DNA from: Clostridia bacterium
GTDB taxonomy: Bacteria; Bacillota_A; Clostridia; Christensenellales; Aristaeellaceae
DNA length: 64,000 bases
Direction: 5' to 3'
Assembly (NCBI GenBank): GCA_017397695.1
Contig: JAFQIF010000066.1
Span: 1 to 64,000, forward strand
Made by a program: the position numbers and the translations under genes. The notes beneath the pieces are model-generated. The model had not been told where the DNA came from and searched no databases. It saw only the letters and a program-made list of their open reading frames with translations. This document shows positions 1 through 64,000 of the stretch, one piece after another (the stretch's first letter is position 1; every line of letters starts with the position of its first letter).

Positions 1-1
1 G

Positions 2-1504
2 GCTGATCCCTCCAAGGTGATCAAGGAGAGCTATGTGATCGTCGGCGATGAGCAGGTTGAGGGCTATGCGCGCAGCGAAAAGGTGAGCATGGGCGATCCG
101 GAGCAGTATACTGCGCAGGGTGGTCTTCTGACCTACCGCGGCGGTCCGCTGCGTCAGAATGGCGCGTATGGCACTGTGACTCCGGAAGCCGAGGAGTTGG
201 TTGTGCTGCGCGGCATTCGTACGACCTCTCTGGATGGCAAGTACATGGGCTACGGATATGGCACGCAGCCGCTGATTGTCAAGTGGTATAAGAATATCCG
301 CGAGTTGATGAATATCAACGACGAAGCAAAGGAAACCACTGCGATGAAGGAAGTCATCTATCCTTCCAGCGACGGTCGAATTTACTTTGTCGATCTGGAT
401 ACTCAGACGTATTCCCGCGAGCCGATTTATGTCGGCTATCCGATGCAGGCGACCGCCAGCGTGAACCCGTACGGTTATCCGCTGCTTTACGTCGGTCAGA
501 CGGAAGATACCCTCACCGATTACAAGGGTATCATCGGCATGCGTGTGTACAATCTGATTGACCAGAGCATGGCAGCCTTCATTCCGGGCATGCATGCGCA
601 GGCGTATTCCGAAAATGGCGCGGTGCACACCTCCGCGCTGGTGGAAGCTTCCTCTGATACGCTGATCTATGCCTCTGAAAACGGCACGGTTAACACCGTG
701 GCGATGAATACGGAGTTTGACCTGGAGAATGCCAAGATTACCGTTTCTCCGGAGATGACCTCCTACGCGTACAAGACCAAGCTGAAGAATGCCAAGCAAT
801 ACAGCATCAACTCCAGCGTGGCTGCGTATGGCGATTACCTGTTCTATGGCGACAAGGCCGGTTCTATTCAGTGTGTGGATATGAAGACCATGCAGGCTGT
901 TTGGGCGGTTGACATGGGCGACAGCGTGATCGCGCCGGTTGCTCTTGAAACCGGCGATGACGGCGAGGTCTATCTCTATGCTGGAAACGTGGTCAATCAG
1001 CGTGCCAAGAGCAGCCCGATCAAGCTCGTCAAGATTGATGCACTTACGGGTGATATCCTGTGGGAATGCAAGAGTGATATCAAAGGCAAGTATGCCAGTG
1101 CGCCTGCTAAGGAAGGCATCTTTGCCGGTTTGATGGGCGCGCCGCTGATTGGCGAAGGCGACATCGACGATCTGGTGATCTTCAATGTCAACAACGTTGT
1201 CGATGGTAAGACGAACTATGCCGTCGTCTATGCGCTGGATAAGTTTACCGGCGAAGAGGTTTGGAGCCAGCCGATCGACGTTCAGTCTGTGTCTTCTCCG
1301 ATCGCGCTGTATCAGCCGGATGGCAGAAGCTATCTGGTGATGGGCGATGATAATGGTACGCTGCGCCTGATGGACGGCTATACCGGTTCTACGATGCATA
1401 CCGTCAATCTGGGCAGCCCGATTCAGGCTTCTCCGGCGGCTTATGGCAACAAGATTGTTGTAGGTACTAGGGGCGGCATGATGTATTTCGTGGAGCTCAA
1501 GTAA
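2..1504 (+). CDS. PQQ-like beta-propeller repeat protein, 5' end missing
   Basis: The reading frame is open from base 2, so the gene begins before the window; a GTG at 17 is inside it and is not taken as the start. About 500 residues are visible. Blade-like repeats of the PQQ/outer-membrane-assembly kind are clear in the second half: stretches such as YLFYGDKAGSIQCVDMKT, LVKIDALTGDILWECKS and VYALDKFTGEEVWSQ alternate with short small-residue strands, ending in GNKIVVGTRGGMMYFVELK. Such propellers are usually secreted or membrane-tethered and bind partners or polysaccharide rather than carrying PQQ; no catalytic residues can be named. The N-terminus, where a signal peptide would lie, is not visible. 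A perfect inverted repeat follows the stop, so the gene probably ends its transcript here. Confidence in the fold is good, in any function low. Confidence 0.75.
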   Translation, partial: ADPSKVIKESYVIVGDEQVEGYARSEKVSMGDPEQYTAQGGLLTYRGGPLRQNGAYGTVTPEAEELVVLRGIRTTSLDGKYMGYGYGTQPLIVKWYKNIRELMNINDEAKETTAMKEVIYPSSDGRIYFVDLDTQTYSREPIYVGYPMQATASVNPYGYPLLYVGQTEDTLTDYKGIIGMRVYNLIDQSMAAFIPGMHAQAYSENGAVHTSALVEASSDTLIYASENGTVNTVAMNTEFDLENAKITVSPEMTSYAYKTKLKNAKQYSINSSVAAYGDYLFYGDKAGSIQCVDMKTMQAVWAVDMGDSVIAPVALETGDDGEVYLYAGNVVNQRAKSSPIKLVKIDALTGDILWECKSDIKGKYASAPAKEGIFAGLMGAPLIGEGDIDDLVIFNVNNVVDGKTNYAVVYALDKFTGEEVWSQPIDVQSVSSPIALYQPDGRSYLVMGDDNGTLRLMDGYTGSTMHTVNLGSPIQASPAAYGNKIVVGTRGGMMYFVELK

Positions 1505-1522
1505 TCTTTTCTTTGGACAGCG

Positions 1523-1560
1523 GATGCCGCTGCGGATATCCGCAGCGGTATCTTTGTTTA
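1523..1560 (+). terminator. Intrinsic terminator after the beta-propeller gene
   Basis: A 10-bp perfect inverted repeat (CCGCTGCGGA at 1527-1536, TCCGCAGCGG at 1539-1548), extended by GATG/TATC with a wobble pair, is followed by TATCTTTGTTTATTTG. The very short centre means a few central pairs open as the loop. Confidence 0.7.
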
Positions 1561-1594
1561 TTTGTACGACACAAAACCAATGAGGAGGAGACTG

Positions 1595-3103
1595 ATGTCT
1601 AAGTACGTCATCGCCCTGGATCAGGGCACGACCAGCTCACGCGCCGTCATCTTCAACGAGCAGGCGCAGGTCGTAGCCATGAAGAGCTACGAGTTTGAAC
1701 AGATTTATCCGCAGCCCGGCTGGGTGGAGCATGATCCCGCTGCGATCTTGAATACGCAGGTGGATTCCCTGCGCGAGGTTGTTCGTATCAGCGGTATCCC
1801 GGTGGAGGATATCGCGGCAATCGGTATTACCAATCAGCGTGAAACGACGCTGCTCTGGGATCGTGCGACCGGTCATCCGCTGTACAATGCGATTGTCTGG
1901 CAGTGCCGCCGTACTGCGCCGATCGTCAAGCGCCTGTGCGACGAGGGCCTTGAAGATCATATTCGCAAGGTGACAGGTCTGGTGCCGGATGCGTATTTCT
2001 CCGGTACGAAGATCAATTGGCTGCTGGACAAGCTCGATCTGCATGAGCGTGCTGAGCGCGGAGAAATCTGCTTTGGTACGGTCGATTCCTTCCTCGCGTG
2101 GAACCTGGTTTCCGGTCATCCACATGTAACGGACGCGACGAATGCCAGCCGTACCATGCTCTATGATATTCATAAGAATGACTGGGACGATACGCTGCTC
2201 AAGGCTTTGAATATTCCGCGCGCGATCCTGCCCAAGGTTGTGGATACTTCCGGCGTGATCGGTATGCTGGATATTTCGATTCTTGGCCGCGCGATTCCAG
2301 TGGCTGCGCTTGCCGGCGATCAGCATGCGGCGCTCTTTGGCCAGGGCTGCTTCAAGCCGGGTATGATGAAGAATACCTATGGTACTGGCTGCTTCCTGCT
2401 CATGAACACGGGCGAGCTTCCGGTAACCAGCAAGAGCGGTATGCTCTCTACGATTGCCTGGCGTATCGGCGGCGAGACGACCTACGCGCTGGAGGGCAGC
2501 GTGTTCGTTGGCGGTGCGGTCATTCAGTGGCTGCGCGACGAGATGAAGCTGATTGGGCGTGCGTCCGAAACGGAAATGATCGCCAATTCCGTCAAGGATA
2601 CGGCTGGCGTGTATCTGGTGCCGTCGTTTACGGGCCTTGGCGCGCCCTATTGGGATATGTACAGCCGCGGCACCATCGTAGGTCTGACCCGTGGTGCGGG
2701 CCGTGCGCATATTGTGCGTGCTGCGCTGGAGGCGATTGCCTATCAGTCTGCCGATCTGGTGGGCGCGATGTCTACGGATTGCGGACGCAAACCGCGTGAG
2801 CTGCGAGTGGATGGCGGCGCGAGTGCGAATCAGTTCCTCATGCAGTTCCAATCCGATATTCTGGGCTGCGATGTGATCCGTCCTGCCGTCATCGAGACGA
2901 CTGCCCTGGGTGCTGCGCTGCTGGCTGGTCTGGCTGTGGGCGTGTGGGCGGATATGGATGAGCTCAGCCGCATCTGGAAGATGGATCTGAGTTTGACGCC
3001 GCTGATGAATGAGCAGCAGCGTGCCAAGCTGCTGCGCGGCTGGCATAAGGCCGTGAGCCGCAGCATGAATTGGATCATGCTGGAAGACGGTCAGGAAGTG
3101 TAA
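1595..3103 (+). CDS. glpK: Glycerol kinase
   Basis: ATP-dependent phosphorylation of glycerol to glycerol-3-phosphate, in the cytoplasm. The ATG at 1595 is chosen because GAGGAGGAG lies just upstream and the product then begins MSKYVIALDQGTTSSRAVIF, the standard FGGY-kinase N-terminus; a TTG at 1562 is in frame but has no ribosome site. The 502-residue length is normal. ITNQRETTLLWDR, NAIVWQCRRT, the GDQHAALFGQG phosphate loop, NTYGTGCF and the C-terminal VDGGASANQFLMQFQSDIL are all present. The activation-loop histidine that HPr phosphorylates in lactic acid bacteria appears absent: the residues before GRAIPVAALAGDQ read LDISIL. No glpF or glpD lies alongside, so it seems to be a single-gene unit between two terminators. 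Confidence 0.97.
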   Translation: MSKYVIALDQGTTSSRAVIFNEQAQVVAMKSYEFEQIYPQPGWVEHDPAAILNTQVDSLREVVRISGIPVEDIAAIGITNQRETTLLWDRATGHPLYNAIVWQCRRTAPIVKRLCDEGLEDHIRKVTGLVPDAYFSGTKINWLLDKLDLHERAERGEICFGTVDSFLAWNLVSGHPHVTDATNASRTMLYDIHKNDWDDTLLKALNIPRAILPKVVDTSGVIGMLDISILGRAIPVAALAGDQHAALFGQGCFKPGMMKNTYGTGCFLLMNTGELPVTSKSGMLSTIAWRIGGETTYALEGSVFVGGAVIQWLRDEMKLIGRASETEMIANSVKDTAGVYLVPSFTGLGAPYWDMYSRGTIVGLTRGAGRAHIVRAALEAIAYQSADLVGAMSTDCGRKPRELRVDGGASANQFLMQFQSDILGCDVIRPAVIETTALGAALLAGLAVGVWADMDELSRIWKMDLSLTPLMNEQQRAKLLRGWHKAVSRSMNWIMLEDGQEV

Positions 3104-3119
3104 CATGGTATAAGCGATT

Positions 3120-3151
3120 CGGGCAGCTTCACTGGAGAGGCTGCCCGTTTT
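3120..3151 (+). terminator. Intrinsic terminator after glpK
   Basis: CGGGCAGC (3120-3127) pairs with GCTGCCCG (3140-3147) around a 12-nt loop, followed by TTTTCC. It starts 17 bases past the glpK stop. Confidence 0.8.
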
Positions 3152-3278
3152 CCTGCATCTGGACGCAGAATCTGCCGAAACGTGGCAATAATGCAAGGAT
3201 ATAGAGGAAAAGGTGAAAATTATTCGCGGTGATCCTGCAAATTGTTCAAGTTTTCGTCAGAATCAGACGGCATAATAC

Positions 3279-3307
3279 TTGACAGCGTGTAGGGTTGAGG
3301 ATAAAAT
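3279..3307 (+). promoter_or_regulatory. Sigma-A promoter for ilvE
   Basis: TTGACA (3279-3284), 17-bp spacer, TAAAAT (3302-3307). The leader to the ilvE start is about 70 nt and contains no T-box-like structure that I can see. Confidence 0.75.
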
Positions 3308-3380
3308 AGTACTACTACGATTTGAGGCGATTTGCCCCGAAGTTCGTCGAATCATCCGAACTTTGATGGAGGAAATAACC

Positions 3381-4451
3381 ATGTATGACATTCCTGTGAC
3401 GCTGACAAGCAACCCCAAGCAGAAGCCTGCTGATGAAAGCAAGCTGGGCTTCGGCAAGATTTTTACTGATCATATGTTCATTATGGACTATGAAGTGGGC
3501 CGCGGTTGGTATGATGCCCGTGTTGTCCCGTATGGTCCGTTTATCATGGATCCCGCGTGCACCGTGCTGCACTATGCGCAGGAGATTTTTGAGGGCATGA
3601 AGTGCTACCGCCGCAAGGATGGAGGTCTTCAGCTTTTCCGTCCGCGCGATAACTTTGAGCGCATGAATCGCTCTGCTGCGCGTATGGGCATGCCCGATAT
3701 CGATGTGGAGCAGGCATTGGCCGGTCTCATTCAGCTGATCAAGACGGATGCAGATTGGGTTCCGTCCGCTCCGGGTACTTCGCTCTATATCCGCCCGACG
3801 ATGATCGCTACCGACGTGATGCTGGGCGTACACGCATCCCATACGTACCGCTTCTATATCATCTGCTCTCCGGTCGGTGCGTATTACCCGAAGGGCCTTG
3901 CTCCGGTAGGCATCTATGTGGAGCCGGAACTGGTGCGCGCGGTCAAGGGCGGAGTCGGCTTTACCAAGACCGGCGGGAATTACGCAGCATCCATTCTTGC
4001 CGGTGAGCTGGCCAAGCAGAAGGGCTTCGAGCAGGTGCTCTGGCTGGATGGTAAGGAGAATAAGTACATCGAGGAAGTTGGCGCGATGAACATGTTCTTC
4101 AAGTTCAAGGACGTGCTGGTGACTCCTCCGCTGCTGGGTTCCATCCTCGGCGGCATTACGCGTGATTCCATCATCAAGCTGGCCAGGAACATGGGCATTG
4201 AGGTGCAGGAGCGCCGTCTGACGGTTCAGGACGTTTTCGATGCAGCTGAGAATGGCGAGCTGGAGGAAGCCTTTGGCTCCGGTACCGCTGCAGTTGTCTC
4301 TCCGGTGGGCCGTCTCGCTTGGAATGACAGGGAGATCACCATCTCCGGCGGTCAGATTGGTACGCATACGCAGAAATTCTACGATACGCTGACCGGTATT
4401 CAGCTGGGCGAGGTCGAAGATCCGTTTGGCTGGGTGCTGAAAATCGACTGA
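3381..4451 (+). CDS. ilvE: Branched-chain amino acid aminotransferase
   Basis: PLP-dependent transfer of the amino group between glutamate and the keto acids of leucine, isoleucine and valine. The ATG at 3381 (ribosome site GGAGG at 3368-3372) gives a 356-residue protein starting MYDIPVTLTSNPKQKP, typical of the larger, eukaryote-like BCAT class. Diagnostic pieces: YEVGRGWYDARVVPYGP, AQEIFEGMKCYRRKDG, LYIRPTMIATD, the PLP lysine in GFTKTGGNYAAS, WLDGKENKYIEEVGAMNMFF and the GSGTAAVVSPVG phosphate-binding turn. It stands alone with its own promoter and terminator; no other branched-chain biosynthesis genes are nearby, so it may serve breakdown as well as synthesis. Confidence 0.96.
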   Translation: MYDIPVTLTSNPKQKPADESKLGFGKIFTDHMFIMDYEVGRGWYDARVVPYGPFIMDPACTVLHYAQEIFEGMKCYRRKDGGLQLFRPRDNFERMNRSAARMGMPDIDVEQALAGLIQLIKTDADWVPSAPGTSLYIRPTMIATDVMLGVHASHTYRFYIICSPVGAYYPKGLAPVGIYVEPELVRAVKGGVGFTKTGGNYAASILAGELAKQKGFEQVLWLDGKENKYIEEVGAMNMFFKFKDVLVTPPLLGSILGGITRDSIIKLARNMGIEVQERRLTVQDVFDAAENGELEEAFGSGTAAVVSPVGRLAWNDREITISGGQIGTHTQKFYDTLTGIQLGEVEDPFGWVLKID

Positions 4452-4490
4452 TTACTACATGAACGATTGATCTTCCAAAGATAAACGCAT

Positions 4491-4529
4491 GCAAATGGCA
4501 CCCATGTTCGCACGGGTGCCATTGCTTTG
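4491..4529 (+). terminator. Intrinsic terminator after ilvE
   Basis: GCAAATGGCACCC (4491-4503) pairs with GGGTGCCATTGC (4514-4525) with one bulged A, loop of 10 nt, followed by a short TTTGC. The T tract is weak but the stem is strong. Confidence 0.6.
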
Positions 4530-4567
4530 CGATAAAGCCTAAATCGCATGCCGGGAGGATCAAACAC

Positions 4568-5605
4568 ATGTTCAGGCAGGAAGAGGTATTTATCGGCGGC
4601 TGGCAGGAAAAGACGATTGAGGTCATGCGGCGCCGTCGTTTTGAAACACAGGCAGCGCAGTTGCCACCGCTTGGCGCAGGGCGGCTTGCTTTACTCACGC
4701 CGACTGCATTTGAGCGGAAAATCGAACAAAGCTGGCAGGATATTGCGCGCAAGCCCATGCGTGCTCAGCAGCTGGGCGAAATATGGAAAAGCGTACTGGG
4801 TAGCATCAATGAGCAGGCAGATTGCCTATCGCACGAGGAACATGAGTTGGTAGAGCGCGCGCTGATCCTGGGTGGAAGCGCACAGTTGGAGGATCTGCAG
4901 GAACTGGAGGCCGCCAGAGCGCTTTCTCTGCGGCTATGGGCCAGCGTGGGGCTTGTATCCGGAAAACCCTATGTGGAGCTGGAGACGCCCATTCTGGAGC
5001 CTGCAGCGCGTGCATTTGCGCGCAGTGAGCATGAACAGATGCGCAGAAACCTGGAGGAATTCAATGCCTGCCTGACGGGAACGCTCTATCGCATCGGCAT
5101 GATAGACGATCGCCAGCCGCAGCAGATGCTTCTGCGCGAGGTGTTATGCGGTCGGGAAGATAGTGAGCTCTATATACAGCTGGCGCGCCGCTATCTTTGG
5201 GCCAGCTATGATTGTGTGGATTACAGCGGCGGTGTAATGCTCGTGCACAGCGCGCTTGCAGACCCATATCATCTGATTGCGGCGGGCAGAAGAAAGCAGG
5301 GAATGCTGCTTCAGCGCACATCCGGAGGAGAAGCACGACTGGACATCCTGCCGGAGGAGATCCCGCTTCAGCAGGATCTGGAGCGCGCAATCCGAGGTGT
5401 GCTGCGCGATGCGTACAGGGCGGAGGAAGTGGCACGAAATCTGCGTTTTTTGTGTAAGCAGGGCGCGCCTCTTTCGGCCATGGAAGATGTGCTGCAGAGT
5501 ACGCTGATCGTTTATGTAAATGGAAGCATGCGCAGCGCGCTGAGCAATATGTATTATTGCATGCCGAAATGGGTGGAATGCACGGAGCGTACAGCGCTTC
5601 AGTAA
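4568..5605 (+). CDS. Hypothetical protein, 345 aa
   Basis: I do not recognise this family. The ATG at 4568 has a good ribosome site (GGGAGGA at 4553-4559). The protein is soluble: no signal peptide or membrane segment. It is rich in Leu, Glu, Arg and Ala with long helical runs (for example ELVERALILGG, DLQELEAARALSLRLW, LARRYLWASYDCV) and ends with two cysteines in YYCMPKWVECTERTALQ. Base composition and codon use match the neighbours. It lies 21 bases before an RluA-type pseudouridine synthase gene and after the ilvE terminator, so it is probably the first gene of the 4.5-8.7 kb cluster. A role cannot be given from sequence alone. Confidence 0.75.
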   Translation: MFRQEEVFIGGWQEKTIEVMRRRRFETQAAQLPPLGAGRLALLTPTAFERKIEQSWQDIARKPMRAQQLGEIWKSVLGSINEQADCLSHEEHELVERALILGGSAQLEDLQELEAARALSLRLWASVGLVSGKPYVELETPILEPAARAFARSEHEQMRRNLEEFNACLTGTLYRIGMIDDRQPQQMLLREVLCGREDSELYIQLARRYLWASYDCVDYSGGVMLVHSALADPYHLIAAGRRKQGMLLQRTSGGEARLDILPEEIPLQQDLERAIRGVLRDAYRAEEVARNLRFLCKQGAPLSAMEDVLQSTLIVYVNGSMRSALSNMYYCMPKWVECTERTALQ

Positions 5606-5626
5606 GGACGAAATGAGGGAAACACC

Positions 5627-6517
5627 ATGCAGATGATCATCCCGGCGGAAAAAGACGGCCTGATGCTCTCACAGCTGCTGATCCAGATGGCGGGCGATGT
5701 GCCGCTCTGGGCGGTCAGAGAGGCCATAAAAAAGCGCGATGTGCGCATTGACGGCGTGCGCATCAGCGGCGATGTCCGTGTGCATGCCGGTCAGGAAGTC
5801 CGCGTCTTCTGGCCGAAGTCAGTCGTGGCTGGCAAGGGGCAGGAAAAGGCGCTGCCACTACCGGAGGTCGTCTTCGAGGATGATCATGTACTGCTCATCA
5901 ATAAGCCGCAGGGACTGCAGAGCCAAAACGAAGATCAGCCGCTTGCCGGCGACAGCGCGCTTACGCGCGTGCTGCATTATCTAGAATTGGCCGGAAAAGA
6001 AACCGACCATGTCCATCTTTGCCATAGGCTGGATGTGCAGACCGGCGGTTTGCTTCTGTTTGCTAAGGATGATGCTGCGTTTGAATCGGCGATGCAGGCG
6101 TTTTCCGAGAGAACCTTTCAGAAATTTTATACCTGCCGCGTAAAGGGATGCCCCGCAAAGAAGCAGGCTGTGATGAGAGCCTGGCTGCGCAAAGATGCGC
6201 AGATTTCTCGTGTATCCGTCACGGATTATCCTGCGCGCGGCGCGATGGAGATTGAAACCGGCTACAGGGTTATCTCTGCGCAGAGCAATGCGCTGCTGGA
6301 GGTTGAACTGATTACCGGCAGAACGCATCAGATCCGCGCGCATCTTGCGCACATCGGCCATCCGATTCTGGGCGATGATAAGTATGGCGACCGTATGCTC
6401 AATCGCCAGATGGGGATCAAGCGCCAGCAGCTCTGGGCAACGCGTTTGGTATTTCAGGCAGAAGGGGCGCTTGCTTACCTGAATGGACGTACGTTTACTG
6501 TTGATTGCCCGTTTTAA
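5627..6517 (+). CDS. RluA-family RNA pseudouridine synthase
   Basis: Isomerises uridine to pseudouridine in rRNA or tRNA. An N-terminal S4-like RNA-binding region (about residues 10-65, with VREAIKKRDVRIDGVRI and VHAGQEVRVFW) precedes the catalytic domain. The catalytic aspartate is in HRLDVQTGGLLLFAK (about residue 128), and the typical ELITGRTHQIRAHLAHIGHPILGDDKYG block follows in two pieces. At 296 aa the length is normal. The start follows GAGGGA; a second ATG two codons on is also possible. The target base cannot be deduced; family members include RluC, RluD and several broad Firmicute paralogues. Confidence 0.93.
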   Translation: MQMIIPAEKDGLMLSQLLIQMAGDVPLWAVREAIKKRDVRIDGVRISGDVRVHAGQEVRVFWPKSVVAGKGQEKALPLPEVVFEDDHVLLINKPQGLQSQNEDQPLAGDSALTRVLHYLELAGKETDHVHLCHRLDVQTGGLLLFAKDDAAFESAMQAFSERTFQKFYTCRVKGCPAKKQAVMRAWLRKDAQISRVSVTDYPARGAMEIETGYRVISAQSNALLEVELITGRTHQIRAHLAHIGHPILGDDKYGDRMLNRQMGIKRQQLWATRLVFQAEGALAYLNGRTFTVDCPF

Positions 6518-6540
6518 TCTGGATACAAAGGAGCATATAT

Positions 6541-7383
6541 ATGGAGCGAGTTCGTCTGATTGCGCTAGACATGGACGGTACGCTGCTTTTGAGCGATCAT
6601 CATACCGTACCGCAGGAGAATATCGACGCGATCCGTCGCGCAGACAGCATGGGTATCCGCGTTGCAATCAGCACAGGCCGCATGGTAGAGGATGCCAGCG
6701 ATTTCATCCGCCGGTATGATCTGCCCTGTATGATTGTCGCAGCCAATGGTGCGCGTGCATGCACGGGGCCGATGCCGGGCGGCGAGTGGATTTATCGCTG
6801 TAATCTGGCGCCGAAGGACGCGCATGCTGCGCTGGATGTGCTTGCTCCTTCCGGCCTTGCAGTCCATGGCTTTGAGGATGGCATAGTCAATACCGTAGAC
6901 AACGGATCGGGTAAGAAGTATCATCTGGTTTACCGCGGCCTGATTGAGGATCGCTATGGCGAGACAGAGATTCGTGCTGCAGCTGAACGCGGCATCATGA
7001 AGCTCTTTGCTGTGGGCGATGGCTTTGCAGGCGATGTCTATGACCCGCGCGTAGCGCCCAACCGTGAGCGTATCATGGCTGAGCTGCCGCATCTTCAGAT
7101 CACCAGTTCCGCGCCGGGCAATATTGAGATCATTGCGCCGCAGGCAGGAAAGGGTGTGGCGCTTGCACATGTGGCGGCATATCTGGGCATCACACGTGAA
7201 AATGTGATGGCCGTTGGTGATGCGGGTAACGATCTAAGTATGCTGGAATATGCGTATCACAGCGTGGCAATGGGCAACGCAACACCTGAGGTGCTTTCCT
7301 GCTGCCGTTATGCGACGGCGAGTAATGACGAATGCGGCGTGGCGCGTATTATCGAGCGCGTGATTGCTGCACAGGAGAAATGA
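6541..7383 (+). CDS. Cof-type HAD-IIB phosphatase
   Basis: Haloacid-dehalogenase-superfamily phosphohydrolase of the Cof/YidA type, probably acting on sugar phosphates or similar small phosphates. The ATG at 6541, after AAAGGAG, gives a 280-aa protein. Motif I is LIALDMDGTLLLSD (nucleophile Asp plus general-acid Asp), motif II is AISTGRM, and motif III/IV is the GKGVALAHVAAYLG lysine followed by VMAVGDAGNDLSML. The C2-type cap lies between, about residues 85-185. The next gene starts one base after its stop. Substrate unknown. Confidence 0.93.
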   Translation: MERVRLIALDMDGTLLLSDHHTVPQENIDAIRRADSMGIRVAISTGRMVEDASDFIRRYDLPCMIVAANGARACTGPMPGGEWIYRCNLAPKDAHAALDVLAPSGLAVHGFEDGIVNTVDNGSGKKYHLVYRGLIEDRYGETEIRAAAERGIMKLFAVGDGFAGDVYDPRVAPNRERIMAELPHLQITSSAPGNIEIIAPQAGKGVALAHVAAYLGITRENVMAVGDAGNDLSMLEYAYHSVAMGNATPEVLSCCRYATASNDECGVARIIERVIAAQEK

Positions 7384-7384
7384 G

Positions 7385-8512
7385 ATGACTGAGATGACGA
7401 AGGTTGCGCTGAAAGCATGTCCTGCTTATGATGACGAGGCTGTGCAGGCTGCGATCGACGACATCTTTGCGCTTTGCGGAGGGATCGGATCCATTGTTAA
7501 GCCGGGGCAGCGCGTGCTCGTTAAGCTCAATTTACTCATGAAGCGCAGCCCTGAGCAGGCGACGACGACGCATCCTGCTGTGGCGAAGGCTATCGTGTGC
7601 GCAGTACAGCGTGCGGGTGCAGCGGCGATTCTGGCGGATAGTCCCGGCGGCCCATATACGCGCGGCCATCTGTCTGCGGTGTACGAAGCCTGCGGTATCA
7701 AGGCTGTGGCTCAGGAAACAGGATGCGTGCTCAATGACAATTTCTCAGTAACCACGCGTTATTTTGAAGTAGGAAAAGCTGCAAGAAAGCTCGATCTGAT
7801 CGGCGTACTTGATCATGTTGATGCGGTGATTACTGTGGGTAAGCTCAAAACCCATGGACTGACGACGATGACCGGCTGCGTGAAGAATCTCTATGGCATG
7901 GTACCGGGCACGACCAAGGTAGAGTACCATGCGCGCTATCAGGATGTATCGCTGTTTTCCAATATGCTGCTGGATATTGCCGAGGCGGTGAAGCCCTGCT
8001 TCGCTATTCTGGATGCAATCGAAGGCATGGAAGGCGAGGGACCTTCCGGCGGCAGGCCGAGGATGATCGGTGCATTGCTGGGCGGAATAAACGCGAATGC
8101 GGTAGATGCTGTTGGCGCAAAGCTCATTGGGCTGGTACCTCGTCAGGTTACAACGCTGGAAGCTGCAATGAAGCGTGGAATACTCCCTTCTTATGAAATC
8201 GTCGGCGATGCAATCGAACCGATGATTATCCAGGATTTTGATGTACCCATGGGGCTTAGGCGGGGCAGTTGGGTGCGTATGATGAACGCGCTGCCGCAGG
8301 GGCTGCGCCCCAGGCCGGTATTTATGCACAGGAAATGCGATGGCTGCGCCACATGTGTGCGCGCCTGTCCGGCGAGTGCGATCGTCATGGATGGAAAACG
8401 AAAACCTCATGTGGACGTAAGAAAGTGTATTCGCTGCTACTGCTGCCAGGAGCTGTGCCCGAAAAACGATGTGGAGGTCAGGCGCAATCCGATATTTTCT
8501 CTGCTGAAATGA
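7385..8512 (+). CDS. DUF362 protein with two C-terminal 4Fe-4S clusters
   Basis: The ATG at 7385 starts one base after the preceding stop, so the two genes are co-translated. Residues about 35-260 form the DUF362 domain (RVLVKLNLLMKRSPEQATTTHP, AILADSPGGPYTRG, KLKTHGLTTMTGCVKNLYGMVPG). The last 70 residues are a bacterial ferredoxin domain with CDGCATCVRACPASAI and CIRCYCCQELCPKNDV, enough cysteines for two 4Fe-4S clusters. Members of this family are common in anaerobes; the reaction is not established, though a redox role is likely from the clusters. It is 375 aa, with no signal peptide. Confidence 0.92.
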   Translation: MTEMTKVALKACPAYDDEAVQAAIDDIFALCGGIGSIVKPGQRVLVKLNLLMKRSPEQATTTHPAVAKAIVCAVQRAGAAAILADSPGGPYTRGHLSAVYEACGIKAVAQETGCVLNDNFSVTTRYFEVGKAARKLDLIGVLDHVDAVITVGKLKTHGLTTMTGCVKNLYGMVPGTTKVEYHARYQDVSLFSNMLLDIAEAVKPCFAILDAIEGMEGEGPSGGRPRMIGALLGGINANAVDAVGAKLIGLVPRQVTTLEAAMKRGILPSYEIVGDAIEPMIIQDFDVPMGLRRGSWVRMMNALPQGLRPRPVFMHRKCDGCATCVRACPASAIVMDGKRKPHVDVRKCIRCYCCQELCPKNDVEVRRNPIFSLLK

Positions 8513-8522
8513 GGATGCTGCG

Positions 8523-8732
8523 ATGAAAAGAAGATACACGCAGGAAGAGGTCGAGCGTCGGATGATATGGAACCTCTATACCAACCCGGACGATCTGAAC
8601 ATCTTTGTCCGAAAGCGGGGCAGGCGATGCGCATGGACGATGAACATGGGCAATAAGTGGGCCTGGGTGTTTATCGGTGCGGTGCTTTTGATTGTCTTGC
8701 TGATCAATACCGCGCTGCAATATGCAGCTTGA
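8523..8732 (+). CDS. Small single-span membrane protein, DUF5808-like
   Basis: A 69-aa protein beginning MKRRYTQEEVERRMIWNLY. The middle, NLYTNPDDLNIFVRKR...WTMNMGNKWAW, resembles the short DUF5808 pattern (Asn-Pro-Asp-Asp...Phe-Val-x-Lys-Arg...Trp-Thr-x-Asn); this match is from memory and moderate. Residues about 47-64 (WVFIGAVLLIVLLINTAL) form one membrane segment. It starts 10 bases after the DUF362 gene, whose last codons carry the upstream sequence GAGGATGCTGCG, so translation may be coupled. Function unknown. Confidence 0.7.
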   Translation: MKRRYTQEEVERRMIWNLYTNPDDLNIFVRKRGRRCAWTMNMGNKWAWVFIGAVLLIVLLINTALQYAA

Positions 8733-8747
8733 GAAAACTTGAAACAA

Positions 8748-8785
8748 AAAAGCCAAGACGCTTATCTCGCGTCTTGGCTTTTGCC
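8748..8785. terminator. Bidirectional terminator between convergent genes
   Basis: A perfect 12-bp stem, AAGCCAAGACGC (8750-8761) with GCGTCTTGGCTT (8769-8780), is flanked by an A run on the left and TTTT on the right, so it can stop transcripts from both the DUF5808-like gene (+) and the methionine sulfoxide reductase gene (-). Confidence 0.9.
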
Positions 8786-8800
8786 GTACATAAGGAAAAA

Positions 8801-9310
8801 CTAGAGTGTATATCCGCTGTGGGAAAAACCGCAGCAGGCTTCCAGATGGGATACGACTTCAAGCAGTTTTGCTTGATCCGTTTCATCAAAACGGCCAATG
8901 CTTGGGCTGTCGATGTCCAGTACGCCGATTACGCGGCCATCATGGTGAATCGGGATCACAATCTCGGAATTGGATGCGCTGTCGCAGGCGATGTGCCCCG
9001 GAAAATCATGCACATCGTACACGCACTGGATGGCGTCTGTCTGAGCTGCTGTGCCGCATACGCCGCGTCCGAGTGGGATTTTGATGCAAGCAGGCAGTCC
9101 GCAGAAGGGCCCCAGCGTCAGTACGCCATTGTCTATCAGATAGAATCCGCACCAGTTAATATCCTGCATGCCCTGCCACAGCAGCGCCGCCGTGTTGGCA
9201 AGGTTGGCGATCGGATGATCAATTCCATCAGTCAGAGACCTGATCTGCGCAAGCATCAGCTCATAACGTGCAGCCCGATCATCAGGATAGGTGATAGTAG
9301 CAAACGACAT
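8801..9310 (-). CDS. msrC: Free methionine-(R)-sulfoxide reductase, GAF type
   Basis: Reduces free L-methionine-(R)-sulfoxide; a cytoplasmic GAF-domain enzyme. The ATG at 9310 follows AAAGGAGAG on the minus strand and gives the usual length (169 aa). The family signature is complete: NWCGFYLIDNGVLTLGPFCG, a run ACIKIPLGRGVCGTAA, then FPGHIACDSASNSEIVIPI and IGVLDIDSPSIGRFDETD. The cysteines in PAC, GVCG and IACD correspond to the catalytic and resolving cysteines of this family. An oxidative repair enzyme is expected in an anaerobe. It shares the minus strand with dut, separated by a copy of the intergenic repeat. Confidence 0.92.
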   Translation of the reverse strand: MSFATITYPDDRAARYELMLAQIRSLTDGIDHPIANLANTAALLWQGMQDINWCGFYLIDNGVLTLGPFCGLPACIKIPLGRGVCGTAAQTDAIQCVYDVHDFPGHIACDSASNSEIVIPIHHDGRVIGVLDIDSPSIGRFDETDQAKLLEVVSHLEACCGFSHSGYTL

Positions 9311-9331
9311 GCAAGCTCTCCTTTCGTGGGG

Positions 9332-9512
9332 AAGACGTCGGGCTTCAGCCCAGCCCTGTCTGAGGGACATTGTTCCTCAGACTCCCTTCTTCCGCTTCGC
9401 GGAGGTTATAAGAAATTTATCATAATATGCGCTGCGCGCATGCGCGCAACGACGATGGAGTATTGTGATAAAATCCCCAGGCGGGTATTAGGGAGGCAGC
9501 CCTAACGTATCC
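9332..9512. repeat. Intergenic palindromic repeat, copy A
   Basis: Right-half core lies on the minus strand at about 9335-9405 (CGCGAAGCGGAAGAAGGG, then a hairpin CTGAGGA...TCCCTCAG, then GGGCTGAAGCCC and GACGTC). A second half, on the plus strand at 9470-9512 (CCCCAGGCGGGTATTAGGG, CAGCCCTAACGTATCC), abuts the dut stop codon. GC-rich GCGCTGCGCGCATGCGCGC sits between them. It fills nearly the whole gap between the reductase start and dut. Confidence 0.75.
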
Positions 9513-10028
9513 TTACCCCCGCGTTGTGGATCCAAAGCCGCCGTTGCGCTTGTCCTGTACGTCGTCGTCAATCGTCACGCCGAAGGGCAGGAAGATACCC
9601 TGCGCAAATGCCGTGCCTGCCGGAATGCGAAGCCCCTTGCCTTCGCGGTTGTCGTTGGTCATGCGCAGAAAAATATGCCCTTCGTTGTCCGAATACGCAT
9701 AGTCGCTGTCGATCACGCCAACGGTATTGTCCAGTTGGAAACGGAATTTAAAGCCGAGGCCGCTGCGAGGATAGAGGGTGAGTACCCAGCCTTCCTCGAT
9801 GAATGCACGAATACCAGTGGGAATCTTGATATTGCCGCCTGCAGGCAGTTCAAAGCCGACGGGAGCAAAGAAATCGTATCCCGCAGAACCACTGGTCGCA
9901 CGGCGAGGCAGCAGGATGTGTTCGTAGGCCATCACAGCCTGCTCGATGCTCTGCTGCGGAAAGGTGGAAATCCAGTCGTTTACAAACTGCTTAAGCGATA
10001 CTTTTTCAAACCTGGCAATGCGCAGCAT
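9513..10028 (-). CDS. dut: dUTP diphosphatase
   Basis: Hydrolyses dUTP to dUMP and diphosphate, protecting DNA from uracil and feeding thymidylate synthesis. The five conserved dUTPase motifs are visible in order: AGYDFFAP, YPRSGLGFK, DNTVGVIDSDY, IPAGTAFAQGIFLPF and the C-terminal arm GGFGSTTRG that closes the site. An N-terminal extension of about 40 residues (MLRIARFEKVSLKQFVNDW...) makes it 171 aa rather than about 145. The start has a strong ribosome site (AAGGAGGA). It lies 12 bases downstream of nrdG on the same strand, joining nucleotide-pool genes in one unit. Confidence 0.95.
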   Translation of the reverse strand: MLRIARFEKVSLKQFVNDWISTFPQQSIEQAVMAYEHILLPRRATSGSAGYDFFAPVGFELPAGGNIKIPTGIRAFIEEGWVLTLYPRSGLGFKFRFQLDNTVGVIDSDYAYSDNEGHIFLRMTNDNREGKGLRIPAGTAFAQGIFLPFGVTIDDDVQDKRNGGFGSTTRG

Positions 10029-10040
10029 GCGAATTCCTCC

Positions 10041-10529
10041 TTATGCCCAAAGCACGATTGTGCCGCTTTCGAGCGTGCGCTTCACGTCGATTACGCGCTG
10101 ATTCTTGCTGCCCTTCCAGTGCAGCTGCACGTCGCGCAATGCCTGCACATATGGGCCATCTACGATTACATCGATCATCGGAATGAAGGGGAGGGTTCGA
10201 ATATCCTCAAACAGGCTGCCGGTGTACAGCCAAATCGTCTTCTGAGGCAGCTTCTCTCGGATCTCAGCGATCAGTGCGCCTACCGTATCTCGGTTGGCGC
10301 AGAACAGAGGATCTCCGCCGGAGAACGTAATGCCGTTCATATAGTCACGCGAGAGCGCCTCAAAAAGCTCGGATTTTGCGGCTTCGTCAAACGGAATCCC
10401 GCTTTTTTCCGGCCAGGTCTGCGGATTCTGGCAGCCTGGACAGCGATGATCGCAGCCTGCAACCCAGAGCACCGTGCGCAGGCCATCGCCATTGAGCATA
10501 TCGTCTACGGTTATGTTATGATAATTCAT
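10041..10529 (-). CDS. nrdG: Anaerobic ribonucleotide reductase activating protein
   Basis: Radical SAM enzyme that makes the glycyl radical on NrdD. The ATG at 10529 gives 162 aa, the family length; longer in-frame extensions run through the upstream repeat and are not credible. The cluster motif is GCDHRCPGCQNPQTW (Cx3Cx2C) at about residues 26-33, followed by ITFSGGDPLF, the SAM-binding GGE-like segment. The C-terminus (SKNQRVIDVKRTLESGTIVLW) is typical. Upstream lies nrdD on the same strand with 232 bases between, almost all taken up by a repeat copy. An AGGGG precedes the start at 13-9 bases; a weak site. Confidence 0.95.
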   Translation of the reverse strand: MNYHNITVDDMLNGDGLRTVLWVAGCDHRCPGCQNPQTWPEKSGIPFDEAAKSELFEALSRDYMNGITFSGGDPLFCANRDTVGALIAEIREKLPQKTIWLYTGSLFEDIRTLPFIPMIDVIVDGPYVQALRDVQLHWKGSKNQRVIDVKRTLESGTIVLWA

Positions 10530-10545
10530 GGGAAAGACCCCTGTT

Positions 10546-10756
10546 CTAACGTATTTGGGAGACGGGGTTACGTCATGGAGACGCTGTCCCCATGACCCTG
10601 GCAGGGACATTATCCCTGCACCCTTCATTGCAGCGCGCATGCGAGCTGCAGAGGAAATAAGAATGTGACACTTAAAACTGTCGCGAAGCGGAAGAAGGGA
10701 GTCTGAGGGTCAATGTCCCTCAGGCAGGTTTTAGGGCAGCAGCCCTAACGTACTCC
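10546..10756. repeat. Intergenic palindromic repeat, copy B (inside nrdD-nrdG)
   Basis: Full-length copy. Right half on the plus strand at 10681-10752: CGCGAAGCGGAAGAAGGG, hairpin CTGAGGG (10703-10709)/CCCTCAG (10717-10723), hairpin AGGGC/GCCCT (10733-10745), ending CTAACGTA. Left half at 10546-10665 carries GGCAGGGACATTATCCCTGC and CAGCGCGCATGCGAGCTG hairpins. CTAACGTA occurs as a direct repeat at both ends (10546-10553 and 10745-10752). The whole element lies between nrdD and nrdG, which share a strand. Confidence 0.8.
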
Positions 10757-10761
10757 TTAAC

Positions 10762-12879
10762 TTACATGCTCTTGCGCTCGGCGATCTCGGCCATCTTCGC
10801 GTCGTTGAGGCGGCTCTGGCCGTGTACGCGGGAATAGGAGAGATAGCCATTCATGCGGTCGATCTTGGTGAGGTTTGTGCTGCCGCACTCGGGGCAAACA
10901 TCCATTTCCAGCTGCTGATGACCGCAGTCATCACAGTAGGCCAGCGAGAGGTTCACACCCTCATAGAAGCCCATCTGCATCGCGCGGCGAACCAGTGTAC
11001 GAATGGCTTCCTTGTTGTAGCCGATCGGATAACGAACGTACTGGATCTTGCCGCCGTTGGAGAGATCCCAGAAGCGTTTTTCGCTGTTCTGCTTTTCGAT
11101 CGGTGTGATCTCTTCGGTTACATGGCAGTGGAAGGAGTTGGACACATACGGCTTGTCGGAGACATTCTCCACGATGCCGTAGAGCTTGCGGAATTGCTCA
11201 ATCTGAAGGCCGCACAGGCTTTCTGCCGGCGTGCCGTAGATGGCGTAAAGGTTGCCGTCTTCCTTTTTGAACTGCGCAATCTTGTCATTGATGTGCTGCA
11301 TGACCTCAAGGGCAAACTGACCGTCTTCACGGATACTCTTGCCGTTGTAAAGCTCCTGCAGCTCGTTGAGCGCGGTATAGCCGAAGGATGCGGTGGCGTA
11401 TTTAAGCAGAGGCTTGATTTTGTCGTACAGGCCCAGATGACCGCCGTAGAAGCCGCCCTCGCAGTAAGCCAACGGATTGGTGCTCGCACGCATTTCTCCG
11501 AGATACGCATAGGTACGGATATGCAGCTTGCGGATCAGCTCCAGATAATAGTCGAGCACCTCGTAGAAATCGCGATTCTCCTTGCGCGCCTTGGCCAGGA
11601 TCAGCGGCAGATGCAGCGATACTGCACCGATGTTGAAACGGCCCACGAACACCGGCTGATCATTCTCGTCCGCAGGCTCCATACCGCCGCGCTCAAACCA
11701 CGGAGAGAGGAACGCGCGGCAGCCCATCGGGCTGATAGTCTGGCCATACTTTTTGTAAATGCTGGATACATAGCCTTCGCCGGTCAAACTCAGCCAATCG
11801 GGATACATTGTCTTGGAGGAGCACTCGATACCCGCTTCAAAGACATCCTCCAGCGGCTTACCGGGGCCGTGCAGGTCCTCGTCATAGAGGAAGACAAGCT
11901 TGGGGAAGAGAACAGGCTTTTTGTTGTTCTTTTTTCCTTGACCTCCGGCATGCACCTTCAGGAACAGTTTGCTGGCAAGCTTGGCCATACGCGTCTGGCC
12001 AAGGCCGAGCGTCATGGTGATGAAGGGATAATCGCCGCGGCTAGAGGCCACGGTGTTGAATTTGTATTCCCAACCCTGGAAGCCCTGCTCAAAGTCATTG
12101 ATGATATCCTTCATCGCTTCCTCGTGTGCACGATCATCGGAAAGCCCCAGGGAGCGGTAACGATCCAGGAAGAGCACATAGCTGCGTTCAGCGTAGGGAT
12201 CAAGCAGCTGATCCACGCTGGAAACGGTGAAGCCGCCGTACTGTTGGCTGGCTGCAGAGAGCACGATATCGCCGATGACGTCGAAGGCGACGTTGAGCGT
12301 TTTGGGCTCGTTATACCAAAGGTTGCCCATCTCAAAGCCACCCTTGAGCACCTCGCCGACATTGAACAGGCAGCAGTTCATGGTGTCCCGGCGGGCAGAC
12401 TGATCGTGGATGTAGATATAGCCGTCGCGCTGGGCCTGAAGCTCTTCAACATTGAGGAAAAACTTCTGGTAGAGCTGCTTGTTAAGCTGGTTGAAGATCA
12501 GGCTGCGGCGGGTAGAAACCAGCGCGCTGTCTGCATTGGAGTTCTCCTTGTCTCCGATGTACATGATCGACTGGCTCTTCTTGTAGACGGTATCGAGCAT
12601 CTGCACGAAATCGGTCTTGTAGTTGCGGTAATCGCGGTAGGATTTGGCCACAGCGGGGCTGATAGCATCCAGCGCACCCTCCACAATGTTGTGCATCTGC
12701 GCAATGTGCACGCCTTCGGTGTCGAGCGATTCACATTTTTCTGTGACAAAACGACAGATGAAGTCAAGATCTTCTTTAGAGAAGGTGTACAGCACGCGCT
12801 CGGCACTCTTGTTTACTGCGGCGACAACCTTATTTACGTTAAACGGATCTTTTGTACCGTCCTTTTTGATGATGTACAT
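10762..12879 (-). CDS. nrdD: Anaerobic ribonucleoside-triphosphate reductase
   Basis: Class III ribonucleotide reductase: converts NTPs to dNTPs in the absence of oxygen using a glycyl radical. The ATG at 12879 follows AAGGGGG and gives 705 aa. Residues 1-95 form the ATP-cone (MYIIKKDGTKDPFNVNKVV...), the allosteric activity switch. The barrel includes QSARRDTMNCCLFNVGEVL, GQTISPMGCRAFLSPWF and RASTNPLAYCEGGFYGGHLG. A zinc ribbon near the end has CDDCGHQQLEMDVCPECGS, and the glycyl-radical loop is RMNGYLSYSRVHG, with the radical at the Gly of NGY. NrdG lies downstream. Upstream are a promoter and paired NrdR-like boxes, so NrdR repression is likely. Confidence 0.97.
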   Translation of the reverse strand: MYIIKKDGTKDPFNVNKVVAAVNKSAERVLYTFSKEDLDFICRFVTEKCESLDTEGVHIAQMHNIVEGALDAISPAVAKSYRDYRNYKTDFVQMLDTVYKKSQSIMYIGDKENSNADSALVSTRRSLIFNQLNKQLYQKFFLNVEELQAQRDGYIYIHDQSARRDTMNCCLFNVGEVLKGGFEMGNLWYNEPKTLNVAFDVIGDIVLSAASQQYGGFTVSSVDQLLDPYAERSYVLFLDRYRSLGLSDDRAHEEAMKDIINDFEQGFQGWEYKFNTVASSRGDYPFITMTLGLGQTRMAKLASKLFLKVHAGGQGKKNNKKPVLFPKLVFLYDEDLHGPGKPLEDVFEAGIECSSKTMYPDWLSLTGEGYVSSIYKKYGQTISPMGCRAFLSPWFERGGMEPADENDQPVFVGRFNIGAVSLHLPLILAKARKENRDFYEVLDYYLELIRKLHIRTYAYLGEMRASTNPLAYCEGGFYGGHLGLYDKIKPLLKYATASFGYTALNELQELYNGKSIREDGQFALEVMQHINDKIAQFKKEDGNLYAIYGTPAESLCGLQIEQFRKLYGIVENVSDKPYVSNSFHCHVTEEITPIEKQNSEKRFWDLSNGGKIQYVRYPIGYNKEAIRTLVRRAMQMGFYEGVNLSLAYCDDCGHQQLEMDVCPECGSTNLTKIDRMNGYLSYSRVHGQSRLNDAKMAEIAERKSM

Positions 12880-12923
12880 CGGTATCCCCCTTTGCGCGTC
12901 TTGTGGAAAACTATTGTGCATAA

Positions 12924-12971
12924 ACACTATATCTTGTGCGTTAAATTATTCTCAAACACAATATTTAGTTC
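12924..12971. promoter_or_regulatory. Pair of NrdR-box-like sites upstream of nrdD
   Basis: ACACTATATCTTGTGC (12924-12939) and ACACAATATTTAGTTC (12956-12971) each resemble the 16-bp NrdR consensus acaCwAtATaTwGtgt. They start exactly 32 bp apart, three helical turns, the spacing known for cooperative NrdR binding. They lie between the nrdD promoter -10 element and the nrdD start. The first site is a good match, the second weaker in its right arm. Confidence 0.65.
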
Positions 12972-12984
12972 GCTATTGGTGTTC

Positions 12985-13013
12985 ATCTTATCATGAAAGC
13001 TACTGCCCGTCAA
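12985..13013 (-). promoter_or_regulatory. Sigma-A promoter for nrdD
   Basis: Read on the minus strand: TTGACG (13013-13008), 17-bp spacer, TAAGAT (12990-12985). The transcript would begin over the NrdR-like boxes, consistent with repression. Confidence 0.7.
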
Positions 13014-13134
13014 GGAAAAAGGGAAATTATGAATAAACTTCATAAAACAAATGACGGACCGTATCGAAACAGAACAAGATTCGGAATGAACAAAAACAGA
13101 CTTTTGGTCTGTAATGTTTTGCGGGGGCTTTTCA

Positions 13135-13163
13135 TTGACAAGGCAGAAAAATAGTGCCATAAT
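13135..13163 (+). promoter_or_regulatory. Sigma-A promoter for the phosphoribosyltransferase gene
   Basis: TTGACA (13135-13140), 17-bp spacer, CATAAT (13158-13163), 61 bases before the start codon. Confidence 0.7.
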
Positions 13164-13223
13164 AAAATAAATGATAGTAACTGGGCATATGCCCGTGAAT
13201 GAGATGAAAGAGGGAAACTGATT

Positions 13224-13784
13224 ATGAAAACGCATTATCATATGACTATCGCAGGCTGTGAGCGAGATCTGCCTATCTGTCCGCTGAATGACAAGCTCTG
13301 CATCGCGGGCTTTGTTATCTTCGGCGACTGTGAGCTGACAGTTGCCTGCGCCAGCGAACTGCTCAAGAAGGCGCCGGAGTTTGATTATATCATCACTGCT
13401 GAGAGCAAGGGCATTCCGCTGGCGTACGAGATGGCCCGCCAGATCGGGGCTAAGAAGTGGCTGCTCGCGCGTAAGGGTGCCAAGCTCTACATGAAGGATC
13501 TCTTCAGTGTTGAAGTGCGTTCTATCACCACCGATCACGTGCAGAAGCTGTATCTGGATGGCGAAGACGCCAAGTTGATGAAGGGCAAGAAGATCCTGAT
13601 CGTGGATGATGTGATCTCCACCGGCGAATCCCTGCGTGCGCTGGAAGAGCTGGTCGCCAAGGCTGGCGGCGAAATCTGCGGCCGTATGGCGATCCTGGCC
13701 GAGGGCGATGCGCAGGAACGCGAAGACCTCATCTATCTGGAGAAACTGCCGCTGTTCGACGCAGAAGGCGAAGTGCTGGCGTAA
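13224..13784 (+). CDS. Purine-type phosphoribosyltransferase (Apt/Xpt-like)
   Basis: A type I phosphoribosyltransferase of 186 aa. The PRPP-binding loop is ILIVDDVISTGESLRALEEL (about residues 126-145), preceded by the flexible-loop region ARKGAKLYMKDLFSVEVRS, and by FDYIITAESKGIPLAYEMAR, which in the adenine/xanthine group binds the base and pyrophosphate. The layout is that of adenine or xanthine phosphoribosyltransferase, but the N-terminal hood does not identify the base. Start ATG at 13224 with GAAAGAGGGAAAC upstream. It is a single gene with its own promoter; a repeat copy begins immediately after its stop, and a terminator follows that. Role: nucleobase salvage by family knowledge. Confidence 0.88.
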   Translation: MKTHYHMTIAGCERDLPICPLNDKLCIAGFVIFGDCELTVACASELLKKAPEFDYIITAESKGIPLAYEMARQIGAKKWLLARKGAKLYMKDLFSVEVRSITTDHVQKLYLDGEDAKLMKGKKILIVDDVISTGESLRALEELVAKAGGEICGRMAILAEGDAQEREDLIYLEKLPLFDAEGEVLA

Positions 13785-13965
13785 GGAAGAACCGAGGGAA
13801 TGTATGGGGATGCTATTCCCATGTCCCTGCGACCGTCTTCGCTGCGCGCAGCGGAGGGAATAAGATCGACTTGCTTATATCCGCCGCGAAGCGGATGAAG
13901 GGGTCTGGGGATGAGATCCCCAGGCGGGTTTGGGCGGAAGCCCGGCGTCTCCCCAACGTCTTTTA
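13785..13965. repeat. Intergenic palindromic repeat, copy C
   Basis: Begins at the stop of the phosphoribosyltransferase gene. Left half holds GGGGATGCTATTCCC-type and CGCTGCGCGCAGCG hairpins; right half holds CCGCGAAGCGG, hairpin CTGGGGA...TCCCCAG near 13913-13931 and GGGCGGAAGCCC near 13942-13953, ending GGCGTCTCC. The arm bases differ from copy B at paired positions but still pair. Confidence 0.75.
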
Positions 13966-13979
13966 TAAAAAACAGAACA

Positions 13980-14035
13980 AACAGTCCCTTTGACGCATAG
14001 GATACACCAGAACGTCGAAAGGGGCTGTTCTTTTT
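13980..14035 (+). terminator. Terminator hairpin directly abutting the LysM gene start
   Basis: AACAGTCCCTTTGACG (13980-13994) pairs with CGTCGAAAGGGGCTGTT (14013-14029) with one wobble and one bulge, followed by TTCTTTTT that runs straight into the ATG at 14036. It would end the phosphoribosyltransferase transcript. Confidence 0.7.
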
Positions 14036-14686
14036 ATGGAAATCAATCATCAGGCTGCCGCACAGGGCGGCACGTACGCTGCAAATGGGGAAGACATGGT
14101 CAATCAACCGGCGCTGGATACGATCGATACGAACTGCCCGACCGGCAGCCAGAGTTACAGGGTGCAGCGTGGGGATAGCTTCTATCTGATTGCGCGCAAG
14201 TTCGGCGTGAGCGTACGCTCGCTGATGAACGCCAATCCGACCATTGCTGCTGGCAGGCTGCTTGTAGGCGATATCCTGTGTGTTCCCTCGGGCGAAGGCC
14301 GTTCCTGTCCGATCGGGTCATCGGCTTATACCGTGCAGCCTGGGCAGAGCGTGGTGGATGTAATGCTTGCTTCAAACGTATCCCTGCGCGCGCTGCGCGA
14401 ATATAATGAGGATATTCGGCTGACGGCGTTGCGTCCAGGCGATGTGCTTTGCGTACCGCCGGGTGGCGACCGGGGTCTCTGCGAAAACGGCGGTCCCGTC
14501 TACCGGATTCAGGAAGGCGATACGCTCGAGGAGATTGCTGCACTTAACGGCACCACAATCGAACAAATGCTCAGGCTCAATCCCAATCTGCTGCCCAGCG
14601 ATTTTGTGGCTGGTCAGGTTATCTGCCTGCCTACGCGACGCCGGGCATCAAGCGAAATGACAGGCGACGGCAGCGACATCATGTAA
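14036..14686 (+). CDS. Triple-LysM domain protein
   Basis: Three LysM modules of about 45 residues each: YRVQRGDSFYLIARKFGVSV...LLVGDILCVPSG (about 42-86), YTVQPGQSVVDVMLASNVSL...LRPGDVLCVPPG (about 97-142) and YRIQEGDTLEEIAALNGTTI...FVAGQVICLPTR (about 154-200). LysM binds N-acetylglucosamine in peptidoglycan or spore cortex. There is no signal peptide or catalytic domain; in spore formers such proteins can be coat or cortex proteins (inference). The start is uncertain: ATG 14036 has AAAGGGG 11 bases upstream, but inside the preceding terminator stem; ATG 14096 after GGGGAAG is an alternative. Cysteines repeat at the end of each module. Confidence 0.85.
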   Translation: MEINHQAAAQGGTYAANGEDMVNQPALDTIDTNCPTGSQSYRVQRGDSFYLIARKFGVSVRSLMNANPTIAAGRLLVGDILCVPSGEGRSCPIGSSAYTVQPGQSVVDVMLASNVSLRALREYNEDIRLTALRPGDVLCVPPGGDRGLCENGGPVYRIQEGDTLEEIAALNGTTIEQMLRLNPNLLPSDFVAGQVICLPTRRRASSEMTGDGSDIM

Positions 14687-14701
14687 CTATTACATACAAA
14701 A

Positions 14702-14729
14702 AAGACCTGCATCTCAGGATGCAGGTCAT
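14702..14729 (-). terminator. Terminator of the DUF512-der-plsY operon
   Basis: A perfect 10-bp stem, GACCTGCATC (14704-14713) with GATGCAGGTC (14718-14727), loop of 4. Read on the minus strand it is followed by TTTTTTG, 12 bases after the plsY stop. On the plus strand the following AT-rich bases lack a T run, so it may stop the LysM transcript less well. Confidence 0.85.
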
Positions 14730-14738
14730 AATTTATGC

Positions 14739-15356
14739 TCAGGCGTTCTTTTTGCCCTTCAATTTGCTGAAATCCAGCTTGTTTTCGCTATGGTTCATCA
14801 GGCGCTTGATGTTCGCCCTGTGGCGCCAGATGACAGAAGCGCCGATGCAGGCAGTGATGATCCAGAGCTTAGGATCGTGCCAGTGGGTGAAAACCACCAG
14901 CAGCGGCAGCGTCACGGCAGCCGCGACGGAACCGACAGAGACGTAATGCGTCACGCCGACCAGAATCAGGAACACCGTGAATGCCAGCAGCGCCTGAATC
15001 GGGAAGACGAACAGCAGGCTGCCAAAGCTGGTTGCGATACCTTTGCCGCCCTTGAAGCCAAAATACAGTGGGTAATAGTGGCCAAGCACCGCGCCAACCA
15101 CGCCCAGCAGGCCGCCCAGTTCGCCGCCGATCAGTCCCTTTCCGATGAATACCGCAATAATGCCCTTGAGCATATCGCCGATGAACGTAAAGAGTGCAGC
15201 TTTGCGTCCGAGGATGCGCAGCATGTTGGTCGTACCGGCATTGCCGCTGCCTTGCTTGCGGATGTCCGTCTTGGCAAACATCTTGGAGATTACGACGCCG
15301 GTGGAGATGCTGCCCAGCAGATAACCGATACCGATTACGAGAATAGTGTTGAGCAT
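14739..15356 (-). CDS. plsY: Acyl-phosphate:glycerol-3-phosphate acyltransferase
   Basis: Integral membrane enzyme that transfers an acyl group from acyl-phosphate to glycerol-3-phosphate, the first step of phospholipid synthesis. 205 aa with about five membrane segments. The three signature motifs are present: YLLGSISTGVVISK with IRKQGSGNAGTTNMLR, then GHYYPLYFGFKGGKGIATSFG, and the C-terminal SVIWRHRANIKRL. The ribosome site AGGAGGA (minus strand) lies inside the end of der, with 6 bases between the genes, so the two are translated as a unit. Confidence 0.96.
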   Translation of the reverse strand: MLNTILVIGIGYLLGSISTGVVISKMFAKTDIRKQGSGNAGTTNMLRILGRKAALFTFIGDMLKGIIAVFIGKGLIGGELGGLLGVVGAVLGHYYPLYFGFKGGKGIATSFGSLLFVFPIQALLAFTVFLILVGVTHYVSVGSVAAAVTLPLLVVFTHWHDPKLWIITACIGASVIWRHRANIKRLMNHSENKLDFSKLKGKKNA

Positions 15357-15362
15357 GGGGGA

Positions 15363-16694
15363 TTAGTCCTCCTTCTGGTTCTTCTGGCGCAGGATGAACT
15401 TGAGCGGCGTGCCTTCGAATCCGAAGGACTTGCGGAACTGGTTTTCCAGATAACGCTGATAAGCGAAGTGCATCAGCTTTTCATCATTGACGAAGAACAC
15501 GAACGTCGGCGGGCATACGCTTTGCTGTGTTGCGTAATAGATTTTCAGATGCCTGCCGGCAGAGAAGGGCGGCTGCAGCGCTGCCGTTGCGTCGGCGAGT
15601 ACGTCGTTAAGCAGACCTGTGGTGATGCGGCGGGAGGTTTGCTCGTAAACAGCCTTCACACTCTCCAGCACCTTGGGTACGCGCTGGCCCGTCAGCGCAG
15701 AGATGAAGAGCACCGGCGCATAGTCCATGAACTTGAGGTCCTCGATCACCTGCTTGCGGTAGGCCTCCATGGTGTTGGTGTCCTTTTCCACGGCGTCCCA
15801 CTTGTTGACGACAATGATGGCGGCCTTGCCTTCCTCGTGCACATAGCCTGCGACCTTGGTATCCTGTTCGGTCACGCCGTCTTCGGCGTTGATCACGATC
15901 AGCGCCACATCGCAGCGGCGAACGGCGGTCAGCGCGCGCACGATGGAATAGCGTTCGATGGATTCCTCCTCGATGGCGCGCTTGCGGCGGATGCCGGCGG
16001 TATCAATAATGTTGTAGCGCTGGCCGTCGCGGGTGAAGGCAGTATCGATTGCGTCGCGCGTGGTACCGGCGATATTGGAGACCATGGAGCGCTCCTGGCC
16101 GAGGATTTTGTTGACCAGGGAACTCTTGCCCACATTCGGGCGGCCGACGACGGCGATCTGGATGGTGTGCTCATCCTCCTCGATATCCTCGCTGCCCTCG
16201 GGGAAATGCTTGACCATTTCGTCAAGAAGATCGCCAAGGCCGAGCAGGTTGACGGAGGAAATCGGGAACGGATCGCCCAGACCCAGATTGTAGAACTCAT
16301 AAATGTTGTCGGACATGCTCTGGTTGTCCACTTTGTTGACAACCAGGATGACCGGCTTGCGGCTCTTACGCAGCATCGTGGCGACGTCCTCGTCGTCTGC
16401 AGTCATACCGGTGCGGCCGTCAGTGAAGAAGAGGATCACATCACAGGTTTCGATCGCGATCTCTGCCTGGCGGCGCATCTGCTTGAGCATGATATCGTCA
16501 GTCTTGGGCTCGATACCGCCGGTGTCGATCAGCGTGAACTTGTAATTGAGCCATTCGCAGTCCGCGTAGATGCGGTCGCGGGTAACGCCAGGCGTATCCT
16601 CAACGATAGAGATGCGCTTCTTGGCGATCTTGTTAAAGAAAGTGGATTTGCCGACGTTCGGCCTGCCGACGACAGCAACAAGGGGCTTTGCCAT
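15363..16694 (-). CDS. der: Ribosome-associated GTPase Der (EngA)
   Basis: Double-GTPase needed for 50S ribosomal subunit assembly. 443 aa with the family layout: first G domain with GRPNVGKSTFFNK, DTGG and NKVD; second with GRPNVGKSSLVNK, DTAGIRRK and NKWD; then a KH-like C-terminal domain from about residue 350 (KIYYATQQSVCPPTFVFFVN). The ATG at 16694 follows GGAGGAC on the minus strand and is 3 bases downstream of the DUF512 gene. The DUF512-der-plsY order is a familiar one in Clostridia. Confidence 0.97.
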   Translation of the reverse strand: MAKPLVAVVGRPNVGKSTFFNKIAKKRISIVEDTPGVTRDRIYADCEWLNYKFTLIDTGGIEPKTDDIMLKQMRRQAEIAIETCDVILFFTDGRTGMTADDEDVATMLRKSRKPVILVVNKVDNQSMSDNIYEFYNLGLGDPFPISSVNLLGLGDLLDEMVKHFPEGSEDIEEDEHTIQIAVVGRPNVGKSSLVNKILGQERSMVSNIAGTTRDAIDTAFTRDGQRYNIIDTAGIRRKRAIEEESIERYSIVRALTAVRRCDVALIVINAEDGVTEQDTKVAGYVHEEGKAAIIVVNKWDAVEKDTNTMEAYRKQVIEDLKFMDYAPVLFISALTGQRVPKVLESVKAVYEQTSRRITTGLLNDVLADATAALQPPFSAGRHLKIYYATQQSVCPPTFVFFVNDEKLMHFAYQRYLENQFRKSFGFEGTPLKFILRQKNQKED

Positions 16695-16697
16695 GGT

Positions 16698-18005
16698 TTA
16701 GTCCTCCGTTCCGCGCAGTGCGTAGAGCAGATCCGCGCCGTCATCGGGAACGGGACGGATTCTGATGCCCAGCTCGCTTTGCGCCTGGTCAAGCGTCATG
16801 TCATCCAGGAAGATATCTTCGCCTTCCCTGAGCATGCTCTCGGTAATCAGTATTTCATCCGCTTCTATGCCTTTAAGCTGGCTTACCAGATCCTGCCCGG
16901 TAATCAGGCCGGATACGGTAACCGTTTCGCCGAAGAAGCGGTTGACGATGGGTTTGATGGTGATATCGACATTGGGGATAGGGTGGCACGCCAGCAGGTC
17001 ACGCATGAAGGGTGCAACCGATGTGCCTGTCGCCATGATCACGCGGCGTGCACGGATTTCGCTCTCGTCGGGATCAAGCCGCGCTGCAGTTTCAAATTCG
17101 TCGCGTAGTCTGGCCAGAAGCCCCACGCCGTTTTCAAACTGCGGGAAATCTTCATAACTCTCTGCATCCGGGATTTCAAGCCCGGCAATCTGATAGAATT
17201 CATCAGAGGGGAATACGAAACGCGTTCCATGCTCACGGAGCATCTTTTTCTGGAAGGCCTCAGCCTGGAGAACGACCTCATGCGCCTCTTCTTTTGTGTA
17301 GGGGCGCAGCGGATAAAGATGCTCACGATAGCGTGTAAGCCCCACGGGCACCAGCGCCACGGTGAGCGCATGCGGCGCAAGGGATGCCAGGTCGCCAAGC
17401 GTCTTGTCCAGTTCGCTGCCGTCGTTGATGCCGGGGCAGAGCACGACCTGGCAATGGAAGCTCATGCCATTGTCGGCAAAACGTGTAAGATGCTCCATGA
17501 TCCTGTCCGCATGGACATGAGAGAGCATTTTGTTGCGCAGGTTGCCGTTGGTCGTATGCACGGAGATGTAGATCGGGCTGGCTTTGCGCTCGATCATCCG
17601 ATCCATTTCGTGCTTGGGCAGATTGGTCAGCGTTACAAAATTACCCGCCATCAGCGATAGACGCCAGTCATCATCGCGTACATACAAGCTCTCGCGCATG
17701 CCCGGCGGCATTTGTTCAATGAAGCAGAACATGCAGTGATTGGCGCAGGTCTTGGGGCAGCTCATCAGGTTTGATTCAAGTGTAAGGCCCAGTGCATCTT
17801 CCGTGCGCTTGTGAATGTGCACGGTGCGCTGCGTTCCGTCCTCCTTTTCAAGAAGAAGCTCCAGCGACGGACGTGCGGTCAGATACTGATAATCCACCAG
17901 GTCGAGCACAGGTGTGCGGTTGATGGAGATGAGCGTTTCGCCATGGCTGATGCCGTGCCTTGCGGCCAGTGAACCGGGGAACACGCTGACAATGCGCTGG
18001 GACAT
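16698..18005 (-). CDS. DUF512 radical SAM protein with N-terminal PDZ-like domain
   Basis: 435 aa. Residues 1-70 resemble a PDZ domain (VFPGSLAARHGISHGETLISINRTPV). A radical-SAM-like cluster follows in CPKTCANHCMFCFIEQMPPGMR, with the extra cysteine typical of this family, then FVTLTNLPKHEMDRMIERK and SPIYISVHTTNGNLRNKML. The C-terminal half is the DUF512 domain, ending with a gly-rich MATGTSVAPFMRDLL and SMLREGEDIFLDDMTL. The biochemical role is not established; its constant neighbour Der suggests a link with ribosome assembly or rRNA/protein modification (inference). First gene of the operon, with promoter at 18045-18073. Confidence 0.93.
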   Translation of the reverse strand: MSQRIVSVFPGSLAARHGISHGETLISINRTPVLDLVDYQYLTARPSLELLLEKEDGTQRTVHIHKRTEDALGLTLESNLMSCPKTCANHCMFCFIEQMPPGMRESLYVRDDDWRLSLMAGNFVTLTNLPKHEMDRMIERKASPIYISVHTTNGNLRNKMLSHVHADRIMEHLTRFADNGMSFHCQVVLCPGINDGSELDKTLGDLASLAPHALTVALVPVGLTRYREHLYPLRPYTKEEAHEVVLQAEAFQKKMLREHGTRFVFPSDEFYQIAGLEIPDAESYEDFPQFENGVGLLARLRDEFETAARLDPDESEIRARRVIMATGTSVAPFMRDLLACHPIPNVDITIKPIVNRFFGETVTVSGLITGQDLVSQLKGIEADEILITESMLREGEDIFLDDMTLDQAQSELGIRIRPVPDDGADLLYALRGTED

Positions 18006-18044
18006 GAATGCAATCCACCTCTACTTCAAAATAACCCAACTTCT

Positions 18045-18073
18045 ATTATGTACAAAACGGAAAGAAAAGTCAA
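18045..18073 (-). promoter_or_regulatory. Sigma-A promoter for the DUF512-der-plsY operon
   Basis: Minus strand: TTGACT (18073-18068), 17-bp spacer, CATAAT (18050-18045), 40 bases before the DUF512 start. AGAGGTGG follows as ribosome site. Confidence 0.75.
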
Positions 18074-18139
18074 GAGGGAGAAATGCTGTGAAGAGAATTG
18101 ACAGGGATATGCGAAGAGGATTACTCTAAAAAATGGTTC

Positions 18140-18182
18140 GTTTCCGGAAACAGACAGGGCTGCACATTGTCCATGCAGCCCT
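18140..18182. other. Palindrome plus hairpin between DUF512 and spoIIP
   Basis: GTTTCCGGAAAC (18140-18151) is a perfect 12-bp palindrome. Five bases on, AGGGCTGCA (18156-18164) pairs with TGCAGCCCT (18174-18182). The hairpin is probably the terminator of spoIIP (minus strand, stop at 18231), but a T run appears only about 20 bases further on, beyond the palindrome. Confidence 0.5.
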
Positions 18183-18230
18183 ATTCTGCTATTGAAGTGT
18201 TTCCACAATGCTTCGATGCTCGAAAGGGAT

Positions 18231-19373
18231 TTATGATTTCTTCTCCTTTTTTTTGCCGAACAGTCCGCCAGTCATCTCACGCATGTTTCGTCCTATCTTG
18301 CGTCCCATCGATCTGTCGGAGCCCGTCTGCGCAGCTGCGAAGATAACGATGCCAATGACCGCAATGGCCAGCAGCAGGCCAATGCCTTTCATGGAGCTCT
18401 TGTTCCGTTCTTTATGGGGGCTGCTGCCAGCTTTGGTGGTTTCCTTGCTCTGCGCGCTCCCTGTTTCCGGACCGTAGAGCGTGGTACTCACCACGTCGGC
18501 CATCACGTCCGTGGAACCCAGAACGCGCTCTTTGCTGATGGTGTGTGTGCCAAACTCAAGCAGAATGGCATTGGGGGAAAGATCCTGGTTATAATTACCC
18601 TTGCCGATGAAGATGTCCTTGATCAGCCCGGGGTATTTTTTGTCGGCCACAGCCTTGATCTGCTTGGCAAATGTACGGTTGACCTCGCTGTTCTGATTGC
18701 TGCGTCCCACCAGTAATCGTACCTGAGATATGCTTTTGCCATCAAGCTCTGCTGCGTATTCGCTTGCGTCGGGTATGCCGTCGCGATGGATGTCGATGAT
18801 TGCATCGGGCCTGTGCTGCAGAAGGCGCTCGGCAGTGCGGCGGCTGCGACGGTATGCGCCGGAGTCATGGGGCAGATGGGTGGATTCATCCAGAATCACA
18901 TCGATGCCTTTTTGCTGGAGAGAATTCCGAAATTCACGCGCTACATCATAGATTCCGCCCTGGCCCTCAATGCTTTGCGTGCCATCGGAAGGAATGTAGC
19001 TCTCGTCGCTGTGGGTTACATACATGGCGATCAGTTTTTTGCTGTCTGAGTCGCCGGTATTGGCCGTCATGACTGCGTCGTACCTGGCTGCGAAGACTGG
19101 CTGCGCTATGCCTGCATCCAGCCAGGATACATCAGGCATCGCTTCAACTCCGATATGCTCGGCGATGGCGCTGGTACCGCTGATGCTTTTGATTCGGTAG
19201 AGCGTGTTGTCTGCGCTGATGTATTCATCGCCCTCGCAGATTGCGCCTGCGATGGCAAAGAGCGGCTGCCCATTTTCATCCACGGCGGTATGAATTGCGC
19301 TGTCATCCTCTGCAGCGCAGGGCATAGCCAGCAGCATGGATAGTGCAAAGAGAGGAATGAACTTGCTTTTCAT
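18231..19373 (-). CDS. spoIIP: Stage II sporulation protein P
   Basis: Peptidoglycan amidase/endopeptidase that works with SpoIID and SpoIIM to drive engulfment of the forespore. 380 aa. The first 22 residues are a cleavable-looking signal peptide (ending AMPCAAEDD). The catalytic SpoIIP domain (about 110-305) has VTHSDESYIPSDG, GGIYDVAREFRNSLQQKGI, STHLPHDSGAYRRSR and IIDIHRDGIP, which supply the conserved histidines and acids. A second membrane segment lies near the C-terminus (GIGLLLAIAVIGIVIFAAA), followed by a basic tail ending GKKKEKKS. The best-known SpoIIP is anchored by its N-terminus, so this arrangement differs. The start overlaps the DUF1614 stop by four bases. Confidence 0.93.
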   Translation of the reverse strand: MKSKFIPLFALSMLLAMPCAAEDDSAIHTAVDENGQPLFAIAGAICEGDEYISADNTLYRIKSISGTSAIAEHIGVEAMPDVSWLDAGIAQPVFAARYDAVMTANTGDSDSKKLIAMYVTHSDESYIPSDGTQSIEGQGGIYDVAREFRNSLQQKGIDVILDESTHLPHDSGAYRRSRRTAERLLQHRPDAIIDIHRDGIPDASEYAAELDGKSISQVRLLVGRSNQNSEVNRTFAKQIKAVADKKYPGLIKDIFIGKGNYNQDLSPNAILLEFGTHTISKERVLGSTDVMADVVSTTLYGPETGSAQSKETTKAGSSPHKERNKSSMKGIGLLLAIAVIGIVIFAAAQTGSDRSMGRKIGRNMREMTGGLFGKKKEKKS

Positions 19374-20011
19374 GCGCGGCTTCCTCCTTCGACGGCGCCG
19401 TCTTCATGCGGCGCATCCGCTTTGCCTGTTTTGATGCGTTCCATGATTTCACCTGTAATCTCGCAGCAAAGCACGCCGATCACACCGGCAAGCACAACGG
19501 CGTCCAGCGCACCTGCGCCGCCAAGATGCACCGCCTGCTGCACACCGCGCAGCCACAGCGATGCGCCGGTGATTATATCTGCGATGATCACGCCCAGCAC
19601 GCCAGCGATGAACGCACTCCTGCGCGAGCGTCCCAGCAGCCAGGCGATCAGGCCGCCGGCTATGCCGTAGAGGATCATAGGATCAAGCATGGGCATCTGT
19701 ACCGGATCGGCGGGCCAAAAGAAGCTGATGGCCGCAATGGCTGCAGCCGTAATGACGGCGGCGACAATGGCGCGCACACGTTCCTTCATTGAATCTGCAT
19801 GCAGCAGCAGATATACGCACACAATCAGCGGAATAAGCGCACCGCCGATGTTGAGTGTGATCAGTCCCAGTGAAATCTCGGGTAACCAGCCGCCGATGAA
19901 GATCGCGGCGACGATGATGAGCGCCTGTCTGTCGGTCAGCGCCATGCGGTCGAGCACGCGCTGGAGCATGCCGAAAAGAATCAGAAGGCTGAGTACAAGC
20001 AGTACGATCAT
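19370..20011 (-). CDS. DUF1614-like polytopic membrane protein
   Basis: 213 aa with about six to seven hydrophobic segments (MIVLLVLSLLILFGML, ALIIVAAIFIGGWL, GGALIPLIVCVYLLL, VAAVITAAAIAAISFF, ILYGIAGGLIAWLLG, AFIAGVLGVIIADIIT, LDAVVLAGVIGVLCCEI). The N-terminal QRVLDRMALTDRQALIIV followed by a loop and a glycine-rich membrane block matches DUF1614 as I remember it. It is translationally coupled to spoIIP (ATGA overlap), so a role in sporulation is a fair inference. No good ribosome site is visible before its ATG. Confidence 0.75.
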   Translation of the reverse strand: MIVLLVLSLLILFGMLQRVLDRMALTDRQALIIVAAIFIGGWLPEISLGLITLNIGGALIPLIVCVYLLLHADSMKERVRAIVAAVITAAAIAAISFFWPADPVQMPMLDPMILYGIAGGLIAWLLGRSRRSAFIAGVLGVIIADIITGASLWLRGVQQAVHLGGAGALDAVVLAGVIGVLCCEITGEIMERIKTGKADAPHEDGAVEGGSRA

Positions 20012-20084
20012 GCCGATGGATATGGAAATCCCTCGCTTTCTATGGAAGAATCAGTGCTAGTGTGCGCAAAAGACGATGGGAATA

Positions 20085-20222
20085 TACGGAGGTACACTGG
20101 GCTGTCGCTCAAACTTGCTCGAGGGATGTGTCTCTCAAATTCCAAACCGATTCAAAACGAAGAATGAGTTTGGGGAGATGTTGCCAAGCGGGTTTCAGGA
20201 TGGGAGGCTTGACGTATTCTCC
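20085..20222. repeat. Intergenic palindromic repeat, worn copy F
   Basis: The stretch CGAAGAATGAGTTTGGGG, then AAGCGGGTTTCAGGATG and CTTGACGTATTCTCC, aligns base by base with the right half of copy E, but the hairpin arms no longer pair well. The left part (GGGCTGTCGCTC, GAGGGATGTGTCTCTC) resembles a decayed left half. It lies between divergent DUF1614 and parE. Confidence 0.5.
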
Positions 20223-20227
20223 AATCC

Positions 20228-20256
20228 TTGCAAATTCAGAAAATATCTGCTAAAAT
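20228..20256 (+). promoter_or_regulatory. Sigma-A promoter for parE-parC
   Basis: TTGCAA (20228-20233), 17-bp spacer, TAAAAT (20251-20256), 35 bases before the parE ATG. Confidence 0.7.
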
Positions 20257-20290
20257 AAGAGGCTGTATGATCACAAGGAGGTTTCTATTC

Positions 20291-22255
20291 ATGGCAAAAA
20301 CGTATTCCGCCAGCATGCTCAAGGTGCTCGAAGGTCTGGATGCGGTCCGGATGCGTCCGGGCATGTACATCGGCTCTACGGGTTCCCGCGGCCTGCACCA
20401 CCTGCTGTGGGAAATCGTGGATAACGCGATCGACGAGGTGGCTAATGGCTATGCCAGAAGCGTCCGAGTGGAGCTACATAAGGACGGCAGCGCGACAGTC
20501 GAAGATGACGGCCGTGGCATGCCGGTGGATATTCATCCTGAGCTGGGCATTACCGGTGTGGAGATGATCTTTACCCGTCTGCATGCAGGCGGTAAGTTTG
20601 ACCACGAAAACTACAGCTATTCCGGCGGCTTGCACGGCGTAGGTGCGTCTGTGGTCAATGCGCTGTCGAAGTGGCTGATTGTCGAGGTCAGTACCGGCGG
20701 CGGTAAATACCGCATGCGTTTTGAGAGCAATTATGATCCTGCGGAAAAGAAGATCGCTTCCGGCCGCGCGGTTACGGCGCTGGAGCGTATCGGTGCGACC
20801 CGCCGCCATGGCACGCGCGTGACCTTTATGCCGGATGACACTGTATTCGAGGAGACGAAGTTTAATTCAGAGATGGTGCGCCGCCGTCTGCGCGAACTGG
20901 CGTATCTGAACAAAGGACTCGAGATTGTGTTTGTCGATGAGCGCGAGAAGGATGAGCAGAAGCGCGAGCAGACCTTCTTCTTTGAGGGCGGCATTGCTGA
21001 CTACGTGAAATATCTCAACCGTGACAAGAATGCAGTGTACGAGAGCATTATCATGCTCGAAGGCATGCAGGAGGATGTGCGTATTTCTCTTGCGCTGCAG
21101 CATACCGACGATTACAGTGAGAGCATCTTCTCCTATGTGAATAATATTCCCACTGCCGAGGGCGGTACGCATGAAATGGGCTTCAAAGCGGGCTTTACCC
21201 GCGCGCTTAACGATTATGCCCGCAAAATTGGCGCGCTTAAGGAGAAGGATAATAATCTCATGGGCGAGGATTACCGCGAGGGAATCACCGCCGTGCTGCT
21301 CACGTTCGTGCGCAATCCCCAGTTCGAGGGCCAGACCAAGGGAAAACTGGGCAATACTGAGGTGCGTCCTGCGGTTGAGGCGTTCGTTTATGCACGCATG
21401 ACCGAGTATCTGGAGAACCTCAAGAATCAGGAAGTTGCCCAGGGTATCGTGGAAAAGGCCGTCAAAGCTAGTAAGGTACGCGAGGCTGCGCGCAAGGCAA
21501 AGGAAGTCGCCCGTGCAAAGAACCAGCTGGAGGCTGCGCCGCTGGTGGGTAAGCTCTCCAGCTGTACAGGCAAGAAGGCTGAGCTCAACGAAATGTTTAT
21601 CGTCGAGGGCGATTCTGCAGGCGGCAGTGCGAAGCAGGGAAGAGACCGACGCTTCCAGGCAATTCTGCCGATCCGCGGTAAGCCGCTCAATGTCGAGAAA
21701 AAGCGCATCGATCAAGTGTTGGCCAACGAGGAATTCCGCTCGATCATCACCGCGCTGGGCACAAGCATTGGTGAGGATTTTGATATCAAGGCGCTCAAAT
21801 ATCACAAAGTCATCATCCTCTCGGACGCAGATCAGGACGGTGCGCATATCCGCGCGATCCTGCTCACGTTCTTCTATCGCTATATGCGCCCGTTGATTAC
21901 CGAAGGGCATGTTTATATCGGTATGCCGCCTCTGTATCGTGTGGCGAAGGGTGATAAGATCGTCTATGCCTACGACGACAAGGAGCTGGCTAAAGTGACG
22001 GCCAGCGTAGGCAGAGGCTATACCGTCCAGCGCTACAAGGGCCTTGGCGAGATGGACCCGTCCCAGCTCTGGGAAACGACCATGAATCCCGAAAATCGCC
22101 AGCTTATGCAGGTGACGCTGGAGGATGTAGCCGAGGCTGAGCGCCTGGTTACGCTTCTGATGGGTGATAAGGTTGAACCACGTAGGGATTACATCACTGC
22201 CTACGCGGATTTTAATAAGGTGGATACGTTCCTGGCACAGGAGGCGAAGCGATAA
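20291..22255 (+). CDS. parE: DNA topoisomerase IV subunit B (gyrase-B-like)
   Basis: ATPase and TOPRIM subunit of a type IIA topoisomerase. The ATG at 20291 follows AAGGAGG and gives 654 aa. The GHKL ATPase has [30 protein letters not shown] and [15 protein letters not shown]; the transducer follows; the TOPRIM part has [21 protein letters not shown], split here as [10 protein letters not shown] and [11 protein letters not shown], and the metal site DADQDGAHI. The C-terminus has [18 protein letters not shown]. It overlaps the next gene by one base. The call as ParE rather than GyrB rests on its partner, which lacks a GyrA box. Confidence 0.88.
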
Positions 22256-24726
22256 TGGCTCCCAGAAAGAAAACCACAGACCAGACTCCGCAGAAACCGC
22301 ATTACGAGATTATCCAGCGGCCGATGGAAGAGGTCATGCATATTTCCATGATTCCGTATGCGGAGCATGTTATCCTTGAACGCGCACTGCCGCGTGTGGA
22401 GGATGGCTTGAAGCCTGTTCAGCGCCGTATTCTTTTTACCCTCAATGAGCTGGGTATCACGCCCGATAAGCCGCATAAGAAGTGTGCGCGTATTGTCGGT
22501 GACTGTTTGGGTAAATATCATCCGCATGGCGATAGCTCGGTTTACGATGCGATGGTTCGCATGGCGCAGCCTTATAGCCTTCGCGGCGTGCTGGTGGATG
22601 GTCATGGCAATTTCGGCTCCATCGATGGTGACAGCGCTGCGGCAATGCGATACACCGAGGCGCGCATGGCGCCCTTGGCACTGGAGATGCTGCGTGACAT
22701 CGACAAGGATACCGTTCCTTTCAGCTTCAATTTTGACGACTCCCTCAAGGAGCCGGACATGCTGCCTGCGCGATATCCGAATCTGCTGGTCAATGGTGCG
22801 AGCGGCATCGCAGTCGGCCTGGCGACGAATATCCCACCACATAATCTGCGAGAGAGCATTGATGCAGCGATTCTGCTCATGGACAAGCCAGATGCCTCGC
22901 TTTCCGAGATCATGCAGGTAATGCCTGCACCGGATTTCCCGACCGGCGGTCGGCTGATCAGCAACGAGGAAATCGTCAGAGCCTATGAAACGGGCCGCGG
23001 CAAGCTGACCCAGCGTGCGAAGGTGCATATTGAAGATGGAAGCGCAGGACGCAAGCTCATCGTCATCACCGAAGTGCCTTATCAGGTACCCAAGGCAGCG
23101 ATGCTCGAGAAGATCCTGAAGCTTAGCGAGGAAAAGAAGGTTCAGCTCGGCGGCATTTACGATATCCGTGATGAGAGCGATCGTACGGGTCTGCGCGCTG
23201 TTATCGAACTGAGGCGCGACGTGGATCCTATGCAGATTCTCTCTGTGCTCTATAAGTATTCAGACCTTCAGGTTACCTTTGGCGTGAACATGGTCGCCAT
23301 CGCAGAAGGACGCCCTGTGCAGATGGGCGTTAAGGCGATGCTTTCCTATTATATTGACCATCAGAAACGCGTCATTACCCGCCGTACAAAGTACGAATTG
23401 GCGCAGGCAAAAGCCAGAGAGCATATCCTCGAAGGCCTGATGGTCGCCGTGAATAACCTTGACGAGGTCATCGCCATCATCCGAGCAAGCAAGAATCCAA
23501 AGCAGGCCAAAGAACAGTTGATGAATACCTTTGGCCTCACGGATATTCAGGCGCAGGCGATTCTCGATCTTCGTCTGCAGCGTCTGACGGGTCTGGAGAT
23601 CGAAGCGCTCCGTAAGGAATACGAGGCGATTCTCAAGACGATCCGCCGTCTGGAAGGAATCCTCAAGAGCGAGAAAAAGCTCATCGCAGTCATCCGCGAG
23701 GAGATGAGCGAAATCCGCGAGAAATACGGTGACGATCGCCGTACCGAACTGATTGAAGACGACAGCGCGAAGATGCCTGTGGTTGAGAATAAACCCATTG
23801 CCGAGGATACGACAATCTTGCGGTTGAGCGATGGCCAGATTCGGCGCATGAGTCCGCGTATGGTGGATAAGTTCCTCCAGCAGCCGGGCGTGGCTGCCGA
23901 AGTTGTGCAGACAATTCAAACCGCGACGGATGAATCACTGTATATCTTCACGAACCTGGGCAATTGCTTCATGCTGGATATTGCCAAAGTTCCGGAGACT
24001 ATGCGCCTCAAAGAGCGCGGCAGCCTGCTTACCGGTCTCGTTGCTGGCCTTGCCGATGGCGAGTATGCTGTAAATATGCTCTGCGCCAAGAGCGATGAAA
24101 TGGGAAAATATGGCGATCTGCTCTTTATCACCAAGAACGGTCAGCTTAAGCGCACGGCGAGCAGCGAGTATGGCATCCGTCGCTCCCGCTTTGCTGCGAT
24201 CAATCTGAAGGGTGAAGATCAGGTGGCGGCGATGCTTCCGATAGAACAGGATAGCAAGGGGGATTTGCTGCTGGCTACCCGATTGGGCGTGGGTCTTAGA
24301 TTCAAGCTTGGCGAGATCCCTGCTACTGGCCGAGCAACGGCCGGTGTACGAGGCATTGATCTCGGCGATGGAGATGAGGTCTGCTGGTGTTTTCTCCCCA
24401 AGAATGGCGATATGCTGATGGTCGTCAGCGATCGTGGTTTTGGCAAGCGTATGATGGCCGATGATGTAGATCGCCAGAAACGCGCAACGAAGGGACAGAA
24501 ACTCCTGCCGATGACCAAATCCGGCGAGAGTGGTACGCAGCTGGCCGCCGTGCTCGATGTAAGCCGTGCACAGCAGGTTGTTTTCACGCAGAAGCATGGT
24601 CATATGACGACGATGAACACTTTCGAAATCGGCGTGGAGCGCCGAAGCGGAAAGGGACAGCTGCTCGTCAGCGTTTTGCTGGATGATGTAGTAACCGGTG
24701 CAGCTGTAATGGAGAAAACCGAATAA
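22255..24726 (+). CDS. parC: DNA topoisomerase IV subunit A (gyrase-A-like)
   Basis: DNA-cutting subunit, 823 aa. The catalytic tyrosine is in [11 protein letters not shown] and the quinolone region reads [17 protein letters not shown], with serine and aspartate at the two classic resistance positions, so it looks drug-sensitive. A coiled-coil gate (about 380-490) and a beta-pinwheel C-terminal domain follow. Where gyrase A carries its GyrA box (consensus QRRGGKG) this protein reads [16 protein letters not shown], so DNA wrapping and active supercoiling are unlikely and decatenation is the better guess. Gyrase itself is presumably elsewhere. Terminator nine bases downstream. Confidence 0.88.
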
Positions 24727-24734
24727 TCCGAATG

Positions 24735-24765
24735 CAGACTCGGGCTTAGCCTGGGTCTGTTTTTC
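24735..24765 (+). terminator. Intrinsic terminator after parC
   Basis: CAGACTCGGGC (24735-24745) pairs with GCCTGGGTCTG (24749-24759), two of the pairs being G-T wobble, followed by TTTTTC. Confidence 0.8.
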
Positions 24766-24971
24766 TTCCTGTCCGAATACGGGCGAAGTACACATGTGCT
24801 ATGATTCTGGTAGCTGACTGACTCAAATAAGGCAGAAATGTGAAACTTGTTTTTTTATGGAAGAAAACGGACGGACGCTTCGTCTAATGGATGAGACCGG
24901 ACAAAAACGTTCTAAAACCTGCCGTTCACTCATATAAACTCTGCGTAGGAAAGAGTGGAGGCGATGCCGGA

Positions 24972-25796
24972 ATGAACAAAAAGCGCCTCGATTTCCCTGC
25001 CGTCAGGCGGGTGATCCCGGTGCTGCTGCTGGCGGCCGTGTTTGCGGCGCATGTATCTATGCGTGCTGCGCCTGCCGTAATGACGGCGGCGAAGAAGCGA
25101 GAACTGCCGGTTTACAATGTGGATACGGAGGAAAAGCTGCTCTCCATCAGCTTCGATGCTGCGTGGGGACGAGCAAATACAGAGGAAATCCTGAATATCC
25201 TGGATCGGTACGATGTGAAAACCACGTTCTTCCTGGTGGGCTTCTGGGCTGAAAAACACCCGGATCTGGTGCGCGAACTGGTGGCGCGTGGGCATGAAAT
25301 CGGCAACCACTCGGCAACTCATCCGCATATGTCGCAGCTTTCCCGTGCGCAGATTGGCGAAGAACTGAGGCGGTGTTCAGATCTGGTGGAATCCATCACA
25401 GGAAAACCAACGACGCTGTTTCGCCCGCCGTACGGCGAGTATAACGACGATGTTGTCCTCGTCAGCCGCGAAATGGGCTATGAATGCGTGCAGTGGAACG
25501 TTGATTCGCTTGACTGGAAGAACCTGGGAAGAGAAAACATGGTCCGCCAGTGCACAAAAAGCGTCAATCCCGGCGACATCGTATTGTTCCACAACGACTC
25601 CAAATATATCCTGGAGGCGCTGCCTGAAATTCTTGAATATTACACGCAGGCAGGATACAAGATAATTCCAGTATCGCAGCTGCTGCTTGAGGGGGAAACG
25701 TGGATCGATCACACGGGAAAGCAGCATCTGTGTACGCCCGCGCCGCAGGCAGCATTGCCGCGCGAGCAGCCAACAGAGAACGAAGCAAGACAATAA
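24972..25796 (+). CDS. Polysaccharide deacetylase, PdaB-like
   Basis: NodB-fold (CE4) deacetylase, exported. The ATG at 24972 with GGAGG at 24957-24961 gives 274 aa; a GTG-free N-terminal hydrophobic segment (VIPVLLLAAVFAAHVSM, about residues 13-29) acts as signal or anchor. Motif 1 reads LSISFDAAWG, the variant of the PdaB/sporulation clade in which the usual second Asp is replaced. The metal histidines are in GNHSATHPHM; motif 3 is LFRPPYGEYND; motif 5 is DIVLFHND. PdaB in Bacillus maintains spore cortex; here that role is inference. The tail (residues about 245-274) is Pro/Glu-rich. The following gene is 12 bases away. Confidence 0.9.
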   Translation: MNKKRLDFPAVRRVIPVLLLAAVFAAHVSMRAAPAVMTAAKKRELPVYNVDTEEKLLSISFDAAWGRANTEEILNILDRYDVKTTFFLVGFWAEKHPDLVRELVARGHEIGNHSATHPHMSQLSRAQIGEELRRCSDLVESITGKPTTLFRPPYGEYNDDVVLVSREMGYECVQWNVDSLDWKNLGRENMVRQCTKSVNPGDIVLFHNDSKYILEALPEILEYYTQAGYKIIPVSQLLLEGETWIDHTGKQHLCTPAPQAALPREQPTENEARQ

Positions 25797-25808
25797 GGAG
25801 GACGTACA

Positions 25809-26486
25809 ATGGAAAACGTCATTAACACACTGCATCTGAGCGGTAAGGTAATCGGCACGCCTGTCGTAGGCCACGAGGCCTTTGGTGAAAAGTTTTATTA
25901 TCTCACACTGGGTGTACCGCGTCTTTCCGGAGCCATGGATCACCTGCCGATCACGCTTTCCGAGCGCCTTCTTGACGGTGCGATGCTTGCCGACGGCGAC
26001 AGTCTGGCTATCGAGGGGCAGGTGCGCTCGTACAACAAGATCGTCGAAGGAGCGGGCCGTCTGCTCATCACAGCGTTTGCCCAAAGAATAGTGGAGAGCG
26101 ACGAGCGCGAGAATCCCAACCAGATTCAGCTCACCGGTACGTTGTGCAAGGCTCCGGCATACCGTACCACGCCCTTTGGCCGCGAGATTGCAGATATGAT
26201 GCTTGCTGTCAACCGCGCTTACGGCAAGAGCGACTATATTCCGTGTATCACCTGGGGCCGCAGCGCGCGCTTTGCAGCCAAGCTGAACATAGGCGATAAG
26301 ATTACGCTCACCGGTCGGCTGCAGTCTCGTGCGTATCAAAAGCAGATGGCAGACGGCACAGTCGTGGAAAAAACGGCGTATGAGGTATCTGTGGGCCATC
26401 TGGAATTGCTGGGCGAGGAAACACTTGGCGATATGCAGATTCAGCAGGCGGCCGACTTTCGATCTGGTGCAGCTTTACCGCAGTGA
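25809..26486 (+). CDS. Single-stranded-DNA-binding-like protein with two OB folds
   Basis: 225 aa. Two OB-fold-like halves: NTLHLSGKVIGTPVVGHEAFGEKFYYLTLGVPRLSG (start) and NQIQLTGTLCKAPAYRTTPFGREIADMMLAVNRAYGKSDYIPCITWGRSA (second half), the latter with the SSB/PriB signature ...R..G..V..M.LA..R...K.DYIPC..WG.. . A tail of about 40 residues lacks the acidic DDDIPF tip of true SSB. It is therefore SSB-family but unlikely to be the main replicative SSB. Strong ribosome site (AAGGAGG). A terminator follows. Confidence in the fold is good; role unknown. Confidence 0.8.
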   Translation: MENVINTLHLSGKVIGTPVVGHEAFGEKFYYLTLGVPRLSGAMDHLPITLSERLLDGAMLADGDSLAIEGQVRSYNKIVEGAGRLLITAFAQRIVESDERENPNQIQLTGTLCKAPAYRTTPFGREIADMMLAVNRAYGKSDYIPCITWGRSARFAAKLNIGDKITLTGRLQSRAYQKQMADGTVVEKTAYEVSVGHLELLGEETLGDMQIQQAADFRSGAALPQ

Positions 26487-26523
26487 TATGCAATTGCCGG
26501 AAGGAAAGTCGGAAAAATAATAC

Positions 26524-26560
26524 AAAAAGGCGGAAGGATTGAAAGCCCCGCCTTTTTTTC
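26524..26560 (+). terminator. Intrinsic terminator after the OB-fold gene
   Basis: AAAGGCGG (26526-26533) pairs with CCGCCTTT (26548-26555) followed by TTTTC. Confidence 0.85.
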
Positions 26561-26575
26561 CTGCGCAATCCGTGG

Positions 26576-26581
26576 TATAAT
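26576..26581 (+). promoter_or_regulatory. Likely -10 element for yerC-pcrA-ligA
   Basis: A perfect TATAAT 30 bases before the yerC start; no convincing -35 is seen because the terminator T run occupies that position. Confidence 0.45.
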
Positions 26582-26611
26582 ATATTGATCAAACAACATA
26601 TGGAGGTACAT

Positions 26612-26917
26612 ATGCTGGACGAACGTATTAAGAATGAACAGGTTGAGGAACTGGCGGAGGCAATGCTTACGCTGGGTACACGCGAAGAGGCGTTTCTGTT
26701 CTTTGAAGATATCTTCACCATTAAGGAGCTGCAGGCTGTGGCGCAGCGCCTGGCTGTGGCGCGCCTTCTCAAGAAGAAGGTAACATACCAGGAGATTGCC
26801 GAGCAGACCGGCGCCAGCACGGCGACTATCAGCCGCGTGAACCGCAGCCTGATCTACGGTGCGGGAGGGTATCAGATGGTGCTTTCCCGTATGCCGGAGG
26901 ACGCCAAAGAGGATTGA
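26612..26917 (+). CDS. yerC: TrpR-like regulator YerC/YecD
   Basis: 101-aa helix-turn-helix protein of the TrpR/YerC family. The ATG at 26612 follows GGAGG. LFFEDIFTIKELQAVAQRLAVARLL is the typical helical core (given here in part), and VTYQEIAEQTGASTATISRVNRSL is the HTH. In Firmicutes yerC sits just upstream of pcrA and ligA, as here (11 bases to pcrA). The ligand and targets are not established for the family. Confidence 0.93.
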   Translation: MLDERIKNEQVEELAEAMLTLGTREEAFLFFEDIFTIKELQAVAQRLAVARLLKKKVTYQEIAEQTGASTATISRVNRSLIYGAGGYQMVLSRMPEDAKED

Positions 26918-26928
26918 GGAGATCATCC

Positions 26929-29358
26929 ATGAATCTGAATGATTTGAACAGAGAACAGCGGCTCGCAGCGGAAACGCTTGAAGGGCCGCTTTTGGTGCTT
27001 GCGGACGCAGGCTCAGGCAAGACGCGTGCGCTGACCTATCGCGTGGCCAATCTCATTGATCACGGCGTGCCGCCCTGGTCGGTCATGGCCATCACCTTTA
27101 CCAATAAGGCGGCGGCGGAGATGCGAGAGCGTATTGAAAAGCTTGTCGGCCCGTCTGCTGCGGATGTATGGGTATCCACGTTCCATTCCGGTTGCGCAAA
27201 GATTCTGCGCCGAGATATCGAAAAGCTGGGCTATTCTCGTTCGTTCACCATCTATGACGATGACGACCAGATGAGCGCGCTCAAGGAAATCCTGAAGAGG
27301 CTGAACATCGACGAAAAATTCCTTCCGCCGCGCGAAATTAAGTCGAAGATTTCCGATGCGAAGAATAAGCTTCTGGGTCCACAGGAGTGGTTTGCACAAT
27401 CAGACCGTGATTATCGCTGTCAGATGGTTCAGGATGTATACAGCGCTTATGAGGAAAAGCTCAAGTCTTCCAATGCATTGGATTTTGATGATCTGATTGT
27501 CAAAACCCTCGAGCTTTTTGCCAATCATCCGCCTGTGCTGGAGGCCTATCAGCGTAAGCTGCGCTATATTCATGTCGATGAGTATCAGGATACCAACTAT
27601 GCGCAGTATATGCTCGTGCGGCTGCTGGCCCAGCATAGCCGCAATCTGTGCGTCGTAGGTGATGACGACCAGTCTATCTATGGTTGGCGTGGTGCGGATA
27701 TCCGCAATATTCTGGATTTTGAGAAGGACTTCCCGGACGCGAAAGTCATCAAGCTCGAGCAGAATTACAGATCCAGCGCCAATATTCTGGATGCAGCCAA
27801 TCAGGTCATTGCCCTCAATGAAAACCGCAAGGATAAGGCGCTGTGGACAGAGGAAGGTCCTGGTGAAATGATCAGGCTCTACCGCGCCGGCGATGAACGC
27901 GAGGAAGCGGCATGGATCTGCCAGCAGGTAAAAGGCCTAGCTTTGCAGGGAGAGGATTATGCTCGCAGCGCCGTGCTCTACCGCACCAACGCGCAGTCCC
28001 GTGTTATCGAAGAAGCATTTGTGCAGAGTGGCATCAAGTACCGTATGTACGGCGGCCTTCGCTTCTATGATCGCAAGGAAGTCAAGGATATTCTGGCGTA
28101 TCTGCGTGTAATGATCAATCCGGCAGATGATATTTCTGTACGCCGTATCATCAACGTACCCAAACGTTCCATCGGTGATACGACGGTGAACGAGCTCGCT
28201 CGCTATGCAGCGCAGCAGGAGATGCCGCTTCTGACCGCCTGCATGGATATTCCGGAGACGATTTCCTCCCGCGGACGCAAGAGCGTGGAGAAATTTGCCG
28301 AGCTGATGATGGGGCTTACAATGATGACAGAAACCATGAAGCTTACCGAGCTTGTGCAGTATGTCATCGATACCACAGGGTTGGAGAGCCAGTATACCAA
28401 GGAAGACAACGATGAGAATCGCTCCCGCGTGGAGAATATCCGCGAGTTTTTGGGCGCGGTGCAGGAGTTTGAGGAGAAGTCGGATAATCCCACGCTTTCC
28501 GATTATCTGGAGAATGTGGCGCTTGTGTCCGATCTGGATGCGATGAGTGAGGATGGCGGCGCAGTGACGATGATGACGCTGCACAGTGCCAAGGGTCTGG
28601 AGTTTCCCAATGTCTTCATGGTCGGCATGGAAGAAAACCTGTTTCCGTCCATGCGCAGCCGGGATGATGCGCAGCGTATGGAGGAAGAGCGCAGACTCTG
28701 CTACGTGGGTATCACGCGTGCCAGAGAGCGTTTGTATCTCAGTCACGCGTCGCGCCGTCTGCTTTATAATCAGATGCAGTTCAATGATCGCTCCCGCTTT
28801 ATCGACGATATTCCGCCACGCGTGCTGGAAGACGTCTCCGAACGCCGAGAGCCGTTTGGTATGCCGGTAGGCGAGCGCCGCACAGGCTTCAGGAGCGCAG
28901 CTGTGCAGCAGGACGGCACATGGCGTCAGCCGGCATGGAGCAAGTCCAGTTCCTTTGGGGCGCCGCAGCCGACGCAGAATAACTGGAAACCAAAGACGGC
29001 TTATCAGACGGCGATTCCTGCCGGGCAGAAGCAGAGCTTTGCCTCATGGAGTCGAGGCAGCGGTGCAGGCATGGGAAATACAGAGCGTGTTGGCGGCTTG
29101 AATGTTGCAGGTGTGCAGCGAGGTATGCAGCCTAAGGCTGAACCAAAGGTAGTCAGGTCTTCTGCGCACGAGAGCACAGGTCCGTCGATTTTTGCTGCGG
29201 GCGATCATGTGCTGCATAAAAAGTTTGGCCGTGGTGCGGTTGTCCGCGTCACAGGCAGCGGTTCGGACAGCAGGATCATGATCAGATTTGACGATACGCG
29301 CGTAGGCGTAAAAGAATTTGCGCTTTCCATTGCGCCGATCATCAAGACGGAGGGATAA
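26929..29358 (+). CDS. pcrA: ATP-dependent DNA helicase PcrA (UvrD family)
   Basis: 3'-5' superfamily 1 helicase for repair and rolling-circle replication. The ATG at 26929 gives 809 aa. Visible motifs: Q motif LNREQRLAAE, Walker A LADAGSGKTRAL, Ia TFTNKAAAEMRERI, II VDEYQDTN, III VGDDDQSIYGWRGAD, IV QNYRSSANIL, V TLHSAKGLEFPNVFM and VI YVGITRARERLYLSHA. The C-terminal tail after about residue 640 is low-complexity, then ends in the RNA-polymerase-binding Tudor-like piece (VLHKKFGRGAVVRVTG). Three bases separate it from ligA. Confidence 0.97.
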   Translation: MNLNDLNREQRLAAETLEGPLLVLADAGSGKTRALTYRVANLIDHGVPPWSVMAITFTNKAAAEMRERIEKLVGPSAADVWVSTFHSGCAKILRRDIEKLGYSRSFTIYDDDDQMSALKEILKRLNIDEKFLPPREIKSKISDAKNKLLGPQEWFAQSDRDYRCQMVQDVYSAYEEKLKSSNALDFDDLIVKTLELFANHPPVLEAYQRKLRYIHVDEYQDTNYAQYMLVRLLAQHSRNLCVVGDDDQSIYGWRGADIRNILDFEKDFPDAKVIKLEQNYRSSANILDAANQVIALNENRKDKALWTEEGPGEMIRLYRAGDEREEAAWICQQVKGLALQGEDYARSAVLYRTNAQSRVIEEAFVQSGIKYRMYGGLRFYDRKEVKDILAYLRVMINPADDISVRRIINVPKRSIGDTTVNELARYAAQQEMPLLTACMDIPETISSRGRKSVEKFAELMMGLTMMTETMKLTELVQYVIDTTGLESQYTKEDNDENRSRVENIREFLGAVQEFEEKSDNPTLSDYLENVALVSDLDAMSEDGGAVTMMTLHSAKGLEFPNVFMVGMEENLFPSMRSRDDAQRMEEERRLCYVGITRARERLYLSHASRRLLYNQMQFNDRSRFIDDIPPRVLEDVSERREPFGMPVGERRTGFRSAAVQQDGTWRQPAWSKSSSFGAPQPTQNNWKPKTAYQTAIPAGQKQSFASWSRGSGAGMGNTERVGGLNVAGVQRGMQPKAEPKVVRSSAHESTGPSIFAAGDHVLHKKFGRGAVVRVTGSGSDSRIMIRFDDTRVGVKEFALSIAPIIKTEG

Positions 29359-29361
29359 CAG

Positions 29362-31392
29362 ATGGACGAACTGCAGCGTATGCGCGAACTGATTGACAGG
29401 CTGAATGCAGCGTCTCGCGTGTATTACGATGGAAACGACGCCATCATGTCCGATGACGAGTGGGATGCGATGTATGCTGAACTTCGCAGGCTGGAGGAAG
29501 CGACGGGCGAACGCCTGCCGGATTCTCCGACGCGTCGTGTAGGCGGCGAGGTGCTCTCCGGTTTTGCAGAGCATCGCCATATTGCGCGCCTGTGGAGCAT
29601 GGATAAGGCACAGAGTGAGGAGGAGATTCTTGCCTGGGCGCAGCGCTGTGGGAAGCTGACTAACGAAGCCGGCGGACTGCCGGAGAATTCCTACTGTGTG
29701 GAGTATAAGCTCGACGGACTCACGCTCAATCTCACCTATGACGGCGGACATCTCGTCCAGGCAGCTACGCGCGGCAACGGGGAGGTTGGCGAAGCGATCC
29801 TCGCACAGGCGCAGACGATCCGCTGTATCCCGCTGAGCATTCCCTTCAGGGGACGTATGGAGGTGCAGGGCGAGTGTATCATGCGTTTGTCCGCGCTGGA
29901 AAAATACAATGAAACAGCACAAGAACCGCTTAAGAATGCACGAAATGCCGCAGCAGGCGCGCTGCGCAATCTCGATCCGAAGGTGACGGCAAGCCGGAAT
30001 CTGGATGCACTGTTTTATCAGGTGGGCTATATCGAGGGGATAAGCTTTTCTTCTCAACAGGAAATGCTGGCTTTTCTGAAGGAAAACAATCTGCCTGCAA
30101 GCCCGTTTGCGGGCTATGCTGCGACGATTGAGGAAGCGCTTGCGCTCGTCAGGCAGATTGAGCAGGAGCGCGATTCGCTGGATTTCCTTATCGACGGTGC
30201 AACGATCAAGATTACCGATATGCGTACCCGTGAAGTGCTGGGTACGACGGATAAATTCCCGCGCTGGGCGGTTGCGTTTAAATTCGCCGCGCAGGAAACA
30301 GTCACCCGGCTTGAGGATATCTCCTGGGAATTGGGCAGAACCGGAAAGCTTACGCCGTTGGCGCATCTGGAGCCTGTGGATATCTGCGGTGTAACGGTGA
30401 AGCGCGCAACGCTCAACAACTACGGAGATATCTGCCGCAAGCGCGTACGTGTGGGCAGCGATGTTTGGGTACGCCGTTCCAACGATGTGATCCCGGAGAT
30501 CATGGGCGTTGTATGGGATCAAGAGGGTGAAGCGCCGGAAACCGATATTCTTCCGCCGGATGCCTGTCCCGCCTGCGGCGGTCCGCTAACGCAGCGAGGA
30601 GCGCATATTTTCTGCCTCAATCGACAGAACTGCCGTCCGCAGGCGATTGCGCGTATGGCGCATTTTGCTTCCCGTCAGGGCATGGATATCGAATCTTTCA
30701 GCGAAAAAACAGCCGAGCTTTTCTATGATCATCTCGGCGTGCGAAGCGCAGCGGATTTGTATCAGCTGGATAAGGCGAGCATGGTTGCGCTCAAAGGCTT
30801 TGGTGTCAAAAAAGCGGATAAGCTCCTTGCAGAACTGGAAAAGAGCAAAGATTGTGAGCTCGACGCATTTCTCTTTGCCATTGGCATACCCAATATCGGC
30901 AAGAAGACGGCGCGCGATCTGATGGAGCATTTCGGCTCGCTGGACAGCCTTATGCAGGCGTCACAGGAGGAACTCACCGCTTTGGATGATGTGGGCGGTA
31001 TTGTCGCAACCTCCATCACGGAGTTCTTTGCAGATGAGGAGAACCAGACGTTTGTTCGCAGGCTTCTGGATTTCGGCGTTGCGCCCAAGATGCATGCCCA
31101 GGAGGCTGCCGGCAATCTGTTCGCCGGGATGACGTTTGTTCTTACCGGCACACTGCCTACGCTTTCCCGTGCGCAGGCAGAGGAGATTATCAGAAAGAAT
31201 GGCGGTAAGGCAGCAGGAAGTGTATCGAAAAAGACCAGTGTTGTGCTCGCGGGCGAAAGCGCGGGCAGCAAACTGGAAAAGGCGCAGAAGCTGGGTGTAC
31301 GCATCATGGACGAAGCGGAGTTCCTCTCGCTTGTCGGTGGCGCTGTGCCGCGGGATGTAGTGCAGAAGCAGATGAGTCTGCTGGATATGTGA
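29362..31392 (+). CDS. ligA: NAD-dependent DNA ligase
   Basis: Seals nicks in DNA using NAD+. 676 aa with the family's order of domains: Ia and adenylation domain with the catalytic lysine in VEYKLDGLTLNL (about residue 117), OB fold (GRTGKLTPLAHLEPV), zinc finger CPACGG...CLNRQNC, helix-hairpin-helix repeats (KGFGVKKADKLLAEL, IGIPNIGKKTARDLMEHFG) and a C-terminal BRCT domain (LFAGMTFVLTGTLPT to the end). The motif KLDGL-T where KLDGLA is more usual is a minor variant. Start 3 bases after pcrA, ribosome site GGAGGG inside pcrA's last codons. Confidence 0.97.
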   Translation: MDELQRMRELIDRLNAASRVYYDGNDAIMSDDEWDAMYAELRRLEEATGERLPDSPTRRVGGEVLSGFAEHRHIARLWSMDKAQSEEEILAWAQRCGKLTNEAGGLPENSYCVEYKLDGLTLNLTYDGGHLVQAATRGNGEVGEAILAQAQTIRCIPLSIPFRGRMEVQGECIMRLSALEKYNETAQEPLKNARNAAAGALRNLDPKVTASRNLDALFYQVGYIEGISFSSQQEMLAFLKENNLPASPFAGYAATIEEALALVRQIEQERDSLDFLIDGATIKITDMRTREVLGTTDKFPRWAVAFKFAAQETVTRLEDISWELGRTGKLTPLAHLEPVDICGVTVKRATLNNYGDICRKRVRVGSDVWVRRSNDVIPEIMGVVWDQEGEAPETDILPPDACPACGGPLTQRGAHIFCLNRQNCRPQAIARMAHFASRQGMDIESFSEKTAELFYDHLGVRSAADLYQLDKASMVALKGFGVKKADKLLAELEKSKDCELDAFLFAIGIPNIGKKTARDLMEHFGSLDSLMQASQEELTALDDVGGIVATSITEFFADEENQTFVRRLLDFGVAPKMHAQEAAGNLFAGMTFVLTGTLPTLSRAQAEEIIRKNGGKAAGSVSKKTSVVLAGESAGSKLEKAQKLGVRIMDEAEFLSLVGGAVPRDVVQKQMSLLDM

Positions 31393-31437
31393 GCAGGTTG
31401 AAGCACAGAAACGCACATATTTCCGTACAGTTTTGTC

Positions 31438-31466
31438 TTTCCAATTTCTGTATCTGGTGGTATAAT
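31438..31466 (+). promoter_or_regulatory. Promoter for yicC
   Basis: TTTCCA (31438-31443), 17-bp spacer, perfect TATAAT (31461-31466). The -35 is weak (4 of 6). Confidence 0.55.
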
Positions 31467-31504
31467 ATAAAGATCGAATATGCTGCTAAAGGAGTGTACA
31501 TTCC

Positions 31505-32377
31505 GTGAAGAGCATGACAGGCTATGGCCGCTGCCATATTGAAGAAGATGGACGTGAGATGACCGTAGAGGTCAAGAGCGTTAACCATCGCTTTCTGGAT
31601 ATTTCATACAGGCTTTCGCGTGCCCTGTCCTTTCTGGACGATGTGGTGCGCAAGGGGGTTGGCGCAAAGCTGGCCCGTGGTCATGTTGATGTGTTCGTCA
31701 GCTATGCGAATCATCGTCAGGACGCGAAAGAAGTCCGCGTGGATACTGCGCTGGCGGTGGCGTATAAGCAGGCGCTTGGCGAATTGGCCGCTGCTGTGGG
31801 CAAGGATGCAGATGTGCCGCTCACAGATTATGCCCGCCTGCCGGACGTGCTGACTGTGCAGGAAAAAGAAGAGGATCAGCAGGCTGTGCGCGATCTGTTT
31901 GAGCGTGCGCTGTCCGGTGCGCTGGATAGCTTGATTGTCATGCGAGAGCAGGAAGGCGAGCGGATGTGCGCGGACATCCTTGAGAAGATTGCGAACATCG
32001 AAAGCATCCGCAATCAGGTCGCTGAGCGGGCGCCGCTGGTGGTCAGTGAATATCGCGATAAGCTCCATCAGCGTATCGCTGCGCTGACTGAGGGTGAGAT
32101 TGACGAGGCACGCCTGATTACAGAGGTGGCGATCTTTGCCGATCGTGCCGCGATTGACGAGGAACTTGTGCGTCTGCTCAGCCATATCGCAGCGATCCGC
32201 GATACAGTAAAGCTGGCTGAGCCGGTAGGCCGAAGGCTCGATTTCCTCGTGCAGGAACTCAACCGCGAAGTCAATACCATTGGCTCCAAAGCCAGTGACA
32301 CCATGATCGCGCAGGCTGTCGTTTCTGCCAAGGGCGAAATTGAAAAGCTGCGCGAGCAGGTACAGAATGTGGAGTAA
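31505..32377 (+). CDS. yicC: YicC-family endoribonuclease
   Basis: 290 aa. The GTG at 31505, 9 bases after AAGGAG, gives MKSMTGYGRCHIEEDGREM, the family N-terminus (usually I-R/K-S-M-T-G-F/Y-G). VEVKSVNHRFLDISYRL is the second hallmark. The C-terminus is complete: GRRLDFLVQELNREVNTIGSKASD (in part). YicC proteins are hexameric RNases in E. coli (family knowledge). In Firmicutes the gene heads the yicC-remA-gmk-rpoZ-coaBC series, as here, with an intergenic repeat copy inserted before remA. Confidence 0.95.
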   Translation: MKSMTGYGRCHIEEDGREMTVEVKSVNHRFLDISYRLSRALSFLDDVVRKGVGAKLARGHVDVFVSYANHRQDAKEVRVDTALAVAYKQALGELAAAVGKDADVPLTDYARLPDVLTVQEKEEDQQAVRDLFERALSGALDSLIVMREQEGERMCADILEKIANIESIRNQVAERAPLVVSEYRDKLHQRIAALTEGEIDEARLITEVAIFADRAAIDEELVRLLSHIAAIRDTVKLAEPVGRRLDFLVQELNREVNTIGSKASDTMIAQAVVSAKGEIEKLREQVQNVE

Positions 32378-32379
32378 CG

Positions 32380-32578
32380 GGGAGAGGAAGTTGGGACTGC
32401 CGTCCCAAGCCTACTTGGGGATATTGTCCCCAGCGCCCGTCTTCGCTGCGCATACGCGCAGCGGAAAATAAACGATAATTTGCTTAAACCGCCGCGAAGC
32501 GGAAGAAGGGAGTCTGAGGGATGAAATCCCTCAGGCGGAGTTTGAGGCGGCAGCTTCAATGTTTCCCTTCCCGGAGGA
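32380..32578. repeat. Intergenic palindromic repeat, copy D (yicC-remA gap)
   Basis: Full copy. Left half: GGGACTGCCGTCCC, CTTGGGGATATTGTCCCCAG and CGCTGCGCATACGCGCAGCG hairpins. Right half: CCGCGAAGCGG, CTGAGGG...CCCTCAG and TTGAGGC...GCTTCAA hairpins near 32496-32560. It ends directly before the remA ribosome site. Confidence 0.8.
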
Positions 32579-32581
32579 AAC

Positions 32582-32857
32582 ATGGATATCAAGCTTATTA
32601 ACGTCGGCTACGGAAATTTCATTTCTTCCAGTCGAATCATTGCGATTATCGGCCCGGAAAGCGCGCCGGTCAAGCGCATCATTCAGGAGGCAAAGGAAGA
32701 GCGCCGTCTGATCGATGCGACGTATGGCCGTCGTACCCGAGCAGTCATCATTTCTGACAGCGACCACGTGATTCTCTCGGCTGTGCAGCCGGAGACAATC
32801 GCGCATCGCTTTGACGTCAAGGACAACACCACGATCGTGGAGGAGGAAGAACCCTGA
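32582..32857 (+). CDS. remA: Extracellular matrix regulator RemA (DUF370)
   Basis: 91-aa DNA-binding protein. [56 protein letters not shown] and [13 protein letters not shown] match RemA throughout. In Bacillus it activates matrix genes and osmoprotection; it forms ring-like oligomers. It overlaps gmk by one base (TGATG), and its neighbours yicC, gmk and rpoZ are conserved. The ribosome site GGAGG follows at once after repeat copy D. Confidence 0.96.
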
Positions 32858-33438
32858 TGGATCAGCAAAAGAAGGGCACGCTCTTTGTCTTTTCCGGACC
32901 GTCCGGCGTGGGCAAGGGTACGCTTAACGCTAAGCTCTTTGCCGAGTATGGCGAGCAGATGGCTTTTTCCGTCTCCGCGACTACGCGCGCGCCGCGCGAG
33001 GGCGAGATTGACGGAACGCACTACTTTTTCATCACGAAGCAGGAGTTTGAAGCGCGTATCGCGAATAATGATTTCTTGGAGTATGCGCAGTTTGCCGGCA
33101 ATTGCTATGGCACGCCTAAATCCTACGTGATGAGTCTGCTGGAAGCGGGCAAGAACGTCCTGCTGGAGATTGAGGTGCAGGGTGCGATGCAGGTGATGGA
33201 GCGCATGCCGGAATGCGTGAGCATCTTTGTGCTGCCGCCCAGCTTTGAGGAACTTGAGCGTCGCCTGCGTGGGCGCGGTACAGAAACCGAAGAAAAGATT
33301 CAGGCCCGGTTGGAAACCGCCCGCGGCGAACTCGAACATGCCCACAGGTATCGGTACCAGGTGGTCAATGGCGGCGACCTAGAAGCGGCCTATCAGGAGC
33401 TGCGCAGCATCTATCTGAAGGAAACGGGCCAGAATTAA
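32857..33438 (+). CDS. gmk: Guanylate kinase
   Basis: ATP-dependent phosphorylation of GMP to GDP. 193 aa. P-loop FSGPSGVGKGTL near the N-terminus, GMP-binding FSVSATTRAPREGEIDGTHYFF (in part), VLLEIEVQGAMQV and FVLPPSFEELERRLRGRGTE in the lid. Start overlaps the remA stop by one base. Confidence 0.97.
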   Translation: MDQQKKGTLFVFSGPSGVGKGTLNAKLFAEYGEQMAFSVSATTRAPREGEIDGTHYFFITKQEFEARIANNDFLEYAQFAGNCYGTPKSYVMSLLEAGKNVLLEIEVQGAMQVMERMPECVSIFVLPPSFEELERRLRGRGTETEEKIQARLETARGELEHAHRYRYQVVNGGDLEAAYQELRSIYLKETGQN

Positions 33439-33558
33439 CGTTTATCATTTGTATTGCAGGAGCCTGCATGAAAAGACATGCAGCGAATGCCGGAGTATTT
33501 TTCTATGTAACTGTGTCGGAAATGGAAGCGGGTACAGCCCGCAGAGGAGGACTTCGTT

Positions 33559-33780
33559 ATGTCTATGACCAATCCCAACATTCTGCAGCTGCTGGAAAAG
33601 GCGGACTGCCGTTATACCCTCGTGGTTGAGGTTTCCAAGCGTGCCCGTCAGCTGGTGGATGGTATTCCGCCGCTGATTGACGCTAAGGACAAGGAGAATA
33701 TGCCCGTCTCCATTGCGGTTGATGAGGTCAATCGTGGCCTGATCACCTACGAGCGCAGCGCTGAGATCGATGTCAAGTAA
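33559..33780 (+). CDS. rpoZ: RNA polymerase omega subunit
   Basis: 73 aa. ADCRYTLVVEVSKRARQLVDG is the conserved omega N-terminal helix region, and VSIAVDEVNRGLITYE follows. The ATG at 33559 has AGAGGAGG eight bases upstream; an ATG two codons later is also possible. The 120-bp gap before it contains a short TGCATG/CATGCA hairpin but no clear terminator. The last 11 bases overlap the coaBC start. Confidence 0.95.
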   Translation: MSMTNPNILQLLEKADCRYTLVVEVSKRARQLVDGIPPLIDAKDKENMPVSIAVDEVNRGLITYERSAEIDVK

Positions 33781-34978
33781 AAAAACATGCATTGTCCTCG
33801 GTGTTACCGGGGGCATTGCTGCATATAAGGCTTGCGAGTTGCTTCGTCTGCTGCAAAAGCGGGGCATGGATGTGTATGTGGTGATGACGAAGCATGCGAC
33901 GCAGTTTGTCGCGCCGCTCACATTTGAAACGCTTTCAGGCCATCCGGTTGCCGTGGATACATTTGAGCGTCCGGCGACATGGGAGGTGGAGCATATTGCT
34001 CTGGCCAAGCGTGCAGATCTGTTTCTGATCGCGCCTGCTACAGCCAATATCATCGGCAAAATGGCCAATGGCATTGCTGATGACATGCTCTCCACAACTG
34101 TCATGGCGACAAAAGCGCCTGTAATGATCGCTCCAGCCATGAATACCGGTATGTGGGATAATCCTGCAACGCAGCAGAATATTCAGACGCTCATTTCCCG
34201 CGGTGTGCATGTCGTTGCGCCTGCAACAGGACATCTGGCCTGCGGTGACAGTGGCGCGGGTAAGCTGGAAGACGTTGCCGTAATCGCGGAGCGTGCGATT
34301 GCTGTGCTTCAGGCAACGGAAAAGAGGCGCGATATGCAGGGCCTTCGCGTGATGGTGACTGCTGGCCCGACGCGCGAGGCGCTTGATCCTGTGCGCTATA
34401 TTTCCAATCGATCCTCCGGAAAGATGGGCTTTGCCATCGCGCGGGAAGCTGTGGAGCGCGGCGCGCAGGTTACGCTGCTTACCGGTCCGGTGGCCATCGA
34501 GCCGCCCAAGGGTGTCACCGTTGTACCGTTCACTACAACGCAGGATCTGCTTGACCGAGCACTGGAGCATGCGCAGCATCAGGATATCATCATTCAGTCT
34601 GCTGCGCCTGCAGATTATCGTGCCAGAGAGATCGCCGATAAAAAGATCAAGAAGCAGAACGGCGAGGGCATGACGATCGAGCTGGTAGAGAATCCGGACG
34701 TCGCTGCGACGATCGGAAAGAGCAAGCGGGCAGATCAAACGTTTGTCGGCTTTGCTGCTGAAACGAACGATGTGCTTGAACATGCCAAGGGGAAACTGGC
34801 CAAAAAGAACCTGGATATGATCGTAGCCAACGACGTGACTGTGCCTGGCGCAGGATTTGACGTAAATACCAATATCGTGACGCTGATCACAAAGGATAAT
34901 ATGACGTCACTGCCTTTGCTTTCCAAGGATGAAGTTGCCGAGTGTATTCTGGATGAGGTCTTGAAGCTGCGCGCATAA
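33770..34978 (+). CDS. coaBC: Bifunctional phosphopantothenoylcysteine decarboxylase/phosphopantothenate-cysteine ligase
   Basis: Two steps of coenzyme A synthesis. 402 aa. The CoaC half (1-185) has the flavin-binding GVTGGIAAYKACELL, the active histidine in WEVEHIALAKRAD, PAMNTGMWDNPATQ and the catalytic cysteine in HLACGDSGAGKLED. The CoaB half has VTAGPTREALDPVRYISNRS (in part) and SAAPADYR, with KIKK. The start lies 11 bases inside rpoZ. A terminator follows; priA, often next in other Firmicutes, is not here. Confidence 0.97.
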   Translation: MSSKKTCIVLGVTGGIAAYKACELLRLLQKRGMDVYVVMTKHATQFVAPLTFETLSGHPVAVDTFERPATWEVEHIALAKRADLFLIAPATANIIGKMANGIADDMLSTTVMATKAPVMIAPAMNTGMWDNPATQQNIQTLISRGVHVVAPATGHLACGDSGAGKLEDVAVIAERAIAVLQATEKRRDMQGLRVMVTAGPTREALDPVRYISNRSSGKMGFAIAREAVERGAQVTLLTGPVAIEPPKGVTVVPFTTTQDLLDRALEHAQHQDIIIQSAAPADYRAREIADKKIKKQNGEGMTIELVENPDVAATIGKSKRADQTFVGFAAETNDVLEHAKGKLAKKNLDMIVANDVTVPGAGFDVNTNIVTLITKDNMTSLPLLSKDEVAECILDEVLKLRA

Positions 34979-34990
34979 ATTGCATCATTT

Positions 34991-35023
34991 CTGCCGCTTT
35001 CCGTGAGGAGAGCGGCAGTTTTT
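34991..35023 (+). terminator. Intrinsic terminator after coaBC
   Basis: CTGCCGCTTTCC (34991-35002) pairs with GGAGAGCGGCAG (35007-35018) with one mismatch, then TTTTT. Confidence 0.85.
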
Positions 35024-35056
35024 GCGTGTAATTTGGACGTTTTGAAGCTGTCAATC

Positions 35057-35085
35057 TTGACGGCGTGCAGATTTGCGCCTATAAT
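35057..35085 (+). promoter_or_regulatory. Strong sigma-A promoter before the small membrane protein/secDF
   Basis: TTGACG (35057-35062), 17-bp spacer, TATAAT (35080-35085), 57 bases before the next start codon. Confidence 0.8.
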
Positions 35086-35141
35086 GGAGAGTACTTGAAT
35101 TATGGGTTTTCCTAACCTTGCGCGAGAGGAGGCGGAGAAGC

Positions 35142-35498
35142 ATGGAGAAAAAAGCCGAACGATCGATTGTTTTGCTTGCTGTGCTCTTCGTCTTCGCCTG
35201 TTTGCTGCTTAGCGGCGGTTGGCGGCTGATCGGCACTTCCTGCGAGGCCTCCCCTGATTCAGTCCGGCAGCAGATGCCGGTCCGGGCAGCGATTACGAGT
35301 ATGCCTGCGCCTTGCTCAGAACTGGGCGCAGCGCCGACCCGCGGACAGATTGCACTGCGATTTGTAGCCGCACCTGCCTCGGAAAACCTCAACCTGAGCC
35401 TCTGTGTATTGTGTGATGCCAACGGCAACGTGCTCGCCGGCAAAACATATCTGCACACGGTGTATCAGGCATTTACGCTGGGTGACGGGTTTGTGTAA
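35142..35498 (+). CDS. Hypothetical exported or membrane-anchored protein, 118 aa
   Basis: Not recognised. The ATG at 35142 has GAGAGGAGG upstream. MEKKAERSIVLLAVLFVFACLLLSGGWRL-like N-terminus: a basic head followed by one hydrophobic segment (residues about 8-28), either signal or anchor. The rest is a small domain with ALRFVAAPASENLNLSLCVL and CDANGNVLAGKTYLHTVYQA, suggesting a beta-rich extracytoplasmic fold; three to four cysteines occur outside. It is 58 bases before secD with no terminator between, so it heads the secDF transcript from a strong promoter. Confidence 0.7.
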   Translation: MEKKAERSIVLLAVLFVFACLLLSGGWRLIGTSCEASPDSVRQQMPVRAAITSMPAPCSELGAAPTRGQIALRFVAAPASENLNLSLCVLCDANGNVLAGKTYLHTVYQAFTLGDGFV

Positions 35499-35556
35499 GA
35501 AACGCAGAGTTTCTGCATAAACACCGATCAAACAAGATAAAGAGAGGAAAATCACT

Positions 35557-36819
35557 ATGGCGAACAAGAACGCAAAGCAGAAGAATCCGCGCACCCGCGC
35601 GATCGTCTCGCTCGTTGCCATCCTGGTGGTTGTCGCGGTCTGCGGATACGTGGCGCTGTTTGGTATCGGCAAGGGTACGATGATCAATTACGTAAAGCCC
35701 TGGGGCGAAGCGATCTCCCTGGGTCTTGACCTGCGCGGCGGCGTGTATACCGTGTATGCTGCGGATAACGATGGCAGTGCCGACTTCGAGACGAAGATGA
35801 GCTCTACCGTTTCTATCCTTACCAGCCGACTGACCCGTCAGGGCTTCACCGAGGCGACCGTGACCCGCCAGGGTACCGATCGCATCCGTGTTGAGATTCC
35901 GAACGTGTCTGATCCGAACGAGATTCTGCGTATCATTGGTACCCCGGCTCAGCTGGATTTCATGGATGAAGCCGGCAATGTGCTCATGGAAGGCTCCATG
36001 ATCAAGAATGCTGCCGCTTCTCAGGATGAGAACGGCCTGCCGTGCGTGGCCTTCGAGCTTAATGATGAGGGCGCGAAGATCTTTGCTGAGGCGACCGCTG
36101 CGAACCTGAACAAGACCATCGCGATCACGCTGGACGGTGAAGTGATCTCTGCGCCAACCGTCAATTCCGTTATCGCGGGCGGTCAGGGCCAGATTACCGG
36201 CAACTTTACCGCTGACGAGGCCAAGAACCTGGCGACCCTCATTCTCTCCGGCGCTCTGCCGCTGAATCTGACCCAGCTCGAGGTCAGCGCTATCTCTGCG
36301 ACCCTGGGTGTTGAGGCGCTTGATAAGGCGATTCTCGCTGGTGCGATCGGCGTGGCGCTGGTCATGCTCTTCATGCTTTTCCGTTACCGCATCTGCGGTC
36401 TGGTGGCCGATATCGCGCTCGCTATCTATATCATGGCTGTCGTGCTGCTGCTGGCGCTTACCGGTGCGCAGCTGACTCTGCCGGGCGTTGCGGGTATTAT
36501 CCTGGGCATCGGTATGGCTGTCGACGCGAACGTTGTCATCTTCGAGCGTATCCGCGAGGAACTTAAGGTTGGCCGTCCGCTGCCGTCCTCCATCAAGAAG
36601 GGCTTCGCCAACGCGCTGACCGCAATCATCGATGCGAACGTTACCACCATCATTGCGGCTGTTGTGCTCTATGCCTTCGGTACCGGCACCATCCGTGGTT
36701 TTGCGCTTACGCTGGGCATCGGCGTTGTGACTTCTATGTTCACTGCGATCTTTGTTACCCATAAGCTCCTGGATATCTTTGCCGACCTGGGCATCAAGAA
36801 CCAGAAGCTCTACGTGTAA
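35557..36819 (+). CDS. secD: Protein translocase subunit SecD
   Basis: Membrane partner of SecYEG that uses proton flow to pull exported proteins outward. 420 aa, the short form common in Clostridia. One N-terminal membrane segment (residues about 13-35), then the SLGLDLRGGVYTVYA signature, the periplasmic-type P1 region with IEIPNVSDPNEILRIIGT-like block, and five C-terminal membrane segments with GIGMAVDANVVIFERIREEL. secF follows after 17 bases. Confidence 0.96.
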   Translation: MANKNAKQKNPRTRAIVSLVAILVVVAVCGYVALFGIGKGTMINYVKPWGEAISLGLDLRGGVYTVYAADNDGSADFETKMSSTVSILTSRLTRQGFTEATVTRQGTDRIRVEIPNVSDPNEILRIIGTPAQLDFMDEAGNVLMEGSMIKNAAASQDENGLPCVAFELNDEGAKIFAEATAANLNKTIAITLDGEVISAPTVNSVIAGGQGQITGNFTADEAKNLATLILSGALPLNLTQLEVSAISATLGVEALDKAILAGAIGVALVMLFMLFRYRICGLVADIALAIYIMAVVLLLALTGAQLTLPGVAGIILGIGMAVDANVVIFERIREELKVGRPLPSSIKKGFANALTAIIDANVTTIIAAVVLYAFGTGTIRGFALTLGIGVVTSMFTAIFVTHKLLDIFADLGIKNQKLYV

Positions 36820-36836
36820 GGCAGGAGGGAAATATC

Positions 36837-37730
36837 ATGAAATTTGAAATGAAGAATCGCCTCAAGCCCTGCGCGGCTCTTTCTGCCGTGATCATCGTGA
36901 TCGCGCTGGTCATGACCATGATGGGCATGGGCATGAATCTGGGTATCGACTTTACCGGCGGCACCCTGATGACCTACAACATGGGTCAGACCTTCAGCTC
37001 TGATGATGTTGCTGCTGCGCTGAACGAGTGCGGCGTGGCCGATGCGCAGATCGCTGCGACCGGTGAAGGCAATACTCAGGTCCAGATCCGCATCAAGGAT
37101 GTGGAGAATACCGATGATCTGCGTGATCAGCTCGAAGAGAAGCTGGCTGTCAATTATCCGGAGATCGAGTACGTGGATATTACCCGAGTTGGCGCTGTCG
37201 TGGGCAGTGAACTGATCAGCAACGCGATCAAGAGCCTGACCCTTGCGGCTGTGCTCATGCTGGTGTATATCGCGTTCCGCTTCGATCTGTATTCTGGTCT
37301 GGCTGCGATCATCGGCCTTGTGCATGACGTGGCGATCATGATGTCCTTCGTTGTGATCCTGCGCAGCTTTATCCGCGTAGAGACGACGTTCATCGCGGCG
37401 CTGCTGACCATCGTCGGCTATTCCATCAATAACACCATCATCATCTTCGATCGTATTCGTGAGAATTCTCACAAGGTTGGCGTGCGTCAGCTGCCGCGTG
37501 AGCAGATTGTGAATCTGTCCGTGACGGAATCTCTGCCGCGTACGCTGAATACCACCATCACTACGCTGCTGACTGTCGTTACCCTGTATATCCTGGGTGT
37601 CGACTCCATTAAGCAGTTTGCGCTTCCGCTGATCATTGGTATCATTGCGGGTACCTACAGCGCGAACCTGATCAATGGCTATGTTTGGGCGCTGATGATG
37701 GACCTTCGTGCCAAGAGCAAGAAGGCGTAA
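36837..37730 (+). CDS. secF: Protein translocase subunit SecF
   Basis: 297 aa. N-terminal membrane segment followed by LGIDFTGGTLMTYNMG, the small extracytoplasmic domain, then the membrane block with VGAVVGSELISNAIKSL and TIVGYSINNTIIIFDRIREN, both family hallmarks. Ribosome site AGGAGGG. Acts with SecD in one complex. A terminator lies just downstream. Confidence 0.96.
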   Translation: MKFEMKNRLKPCAALSAVIIVIALVMTMMGMGMNLGIDFTGGTLMTYNMGQTFSSDDVAAALNECGVADAQIAATGEGNTQVQIRIKDVENTDDLRDQLEEKLAVNYPEIEYVDITRVGAVVGSELISNAIKSLTLAAVLMLVYIAFRFDLYSGLAAIIGLVHDVAIMMSFVVILRSFIRVETTFIAALLTIVGYSINNTIIIFDRIRENSHKVGVRQLPREQIVNLSVTESLPRTLNTTITTLLTVVTLYILGVDSIKQFALPLIIGIIAGTYSANLINGYVWALMMDLRAKSKKA

Positions 37731-37744
37731 ATGCTTTTGTATCG

Positions 37745-37779
37745 TAAGGGCGGGCGGATTTCACCCGCCCTTATGGTCT
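37745..37779 (+). terminator. Intrinsic terminator after secF
   Basis: TAAGGGCGGG (37745-37754) pairs with CCCGCCCTTA (37764-37773). The downstream run TGGTCTTTCG is T-poor, so efficiency is uncertain. Confidence 0.65.
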
Positions 37780-37791
37780 TTCGATTTCTGC

Positions 37792-37826
37792 TTGGCCATG
37801 GGCATGCGTTCATGCCTATGGCCAAA
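37792..37826. other. Long near-perfect hairpin in the recJ leader
   Basis: TTGGCCATGGGCATG (37792-37806) pairs with CATGCCTATGGCCAA (37812-37826 region) around a 4-5 nt loop, the only imperfection being a G-T wobble. It lies about 20 bases before the recJ ribosome site and has no T run. Confidence 0.6.
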
Positions 37827-37863
37827 CAGAAAAGCCAATCTGACAGAAAGGAGGCCGCACATT

Positions 37864-40245
37864 ATGCTTCGATTTATGCCTAAAAACACGGATGGGCGTG
37901 TAATTCCCGAAGAGCTTCAGTCTTTGGGCATTCCGACGCAGCTTCTCAGCCTGCTGCTGGATCGTGGTATCGATACACCGCAGAAGATTGATAAGTATCT
38001 GCATCCGGAAATGGATGATCTGCATGATCCGATGCTCATGCAGGACATGGATAAGGCTGTTGCGGTCATCCGTGATGCGATCAGAAAGGGAGAGGAGATC
38101 GTCGTCTTCGGCGATTACGATGTTGACGGCGTGACTGCGACAGCAATTCTGCTTACATATCTGCGCAAGCAGGGCGCGAAGGTGGGTTATTATATCCCAG
38201 ATAGACATGGAGAGGGCTATGGCCTGAATGTCGCTGCGGTTGAACAGATCGCTTCGCATGCGAAGCTACTTATCACCGTGGACTGCGGTATTACATGCCC
38301 GAATGAAGTGGCGCGCGCCATTGAACTGGGCATGCGTGTGATTGTGACCGATCATCATCAGCTCGGTCCGCAGCTGCCGCAGTGCTCTGCGGTGCTCAAT
38401 CCGCTGTTGGGCATCTATCCGTTCCGCCGCCTGTGCGGTGCGGGCGTGGCTTTTAAGCTGGTGCAGGCGCTGGGCGGCATGGAGGCGATTGAGCCCCTGT
38501 GGGAATTGGCCGCCCTGGCGACGATTGCGGATATCGTTCCTCTTCTGGATGAAAACCGCGTAATTGTCTCCTTTGGTCTTAAAGCGATGGCCCAGTCTCA
38601 GCGTCCTGGTCTGATTGCGCTGATGGAATCTGCGGGAGTGGAGCCCAAGAATGTATCCGCCTCCGATGTGGCATTTCGCATGGCGCCGCGCATCAATGCG
38701 GGCGGTAGGCTGGCACTGGCCTCGCGCGGCGTAGAATTGCTGACTACCCGCAGGTTGGATACGGCCAGAGAGATTGCTGCCGAACTGGATCAGGACAACA
38801 CCAAGCGACGGGAAATCGAACTGGAGATCTTCGCACAGGCGGATCAGAAGACGTGCAGTGAGATTGATTTCCTGACGGAGCGTGCGATCGTCGTATGCGG
38901 TGAGGGCTGGAATCCGGGTGTAATTGGTCTGGCTGCGTCGCGTCTGGTCGAAAAGTATAAGTGGCCTGCTGTTCTGCTTGCGCAGGACGGCGAGATTTGT
39001 GTTGGCTCTGCGCGTTCTATCCCGGGTGTGGATATCCATCAGGCAATGGCAGCCTGCCGGGATCTGTTTGTCCGCTTCGGCGGTCATGCGCAGGCTGCAG
39101 GTCTTACCATTGAAACGAAGAATGTTCTGGCGTTCAAGCAGCGCCTGACGCAGGCAATTCTCGAGCAGTCCGAGCCGGAGGCGTATATTCCTACGGAGGA
39201 ATATGATCTGGAGCTGGAACTGAGCGACATGAGTGAAGAGCTCGTGCGTGCGTTTTCTTCCATGCAGCCTACAGGATTTGGCAATCCTGCGCCGGTATTC
39301 TGTATTCGCGGCGTGCATACGACGGATGTGCGTGCGATCGGCAAGGAGGGGGCGCATCTTCGAATGCGTTTGTCCTCCGGCAGCGAGATGCGCAATGCCA
39401 TTGGTTTCCGCATGGGAGATAAGGCGCGCATGATGCCTGAGGTCATTGAAGCTGTGGTCGGCCTTTCTATCAATGAGTGGCAGGACAGGCGCAGCGTGCA
39501 GTGTGAATTGCGCCAGATCAAGGCATATATGCCGGCTAAGGCGTTTCTTTCTGAGTGCCAGCGCCGTGAGGATGAGATTGATGCGGCGGTAATCGCTGCA
39601 TTGGCCGGGGATGGAGAATCCGTAAACACAGAGCGCATGACGCTGGAGGCGGCCAAGCATGTGCTTTCTGCTGAATTGCTGACAGCCTACCAGGGTACGC
39701 TCTTGTGTGTGCATTCCGTCTCTGCACTGAAGATGCTCAATATCCATCTTGCGATTGTGCATGCACAGTTGGATTATGCCATGCATGAGCTCGACGATAT
39801 CCGTTCGTTCAATACGCTGGTTATGGCACCGGATTGGGATGAGTTGAATTGCCATCCTACGGCGATTGTTGCGCTGGATGGCTTTGTGAGCGATGCGGAG
39901 CGCTGCGCCGCCAGGAGGAGGTTCCCCAACGCGCGCATGATCGAGGTGACAGACATGGCATCCTATGGTGCGCAGACTGCTGAACGGCTTTTATGCGATG
40001 ACGATAGTCTTCGTGCTGTGTATCGTGTGCTGCGTCAACGGGAGAAGATGGAGTATACGCTGGATGTGATTGCCTGTGAGGCGGGTATTTCGCAAAGTCA
40101 GGCGCTGTGTGCCTTGTATATTTTCCGTGAGCTGAATCTGCTGGAGTTTTCTGTAGAACCGCTCGCATACAGGCTGTACAAGAGTGGAAAGGTTTCCCTC
40201 GAGGCCAGCAGGCTTCGGGGCAGACTGCTTGAGATGAAAGGATAA
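37864..40245 (+). CDS. recJ: Single-stranded-DNA exonuclease RecJ
   Basis: 5'-3' exonuclease in recombination and mismatch repair. The ATG at 37864 follows AAAGGAGG and gives 793 aa, longer than E. coli RecJ (577) because of a C-terminal extension (from about residue 560) with a DDE/helical region typical of Clostridial RecJ. DHH motifs: FGDYDVDGVTATAIL, GEGYGLN, VDCGI, TDHHQLGP; DHHA1: VVCGEGWNPGVIGLAASRL and RFGGHAQAAGLTIE. The next gene, rel, follows after 21 bases. Confidence 0.95.
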   Translation: MLRFMPKNTDGRVIPEELQSLGIPTQLLSLLLDRGIDTPQKIDKYLHPEMDDLHDPMLMQDMDKAVAVIRDAIRKGEEIVVFGDYDVDGVTATAILLTYLRKQGAKVGYYIPDRHGEGYGLNVAAVEQIASHAKLLITVDCGITCPNEVARAIELGMRVIVTDHHQLGPQLPQCSAVLNPLLGIYPFRRLCGAGVAFKLVQALGGMEAIEPLWELAALATIADIVPLLDENRVIVSFGLKAMAQSQRPGLIALMESAGVEPKNVSASDVAFRMAPRINAGGRLALASRGVELLTTRRLDTAREIAAELDQDNTKRREIELEIFAQADQKTCSEIDFLTERAIVVCGEGWNPGVIGLAASRLVEKYKWPAVLLAQDGEICVGSARSIPGVDIHQAMAACRDLFVRFGGHAQAAGLTIETKNVLAFKQRLTQAILEQSEPEAYIPTEEYDLELELSDMSEELVRAFSSMQPTGFGNPAPVFCIRGVHTTDVRAIGKEGAHLRMRLSSGSEMRNAIGFRMGDKARMMPEVIEAVVGLSINEWQDRRSVQCELRQIKAYMPAKAFLSECQRREDEIDAAVIAALAGDGESVNTERMTLEAAKHVLSAELLTAYQGTLLCVHSVSALKMLNIHLAIVHAQLDYAMHELDDIRSFNTLVMAPDWDELNCHPTAIVALDGFVSDAERCAARRRFPNARMIEVTDMASYGAQTAERLLCDDDSLRAVYRVLRQREKMEYTLDVIACEAGISQSQALCALYIFRELNLLEFSVEPLAYRLYKSGKVSLEASRLRGRLLEMKG

Positions 40246-40266
40246 AACGGCGGGGAGGTATTGGAT

Positions 40267-42456
40267 ATGATTCGCGAAGAATGCAGGTCTTTGGAAGAGC
40301 TGATCAGCACGCTGGTCAAATACCATCCGGAAGCCGATGTAGCGCTGGTTGAAAAGGCGTACCACTTTGCCCAGGTGGCGCATGAGGGCCAGATGCGCAA
40401 ATCCGGCGAACCGTATTTTTTCCATCCGCTGACAGTTGCGGGCATCCTGGCCAAGTTGATGCTCGATCCGCCGACGATTGCAGCTGGCCTTTTGCATGAT
40501 ACCGTGGAGGACTGCGAGGAAGTGACGCTGGACGTTATTACCAAGGAGTTCGGTCAGGATGTTGCGCTGCTGGTAGATGGCGTCACAAAGCTCAAACGGC
40601 TGGATTTTTCCTCCCGTGTGGAGCAGCAGGCGGAATCCATCCGTAAGATGATTCTCGCTATGAGCAAGGACATTCGCGTCGTGCTCATCAAGCTGGCGGA
40701 TCGTACGCACAATATGCGTACGCTCAAGGCGCAGTCACCTCAGAGCCAGCGCCGCATTGCGCAGGAGACGCTGGACATCTATGCGCCGCTTGCACATCGC
40801 TTGGGCGTGTATAAGATTAAGCAGGAGTTGGAAGATCTGTGCCTGCGCTATCTGGATCCGGAAGGATATCAGAACCTGATTGCGAAGGTCGGCATGAAGC
40901 GTTCGGAGCGCGAGGCTTACATTCAGGTATTTATGAATACGCTGGGCGACAAGATTTCCGAAATGGGTATCAAGTTCGAAATCGATGGACGCCCCAAGCA
41001 TTTTTACAGCATCTACCGCAAGATGGTGCTTCAGCATAAGCCGTTTGAGCAGATCTTCGATCTGATCGCTTTGCGCGTGCTGGTGGACAGTGTACAGGAT
41101 TGTTATGCTGTTCTGGGTATTGTCCATACCCTGTGGAAGCAGATTCCTAACCGCTTCAAGGATTACATTTCCATGCCCAAGCCGAACATGTATCAGTCGC
41201 TGCATACGACAGTTGTGGGCGAAAACGGCATGCCTTTTGAGGTGCAGATCCGTACGCATGAGATGCATCGCATCGCAGAATACGGTATTGCTGCGCATTG
41301 GCGCTATAAAGAGGGAAGGCATGCGGCGGATGGCTTGGACGGTAAACTCTACTGGCTGCGTCAGATCTTGGATTGGCAGAACGATATGCGCGATTCGGAG
41401 GAGTTTATCTCCTCGCTCAAGGTCGACCTGTTCAGCGATGAGATCTTTGTATTTACCCCGAAGGGTGAAATTGTCGATCTGCCGCGAGGAGCTACGCCGA
41501 TTGACTTTGCATACCGCATCCATAGCGCCGTGGGCAATAAATGCGTCGGCGCTAAGGTCAACGGTCGTATTGTGACGCTGGATTATCAACTGGATACCGG
41601 TGATTTTGTCGAAATCATTACCCAGCAGAATAGCAAAGGTCCCAGCCGAGACTGGCTCAAGATCGTCAGGACCTCGCAGGCGAAGGCAAAAATACGTAAT
41701 TTCTATAAGAAGGAACTCAAGGACGAAAACATTGCTACGGGCAAATCAATGCTCGAAGCTGAGGCTAAGCGTCAGTCTTCCAGCCTTCCGGTGCTGATGA
41801 AGCAGGAGTATGCTGAGCCGATCCTGCGCAAGTTCTCTTTTGCGGATCTCAACGATTTGTTTGCGGCAGTTGGCTGCGGAGGCATCACGGCTGCGCATGT
41901 CATTACCCGCCTGCGTGAGGAGCAGAAGAGCCACGAAAAGCCGCTTGTCCCGCTGATGCCGCGCATCTCTGCTGAGCCTATGCCGCCCGTCAAGGGTGGA
42001 AAATCCTCGGCAAAGGATGATATGGGCATCCGCGTTGCAGGTCTTCCGGGATGCCAGGTACATTTCGCCAAGTGCTGTACACCGTTGCCCGGTGACGAGA
42101 TTATCGGCTATATTACGCGCGGCCGCGGTGTGACTATCCATTCCCGAGAGTGTGTGAATGTAAATGACTCCCATGATCCTGCCCGCTGGATCGAAGCGGA
42201 GTGGTCCGAGACAACAAACAGTTCTTACAATGGCTCTATTCAGATTCTGGCAGTTGACAGGAGCAATCTGCTGGCTGATCTGATGAGCTATTTGTCTGCC
42301 CAAAAGGTGACGGTCTGCGCACTTAACGCTCGAGTGAACAGCAACCAGACCTGTACCATCGAGTTGACGCTGCAGGTAGCCAGTAAGCAAGAGCTGGATT
42401 GGGTGATTAAACAGATCGCCAAGAGGCAGGATACCATTGAGATTTTCCGCGTTTAA
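40267..42456 (+). CDS. rel: Bifunctional (p)ppGpp synthetase/hydrolase
   Basis: Makes and degrades the stringent-response alarmone. 729 aa from ATG 40267 (GGGGAGG upstream). The hydrolase HD domain has [25 protein letters not shown] and [12 protein letters not shown]. The synthetase domain has [33 protein letters not shown] and VQIRTHEMH. The RFKD motif is the one found in bifunctional Rel enzymes rather than in RelA-type synthetases (EXDD), so both activities are expected. TGS ([19 protein letters not shown]), zinc-finger/helical and ACT domains complete the C-terminus. Confidence 0.97.
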
Positions 42457-42479
42457 GCGAAGAGAAAGAGAGTTTTACC

Positions 42480-42929
42480 ATGAGACTGGTCATACAGAGG
42501 GTGCTTGAATCCAGCGTCAGGGTGGATGAAAAAGTTGTTGGTTCCATCGGCAAGGGATTCATGGTGCTTTGCGGCGTACAGGAGGGCGATACGCTTGAAG
42601 ATGTGCGCTATTGCGTGGAAAAGACCGCCGGTCTGCGTATCTTTGAGGATGATGCCGGTAAGATGAACCGCTCCATCATGGATGAGGGCGGAGAAATCCT
42701 GGCGATTTCGCAGTTTACCCTCAGCGGAGATGCTCGCCATGGCCGCCGTCCCAGTTTTTCCGCAGCGGCTCGTCCGGATGTTGCTGTACCGCTGTATGAG
42801 GCTTACTGTAATGGCCTGCGTGAGAAGGGCATTCATGTGGAAACCGGCATTTTCCAGGCAGATATGAAAGTTTCCCTGATCAACGACGGCCCGGTGACCA
42901 TGCTGCTGGATTCCAGGAGGCTCTTCTGA
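42480..42929 (+). CDS. dtd: D-aminoacyl-tRNA deacylase
   Basis: Removes D-amino acids (and glycine from tRNA-Ala) mischarged on tRNA. 149 aa, with [25 protein letters not shown] start, [34 protein letters not shown] (the SQFTL active-site motif) and [11 protein letters not shown] at the end. In Firmicutes dtd regularly follows rel. The stop overlaps the next start (TGATG). Confidence 0.97.
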
Positions 42930-43537
42930 TGGAGAAGCTGGATATCCGTACGGTACAGGGAGGCCCGCTGGATGTAAATACCTACGTCGTCGGCCTGGAG
43001 GGTGGCGATTGCTGCGTGCTCATCGATCCGGGTGCGGAGCCGGAAAAGGTGTCTTCGGCGGTAGGCGAGCGAAAGGTGAGCGCTGTACTGCTTACGCACG
43101 GTCACTTTGATCATATGCTCTTCGCCAATCACTGGCTGGAGCGAGGCGCGAAGCTCTACGTACATGCTTTAGATGCCGACGCGCTGGCCCAGTCGAAGAT
43201 GAATCTTGGTCATATGATCGGTGTAAAGCTGATTCTGCCTGAGGCAGATGTGCTCCTGCAGGAGGGGGATGTCATCCGGGAGGCAGGTCTTGAGCTTCTT
43301 GTGCTGCATACGCCCGGTCATACGCCTGGTGGTGTATGCTATCAAAATGGAGATGTGCTCTTCAGCGGCGATACGCTGTTTTGCGGCAGCTATGGCAGGT
43401 TGGATCTGCCTGGCGGCAGCGTAAGCAATATGCGCGCGTCGCTGCTGCGCCTGATGCAGCTGGATGGTGATACGGTTGCCTATCCGGGGCATGGCATGAA
43501 GACGAAGATCGCCTGGGAACGGGGGAACTACGCGTGA
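42929..43537 (+). CDS. Metallo-beta-lactamase-fold hydrolase (glyoxalase II-like)
   Basis: 202 aa. The metal-binding motif is LLTHGHFDHM (HxHxDH), with the third histidine in HTPGHTPGG, the bridging Asp in FSGDTLFCGSYGR and the last histidine in YPGHGMKT. This is the short YcbL/glyoxalase II-like group that lacks the C-terminal substrate domain. It commonly follows rel-dtd and precedes hemZ in Clostridia, as here. Four bases of overlap with hemZ. The natural substrate is unknown. Confidence 0.93.
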   Translation: MEKLDIRTVQGGPLDVNTYVVGLEGGDCCVLIDPGAEPEKVSSAVGERKVSAVLLTHGHFDHMLFANHWLERGAKLYVHALDADALAQSKMNLGHMIGVKLILPEADVLLQEGDVIREAGLELLVLHTPGHTPGGVCYQNGDVLFSGDTLFCGSYGRLDLPGGSVSNMRASLLRLMQLDGDTVAYPGHGMKTKIAWERGNYA

Positions 43538-45012
43538 AAATCGCCATTCAGACGCCGTTTGAGGGCTTTGTGAACGATATCGCCGACGTTGTCCGCTTGT
43601 TTTATGGAGAGGGTGCGGCGGTGACCATGCTCGAGCCGCATGAGCGTGAGCTTGTGCATATGCATATTCTGGAAGACGACACGTGGATTGAGCGCTTTGT
43701 ATTGTCTGGCGGGGAGTCGGATGTATCTGTCACGCTTCGAGGAGAAGCGGTTACCTGCGGCGGACTGGAAGAAAAGCGCCAGCTTAAGCGGCTGATCAAG
43801 CGCTGCTGCTACAAGCTTTTTAAGCAGTATACCGGCAGGCGGCCTGCTTGGGGATCGCTCACCGGTATCCGTCCGACGAGGTTGTATTATCAGCAGATGG
43901 AGAGCGGAAAAAGCCATGTTGATGCACGGAAAGCGCTTTCCGATCTGTTTGATCTCTCTGATGAAAAGCTCGGTCTGCTTGATGAAATCATTACTGCGCA
44001 GGATGGTCTGATTCAGCGCCCGCTGAATGCCTGCGATCTGTATATCGGCATACCGTTCTGTACGACGCGCTGCGCGTATTGCTCGTTTTCTTCCGGCGAG
44101 ATTGGCAATGGCAAGCTGGTTGAGCCATATCTGGAAGCGCTCTTTCATGAGATCGACCTTTGCAGCGAGATGGCCTGTGAGATGGGACTGGATATCCGCG
44201 TTGGCTATATCGGGGGCGGCACGCCTAGCAGCCTGACCACAGATCAGCTGAACAGACTGTTGGATCATATGCGGGTTCGCTTTGGAACGCTTTCTGAGTT
44301 GACGGTGGAGGCTGGCAGGCCGGATACTCTGGATCGTGAAAAGCTTGCGATGCTCAGGCGTCATCCGGTTACGCGTATCAGCATCAATCCTCAGACCATG
44401 AACGACGAGACATTGCGTGTGATTGGCCGCGCACATACAGCACAGCAGACGATCGACTGTTATCATCTTGCACGAGAGCTTGGTTTTGAAAATATCAATA
44501 TGGATGTGATTGCAGCACTGCCGGGCGAAGATTATGGGATGTTTGCCCATACGCTTGATGTGATCCGAGAGCTTAATCCCGACAGTATGACCGTACATAC
44601 GCTTGCCATCAAGCGTTCCTCAAAGCTGCATGAGCAAAAGTATCAGCAGCAGGAAGAGGATGTAGCGCGTATGGTGGCCCTTGGCCGCGAAACCGCGCAC
44701 AGCTTGGGTATGCGTGCGTATTATCTGTATAGGCAGAAGTACATGGCCGAGAATCTGGAAAATGTGGGCTATGCCCGTCCGCGCAGTATTTGCCGTTATA
44801 ATATTGATAACATGGAGGAAACCACCAGCGTGCTGGCTTTGGGCGCAGGCGGAATCTCAAAATGTGTCATGCGGCAAGAGGAAAAGATCCTGCGTGCACC
44901 GAATATAGCCAATATTGAGCAATATATTGCCCGTGTGGATGAAATGGTGAAGCGCAAACGCGATGCCTTTGAAGAGAAGGCAAAGCAGATCGCGCGCATG
45001 CAGAAGGAGTGA
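43534..45012 (+). CDS. hemZ: HemZ-family coproporphyrinogen dehydrogenase-like radical SAM protein
   Basis: 492 aa, starting at GTG 43534 within the end of the MBL gene. The radical SAM cluster is YIGIPFCTTRCAYCSF (Cx3Cx2C), at about residues 168-182, preceded by an N-terminal domain of about 160 residues that marks HemZ. GYIGGGTPSSL, VEAGRPDTLD, RISINPQTMND and INMDVIAALPGED follow, and the C-terminal YYLYRQKYMAENLENVGYA matches HemZ. By homology it may act in oxygen-independent heme synthesis, but many anaerobes carry it without a heme pathway, so the substrate is uncertain. Confidence 0.9.
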   Translation: MKIAIQTPFEGFVNDIADVVRLFYGEGAAVTMLEPHERELVHMHILEDDTWIERFVLSGGESDVSVTLRGEAVTCGGLEEKRQLKRLIKRCCYKLFKQYTGRRPAWGSLTGIRPTRLYYQQMESGKSHVDARKALSDLFDLSDEKLGLLDEIITAQDGLIQRPLNACDLYIGIPFCTTRCAYCSFSSGEIGNGKLVEPYLEALFHEIDLCSEMACEMGLDIRVGYIGGGTPSSLTTDQLNRLLDHMRVRFGTLSELTVEAGRPDTLDREKLAMLRRHPVTRISINPQTMNDETLRVIGRAHTAQQTIDCYHLARELGFENINMDVIAALPGEDYGMFAHTLDVIRELNPDSMTVHTLAIKRSSKLHEQKYQQQEEDVARMVALGRETAHSLGMRAYYLYRQKYMAENLENVGYARPRSICRYNIDNMEETTSVLALGAGGISKCVMRQEEKILRAPNIANIEQYIARVDEMVKRKRDAFEEKAKQIARMQKE

Positions 45013-45019
45013 AGCCGAC

Positions 45020-46024
45020 GTGATCATCAGCGATAAACAGGAACTGCGCCGCTGCGTCAAGCAGCTGGTTCGTCGTGCAGATGTGTGTGAGGCTTCGCTG
45101 GATTTCGATGTGCTTCATGGCGCTATCGGGGTGGAGGCAATGCTCGATTTGTGGGCAAGGCCAGCACTCACGCCGGGTGAAGCGCTGCAGCGTTCCGTTG
45201 CAGAGCAGACGCCGTTTTCGCCCGACGCTGCGGCGATGTTTGCCGCGCTGGATGCCATGGATATGCCCGTGCGGGATCTGGACCGCGCTCAGACAATGGA
45301 GCGTGAGTATGAGCGCAATGCATATCTGCGAGAAGTTCTTGATACTCTGCGTGCAAAATGCGTGCTTATCCGCGTGCCGATGGCGCGTGCAGATGAAGTG
45401 GCTTTTGAGGATGACCGTTTTGAGCCTCTCATGTGTGTGGATCGCGATTTGTTTAATCCGGGGCGTTATGGCGTCAGCTATGAGGCTGCGGCACGGCGCA
45501 TAGAGGCTGCTTGTGCAGTGTGTTCCGCACGCAATATCGCATTTGATCGCTTTGATGCGGATGCGCTGCGCTACTGCCTGCTGCCGCTTTGCCAGGATAA
45601 CGGATATGCGCTGCATGTGCATCTTGCCTCCCGTGATGAGATTAATCGTTTTGCAGCGCTGCTGGATGCGTTTGATGGCGTACATGCATTGGCTGCTGCA
45701 CCGGAAGACGAACAGACGCATCTGATTGAGGCGGCTGCACAGCGTATGCGTATGCTGGTGTGTTTGAGCGATCTTTCTGTTATGGGAAAGGCGCTCACAG
45801 CGCTGGGCACACGCTTTGTTCCGTATAGCGCACAGGCTAAACAGCCTGAGCAGATGCTTGGGCGTTGGCTGCTGAAAAAAGAGGTGATCTGGCAGGCGCT
45901 CGTGGAGGCATATTTGCCGCTGGCCCGTACCGGATATGAACTGGAAAGCAGCGCGGTCGAGCGCGATGTGCGCAGACTGCTCAGCGGGAACCTGCTTGCT
46001 CTATGCAGGCCGGATACAATGTAA
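45020..46024 (+). CDS. Hypothetical protein, possible TIM-barrel amidohydrolase/uronate-isomerase relative
   Basis: 334 aa from GTG 45020 (AAGGAG ten bases upstream); an extension further upstream would run inside hemZ. I do not recognise it with certainty. REVLDTLRAKCVLIRVPMARADEVAFEDDRFEPLMCVDRD (in part), ALHVHLASRDEINRF and a final AEQMLGRWLLKKEVIW.. region recall the layout of uronate isomerases (short helical start, an Asp-x-Arg-Phe-x-Pro segment, a strand ending H-x-H). The usual metal set is incomplete, so an active enzyme of that type is doubtful. It is probably the last gene of the rel-dtd-MBL-hemZ unit, 8 bases after hemZ. Confidence 0.6.
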   Translation: MIISDKQELRRCVKQLVRRADVCEASLDFDVLHGAIGVEAMLDLWARPALTPGEALQRSVAEQTPFSPDAAAMFAALDAMDMPVRDLDRAQTMEREYERNAYLREVLDTLRAKCVLIRVPMARADEVAFEDDRFEPLMCVDRDLFNPGRYGVSYEAAARRIEAACAVCSARNIAFDRFDADALRYCLLPLCQDNGYALHVHLASRDEINRFAALLDAFDGVHALAAAPEDEQTHLIEAAAQRMRMLVCLSDLSVMGKALTALGTRFVPYSAQAKQPEQMLGRWLLKKEVIWQALVEAYLPLARTGYELESSAVERDVRRLLSGNLLALCRPDTM

Positions 46025-46053
46025 TACCGATATATGTTCAGGAGGAAAAGACA

Positions 46054-46587
46054 ATGAGTAATCCGATTTTTACAATTGAAATGGAAAATGGCATGACCAT
46101 GAAGGGCGAACTCTACCCGGAGATTGCGCCCAACAGCGTAGCGAACTTTGTGGAGCTGGCCAACAGCGGTTTTTATGATGGCGTAATCTTTCATCGTGTG
46201 ATCCCGGGTTTCATGATTCAGGGCGGTGATCCGATGGGTCAGGGCATTGGCGGCCCGGGCTACTGCATCAAGGGCGAGTTCAAGCGTAACGGTTTTGATA
46301 ATCCGCTCAAGCATACCCGCGGCGTGCTCTCTATGGCCCGCAGCATGATGCCTAATTCTGCTGGCAGCCAGTTCTTTGTGATGGTTGAAGATGCTCCGCA
46401 TCTGGATGGTCAGTATGCCGCATTCGGCAAGGTGACCGAGGGCATGGAAACCGCTGATGCTATCGTGTCTGTGCCGCGTGATCGCTATAACGACAAGCCG
46501 TATGAAGAGCAGAAGATGAAGTCTGTTCGAGTTGAGACCTTTGGCGTGGAGTATAAGGTTGAAAAGATCAAGAGCAGCAGGTTCTGA
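46054..46587 (+). CDS. Cyclophilin-type peptidyl-prolyl isomerase
   Basis: 177 aa, cytoplasmic (no signal peptide). ATG at 46054 after CAGGAGG. Cyclophilin residues are clear: NFVELANSGFYDGVIFHRVIPGFMIQGGDP in two parts (catalytic Arg in FHRV), GVLSMARS, GSQFFVM and LDGQYAAFGKV. It catalyses cis-trans isomerisation of peptidyl-proline. zapA begins 14 bases later. Confidence 0.96.
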   Translation: MSNPIFTIEMENGMTMKGELYPEIAPNSVANFVELANSGFYDGVIFHRVIPGFMIQGGDPMGQGIGGPGYCIKGEFKRNGFDNPLKHTRGVLSMARSMMPNSAGSQFFVMVEDAPHLDGQYAAFGKVTEGMETADAIVSVPRDRYNDKPYEEQKMKSVRVETFGVEYKVEKIKSSRF

Positions 46588-46601
46588 TCGGGAGGGCGCC
46601 T

Positions 46602-46862
46602 GTGAAGAAGAATAAGGTTGTCATTCATCTGATGGGCCGGGACTATGTGCTGCTGACCGATCAGGATACAGCGCAGGTACAGCGTCTGGCACGCTATGTG
46701 GATCGCAAGATGCGAGAAGTATCCGTTACGACACGCGCGGGCGAAAACATGGTTCCTACGCTGACGGCCATGACGCTGGCGGGAGAACTGTTTCGTGCAC
46801 AGGATGAGAATGTACGCCTGAAGAAGGAACTGGATGCCCTGCAGTCCGAGAAAAAAGCGTAA
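46602..46862 (+). CDS. zapA: Cell division protein ZapA
   Basis: 86 aa from GTG 46602 with GGGAGG upstream. KNKVVIHLMGRDYVLLTDQD and VQRLARYVDRKMREV match ZapA, with a C-terminal helix (FRAQDENVRLKKELDALQSEKK) that forms a coiled coil. ZapA crosslinks FtsZ filaments. In Firmicutes it precedes the U32 peptidase and mutS2, as here. Confidence 0.9.
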   Translation: MKKNKVVIHLMGRDYVLLTDQDTAQVQRLARYVDRKMREVSVTTRAGENMVPTLTAMTLAGELFRAQDENVRLKKELDALQSEKKA

Positions 46863-46884
46863 TGACATGCGGCGGTACGGAGAT

Positions 46885-47012
46885 TCTGTGCTGCCGCATT
46901 TTCAAATGCGAAATATTGCAGACTTGTTTGATATGCGCGAAGCGAAGAAGGGGTCTGGGGACAATGTCCCCGGGCGGGTTTCAGGGCAGCAGATCTGACG
47001 TATCATATGCGA
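46885..47012. repeat. Intergenic palindromic repeat, copy E (zapA-U32 gap)
   Basis: Right half at about 46933-47008: GCGCGAAGCGAAGAAGGGG, hairpin CTGGGGA/TCCCCGG with loop CAATG, GGGCGGGTTTCAGGGC and CTGACGTATCA. The left half is short; instead a small GCATTTTCAAATGC hairpin is seen. The copy fills the gap between zapA and the U32 gene. Confidence 0.7.
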
Positions 47013-47053
47013 TAACCCTAAACGTAACCCATCTGCTTCTATTCGGAGGTTTT

Positions 47054-49399
47054 ATGGAATTGCTTTCCCCGGCGGGCAACCGCGAAGCACTCGTCGCCGC
47101 CCTTTCCTGCGGTGCTGATGCAGTATATCTGGGCTATACGGCCTTTGGTGCGCGTAGCTATGCGGGCAATTTTAATGATCAGCAGCTTAAAGAGGCGGTA
47201 GAATATGCGCATGAGCGCGGCAGGAAGATATTTGTGACCGTTAATACGCTGATCAAGCAGTGCGAGGTGGACGACCTGTGCGACGTACTCGAGCTGATTG
47301 TCCGTCACGGAGTAGACGCCGCTATCGTGCAGGATCTGGGCGTGGTGCGCATTGCCAGAGAGCGCTTTCCGCAGCTGACACTGCATGCCAGTACGCAGAT
47401 GACGGTGAATAATGCGCACGGGGCTCAGATGCTCAGAAATTTGGGCCTTACCCGAGTAGTGCCTGCGAGGGAATGCCCGCTTTCGGAACTGAAAAAGATG
47501 GCGGATACCGGTGTGGAGATCGAAGCCTTTGCGCATGGCGCGCTGTGTGTGGCGGTTTCCGGTCAGTGCCTGTTTTCCAGCATGATCGGCGGCAGAAGCG
47601 GTAATAGAGGGCGCTGTGCACAGCCGTGCCGCCTGCCATATAGGCTCGATGACGGTACGAGCGGCTATCTGCTTTCCACGCGTGATCTGATGCTTATCGA
47701 TAAGATTCCACAGATGCGCGACGCGGGCGTATATTCCTTCAAGCTGGAAGGACGCATGAAGCGGCCGGAATATGTGGGCGTGATCACCAGGGCGTATCGC
47801 GAAGCGCTCGATGCAGCTCAGGCGTATGTGCCGTATCATCCAAGTAAAAAGACGATCGATGCGCTCAAGCAGATCTTTAATCGCGGCGGTTTCACCGAGG
47901 GCTATGTGATGAATCGCAGCAATGCGGCTTTGATGAGCTGGGAACGTCCAAACCACTGGGGTATTAAGGTGGGTAGAATCACATCGATGCGCGGCCCGCT
48001 GGCGAAGGTGCTGCTGGAGGAAAACCTGAGCGACGGCGACGGTCTGCAGGTACGCGGTAAAGAAGAGATTGATTTTACATACTCGGGCAATAACGCTATG
48101 CGCGGATGCGAAGCAACCGTGCGAATAGCTTCAGGAAAGCATAAGCCGGGCGATAGTGTGTACCGACTGACCGATGCTGTGCAGATGGCGGAGATCCGGG
48201 AGCGCATGACGCAGGAATACGAGAGAATTCCGCTGGAAGCGACGCTTACAGCTATGCCCGGATATACAGCTGTACTGGAACTGTGCGATAGAGATGGTCA
48301 TACTGTTCGTGCAGAAAGCGAACAGATCGTCGATCATGCACAGCAGCGCGCACTTGACCGAGAATATGCATTTAAACAGATTGCAAAAACCGGTGGTACT
48401 CCGTATGAGATTACGAATTTGAATCTCATCAGCGAGAATGCATTTATGACGGCAAGCATGCTCAATGGCCTGCGCCGAGATGCACTCACGGCAATGAAGA
48501 CGGCCAGAATTCAAGTGGTCCGCGAAGAAAAAAAGGGTAAAAAGCTGCAGGCGGACATGCCTGCGCAGGAACAGATACTTGTTGTTCAGAGTGAGCGTCT
48601 GGGTGACTCTTCGGAACTGACGGCCTGCGGAGCAGATACGTTTTATTGGGAGCCACAGGTATATGCGCCTGCAGCGATTGAAGCGGAACTGGCAAAAAAC
48701 CCTGACGCCAAACCGGTACTTGTCCTGCCGGCTGTAATGTACAGCGAAGAACTCGACAGGATATATGCGCTTGTTTGTGCTTATGCAGATCGATTTGCAG
48801 GCGTTGCGGTCAACAATATCGGTCAGCTTGGCTTAAAGTGGCCGATTCCGGTATATGGCGGACAGGGACTGAACGTCATGAATGGTGACTGCGCAGCATT
48901 CTATTTTGCGTATGGAGCCTGCCGGTTGACGGCTTCGTGTGAGTTGAGCTATAAGGAACTCAGAGAATTGCAGGCATGCGGAGGCAATTACGAAATTGAA
49001 GCCTATGGTCGCACACAGCTGATGCTGCTCAGCCATTGTCCGAGAAGAACGAAAGCGGGCGATGAAAAGCAGGATGCTGCATGCAATGCCTGTGCTGCCA
49101 ATCATGGATGTCCGCAGGTGTATACCGACCGAAAAGGATATCGTTTTCCCACCTGGCGGCAGAAGATGGAACATGGGTGTGTCGTTCGTCTGTACAACAG
49201 TGTGCCTACGGATATGGCGCGCTCGGCGAAGAAACTGTATGATGCCAGACTATCCCTGCGCCTGAACTTTACGGATGAGAGTCTTGAACGGCAGAAGGAA
49301 ATTGTTTCGTCCTATCGTCGTGTGCTGGATGAAGGCGTATTTGATCATGAGATCACAGAATTCTCAACGAGCGGCCATCTGACCCGCGGGGTTGAGTGA
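47054..49399 (+). CDS. U32 family peptidase / RlhA-like protein
   Basis: 781 aa from ATG 47054 (CGGAGG upstream); the frame is open further upstream only through the repeat. MELLSPAGNREALVAALSCGAD and the U32 signature EAFAHGALCVAVSGQCLFSS are clear, with GNRGRCAQPCR. A second domain (DUF3656-like, about 380-500) and a C-terminal domain with CNACAANHGCPQVY follow. In E. coli the long form RlhA hydroxylates 23S rRNA C2501 using prephenate; other members are collagenase-like. The four Cys (SGQCLFS, GRCAQPC, plus one) bind iron-sulfur in relatives. I favour RNA modification by analogy. Confidence 0.88.
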   Translation: MELLSPAGNREALVAALSCGADAVYLGYTAFGARSYAGNFNDQQLKEAVEYAHERGRKIFVTVNTLIKQCEVDDLCDVLELIVRHGVDAAIVQDLGVVRIARERFPQLTLHASTQMTVNNAHGAQMLRNLGLTRVVPARECPLSELKKMADTGVEIEAFAHGALCVAVSGQCLFSSMIGGRSGNRGRCAQPCRLPYRLDDGTSGYLLSTRDLMLIDKIPQMRDAGVYSFKLEGRMKRPEYVGVITRAYREALDAAQAYVPYHPSKKTIDALKQIFNRGGFTEGYVMNRSNAALMSWERPNHWGIKVGRITSMRGPLAKVLLEENLSDGDGLQVRGKEEIDFTYSGNNAMRGCEATVRIASGKHKPGDSVYRLTDAVQMAEIRERMTQEYERIPLEATLTAMPGYTAVLELCDRDGHTVRAESEQIVDHAQQRALDREYAFKQIAKTGGTPYEITNLNLISENAFMTASMLNGLRRDALTAMKTARIQVVREEKKGKKLQADMPAQEQILVVQSERLGDSSELTACGADTFYWEPQVYAPAAIEAELAKNPDAKPVLVLPAVMYSEELDRIYALVCAYADRFAGVAVNNIGQLGLKWPIPVYGGQGLNVMNGDCAAFYFAYGACRLTASCELSYKELRELQACGGNYEIEAYGRTQLMLLSHCPRRTKAGDEKQDAACNACAANHGCPQVYTDRKGYRFPTWRQKMEHGCVVRLYNSVPTDMARSAKKLYDARLSLRLNFTDESLERQKEIVSSYRRVLDEGVFDHEITEFSTSGHLTRGVE

Positions 49400-49410
49400 A
49401 GGAGGAAGCT

Positions 49411-51783
49411 ATGACCGAAAGAACCTTACGTGTTCTGGAGTTTAACAAAATCCGTGCGCAACTGACGCAATTCTGCGAATCGGATATGGGTGCGGCATTG
49501 TGCGAAGCCTTGGAGCCGGTCAGCAGGATCGATGATGTGCGGCGCATGCAGCAAGAGACGAGGGAAGCGCATGATTTGCTGACCTATCTTGGAGGCACAC
49601 CGATGGTGTCTTTTTCCGATGTGCGTGCGCAGCTGCATCTGGCGGAGATCGGTTCTACGCTTTCTCCGCGTGCGCTGATGGATATCGGCGCATCGCTTCG
49701 AGCAGCGCGGGCGTGTCGGGAAGCGCTGGTGCATGATCGTGGAGGTACGCCGATGATCACGGCAAACGCTTCGCGCCTGTCCACGTTCAAGGCTGTTGAG
49801 CAGGCGATTACCGACGCGATTATCAGCGAAGAAGAGATTGCCGATCGCGCAAGTCCTGAACTGTTTTCCATTCGCAGAAAGATGCGCGCCTGCAATGAGC
49901 GCGTTCGTGAGAAGCTTAACGGCATGATTCATAGCCCGACATATGCAAAGTACTTGCAGGATACGATCATCACCATGCGTGGTGACCGCTATGTGCTGCC
50001 TGTGAGGCAGGAATATCGCTCTATGGTGCCGGGCATCGTACATGACCAGTCTGCCACGGGTGCGACGATCTTTGTAGAGCCGATGTCTGTTGTGGAGATT
50101 GGCAACGAGCTCAAGCAGCTGGTTGCCAGCGAGCGGGCGGAAATTGAGCGTATTCTCCGCATGCTTTCTGCCCAGATCGCGCCGGATGCACCGGCTATGG
50201 CTGATAATTTGGCTATTCTGGCTCAATTGGATTTTGCGTTTGCCAAGGCAATGCTTGCCAGAGAGATGTTCGCTGTCGAGCCCAAGATCAACGATCAGGG
50301 CAGAATCAAAATTGTTCGTGGCCGCCATCCGCTGATTGACCCGCAGAAGGTCGTCCCACTGGATATCCGTTTGGGAGAGGACTTTATCAGCCTGATCATC
50401 ACAGGTCCCAATACCGGCGGCAAGACGGTTACCCTTAAGACTACCGGTCTGTTCACGCTGATGGCGCAGGCAGGACTGCAGGTTCCGGCAGAATACGGCA
50501 CAGAGCTGGCTGTGTTCGACGATGTCTTCGCCGATATCGGTGACGAGCAGTCGATTGAGCAGTCTCTTTCTACGTTCTCCGGTCATATGAAAAACATCGT
50601 GTCGATTCTGGAAAATGTGACGCCGGATTCGCTTGTGCTCTTTGACGAGTTGGGTGCGGGTACTGATCCGACAGAGGGTGCAGCATTGGCCCAGTCTATT
50701 CTGTCCACGCTGCTGACCATGCGTACGCGTAACGTCGCTACTACGCATTACAGCGAGCTCAAAGAATATGCGCTTACAACGCCGAATGTTGAAAATGCAT
50801 CTGTCGAATTCGACGTATCGACACTGAGACCGACATACAGGCTTTCTATCGGTATTCCGGGTAAGTCCAATGCTTTTGAGATTTCTCGCAAGCTGGGGCT
50901 TCCGGAATATGTCATTGACAAAGCCAAAGATCTGCTCTCCAAGGAAGCGGTTCGCTTTGAGGACGTTATCGCGAATGCTGAGTATCATCGACAGATTGCG
51001 GAGAAGGAACGAAAGATTGCAGAAGAGGCCCGCCAGGAGATGGTGAACATCCGCAATCAGGCGGAAGTAGAGCGCAAGAAGCTGGAGGATCAGCGTGACC
51101 GTGCGATCAAGAAAGCGAAGGAAGAGGCGAAACGCATCATCGAAAACACGCGTCGTGAATCCGAGGCTATGATTGCAGAACTCCGTGCCATGAAGAAAGC
51201 CGGAGGCGCGCAGGAGCATGAGATACAGCGCGTAAAAAAGAAAATGGAGCAGGCACAGGATGCTCTTGCGGAAAAGAAAGAGGTTGGAGGCGAGATTCCA
51301 AAGACGGTCAAGCCGGGTGATATGGTACATATTGCTTCTATGGATGTGGATGCGACGATCGTTACTGTTCCGGATGCCAAGGGCTATGTTCAGCTTAAGG
51401 TTGGCATGATGAAGATGCGTGCGCAGCTGTCCGATTTGCGTACGATGACGTCGACTCAGCAGATGATCAAGAAGGGGCAGAAGAAGCTCGAGCGCAAGAA
51501 GTCTATGCGTGAGCTGCGGGTGGATGTGACTTCGCGCTCCGTTCGTCAGGAACTGGATGTACGCGGCATGGCGCTGGACGAGGCACTGCCCGAGGTTCAG
51601 AAGTTTCTGGACGATGCGATGCTCTCATCGCTTGGAGAGGTATCTATTATCCACGGCAACGGCATGGGCATCCTGCGGTCCGGTATTCAGGATTGCCTGC
51701 GCCGCCATCCCTGTGTGAGCAGTTTCCGCCTGGGCCGTTATGGCGAGGGTGAAACAGGCGTGACGATCGTCTCGCTCAGGTAA
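49411..51783 (+). CDS. mutS2: Endonuclease MutS2
   Basis: 790 aa. The ATG at 49411 follows AAGGAGG (49400s). It lacks the mismatch-reading N-terminal domain of MutS. Core and clamp (about 1-310) are followed by the ABC ATPase with Walker A TGPNTGGKTVTLKT, LSTFSGHMKNI (signature), LVLFDELGAGTDPTEG and TTHYSELKEYA. A long charged coiled coil (510-640) leads to the C-terminal Smr nuclease domain (LDVRGMALDEALPEVQKFL and IIHGNGMGILRSGI). Family roles: suppression of recombination and, in Bacillus, rescue of collided ribosomes. Confidence 0.97.
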   Translation: MTERTLRVLEFNKIRAQLTQFCESDMGAALCEALEPVSRIDDVRRMQQETREAHDLLTYLGGTPMVSFSDVRAQLHLAEIGSTLSPRALMDIGASLRAARACREALVHDRGGTPMITANASRLSTFKAVEQAITDAIISEEEIADRASPELFSIRRKMRACNERVREKLNGMIHSPTYAKYLQDTIITMRGDRYVLPVRQEYRSMVPGIVHDQSATGATIFVEPMSVVEIGNELKQLVASERAEIERILRMLSAQIAPDAPAMADNLAILAQLDFAFAKAMLAREMFAVEPKINDQGRIKIVRGRHPLIDPQKVVPLDIRLGEDFISLIITGPNTGGKTVTLKTTGLFTLMAQAGLQVPAEYGTELAVFDDVFADIGDEQSIEQSLSTFSGHMKNIVSILENVTPDSLVLFDELGAGTDPTEGAALAQSILSTLLTMRTRNVATTHYSELKEYALTTPNVENASVEFDVSTLRPTYRLSIGIPGKSNAFEISRKLGLPEYVIDKAKDLLSKEAVRFEDVIANAEYHRQIAEKERKIAEEARQEMVNIRNQAEVERKKLEDQRDRAIKKAKEEAKRIIENTRRESEAMIAELRAMKKAGGAQEHEIQRVKKKMEQAQDALAEKKEVGGEIPKTVKPGDMVHIASMDVDATIVTVPDAKGYVQLKVGMMKMRAQLSDLRTMTSTQQMIKKGQKKLERKKSMRELRVDVTSRSVRQELDVRGMALDEALPEVQKFLDDAMLSSLGEVSIIHGNGMGILRSGIQDCLRRHPCVSSFRLGRYGEGETGVTIVSLR

Positions 51784-51837
51784 GTTTTTTTGATAGTTTC
51801 ACGCATTCCTGCCCATACTGTCGTATGGGGTGAGCGA

Positions 51838-52974
51838 ATGAGTATGAAAAGAGAGATTGCAGCGAGCACCCTGCTCTTGGGGATGCTTGCTGCAATTCTA
51901 TTTATCGGGAAGGACTCTTCCGGGGAGACCAGCGCAGTTTATGCGCAGGGTGAGTATGTGCAGCTGCTTGGCGGAATTACCAGTCCGTTTGCGGATGTAG
52001 CGCAGCTTGTGATGCCGTGCGTTGTCGGCGTGAGCAACCGGGCCAATACATATAGTATCATCAGCGGGCAAACCGAGATGATTGAACAATCCAGCGGATC
52101 AGGGGTGGTTATCACTACGCAGGGACATGTGGTTACCAATTATCACGTGGTCGAAGGAGCGAGCGATGTACAGGTGCTCTGGCAGGGACAGTATCTGAAA
52201 GCGGAGATCATCGGCGTGGATGAACTGACGGATCTGGCTGTGCTTCGTGTAAAGGAGGATGTGATGCTGCCTGCGGTGAAAATGGGCAATACAGAAGATG
52301 TGCGAGTGGGAGATTGGGCGATTGTGGTTGGAAATCCGCTGGGTAAGCAATTTGCAGATACGGTGACAGTGGGTGTGGTTTCTGCATTAAATCGGGAGAT
52401 TGATGGATCCTCGATCGTTAAAATGCTTCAAACGGATGCAGCGATCAACTCAGGCAACAGCGGCGGCGGCATGTTCAATACTCGCGGAGAATTGATTGGA
52501 ATTCCTTCGCTTAAGTTCAGCGCTTCAGGTAGGAAAGGTGTGGCGAGCATAGAAGGAATTGCGATGGCAATTCCGATGGATGTGGTACATCCTGTGGTGA
52601 ACAGTTTGATTCAGTACGGAAAAGTCACTCGACCTAAGTTGGGTATTTCTGTGATGACGCTGCGAGGGAGTGAAGAACCGACGGAGGGTATGCTGCCTGC
52701 TGGCGTATATGTGAGCGCGGTTTCTGCTGGCGGCGCAGCACAGATTGCAGGTATCCAGCCTGATGATATCATCATCCGTGTGGATGGAGAACGAGTCATG
52801 CTGCATACGGATCTGACCAATCGCATTGCGGCAAAGCAGTCGGGAGATTCGGTTGAACTGACCGTGTATAGGATTCCTGGTCTGGCGGAATTGACTGTAC
52901 AGGATCGGATTCCTCAGGGAGAGGAACTGGAATTCACGGTGATGCTTCAGGTTCCGTCTGAAGCGTCGCTGTAA
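51838..52974 (+). CDS. HtrA/DegP-like serine protease with PDZ domain
   Basis: Starts at ATG 51838 (GGGGTGAG upstream), 378 aa. An N-terminal membrane anchor or signal (IAASTLLLGMLAAILFIG) precedes the trypsin-like domain. The triad is visible: His in VVTNYHVVEG, Asp in ELTDLAVLRV, Ser in AINSGNSGGGMFN. One PDZ domain follows (about 275-360: LPAGVYVSAVSAGGAAQIAGIQPDDIIIRVDG in part). The single anchor, single PDZ layout matches the extracytoplasmic quality-control proteases HtrA/HtrB of Firmicutes. Six to seven bases after its stop a 60-base gap leads to spoIVA. Confidence 0.94.
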   Translation: MSMKREIAASTLLLGMLAAILFIGKDSSGETSAVYAQGEYVQLLGGITSPFADVAQLVMPCVVGVSNRANTYSIISGQTEMIEQSSGSGVVITTQGHVVTNYHVVEGASDVQVLWQGQYLKAEIIGVDELTDLAVLRVKEDVMLPAVKMGNTEDVRVGDWAIVVGNPLGKQFADTVTVGVVSALNREIDGSSIVKMLQTDAAINSGNSGGGMFNTRGELIGIPSLKFSASGRKGVASIEGIAMAIPMDVVHPVVNSLIQYGKVTRPKLGISVMTLRGSEEPTEGMLPAGVYVSAVSAGGAAQIAGIQPDDIIIRVDGERVMLHTDLTNRIAAKQSGDSVELTVYRIPGLAELTVQDRIPQGEELEFTVMLQVPSEASL

Positions 52975-53034
52975 AGTGCAGCATACTTGCTCCCGCGCAT
53001 GCATACCTTTGCGTGACGGCAGGGAGGGATGATG

Positions 53035-54513
53035 ATGGAAGCTTACGATCTGTACAATGATATTTCTGAGAGAACACAGGGAGACGTATATATTGGCATT
53101 GTTGGTCCGGTCAGAACGGGAAAATCCACCTTTATTGCGAGATTGATGGAAAAGCTTGTGCTTCCCGGAATTGAGAATGACCACATACGAGCAAGGATGC
53201 AGGATGAAATGCCGCAAAGCGGAAGCGGACGAACGGTCATGACCACACAGCCCACCTTTGTTCCCAATGATGCTGTGGAAATTATGCTGCCATCGGAGAA
53301 TCGGGTACGGCTGCGACTGATTGACAGTGTGGGTTATCTGGTTGACGGTGCATTGGGTACTCAAGAAGGAGGAGCGCTGCGCATGGTGCGGACGCCATGG
53401 GCAGGTGAAGAGATTCCCTTTGAGCAGGCTGCTGAGATCGGTACAAAAAAAGTGATCAGCGAGCATTCAACCATCGGCTTGGTAATTACGACGGATGGAA
53501 GTGTGACGGATTTGCCGAGGGAGAACTATGTCCCGGCGGAAAACAGAGTCATTGGTGAACTGAAGAAACTGAAGAAACCGTTCGTTGTCGTTCTTAATAC
53601 GGAGAATCCCTCTTCTGCAAGGGCGCAAGAACTGGCAAAAAAACTGGAAGAGATACATGATGTACCTGTTCTCGCGCTCAATGTGATGAGAATTGACGAG
53701 GGAGATATCCGTGTAGTGCTTGAAAAGATACTTGGACAGTTTCCCATAATCTCTTTGAGTATACAAACGCCGGAGTGGCTCAGCGCGTTGGAAAGCAGCC
53801 ATTGGCTGATGGAGAGTCTTGCATCCGGAGTCACTCAGGCGTCAGGGGAAAGACCAAGAATAGAGGATGTTGAAAGCATGGCCAAGGCCATGGAGGATAA
53901 CCCTTATATAGAGAACGTGACGAAAAAAAGTGTACATCATGGAAGCGGAAGTGTTGCACTTCAGATGAATCTTCAGGAAGGGTTGTTCAGTAAGATTTTG
54001 GCTGAACAGTGTGGAACGGAAATCCAGGGAGATGCGCATCTGCTGGCACTGATGAGAGAACTCGTGGCAGCAAAGAGAGAATACGACCATGTTGCTCAGG
54101 CGCTTAAGTCTGTACGAGAGACGGGATATGGACTGGTTCCACCGTTGTTGGAGGAGATGACGCTCCAGGAGCCGGAAATCATGCGTCAGGGCGGACACTT
54201 TGGTGTGAAGCTGCGTGCAAGCGCGCCGAGCCTTCATCTGATTCGGGTAGATATTCAAACGGAAGTATCGCCTGTAGTGGGTACGGAGCAGCAATCCGAA
54301 GAGATGATCCGCTATCTGATGGAGGGATTTGAACAGAATCCTCAGAAACTATGGGGAAGCAATCTCTTTGGGAAGCCGTTATCGGATCTTGTCAGAGAAG
54401 GATTATCCAACAAGCTGATGCATATGCCGGTTGATACACAGCTGAAGGTACAGCAGACCCTGGAGAAAATCATTAATGAGGGCAGCGGGGGAATGGTTTG
54501 CATTCTTCTCTGA
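53035..54513 (+). CDS. spoIVA: Stage IV sporulation protein A
   Basis: Spore-coat ATPase that forms the basement layer around the forespore. 492 aa. Three ATGs occur in a row (53029, 53032, 53035); the last is preferred because the protein then begins MEAYDLYNDISERTQGDVYI, as in other SpoIVA, and AGGGAGGG is six bases upstream. Walker A is GPVRTGKSTFI, the Walker B-like acid and switch in RLIDSVGYLVDG, with ENYVPAENRVIGELK. The C-terminus MVCILL keeps the cysteine-containing tip typical of SpoIVA. It occupies its usual place away from spoIIP. Terminator follows. Confidence 0.97.
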   Translation: MEAYDLYNDISERTQGDVYIGIVGPVRTGKSTFIARLMEKLVLPGIENDHIRARMQDEMPQSGSGRTVMTTQPTFVPNDAVEIMLPSENRVRLRLIDSVGYLVDGALGTQEGGALRMVRTPWAGEEIPFEQAAEIGTKKVISEHSTIGLVITTDGSVTDLPRENYVPAENRVIGELKKLKKPFVVVLNTENPSSARAQELAKKLEEIHDVPVLALNVMRIDEGDIRVVLEKILGQFPIISLSIQTPEWLSALESSHWLMESLASGVTQASGERPRIEDVESMAKAMEDNPYIENVTKKSVHHGSGSVALQMNLQEGLFSKILAEQCGTEIQGDAHLLALMRELVAAKREYDHVAQALKSVRETGYGLVPPLLEEMTLQEPEIMRQGGHFGVKLRASAPSLHLIRVDIQTEVSPVVGTEQQSEEMIRYLMEGFEQNPQKLWGSNLFGKPLSDLVREGLSNKLMHMPVDTQLKVQQTLEKIINEGSGGMVCILL

Positions 54514-54525
54514 ACAAAGGAACAT

Positions 54526-54570
54526 AGACTTACGGTCTGTTTTTATAAAACAGGCCGCAAGTCTTTTTTA
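54526..54570 (+). terminator. Intrinsic terminator after spoIVA
   Basis: AGACTTACGGTCTGTTTT (54526-54544) pairs with AAAACAGGCCGCAAGTCT (54547-54564) with two mismatches, then TTTTTTA: a long stem of about 16 pairs. Confidence 0.85.
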
Positions 54571-54670
54571 TGGAATATAAATCGAAAGATATAAATGCAT
54601 AAAATGACAAAAATCGCCCCGGTGAGCGATGTAAAAATGACGGTCTTGATAAAAATGAAGAAAACTTCCT

Positions 54671-54698
54671 TTGCTTTTATCCCTTTGTATGGTATAAT
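54671..54698 (+). promoter_or_regulatory. Promoter for the rnf operon
   Basis: TTGCTT (54671-54676), 16-bp spacer, TATAAT (54693-54698). A leader of 65 nt follows, with a partly self-complementary stretch TTCAATTCC...GGATTGAA around 54717-54740. No clear Rex operator was found. Confidence 0.65.
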
Positions 54699-54763
54699 GA
54701 AGCGTAACATTTTACTTCAATTCCTTAAGTAATGGATTGAAAAGTGAAGGGAGGAACTTGTCT

Positions 54764-56083
54764 GTGGCTACTACCCAGACATTTGGCGGCGGCGTCCATC
54801 CTCATGAGATTGGCAACGGTAAAAACTCGACCCAGTCTCAGCCGATTGTGAACGCGGCTGCCCCGGCTCGAGTGACGATTGCCATGTCCCAGCATCTGGG
54901 CGCCCCTGCGGCGTGCTGCGTGAAGGTGGGTCAGGTGGTCAATATGGGCCAGGTCATCGGTGAGGCGCAGGGATTCATTTCTGCGCCGGTTCATGCATCT
55001 GTTTCCGGTAAGGTTGTTGCGTTGACGACCTGCGTCCTTGCTACCGGTAAGAGCGTGCCTGCCGTTGTGATCGAGAACGACTATGAGGATCGCTGGGACG
55101 AGTCCGTCAAGCCGTGCGAGAATGTTGATGCGCTCAATGCACAGGATATCATCAAGATTGCGCGTGACTGCGGTGTTGTCGGCCTTGGCGGTGCAACGTT
55201 CCCGACCTTTGTCAAGCTTGATAACAGCAAGCTTGATCCCAAGCCGGATACGCTTGTGATTAACGGCAGCGAATGTGAACCGTATTTGACCAGCGATCAT
55301 CGCCTGATGGTTGAGAATGCCGCTCAGGTGATCGATGGTATCCGCTTTGCGATGAAGGCGCTTGATATCAAGTGCGCCAAAGTTGGTATTGAGGACAACA
55401 AGCCGGACGCCATTGAGGCGATGAAGGCTGCTGCGACCGAGGGTATCGAGGTTGTTGCGCTGCCGGCGAAGTATCCGCAGGGCTATGAGAAGATGCTCAT
55501 CTATGCTCTGACCGGTCGCAAGGTGCCCAATGGCAAGCTGCCCAGCGCTGTTCAGTGTGTTGTGATGAACGTGGCGACCTGCGCCGCGCTGTCCGATGCG
55601 GTGCGCAAGGGTCAGCCGATTATCGATCGCGTCGTGACCGTTGCCGGTCGTGTGGCCAATCCGTGCAATCTGCGTGTTCGCATCGGTGTTGATCTGCTGG
55701 ATGTGATCGATCAGGTTGGCGGCATGACCGAAGGCGTGCGCAAGCTGATCTGCGGCGGTCCGATGATGGGCAGAACGATGTCCACCCTCAATACGCCGAT
55801 TACCAAGAATTTCAGCGCTTTCCTGCCGCTGGGCGATGAGAGCGTCAGCCCGGAGGAGTCCGCCTGCATCCGTTGCGGCCGTTGTTCCCGTGCCTGCCCG
55901 ATGGGCCTGATGCCGGCGAAGATGGACGCGCTCGTGCGCCATGGCGATTACGCCGGTGCGCTGGCTGCCGGTGCGCTCAATTGCATGGAGTGCGGCTCCT
56001 GTACGTATTCCTGCCCGGCCAAGCGTGAACTGCTGCAGGCCATCAAGGTTGCCAAGTGCATGGGCGGCAACATCAAGGCTTAA
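54764..56083 (+). CDS. rnfC: Rnf complex subunit C (electron transport complex protein RnfC)
   Basis: NADH/ferredoxin side of the Rnf ion-pumping ferredoxin:NAD oxidoreductase. The GTG at 54764 (AGGGAGGA upstream) gives 439 aa starting ATTQTFGGGVHPHE after the initiator. A Rossmann-like FMN/NADH part (VINGSECEPYLTSDHRLM, VGIEDNKPDAIEA) is followed by SLBB-type ICGGPMMGRTMSTL and two 4Fe-4S motifs, CIRCGRCSRACPMGLMP and CMECGSCTYSCPAKREL. Five more rnf genes follow with gaps of 0-24 bases. Confidence 0.97.
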   Translation: MATTQTFGGGVHPHEIGNGKNSTQSQPIVNAAAPARVTIAMSQHLGAPAACCVKVGQVVNMGQVIGEAQGFISAPVHASVSGKVVALTTCVLATGKSVPAVVIENDYEDRWDESVKPCENVDALNAQDIIKIARDCGVVGLGGATFPTFVKLDNSKLDPKPDTLVINGSECEPYLTSDHRLMVENAAQVIDGIRFAMKALDIKCAKVGIEDNKPDAIEAMKAAATEGIEVVALPAKYPQGYEKMLIYALTGRKVPNGKLPSAVQCVVMNVATCAALSDAVRKGQPIIDRVVTVAGRVANPCNLRVRIGVDLLDVIDQVGGMTEGVRKLICGGPMMGRTMSTLNTPITKNFSAFLPLGDESVSPEESACIRCGRCSRACPMGLMPAKMDALVRHGDYAGALAAGALNCMECGSCTYSCPAKRELLQAIKVAKCMGGNIKA

Positions 56084-56104
56084 TAGTTACGGAGGAACGT
56101 GAAA

Positions 56105-57049
56105 ATGTCTAAGTATGTTGTTTCGTGTTCTCCGCATCTGCGCGACAATGTGTCGACCAGGAGCATCATGCAGGACGTGTGCCTTGCGATGCTGCCTGCC
56201 TGCCTCGTCGGTGTGCTGTTCTTCGGTTACCGCGCGGCAATCATCCTCGTATTGTCTGTTGCGGCTGCGGTTCTGAGCGAAAAGTTCTACTGCAAGGCTG
56301 CTCATATTAAGGATACCACCGGCGATTTCAGCGCTGTGGTTACCGGTATGCTCCTGGCGATGAACCTGCCGTCCACCGTTCCGTACTGGATGCCGGTGAT
56401 CGGCAGCATCATTGCGATTCTGCTGTGCAAGATGATCTTCGGCGGCATCGGCCAGAACTTCATCAACCCGGCCCTGGCTGCCCGTGCGATTCTTGCGCTG
56501 TCCTGGGCGAGTGTTATGAACACCTTCGCCGCTCCGGCGTTTGGCAATCTGGCGGGTGTGGATACCATTGCTTCCGTTACGCCTGTTTCCGGCGCTGCCA
56601 ATGGCAGCTTCACCCTGGCTCAGCTTGCGCTGGGCAACATTCCGGGTACCATCGGCGAGACCTGTAAGATCGCGCTGCTGCTGGGCGGTGCATACCTGTT
56701 GTATAAGAAGGTCATCACCTGGCACATTCCGGTGGCATTCATCGGTTCTTTCGCCGTGTGCTATCTGCTCTTCACCGGCTTTGATGTGAATGTTGCACTG
56801 TATCAGGTTCTCTCCGGCGGCCTGATCCTGGGCGCGTTCTTTATGGCGACCGACTATTCGTCTTCTCCGACGACTGCCAAGGGCAAGATCATCTTTGGTC
56901 TGGGCTGCGGTCTGCTGTTGTTCTGGTTCCGCTTTGGCAAGAAGGCCCCGGCAGAGTGGTGCTCCTTCGCCATCCTGCTGATGAACGTCGTGTCTCCGCT
57001 AATCGAGCGTGTGACCGGCACCAAGAGCTTTGGGGAGGTTAAGAAGTAA
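56105..57049 (+). CDS. rnfD: Rnf complex subunit D, membrane flavoprotein
   Basis: 314 aa from ATG 56105 (GGAGGAAC nine bases upstream; the GTG at 56099 is too close to it). About nine membrane segments. A covalent FMN is expected on a threonine: VDTIASVTPVSG near residues 160-170 takes the place of the usual S-G/A-A-T-P motif and keeps the threonine. MATDYSSSPTTAKG, a hallmark of RnfD/NqrB, is present. The rnfG start overlaps its stop by one base (TAATG). Confidence 0.95.
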   Translation: MSKYVVSCSPHLRDNVSTRSIMQDVCLAMLPACLVGVLFFGYRAAIILVLSVAAAVLSEKFYCKAAHIKDTTGDFSAVVTGMLLAMNLPSTVPYWMPVIGSIIAILLCKMIFGGIGQNFINPALAARAILALSWASVMNTFAAPAFGNLAGVDTIASVTPVSGAANGSFTLAQLALGNIPGTIGETCKIALLLGGAYLLYKKVITWHIPVAFIGSFAVCYLLFTGFDVNVALYQVLSGGLILGAFFMATDYSSSPTTAKGKIIFGLGCGLLLFWFRFGKKAPAEWCSFAILLMNVVSPLIERVTGTKSFGEVKK

Positions 57050-59154
57050 TGGGTGACATTTTTAAGCTCGCGCTTCGTCTCTTCGTGTTCGCGCTTGTGG
57101 CTGCCGTCGCGCTGGCGATGACTAACGAAGTGACCAAGGGCCCGATCGAGGCCCAGAAGCTCGCCGCCAAGATGGAAGCGCTCAATACCGTGCTTCCGGG
57201 CTGCGAATATGCTCAGATTGAATATGAAGGCCTGGCTGAGGGCAGCACCCTCGACGAGATCTTCGAAGCCAAGGATGCTTCCGGTGCGACCGTTGGCTAT
57301 GCGCTGACTGCTGCGCCGCAGGGCTACGGCGGACCGATTCCGATCACCGTCGGCATCAGCACCGAAGGCCACATTACCCAGACTTTTGTTGGCGCTCTGC
57401 AGGAGACCGCCGGTCTGGGCACCAAGGTTGGCGAGGCTGACTTCAAGGATCAGTTCATCGCCATTGCTGCCGATCCGGATACCCTGAATGATGACGTCGA
57501 TACCATCGGCGGCGCGACGGTTTCTTCCAGCGCGTTCGTGAATGCGGTTTCCGAGATCCTTACTTATTCTAAGAACACTTTGAACATCGCGCCTGCTGCG
57601 GGCGATAAGGAAGCCATCCTTGCGGCGGCCGCTGCTGCCGCTGGCAATGCTGAGCCTGTGATCACCACCAACACCTACGACGTTAACGGCTTTGGCCCGA
57701 TGAAGGTTGAGGTAGCGGTTGACGACGCTGGTAAGATCGTGTCCGTGAAGGTCCTTGAGCATGGCGAGACCCCGGGCTTCGGTGCGGATCTGATTGCGGA
57801 TACCGCGGTCTTCGATGCGCTGGTTGGTCAGGATATCGCTGGTGCTGCGATCGATGTGAAGGCTGGCGTGACGATGACCTCTAAGGGCATCAATGCTGCA
57901 CTGAAGGCTGCCGGTCCGCAGGTTCCGACTGATCCGTACACCGTTAAGGGCTTTGGCAAGTTCACCATGAACGTTGCTGTGCAGGACGGTGCAATCGCTG
58001 CGATCAATGCCCCGGTTCATAACGAGACCCCGGGCTTCGGTGCGGACATCCTCACCGAGGACGCGCTGGCTTATCTGGTTGGTCAGGACATCGCGACCGT
58101 GCAGGTCGATATGAAGTCCGGCGTAACCATGACCTCCAATGCGATTGCTGACGCGCTCAAGCAGGCTGCTGCTGCCAACGGCATCGTGGTGGAGGCTGCT
58201 GAGGCTGCTCCGGCTGCCGATGTGACTTCCTCTGCGTCCACTGCCACTGCCGCCCCGGCTGCTGCTGAGACCGCTGCCGCCGGTAACGTCTACGACGTGA
58301 AGGGCTTCCAGCCGATGAAGGTTGCTGTCGATGTGGATGCTGACGGCAAGATCGTGTCTGTGAGTGTTGTCGAGCACAACGAGACTCCGGGCTTCGGCGC
58401 TGACCTGATCGGTGCTGGCTTCGATGCGCTGGTTGGTCAGGACATCGCGACTGCGGCGATCGACGTGAAGTCCGGCGTGACGATGACCTCCAATGGTATG
58501 AATGATGCGCTGAAGGCTGCTGCCGCCGCTGCTCCGGCTGCTGAGGCTGCTCCGGCTGCTGCCGGCAACGTCTACGACGTGAAGGGCTTCCAGCCGATGA
58601 AGGTTGCCGTTGAGGTTGACGAGGCTGGTAAGATCGTTTCCGTCGCCGTGACCGAGCACAACGAGACCCCGGGCTTTGGCGCTGACCTGATCGGCGCGGG
58701 CTTCGATGCGCTGGTTGGCCAGGACATCGCGACCGCAGCGATCGATGTGAAGTCCGGCGTGACGATGACCTCCAACGGCATCAATGAGGCGCTGAAGGCT
58801 GCTGCTGCTGCCGCTCCGGCCGCTGAGGCTGCTCCGGTTGAGGAAGCTGCTGCTGTGACTGCCGAGGTTGCCAAGGTATATGAAGTGTCAGTGATGGGCA
58901 TGAACAGCAAGCATCCGCTCACGCTGAGCATCTCTGTGGATGCCGAGGGCGTGATTGTCTCTGCTGTCTGCACGGATAGCAGCGAGGATAGGGGCGCTGC
59001 CGCTCTGGCTGAGGAAGCGCTTGCTGCGTTGGTTGGCCAGAACATCACCGATGCCAAGTATGATACTGTTGCCGGTGCGACTGTCACCAGCAACGCTGTC
59101 AATCAGGCGCTTGATACGATTGCGGCTTATGTCCGCGCTGAGGAGGTGCAGTAA
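57049..59154 (+). CDS. rnfG: Rnf complex subunit G with six FMN-binding modules
   Basis: Membrane-anchored flavoprotein that carries electrons outside the membrane in Rnf. Known RnfG proteins are about 200 aa; this one is 701. Residues 1-180 are a normal RnfG: membrane segment 8-24, QETAGLG, and flavin motif DTIGGATVSS (Thr157). Five more FMN_bind-like modules follow: about 207-288 (AGVT, Thr275), 295-374 (SGVT, Thr360), 413-492 (SGVT, Thr478), 507-585 (SGVT, Thr572), 609-695 (AGAT, Thr678). Modules 2-5 share GxETPGFGAD/HNETPGFGAD and LVGQDIA; module 6 has lost the ETPG part. Ala/Pro/Glu-rich linkers join them. Six covalent FMNs are possible, attached by an ApbE not encoded here (inference). 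Confidence 0.94.
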   Translation: MGDIFKLALRLFVFALVAAVALAMTNEVTKGPIEAQKLAAKMEALNTVLPGCEYAQIEYEGLAEGSTLDEIFEAKDASGATVGYALTAAPQGYGGPIPITVGISTEGHITQTFVGALQETAGLGTKVGEADFKDQFIAIAADPDTLNDDVDTIGGATVSSSAFVNAVSEILTYSKNTLNIAPAAGDKEAILAAAAAAAGNAEPVITTNTYDVNGFGPMKVEVAVDDAGKIVSVKVLEHGETPGFGADLIADTAVFDALVGQDIAGAAIDVKAGVTMTSKGINAALKAAGPQVPTDPYTVKGFGKFTMNVAVQDGAIAAINAPVHNETPGFGADILTEDALAYLVGQDIATVQVDMKSGVTMTSNAIADALKQAAAANGIVVEAAEAAPAADVTSSASTATAAPAAAETAAAGNVYDVKGFQPMKVAVDVDADGKIVSVSVVEHNETPGFGADLIGAGFDALVGQDIATAAIDVKSGVTMTSNGMNDALKAAAAAAPAAEAAPAAAGNVYDVKGFQPMKVAVEVDEAGKIVSVAVTEHNETPGFGADLIGAGFDALVGQDIATAAIDVKSGVTMTSNGINEALKAAAAAAPAAEAAPVEEAAAVTAEVAKVYEVSVMGMNSKHPLTLSISVDAEGVIVSAVCTDSSEDRGAAALAEEALAALVGQNITDAKYDTVAGATVTSNAVNQALDTIAAYVRAEEVQ
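58285..58848 (+). repeat. Tandem 282-bp duplication within rnfG
   Basis: 58285-58566 and 58567-58848 encode modules 4 and 5 with their linkers. The first 41 bases are identical and long blocks remain so; by eye only about seven of some 90 residues differ, and many base changes are synonymous. Modules 2 and 3 are more diverged copies. Confidence 0.9.
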
Positions 59155-59751
59155 ATGAAGGAGCTTCGCAAAATCTTCATGAACGGCATCATCGACGAGA
59201 ACCCCACGTTCCGCATGGTGCTGGGCATGTGTCCGACGCTGGCTATCACGACCGCTGTCAGCAACGGCATCGGCATGGGTCTGGCGACGACGGTTGTCTT
59301 GGTCTGTTCTAACCTGTTTATTTCTCTGCTTCGCAAGGTGATTCCGGATGAAATCCGTATTCCGGCGTTTATCGTGGTTATCGCGACGTTCGTTACCATT
59401 GTTCAGTTGGTCATCAAGGCGTTCCTGCCGGCCCTTGATGCTGCCCTGGGCATGTTCATTCCGCTGATCGTCGTAAACTGCATTATTTTCGGCCGCGCGG
59501 AAGCGTTTGCTTGCAAGAATAAGCCGCTTGCATCCATTGCTGATGGCCTCGGTATGGGTCTTGGTTTCACCTGCGCGATCACCCTGATCTGTGCTGTTCG
59601 CGAGCTGTTCGGTGCGGGCACCTTGCTGGGCGTGCAGGTGATGCCGACTAGCTACATGCCGATGGACTTGCTGGTTAAGCCGGCAGGTGGCTTCATCGTG
59701 CTGGGCCTGATGATGGCGCTCATGAACAAGCTGCTGCCCAAGAAGGCGTAA
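59155..59751 (+). CDS. rnfE: Rnf complex subunit E
   Basis: 198-aa integral membrane subunit with six segments. FRMVLGMCPTLAITTAVSNG, the NPTFRMVLGMCPTLA signature with its conserved cysteine, and EAFACKNKPLASIADGLGMG are typical of RnfE/NqrD. It starts directly after the rnfG stop (TAA-ATG), with GAGGTG inside rnfG as ribosome site. RnfE and RnfA form the inverted pair thought to hold an iron-sulfur centre at the membrane centre. Confidence 0.96.
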   Translation: MKELRKIFMNGIIDENPTFRMVLGMCPTLAITTAVSNGIGMGLATTVVLVCSNLFISLLRKVIPDEIRIPAFIVVIATFVTIVQLVIKAFLPALDAALGMFIPLIVVNCIIFGRAEAFACKNKPLASIADGLGMGLGFTCAITLICAVRELFGAGTLLGVQVMPTSYMPMDLLVKPAGGFIVLGLMMALMNKLLPKKA

Positions 59752-59763
59752 GGAGGAAAAGTA

Positions 59764-60339
59764 ATGGAACAGATTCTTACGATCCTGATTGGCTCTATCT
59801 TCGTTAACAACTTTGCGATGTCCCGCTTCCTGGGTATCTGTCCGTTCCTGGGTGTTTCTAAGAAGCTGGATTCTGCGTTTGGCATGGGCATGGCCGTTAC
59901 CTTCGTTATGGCGATGGCGTCTCTTGTCGCTTACATGGTTAACTCTTTCCTGCTTGTGCCGTTTGGTCTTGAGTATCTGCAGACGATCGCCTTTATTCTG
60001 GTTATCGCCGTGCTGGTTCAGATCGTCGAGATGGCGCTCAAGAAGATGATGCCGAGCCTGTATCAGGCGCTGGGCGTTTATCTGCCGCTGATCACTACCA
60101 ACTGTGCTGTACTGGGTGTTACTCAGCTGAATGTCACCGAAGGCTATAACCTGGTTCTGTCTGTCATCAATGGTACGGCTTCCGCTCTGGGTTTCACGCT
60201 GGCGATCTGCCTGTTCGCAGGTATCCGCGAGCGCCTGGCAGTTGGCAACATGCCCAAGTGGATGGATGGTTTCGTCGGTGCACTGCTGACTGCCGGTCTG
60301 ATGGCCGTGGCTTTCAACGGCTTCAGTGGTCTGATTTAA
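59764..60339 (+). CDS. rnfA: Rnf complex subunit A
   Basis: 191-aa membrane protein. IFVNNFAMSRFLGICPFLGVSKK and the NCAVLGVTQLNVTEGYN block are diagnostic for RnfA/NqrE; the cysteines in GICPF and TNCAV pair with those of RnfE. Strong ribosome site AAGGAGG, 12 bases after rnfE. Confidence 0.97.
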   Translation: MEQILTILIGSIFVNNFAMSRFLGICPFLGVSKKLDSAFGMGMAVTFVMAMASLVAYMVNSFLLVPFGLEYLQTIAFILVIAVLVQIVEMALKKMMPSLYQALGVYLPLITTNCAVLGVTQLNVTEGYNLVLSVINGTASALGFTLAICLFAGIRERLAVGNMPKWMDGFVGALLTAGLMAVAFNGFSGLI

Positions 60340-60363
60340 GCGTGGAGCGAGGAGGAAACAAAA

Positions 60364-61455
60364 GTGAGTATTACTGCTATTCTTGCCGCTGCGCTTGTCA
60401 TCAGTGTGATGGGTCTCGTTTTCGGCGCTCTGCTGGGCGTGACTGGTCGTGTTTTTGCGGTTCCGTCCAATCCCACTGTTGTTGCGCTGCGTGAATGCCT
60501 GCCGGGCGCGAACTGCGGCGCCTGCGGCTATCCTGGCTGCGACGGCTATGCTGCTGCCGTTGCCGAAGGCAAGGCTGAAGTCGGATCCTGCTCCGTCGGC
60601 GGCCCGAAGTGCACCGCTGCGATGGCTGAGATCATGGGTGTCTCCGCCAGCGCTGGCGTGCGCATGGTGGCGACTGTTGCCTGCCAGGGCTATGGCGATC
60701 ACTGCGCGGAGAAGAACTATCAGGGTATCACCGACTGTGTCGCTGCGTCCCTGATCAACAATGGCACTAAGGCCTGCCAGTATGCCTGCCTTGGTCTGGG
60801 CACCTGCGAGCGTGCCTGTCCGTTCGGCGCAATCCATGTCGATCCGGTGAAGAAGATCGCCGTTGTCGACAAGGAGAAGTGCCAGGGCTGTAAGAAGTGC
60901 GTTGCTGCCTGCCCGCAGCACGTGCTGAGCATGCAGCCTGACAACATCGTCGCACAGATTAAGTGCCACAATCCGGAGAAGGGCAACGCCCTAAAGGAGA
61001 AGTGCGATAAGGCCTGCGTTGGCTGCGAGGCCTGCGTGAAGTCCTGTAACTTCGGCGCGCTGACCATGGAGAATGGTGTTCCGAAGTTTGACTACGAGAA
61101 GTGCGTGGGCTGCATGGCCTGTGCCGATGCCTGTCCGACTGGTGCGCTGACTGCTCAGTATGAGCTGCGCAAGGAAGCGTACATTGATCCGGCCAAGTGT
61201 GTGGGCTGCACGCTGTGCGTCAAGCAGTGTAAGTTTGACGCTATTGAGGGCGCGCTCAAGCAGAAGCACAAGGTGCTGGGTGCCTGTACTGGCTGCGGCG
61301 CCTGTGCTGCGAAGTGCCCGCGCAAGGCGATTACCATGCGTGACCGTCGTGCTCCGCGCAACAAGATGGACAAGGTGAAGAAGGTTCCTGCAGCTCCGGC
61401 TGCTAAGCCTGCTGCTCCAGCGGCTAAGCCGGCTGCTCCTGCTGAGCAGAAGTAA
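60364..61455 (+). CDS. rnfB: Rnf complex subunit B, extended polyferredoxin
   Basis: Takes electrons from ferredoxin. GTG start at 60364 with GAGGAGG. A membrane segment (residues 3-30) is followed by the RnfB Fe-S domain with CLPGANCGACGYPGCDGYA and then ferredoxin-type clusters: CLGLGTCERACP, CQGCKKCVAACP, CVGCEACVKSC, CVGCMACADACP, CVGCTLCVKQC and CTGCGACAAKCP. That makes the N-terminal cluster plus six more, more than in minimal RnfB. The tail of about 25 residues is Pro/Ala/Lys-rich (VPAAPAAKPAAPAAKPAAP). 363 aa. Last gene of the operon. Confidence 0.95.
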   Translation: MSITAILAAALVISVMGLVFGALLGVTGRVFAVPSNPTVVALRECLPGANCGACGYPGCDGYAAAVAEGKAEVGSCSVGGPKCTAAMAEIMGVSASAGVRMVATVACQGYGDHCAEKNYQGITDCVAASLINNGTKACQYACLGLGTCERACPFGAIHVDPVKKIAVVDKEKCQGCKKCVAACPQHVLSMQPDNIVAQIKCHNPEKGNALKEKCDKACVGCEACVKSCNFGALTMENGVPKFDYEKCVGCMACADACPTGALTAQYELRKEAYIDPAKCVGCTLCVKQCKFDAIEGALKQKHKVLGACTGCGACAAKCPRKAITMRDRRAPRNKMDKVKKVPAAPAAKPAAPAAKPAAPAEQK

Positions 61456-61476
61456 TCTGTTGGAATAATACAAACC

Positions 61477-61520
61477 GAGAAGAGGAATGGGCAAAACCGT
61501 TCCTCTTCTTTCGTTTTTAT
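61477..61520 (+). terminator. Intrinsic terminator of the rnf operon
   Basis: AGAAGAGGAA (61478-61487) pairs with TTCCTCTTCT (61500-61509), with TGG/CCG adding to the loop side, followed by TTCGTTTTT. Confidence 0.85.
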
Positions 61521-61563
61521 TGTACAAAAAAACAAATTGACGAGAAAAATGAAAGATTAAAAC

Positions 61564-61592
61564 TTGATTTCTGCAAGATTTGCGGTTATAAT
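61564..61592 (+). promoter_or_regulatory. Sigma-A promoter for glyA
   Basis: TTGATT (61564-61569), 17-bp spacer, TATAAT (61587-61592). The leader of about 30 nt leaves no room for a riboswitch. Confidence 0.7.
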
Positions 61593-61627
61593 AATCGAGA
61601 ATTAAGTATTATAAGGCGGTGCCGAAT

Positions 61628-62881
61628 ATGATCGATTTTAAATCCATTAATGCTGCAGATCCTGAGCTTTGTGCTGCAATGCAGGATGAGCTCAAGCGTC
61701 AGCGTGAGCATATCGAGTTGATTGCTTCTGAGAATTTTGTCAGTGATGCTGTGCTTGCAGCGATGGGTTCTCATCTTACCAATAAATATGCCGAGGGATA
61801 TCCAGGAAAGCGTTACTACGGCGGCTGCCAGTATGTAGATGTTGTTGAGAATCTTGCGCGTGACCGTGCTAAGCAGCTCTTTGGTGCAGAGCATGCCAAT
61901 GTACAGCCTCATTCCGGTGCGCAGGCCAATATGGCAGTCTATTTTGCTATGCTGAATCCGGGGGATACGGTCATGGGTATGAACTTGTCCCATGGTGGTC
62001 ATCTTACGCATGGCAGCCCGGTTAACATGTCTGGTAAGTATTTCAACTTTGTGGCCTATGGCGTCACGGATGACGAAGAGGTCATCGATTACGATGCGCT
62101 GGAGAAGCAGGCGATGGAGGTTCAGCCCAAGCTGATCGGTGCTGGAGCTTCTGCCTATCCGCGTGTGATTGATTTTGCGCGTCTGCGTGAGATTGCGGAT
62201 AAAGTTGGCTGCCTTCTGATGGTTGATATGGCGCATATTGCAGGCCTCGTTGCTGCGGGGGAGCATCCGAATCCTGTTCCGTATGCTGATTTTGTCACAA
62301 CCACGACGCATAAGACGCTGCGTGGCCCGCGCGGTGGTATGATCCTGTGCAAAGAACAGTATGCAAAGGCTGTTGATAAGGCAATTTTTCCCGGAACGCA
62401 GGGTGGTCCGCTGGAGCATGTGATCGCCGGCAAGGCAGTTTGCTTCAAGGAAGCGCTTAGCGATGAATTCAAGGTATATCAGCATCAGATTGTGCTCAAT
62501 GCCAAGGCGATGGCGGATGAGTTCACCAGACAGGGCATTCGTTTGGTTTCTGGCGGTACGGATAATCATCTGATGCTGCTCGACCTTACTGGTACTGGTG
62601 TAACCGGCAAGGCGTTGGAAGGCCTGCTGGGTGCGGCAAATATCACGGTGAATAAGAATACAATTCCCAAGGAGACGCTCAGCCCGTTTGTGACCAGCGG
62701 CGTGCGAATTGGTACGCCGGCGGTTACTTCCAGAGGTATGAAGGAACCGGAGATGGTGCTTATCGCTCAGCTGATTGCAAAGCTCATTCGTGAGGGCGAA
62801 GCGGCTGTAGAAACCGTGAAGGCAGAAGTGCTTGCACTATGTGCTCGCTTCCCGCTGTATGATGGCTGCGTCAACGAGTGA
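61628..62881 (+). CDS. glyA: Serine hydroxymethyltransferase
   Basis: PLP enzyme converting serine and tetrahydrofolate to glycine and 5,10-methylene-tetrahydrofolate. The ATG at 61628 with AAGGCGG ten bases upstream gives 417 aa, the family length. [35 protein letters not shown] (in part), [17 protein letters not shown], the PLP lysine in [15 protein letters not shown] and [16 protein letters not shown] are all present. Its own promoter and terminator make it a single unit. Confidence 0.97.
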
Positions 62882-62892
62882 ATAATATGATA

Positions 62893-62926
62893 AAGCGTAT
62901 CGGAGCAGGATCCGATGCGCTTTTCC
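62893..62926 (+). terminator. Intrinsic terminator after glyA
   Basis: AAGCGTATCGGA (62893-62904) pairs with TCCGATGCGCTT (62911-62922), one wobble, then TTCC; the T run includes the last stem bases. Confidence 0.75.
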
Positions 62927-62959
62927 ATATTCTGCCAAATTGTTCTGCCAAGTTTATGG

Positions 62960-62988
62960 TTGACACGAATGCGGGCACAGAGTAAACT
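62960..62988 (+). promoter_or_regulatory. Sigma-A promoter for the cysteine desulfurase gene
   Basis: TTGACA (62960-62965), 17-bp spacer, TAAACT (62983-62988), 42 bases before the start. Confidence 0.65.
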
Positions 62989-63030
62989 AAATATGTATGT
63001 ATTTTTTCAGAGAAGGGGGAAGCGAATGGA

Positions 63031-64000
63031 ATGATCTATTTGGATCACGCAGCAACGACGCCTGTCAGGGATGAAGTACTTGCCGATATGCTTCCGTATT
63101 TCTCTCAATCCTTTGCCAATGCCAGCAGCGGTTATTCTCAGGCTCGTGAGAGCAGGCGGGCAATAGACTGTGCTCGCGGAGAAGTGGCCGATCTAATTGG
63201 TGCAAATCGAAGCGAGATTTACTTTACATCTGGCGGCAGCGAATCGGATAATTGGGCGTTGCTGGGTGCTGCTGCGGCGCAGCCGGCTAAAAAGCATATC
63301 ATTACAACAAAGGTTGAGCATCATGCAGTGCTCCATACATGCCAAGCGCTGGAGCGTCGCGGCTATGAGGTGACGTATCTTGGTGTTGATTCTATGGGGC
63401 GGGTTTTGCTGAAGGAATTTGAAGAGGCAATTCGGCCAGATACGCTCATGGCGTCTGTGATGTTGGCCAACAATGAAACAGGCACGATTCAGCCGATCAG
63501 GGAATTGTCTTGTATTGCGCATGCCTATGGAATCATGATGCATACTGATGCAATCCAGGCTGTAGGTCACATTCCGGTGAATGTTGCAGATCTGGATGTG
63601 GATATGCTTTCAGTGTCGGCACACAAGTTTGGCGGACCGAAGGGAATAGGCGCTCTGTATGTAAAATGTGGTGTACGGCTGGAGAAGCTGATCTACGGCG
63701 GCGCGCAGGAAAGAAACATGCGTGCTGGTACAGAAAATACGCCTGCCATTGTCGGCATGGGAAAAGCGGCTGTCCTCTCATCGCGCTGCATGCAGCAGGA
63801 ATCTGCGCATGTGATGGCACTGCGAGACGATCTTGAGCGGAAACTGTTGCGCATAAAGGGTATCAGGGTAAATGGCGATCGGACAAACAGGCTGCCGGGG
63901 CATTTGCATGTTTCGATCGGACAGGCAAATAAGACGCTTTTGCTGATGCAGCTGGATTTGGAAGGAATTGCTGTTTCTGCAGGCAGTGCGTGCTCTTCTG
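63031..64000 (+). CDS. Cysteine desulfurase, NifS/IscS type, 3' end missing
   Basis: PLP enzyme that takes sulfur from cysteine for Fe-S clusters or tRNA thiolation. The ATG at 63031 (AAGGGGGA upstream) starts MIYLDHAATTPVRDEVL. 323 codons are visible before the window ends. GGSESDNWAL, the histidine pair in VEHHAVLH, LANNETGTIQP, HTDAIQAVGH and the PLP lysine in SVSAHKFGGPKG are all in place, and the catalytic cysteine loop SAGSACSS is just included. The SACS loop type fits the NifS/IscS class I group. Partner genes (iscU, mnmA) would lie beyond the window; unknown. Confidence 0.95.
   Translation, partial: MIYLDHAATTPVRDEVLADMLPYFSQSFANASSGYSQARESRRAIDCARGEVADLIGANRSEIYFTSGGSESDNWALLGAAAAQPAKKHIITTKVEHHAVLHTCQALERRGYEVTYLGVDSMGRVLLKEFEEAIRPDTLMASVMLANNETGTIQPIRELSCIAHAYGIMMHTDAIQAVGHIPVNVADLDVDMLSVSAHKFGGPKGIGALYVKCGVRLEKLIYGGAQERNMRAGTENTPAIVGMGKAAVLSSRCMQQESAHVMALRDDLERKLLRIKGIRVNGDRTNRLPGHLHVSIGQANKTLLLMQLDLEGIAVSAGSACSS

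What the first reader, a model, noticed from the sequence alone, without database searches (positions are those of the whole stretch)
57049..59154. RnfG enlarged to six FMN-binding modules
Seen: 701 codons with no frame break, one canonical RnfG domain, then five further modules each ending in a [SA]-G-x-T motif (Thr275, 360, 478, 572, 678 besides Thr157), four with an ETPGFGAD loop. Known: RnfG carries one covalent FMN attached by ApbE, and multi-FMN extracytoplasmic proteins occur in bacteria. Inferred: this Rnf complex may carry a string of up to six flavins, extending electron flow outward or to an extra acceptor beyond NAD/ferredoxin exchange. This is the strongest candidate for a little-described system in the window.
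Basis: partly seen in the sequence, partly recalled or inferred. Interest (0 to 1): 0.82.

Follow-up and report, generated by a model that had tools for sequence, protein, structure and literature searches.

The report
Six-flavin RnfG of an Rnf complex
A bacterial membrane electron-transfer complex carries an enlarged outer subunit with six predicted flavin-carrying beads instead of one, a design already predicted in print, which may let the complex feed electrons to enzymes outside the cell membrane.

Summary
An intact 701-codon frame sits in a complete rnfCDGEAB operon: one RnfG domain plus five more FMN_bind modules, each with a flavin-attachment threonine (T157, 275, 360, 478, 572, 678). 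Modules 1-5 keep the known pocket residues; module 6 keeps the threonine but has lost three. AlphaFold gives beads on a string with no fixed arrangement. The idea is not new: Méheust et al. 2021 reported multi-flavinylated RnfGs, some in Christensenellales, and proposed a second path to extracytosolic acceptors. What I add: (i) in the 120 listed proteins (this one included) all 823 modules keep the acceptor residue; (ii) 619 of 823 have valine where the ApbE motif has alanine, a change that lowered flavinylation to about 50% elsewhere; (iii) in one order's sample, genomes with multi-module RnfG carry more other FMN_bind domains (median 3.5, or 2 without the centre genome, versus 0), not corrected for kinship; ten of ten proteins examined from close relatives are FMN_bind+FAD_binding_2; (iv) six close relatives have one Rnf and no detected NapH-like or ferric-reductase-like donor, but five have a DsbD-like rival. 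Best reading: a flavin relay from Rnf to extracytosolic reductases. New member of a known kind.

The parts
57049..59154 (+). rnfG, 701 aa, multi-module FMN-binding RnfG; overlaps the end of rnfD by one base and is followed directly by rnfE
57064..57120 (+). N-terminal membrane anchor (about residues 6-24, judged by eye) within a long predicted helix, residues 2-48
   Evidence: sequence; helix H2-48 in the model
57295..57576 (+). module 1, canonical RnfG FMN_bind domain, Thr157 in GGAT
   Evidence: matches 7zc6_G and 9eri_G
57670..57918 (+). module 2, Thr275 in AGVT, ETPGFG loop
57928..58170 (+). module 3, Thr360 in SGVT, ETPGFG loop; best sequence match to crystallised CbFMN4 domain 1 (8p2b)
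58282..58524 (+). module 4, Thr478 in SGVT, ETPGFG loop; 91% identical to module 5
58564..58806 (+). module 5, Thr572 in SGVT, ETPGFG loop
58870..59124 (+). module 6, divergent C-terminal class, Thr678 in AGAT, no ETPGFG loop, pocket residues replaced (M616, D647, A650)
54737..56083 (+). rnfC (RnfC_N, Complex1_51K, SLBB, 4Fe-4S)
56099..57049 (+). rnfD (NQR2_RnfD_RnfE)
59155..59751 (+). rnfE (Rnf-Nqr membrane subunit)
   Evidence: E and A told apart by gene order only (recalled)
59764..60339 (+). rnfA (Rnf-Nqr membrane subunit)
   Evidence: E and A told apart by gene order only (recalled)
60364..61455 (+). rnfB (FeS domain and several 4Fe-4S domains)

Best explanation
This is an Rnf complex whose RnfG carries its normal membrane-proximal FMN domain (module 1) followed by a flexible chain of five more FMN domains. 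Shown: the frame, the operon, the modules, the kept threonines and, in modules 1-5, the kept pocket residues. Inferred: ApbE, encoded elsewhere in the genome, attaches FMN to at least modules 1-5. Reduced-ferredoxin electrons that reach module 1 either return to NAD+ by the usual Rnf route or hop along the tethered flavins to FMN domains of secreted FMN_bind+FAD_binding_2 reductases. The cell could then pass electrons to organic acceptors outside the membrane while Rnf still builds an ion gradient. The number of beads would set reach and the number of docking partners, not direction, because several modules are nearly alike.
For: Six PF04205 stretches and an rnfG match over the whole profile, inside rnfC-D-G-E-A-B. 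In the model the last helix of modules 2-6 begins exactly at Thr275, 360, 478, 572 and 678, as in the SaFMN3-D2 crystal structure (PMC10339131, section read). Residues equal to CbFMN4-D1 Tyr11, Thr37, Leu40, Thr67 and Ser69 are Y/F, T, L/F, T and S/T in modules 1-5. In the 120 listed proteins, this one included, 823 of 823 modules keep the acceptor (822 Thr, 1 Ser, 15 of them read by eye). ApbE is in 7 of 7 relatives' genomes. Association in one order sample: FMN_bind matches outside RnfG have median 3.5 in 8 multi-module genomes against 0 in 29 single ones, p 0.0006; without the centre genome median 2, p 0.002; against singles plus the 7 fusion-sized frames p 0.0012 and 0.0042. Ten proteins with such matches, chosen by me from 20 fetched loci of the best-scoring matches in G001-G007, are FMN_bind+FAD_binding_2, 10 of 10. 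G001-G006 each have one RnfD homologue, no NapH-like Fer4_5 match and no Ferric_reduct match.
Against: No flavin has been measured. Modules 2-5 carry valine where the ApbE motif has alanine, a change that lowered flavinylation to about 50% elsewhere. Module 6 has lost three pocket residues. The model is weak at two flavin sites: pLDDT under 50 at residues 117-127 and 151-158 of module 1 and at 649-651 of module 6. A DsbD-like protein, another published donor for flavinylated proteins, is in 5 of the 6 relatives G001-G006; in G003 it lies about 2 kb from a two-FMN protein. Two genomes with long RnfG, G007 and G042, do have Fer4_5 matches. Within the order sample G104 (fusion class), G114 and G011 have one FMN_bind match in RnfG yet 13, 5 and 4 elsewhere, and G019 has a two-module RnfG and none elsewhere. 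The test is not corrected for kinship and multi-module genomes number only 8. No reductase and no apbE was found in the window, and its own genome is not held.
Confidence: 0.5

Rival explanations
1. The extra modules are flavinylated but serve as an electron store or redox buffer (or local oxygen scavenger) beside Rnf, not as a relay to reductases.
For: Modules 2, 4 and 5 are 78-91% identical, so similar potentials and no directionality are expected. SaFMN3, with three alike domains, showed a single potential of -184 mV, no sign of directionality, and reaction of the reduced form with dioxygen (PMC10339131, passages).
Against: The association with more FMN_bind matches elsewhere in the genome is not predicted by a simple store.
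Confidence: 0.2
2. The extracytosolic reductases are fed by a DsbD-like or other donor with small FMN proteins, and the long RnfG is unrelated to them; the genome-level association reflects shared ancestry.
For: DsbD_TM matches in 8 of 10 genomes searched (7 over the cut-off), 5 of 6 among G001-G006; in G003 it lies about 2 kb from a 218-aa two-FMN protein. Fer4_5 matches in G007 and G042. The Mann-Whitney test ignores kinship.
Against: G004 has a six-match RnfG frame and 29 FMN_bind matches in all without a DsbD match. G058 has 14 FMN_bind matches, no RnfD match and no DsbD match, but NapH-like Fer4_5 matches, as expected if some membrane donor is needed and may be swapped.
Confidence: 0.2
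3. Only some modules carry flavin; the rest (module 6 and perhaps the valine-motif modules) are spacers or binding domains produced by tandem duplication. (This can be true together with the relay.)
For: Module 6 lacks the Tyr11, Thr37 and Leu40 equivalents. Alanine to valine in the motif gave about 50% flavinylation in another protein. Module number varies from 5 to 8 among the 120 listed proteins, as expected of unequal recombination.
Against: The acceptor is kept in 823 of 823 modules, the divergent C-terminal class included, which spacers would not need.
Confidence: 0.3

Closest known systems
Multi-flavinylated RnfG in RNF clusters (Meheust et al. 2021, eLife, PMC8238504; passages read)
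   Same: An RnfG with more than one FMN-binding domain in an RNF cluster; the second-path proposal is the same.
   Different: The paper's Christensenellales subset carries a multi-haem domain; this protein has no CxxCH. The paper's supplementary tables were not read, so whether this protein or its relatives are listed there is unknown.
CbFMN4 and SaFMN3 multi-FMN proteins (Tong et al. 2023, PMC10339131; passages, one section)
   Different: Their genes are flanked by putative flavin transferase genes and are not described as RnfG; here the string is fused to RnfG, no apbE was found in the window, and four of six sites carry valine in the motif.
RnfG of C. tetanomorphum (7zc6_G) and A. woodii (9eri_G)
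   Same: N-terminal anchor and first FMN domain.
   Different: Those chains are 189 and 207 residues long; this protein has 701 with six FMN_bind modules.

Membership tests
RnfG (TIGR01947) | score over the family cut-off of 102 bits | tested here: met
   whole protein 175.2 bits, but summed over six stretches; the first 207 residues alone give 99.1 bits, just under the cut-off, over profile 2-186 of 187
RnfG (TIGR01947) | encoded with rnfA, B, C, D and E | tested here: met
RnfG (TIGR01947) | covalent FMN on the motif threonine | not testable with these tools
   motif and pocket residues present in module 1; no chemistry possible
Multi-flavinylated protein (as in PMC8238504: extracytosolic, more than one FMN-binding domain) | two or more PF04205 domains | tested here: met
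   six stretches, six threonines
Multi-flavinylated protein (as in PMC8238504: extracytosolic, more than one FMN-binding domain) | extracytosolic location | not tested
   inferred from the N-terminal anchor and from RnfG homologues of known structure; no signal or topology predictor was run
ApbE substrate, consensus D-x-x-[S/T]-G-A-[S/T] of review PMC12052999 | strict consensus at the sites | tested here: not met
   0 of 6 sites fit strictly: GGAT, AGVT, SGVT x3, AGAT; so these sites are motif-like only, and occupancy is open
ApbE substrate, consensus D-x-x-[S/T]-G-A-[S/T] of review PMC12052999 | an ApbE in the same genome | tested here: inconclusive
   own genome not held, none found in the window; 7 of 7 relatives have it
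Christensenellales multi-flavin/multi-haem RnfG | CxxCH haem motifs in the protein | tested here: not met
   0 CxxCH

The most novel reading that the evidence does not exclude
In a lineage of uncultured Clostridia, Rnf has become the main donor of an extracytosolic respiration. Its stretched RnfG, with five to nine FMN beads and a clade-typical valine attachment motif read by a co-adapted ApbE, acts as a flavin antenna serving a battery of secreted flavin reductases, so that ferredoxin-driven ion pumping is coupled to organic acceptors outside the cell rather than only to NAD+.
Probability: 0.25. Interest if true: 0.68.

Novelty: new member of a known kind. Interest (0 to 1): 0.38.

Why it matters
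If the relay is real, Rnf in these bacteria is not only a ferredoxin:NAD+ machine but an entry point for respiration at the outer face of the membrane, which could explain how genomes with many FMN_bind+FAD_binding_2 proteins power them. The natural variation in module number (5 to 8 in the 120 listed proteins; nine in L007) would also give a series for measuring electron hopping along covalent flavins.

Tried and rejected
Frame error or repeat mis-assembly: judged unlikely, because a second database entry on another contig has the same length and one residue different and the repeats are diverged, although relatives' contigs often end in this gene.

Side hits: Pfam matches such as DUF2889, Inhibitor_I78 and TonB_C (only Inhibitor_I78 reaches its cut-off) fall within or beside the repeated modules and were not treated as domains; nor were the similar accessions printed beside relatives.

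Thr-Thr distances: not attempted, because pTM is 0.29. A regular-expression tally missed 15 of 823 modules because of a C or G after the motif; reading those 15 showed that all keep the threonine.

An apbE look-up in the window by script used wrong-strand queries and was repeated with both strands (best E 0.11, no real match). Reductase queries hit only the rnfG region.

Limits of the association test. Of 121 genomes, 72 had an rnfG match; 46 of these were given to and 26 with weaker matches were not. Of the 46, G034 (rnfG at a contig end) and G058 (no RnfD match) were left out. The fusion class (7 genomes) was assigned by frame length (526-570 aa); only L051 and L055 were seen to hold an RnfD-like motif and an FMN motif in one frame. 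Counts for one search were read by hand and count domain matches, not proteins. The class-wide sample (157 genomes) was not followed by an FMN_bind count. PepSY-type donors and quinone synthesis were not searched.

Full report
Observation. The frame at 57049-59154 is intact and encodes 701 aa. Pfam finds six FMN_bind stretches. NCBIfam finds rnfG: 175.2 bits for the whole protein over six stretches, and 99.1 bits, just under the cut-off of 102 but over the whole profile, for the first 207 residues alone. The gene lies in rnfC-rnfD-rnfG-rnfE-rnfA-rnfB (54737-61455), overlapping rnfD by one base and directly followed by rnfE. On one side lie a MutS2-like gene, a trypsin/PDZ protease and spoIVA, on the other a serine hydroxymethyltransferase.

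Source. The record is not named and no whole genome is held for it. Relatives come from MAGs titled Clostridia bacterium (sheep and goat rectum), Christensenella sp. and Candidatus Ventricola sp., the last placed by NCBI in Eubacteriales incertae sedis.

Anatomy. Module 1 is the canonical RnfG domain. Modules 2, 4 and 5 are 78-91% identical to each other, module 3 is 50-54% identical to them, and module 6 is 37-39% identical to modules 2-5. Linkers of 31, 6, 36, 12 and 18 residues, mostly rich in Ala, Pro and Glu, separate the modules as I cut them. At DNA level modules 4 and 5 form a 282-base x 2.0 repeat at 86% match. The AlphaFold model (40-row alignment; mean pLDDT 67, pTM 0.29) gives, after module 1, five units of three strands and helices, the last helix of each starting exactly at the motif threonine. 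Confidence is moderate inside modules, under 50 at parts of module 1 (117-127, 151-158) and module 6 (649-651), and absent for the placement of modules. Foldseek's five matches with E up to 0.001 are RnfG chains; NqrC chains, CbFMN4 domain 1 (8p2b, E 0.011) and SaFMN3 domain 2 (8p2a, E 0.17) follow above that limit. By sequence 8p2b matches residues 298-376 at E 1.2e-5.

Pocket test. In crystals of multi-FMN domains the flavin is held by Tyr11, Thr37, Leu40, Thr67 and Ser69 of CbFMN4-D1 (PMC10339131, section read). The equivalents in modules 1-5 are Y/F, T, L/F, T and S/T. Module 6 has Met616, Asp647 and Ala650 in place of the first three but keeps Thr678 and Thr680. Its alignment there is less certain because it is the most divergent. 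Modules of this class are also seen at the C-terminus of P0002, P0017, P0026, P0034 and P0036, each with its threonine.

Conservation. The protein search scored 7998 candidates, found 887 at E up to 0.001, and listed 120, this protein included. A module profile finds 5, 6, 7 or 8 modules in 1, 28, 78 and 13 of the 120, 823 in all; 822 keep Thr and one has Ser at the acceptor place (15 read by eye). In 619 of 823 the residue before the acceptor is Val, in 198 Ala and in 6 Ser (my tally). The review PMC12052999 (passage read) says that this Ala-to-Val change in the Klebsiella fumarate reductase, like Gly-to-Ala, gave about 50% flavinylation. The 120 are close relatives, so counts are not independent. 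A Christensenella MAG (L007) encodes about 1097 aa with nine motif sites, eight Thr and one Ser.

Surroundings and flavin supply. All 49 ORFs picked were Pfam-scanned: apart from rnfG itself none gave FMN_bind or ApbE at E up to 1e-5. ApbE and reductase queries from relatives find nothing else in the window. The ORF choice was greedy, so a gene hidden under a longer antisense frame could have been missed by Pfam. Seven relatives' genomes all carry ApbE (7 of 7) and 13-29 FMN_bind matches each. Of 20 loci fetched for the best-scoring of these matches, I scanned ten with long frames; all ten are FMN_bind+FAD_binding_2. Most of these frames begin with a signal-like hydrophobic stretch (by eye). 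Not every FMN_bind protein is of this kind: L043 is a 381-aa FMN protein without a dinucleotide-binding motif.

Is the long RnfG linked to the reductases? In 121 genomes drawn from the order of G001, 46 of the 72 with an rnfG match were counted for FMN_bind: 8 had a multi-module RnfG, 7 a fusion-sized frame, 29 a single RnfG, and 2 were set aside. FMN_bind matches outside RnfG: 17 (G001, the centre), 6, 5, 2, 2, 11, 1 and 0 in the multi class; 0 in 20 of 29 singles. Mann-Whitney p is 0.0006, or 0.002 without G001; with the fusion class added to the singles 0.0012 and 0.0042. Exceptions: G104 (fusion class, 13 elsewhere), G114 (5) and G011 (4) with one FMN_bind match in RnfG, and G019 with two in RnfG and none elsewhere. 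In 157 genomes drawn from the class, 110 had an rnfG match at E up to 1e-12; only the centre genome and G211 (556 aa) had an rnfG frame above 400 aa, and G132 had two tandem matches in a 360-aa frame. So the long form looks rare outside this order, with the caution that contig ends can shorten frames.

Other donors. G001-G006 each have one RnfD homologue, on the contig of the long rnfG, no Fer4_5 match and no Ferric_reduct match (0 of 10). G007 and G042, also with long RnfG, do have Fer4_5 matches. DsbD_TM is present in 5 of G001-G006 and in G003 lies about 2 kb from a two-FMN protein. It is a genuine rival donor. PepSY-type donors and quinone synthesis were not searched.

Mechanism. Shown: operon, modules, kept acceptors, pockets 1-5. 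Inferred: flavinylation, hopping between tethered flavins, docking with reductases, and the ion gradient (established for Rnf; recalled and in PMC12052999, passage). The likeness of modules argues against a built-in downhill direction, as noted for SaFMN3 (PMC10339131, passage); direction would come from the acceptors.

Known or new. PMC8238504 (Meheust et al. 2021; [quoted passage not shown] PMC11334425 (2024, passages read) describes beads-on-a-string models. Five paper searches listed nothing whose title or abstract start reports an experiment on a multi-module RnfG; only listings and the passages named were seen, in an open-licence library. Hence a new member of a known kind, with a testable functional link.

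Noticed in passing
L051 (5182-6891) and L055 (5578-7200): Frames of 570 and 541 aa hold an RnfD-like motif and an FMN motif together, suggesting an RnfD-RnfG fusion; a protein with four CxxCH haem motifs is encoded downstream.
   Followed up: partly
L047 7107-10565: A 1153-aa frame with three FMN motifs and four CxxCH motifs about 2 kb after the rnfG match; resembles the multi-flavin/multi-haem proteins reported in 2021.
   Followed up: no
L054 147-3032 (-): A 962-aa frame with a signal-like start and four DVAAGATWTS motifs.
   Followed up: no
L001, L002, L003, L005, L006 (contig ends), L008 (contig start): Draft contigs break inside the repeated part of rnfG, so databases may under-count such proteins and their modules.
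   Followed up: partly
L046 (G034:C11, first bases): A genome with 46 FMN_bind matches has an FMN_bind frame beside rnfD that is cut off by the contig end after its first module, probably rnfG.
   Followed up: partly
window 1637-3196 (-), 10822-12996, 14790-17108, 35473-36762 (-): Large ORFs without any Pfam match at E up to 1e-5; not examined.
   Followed up: no
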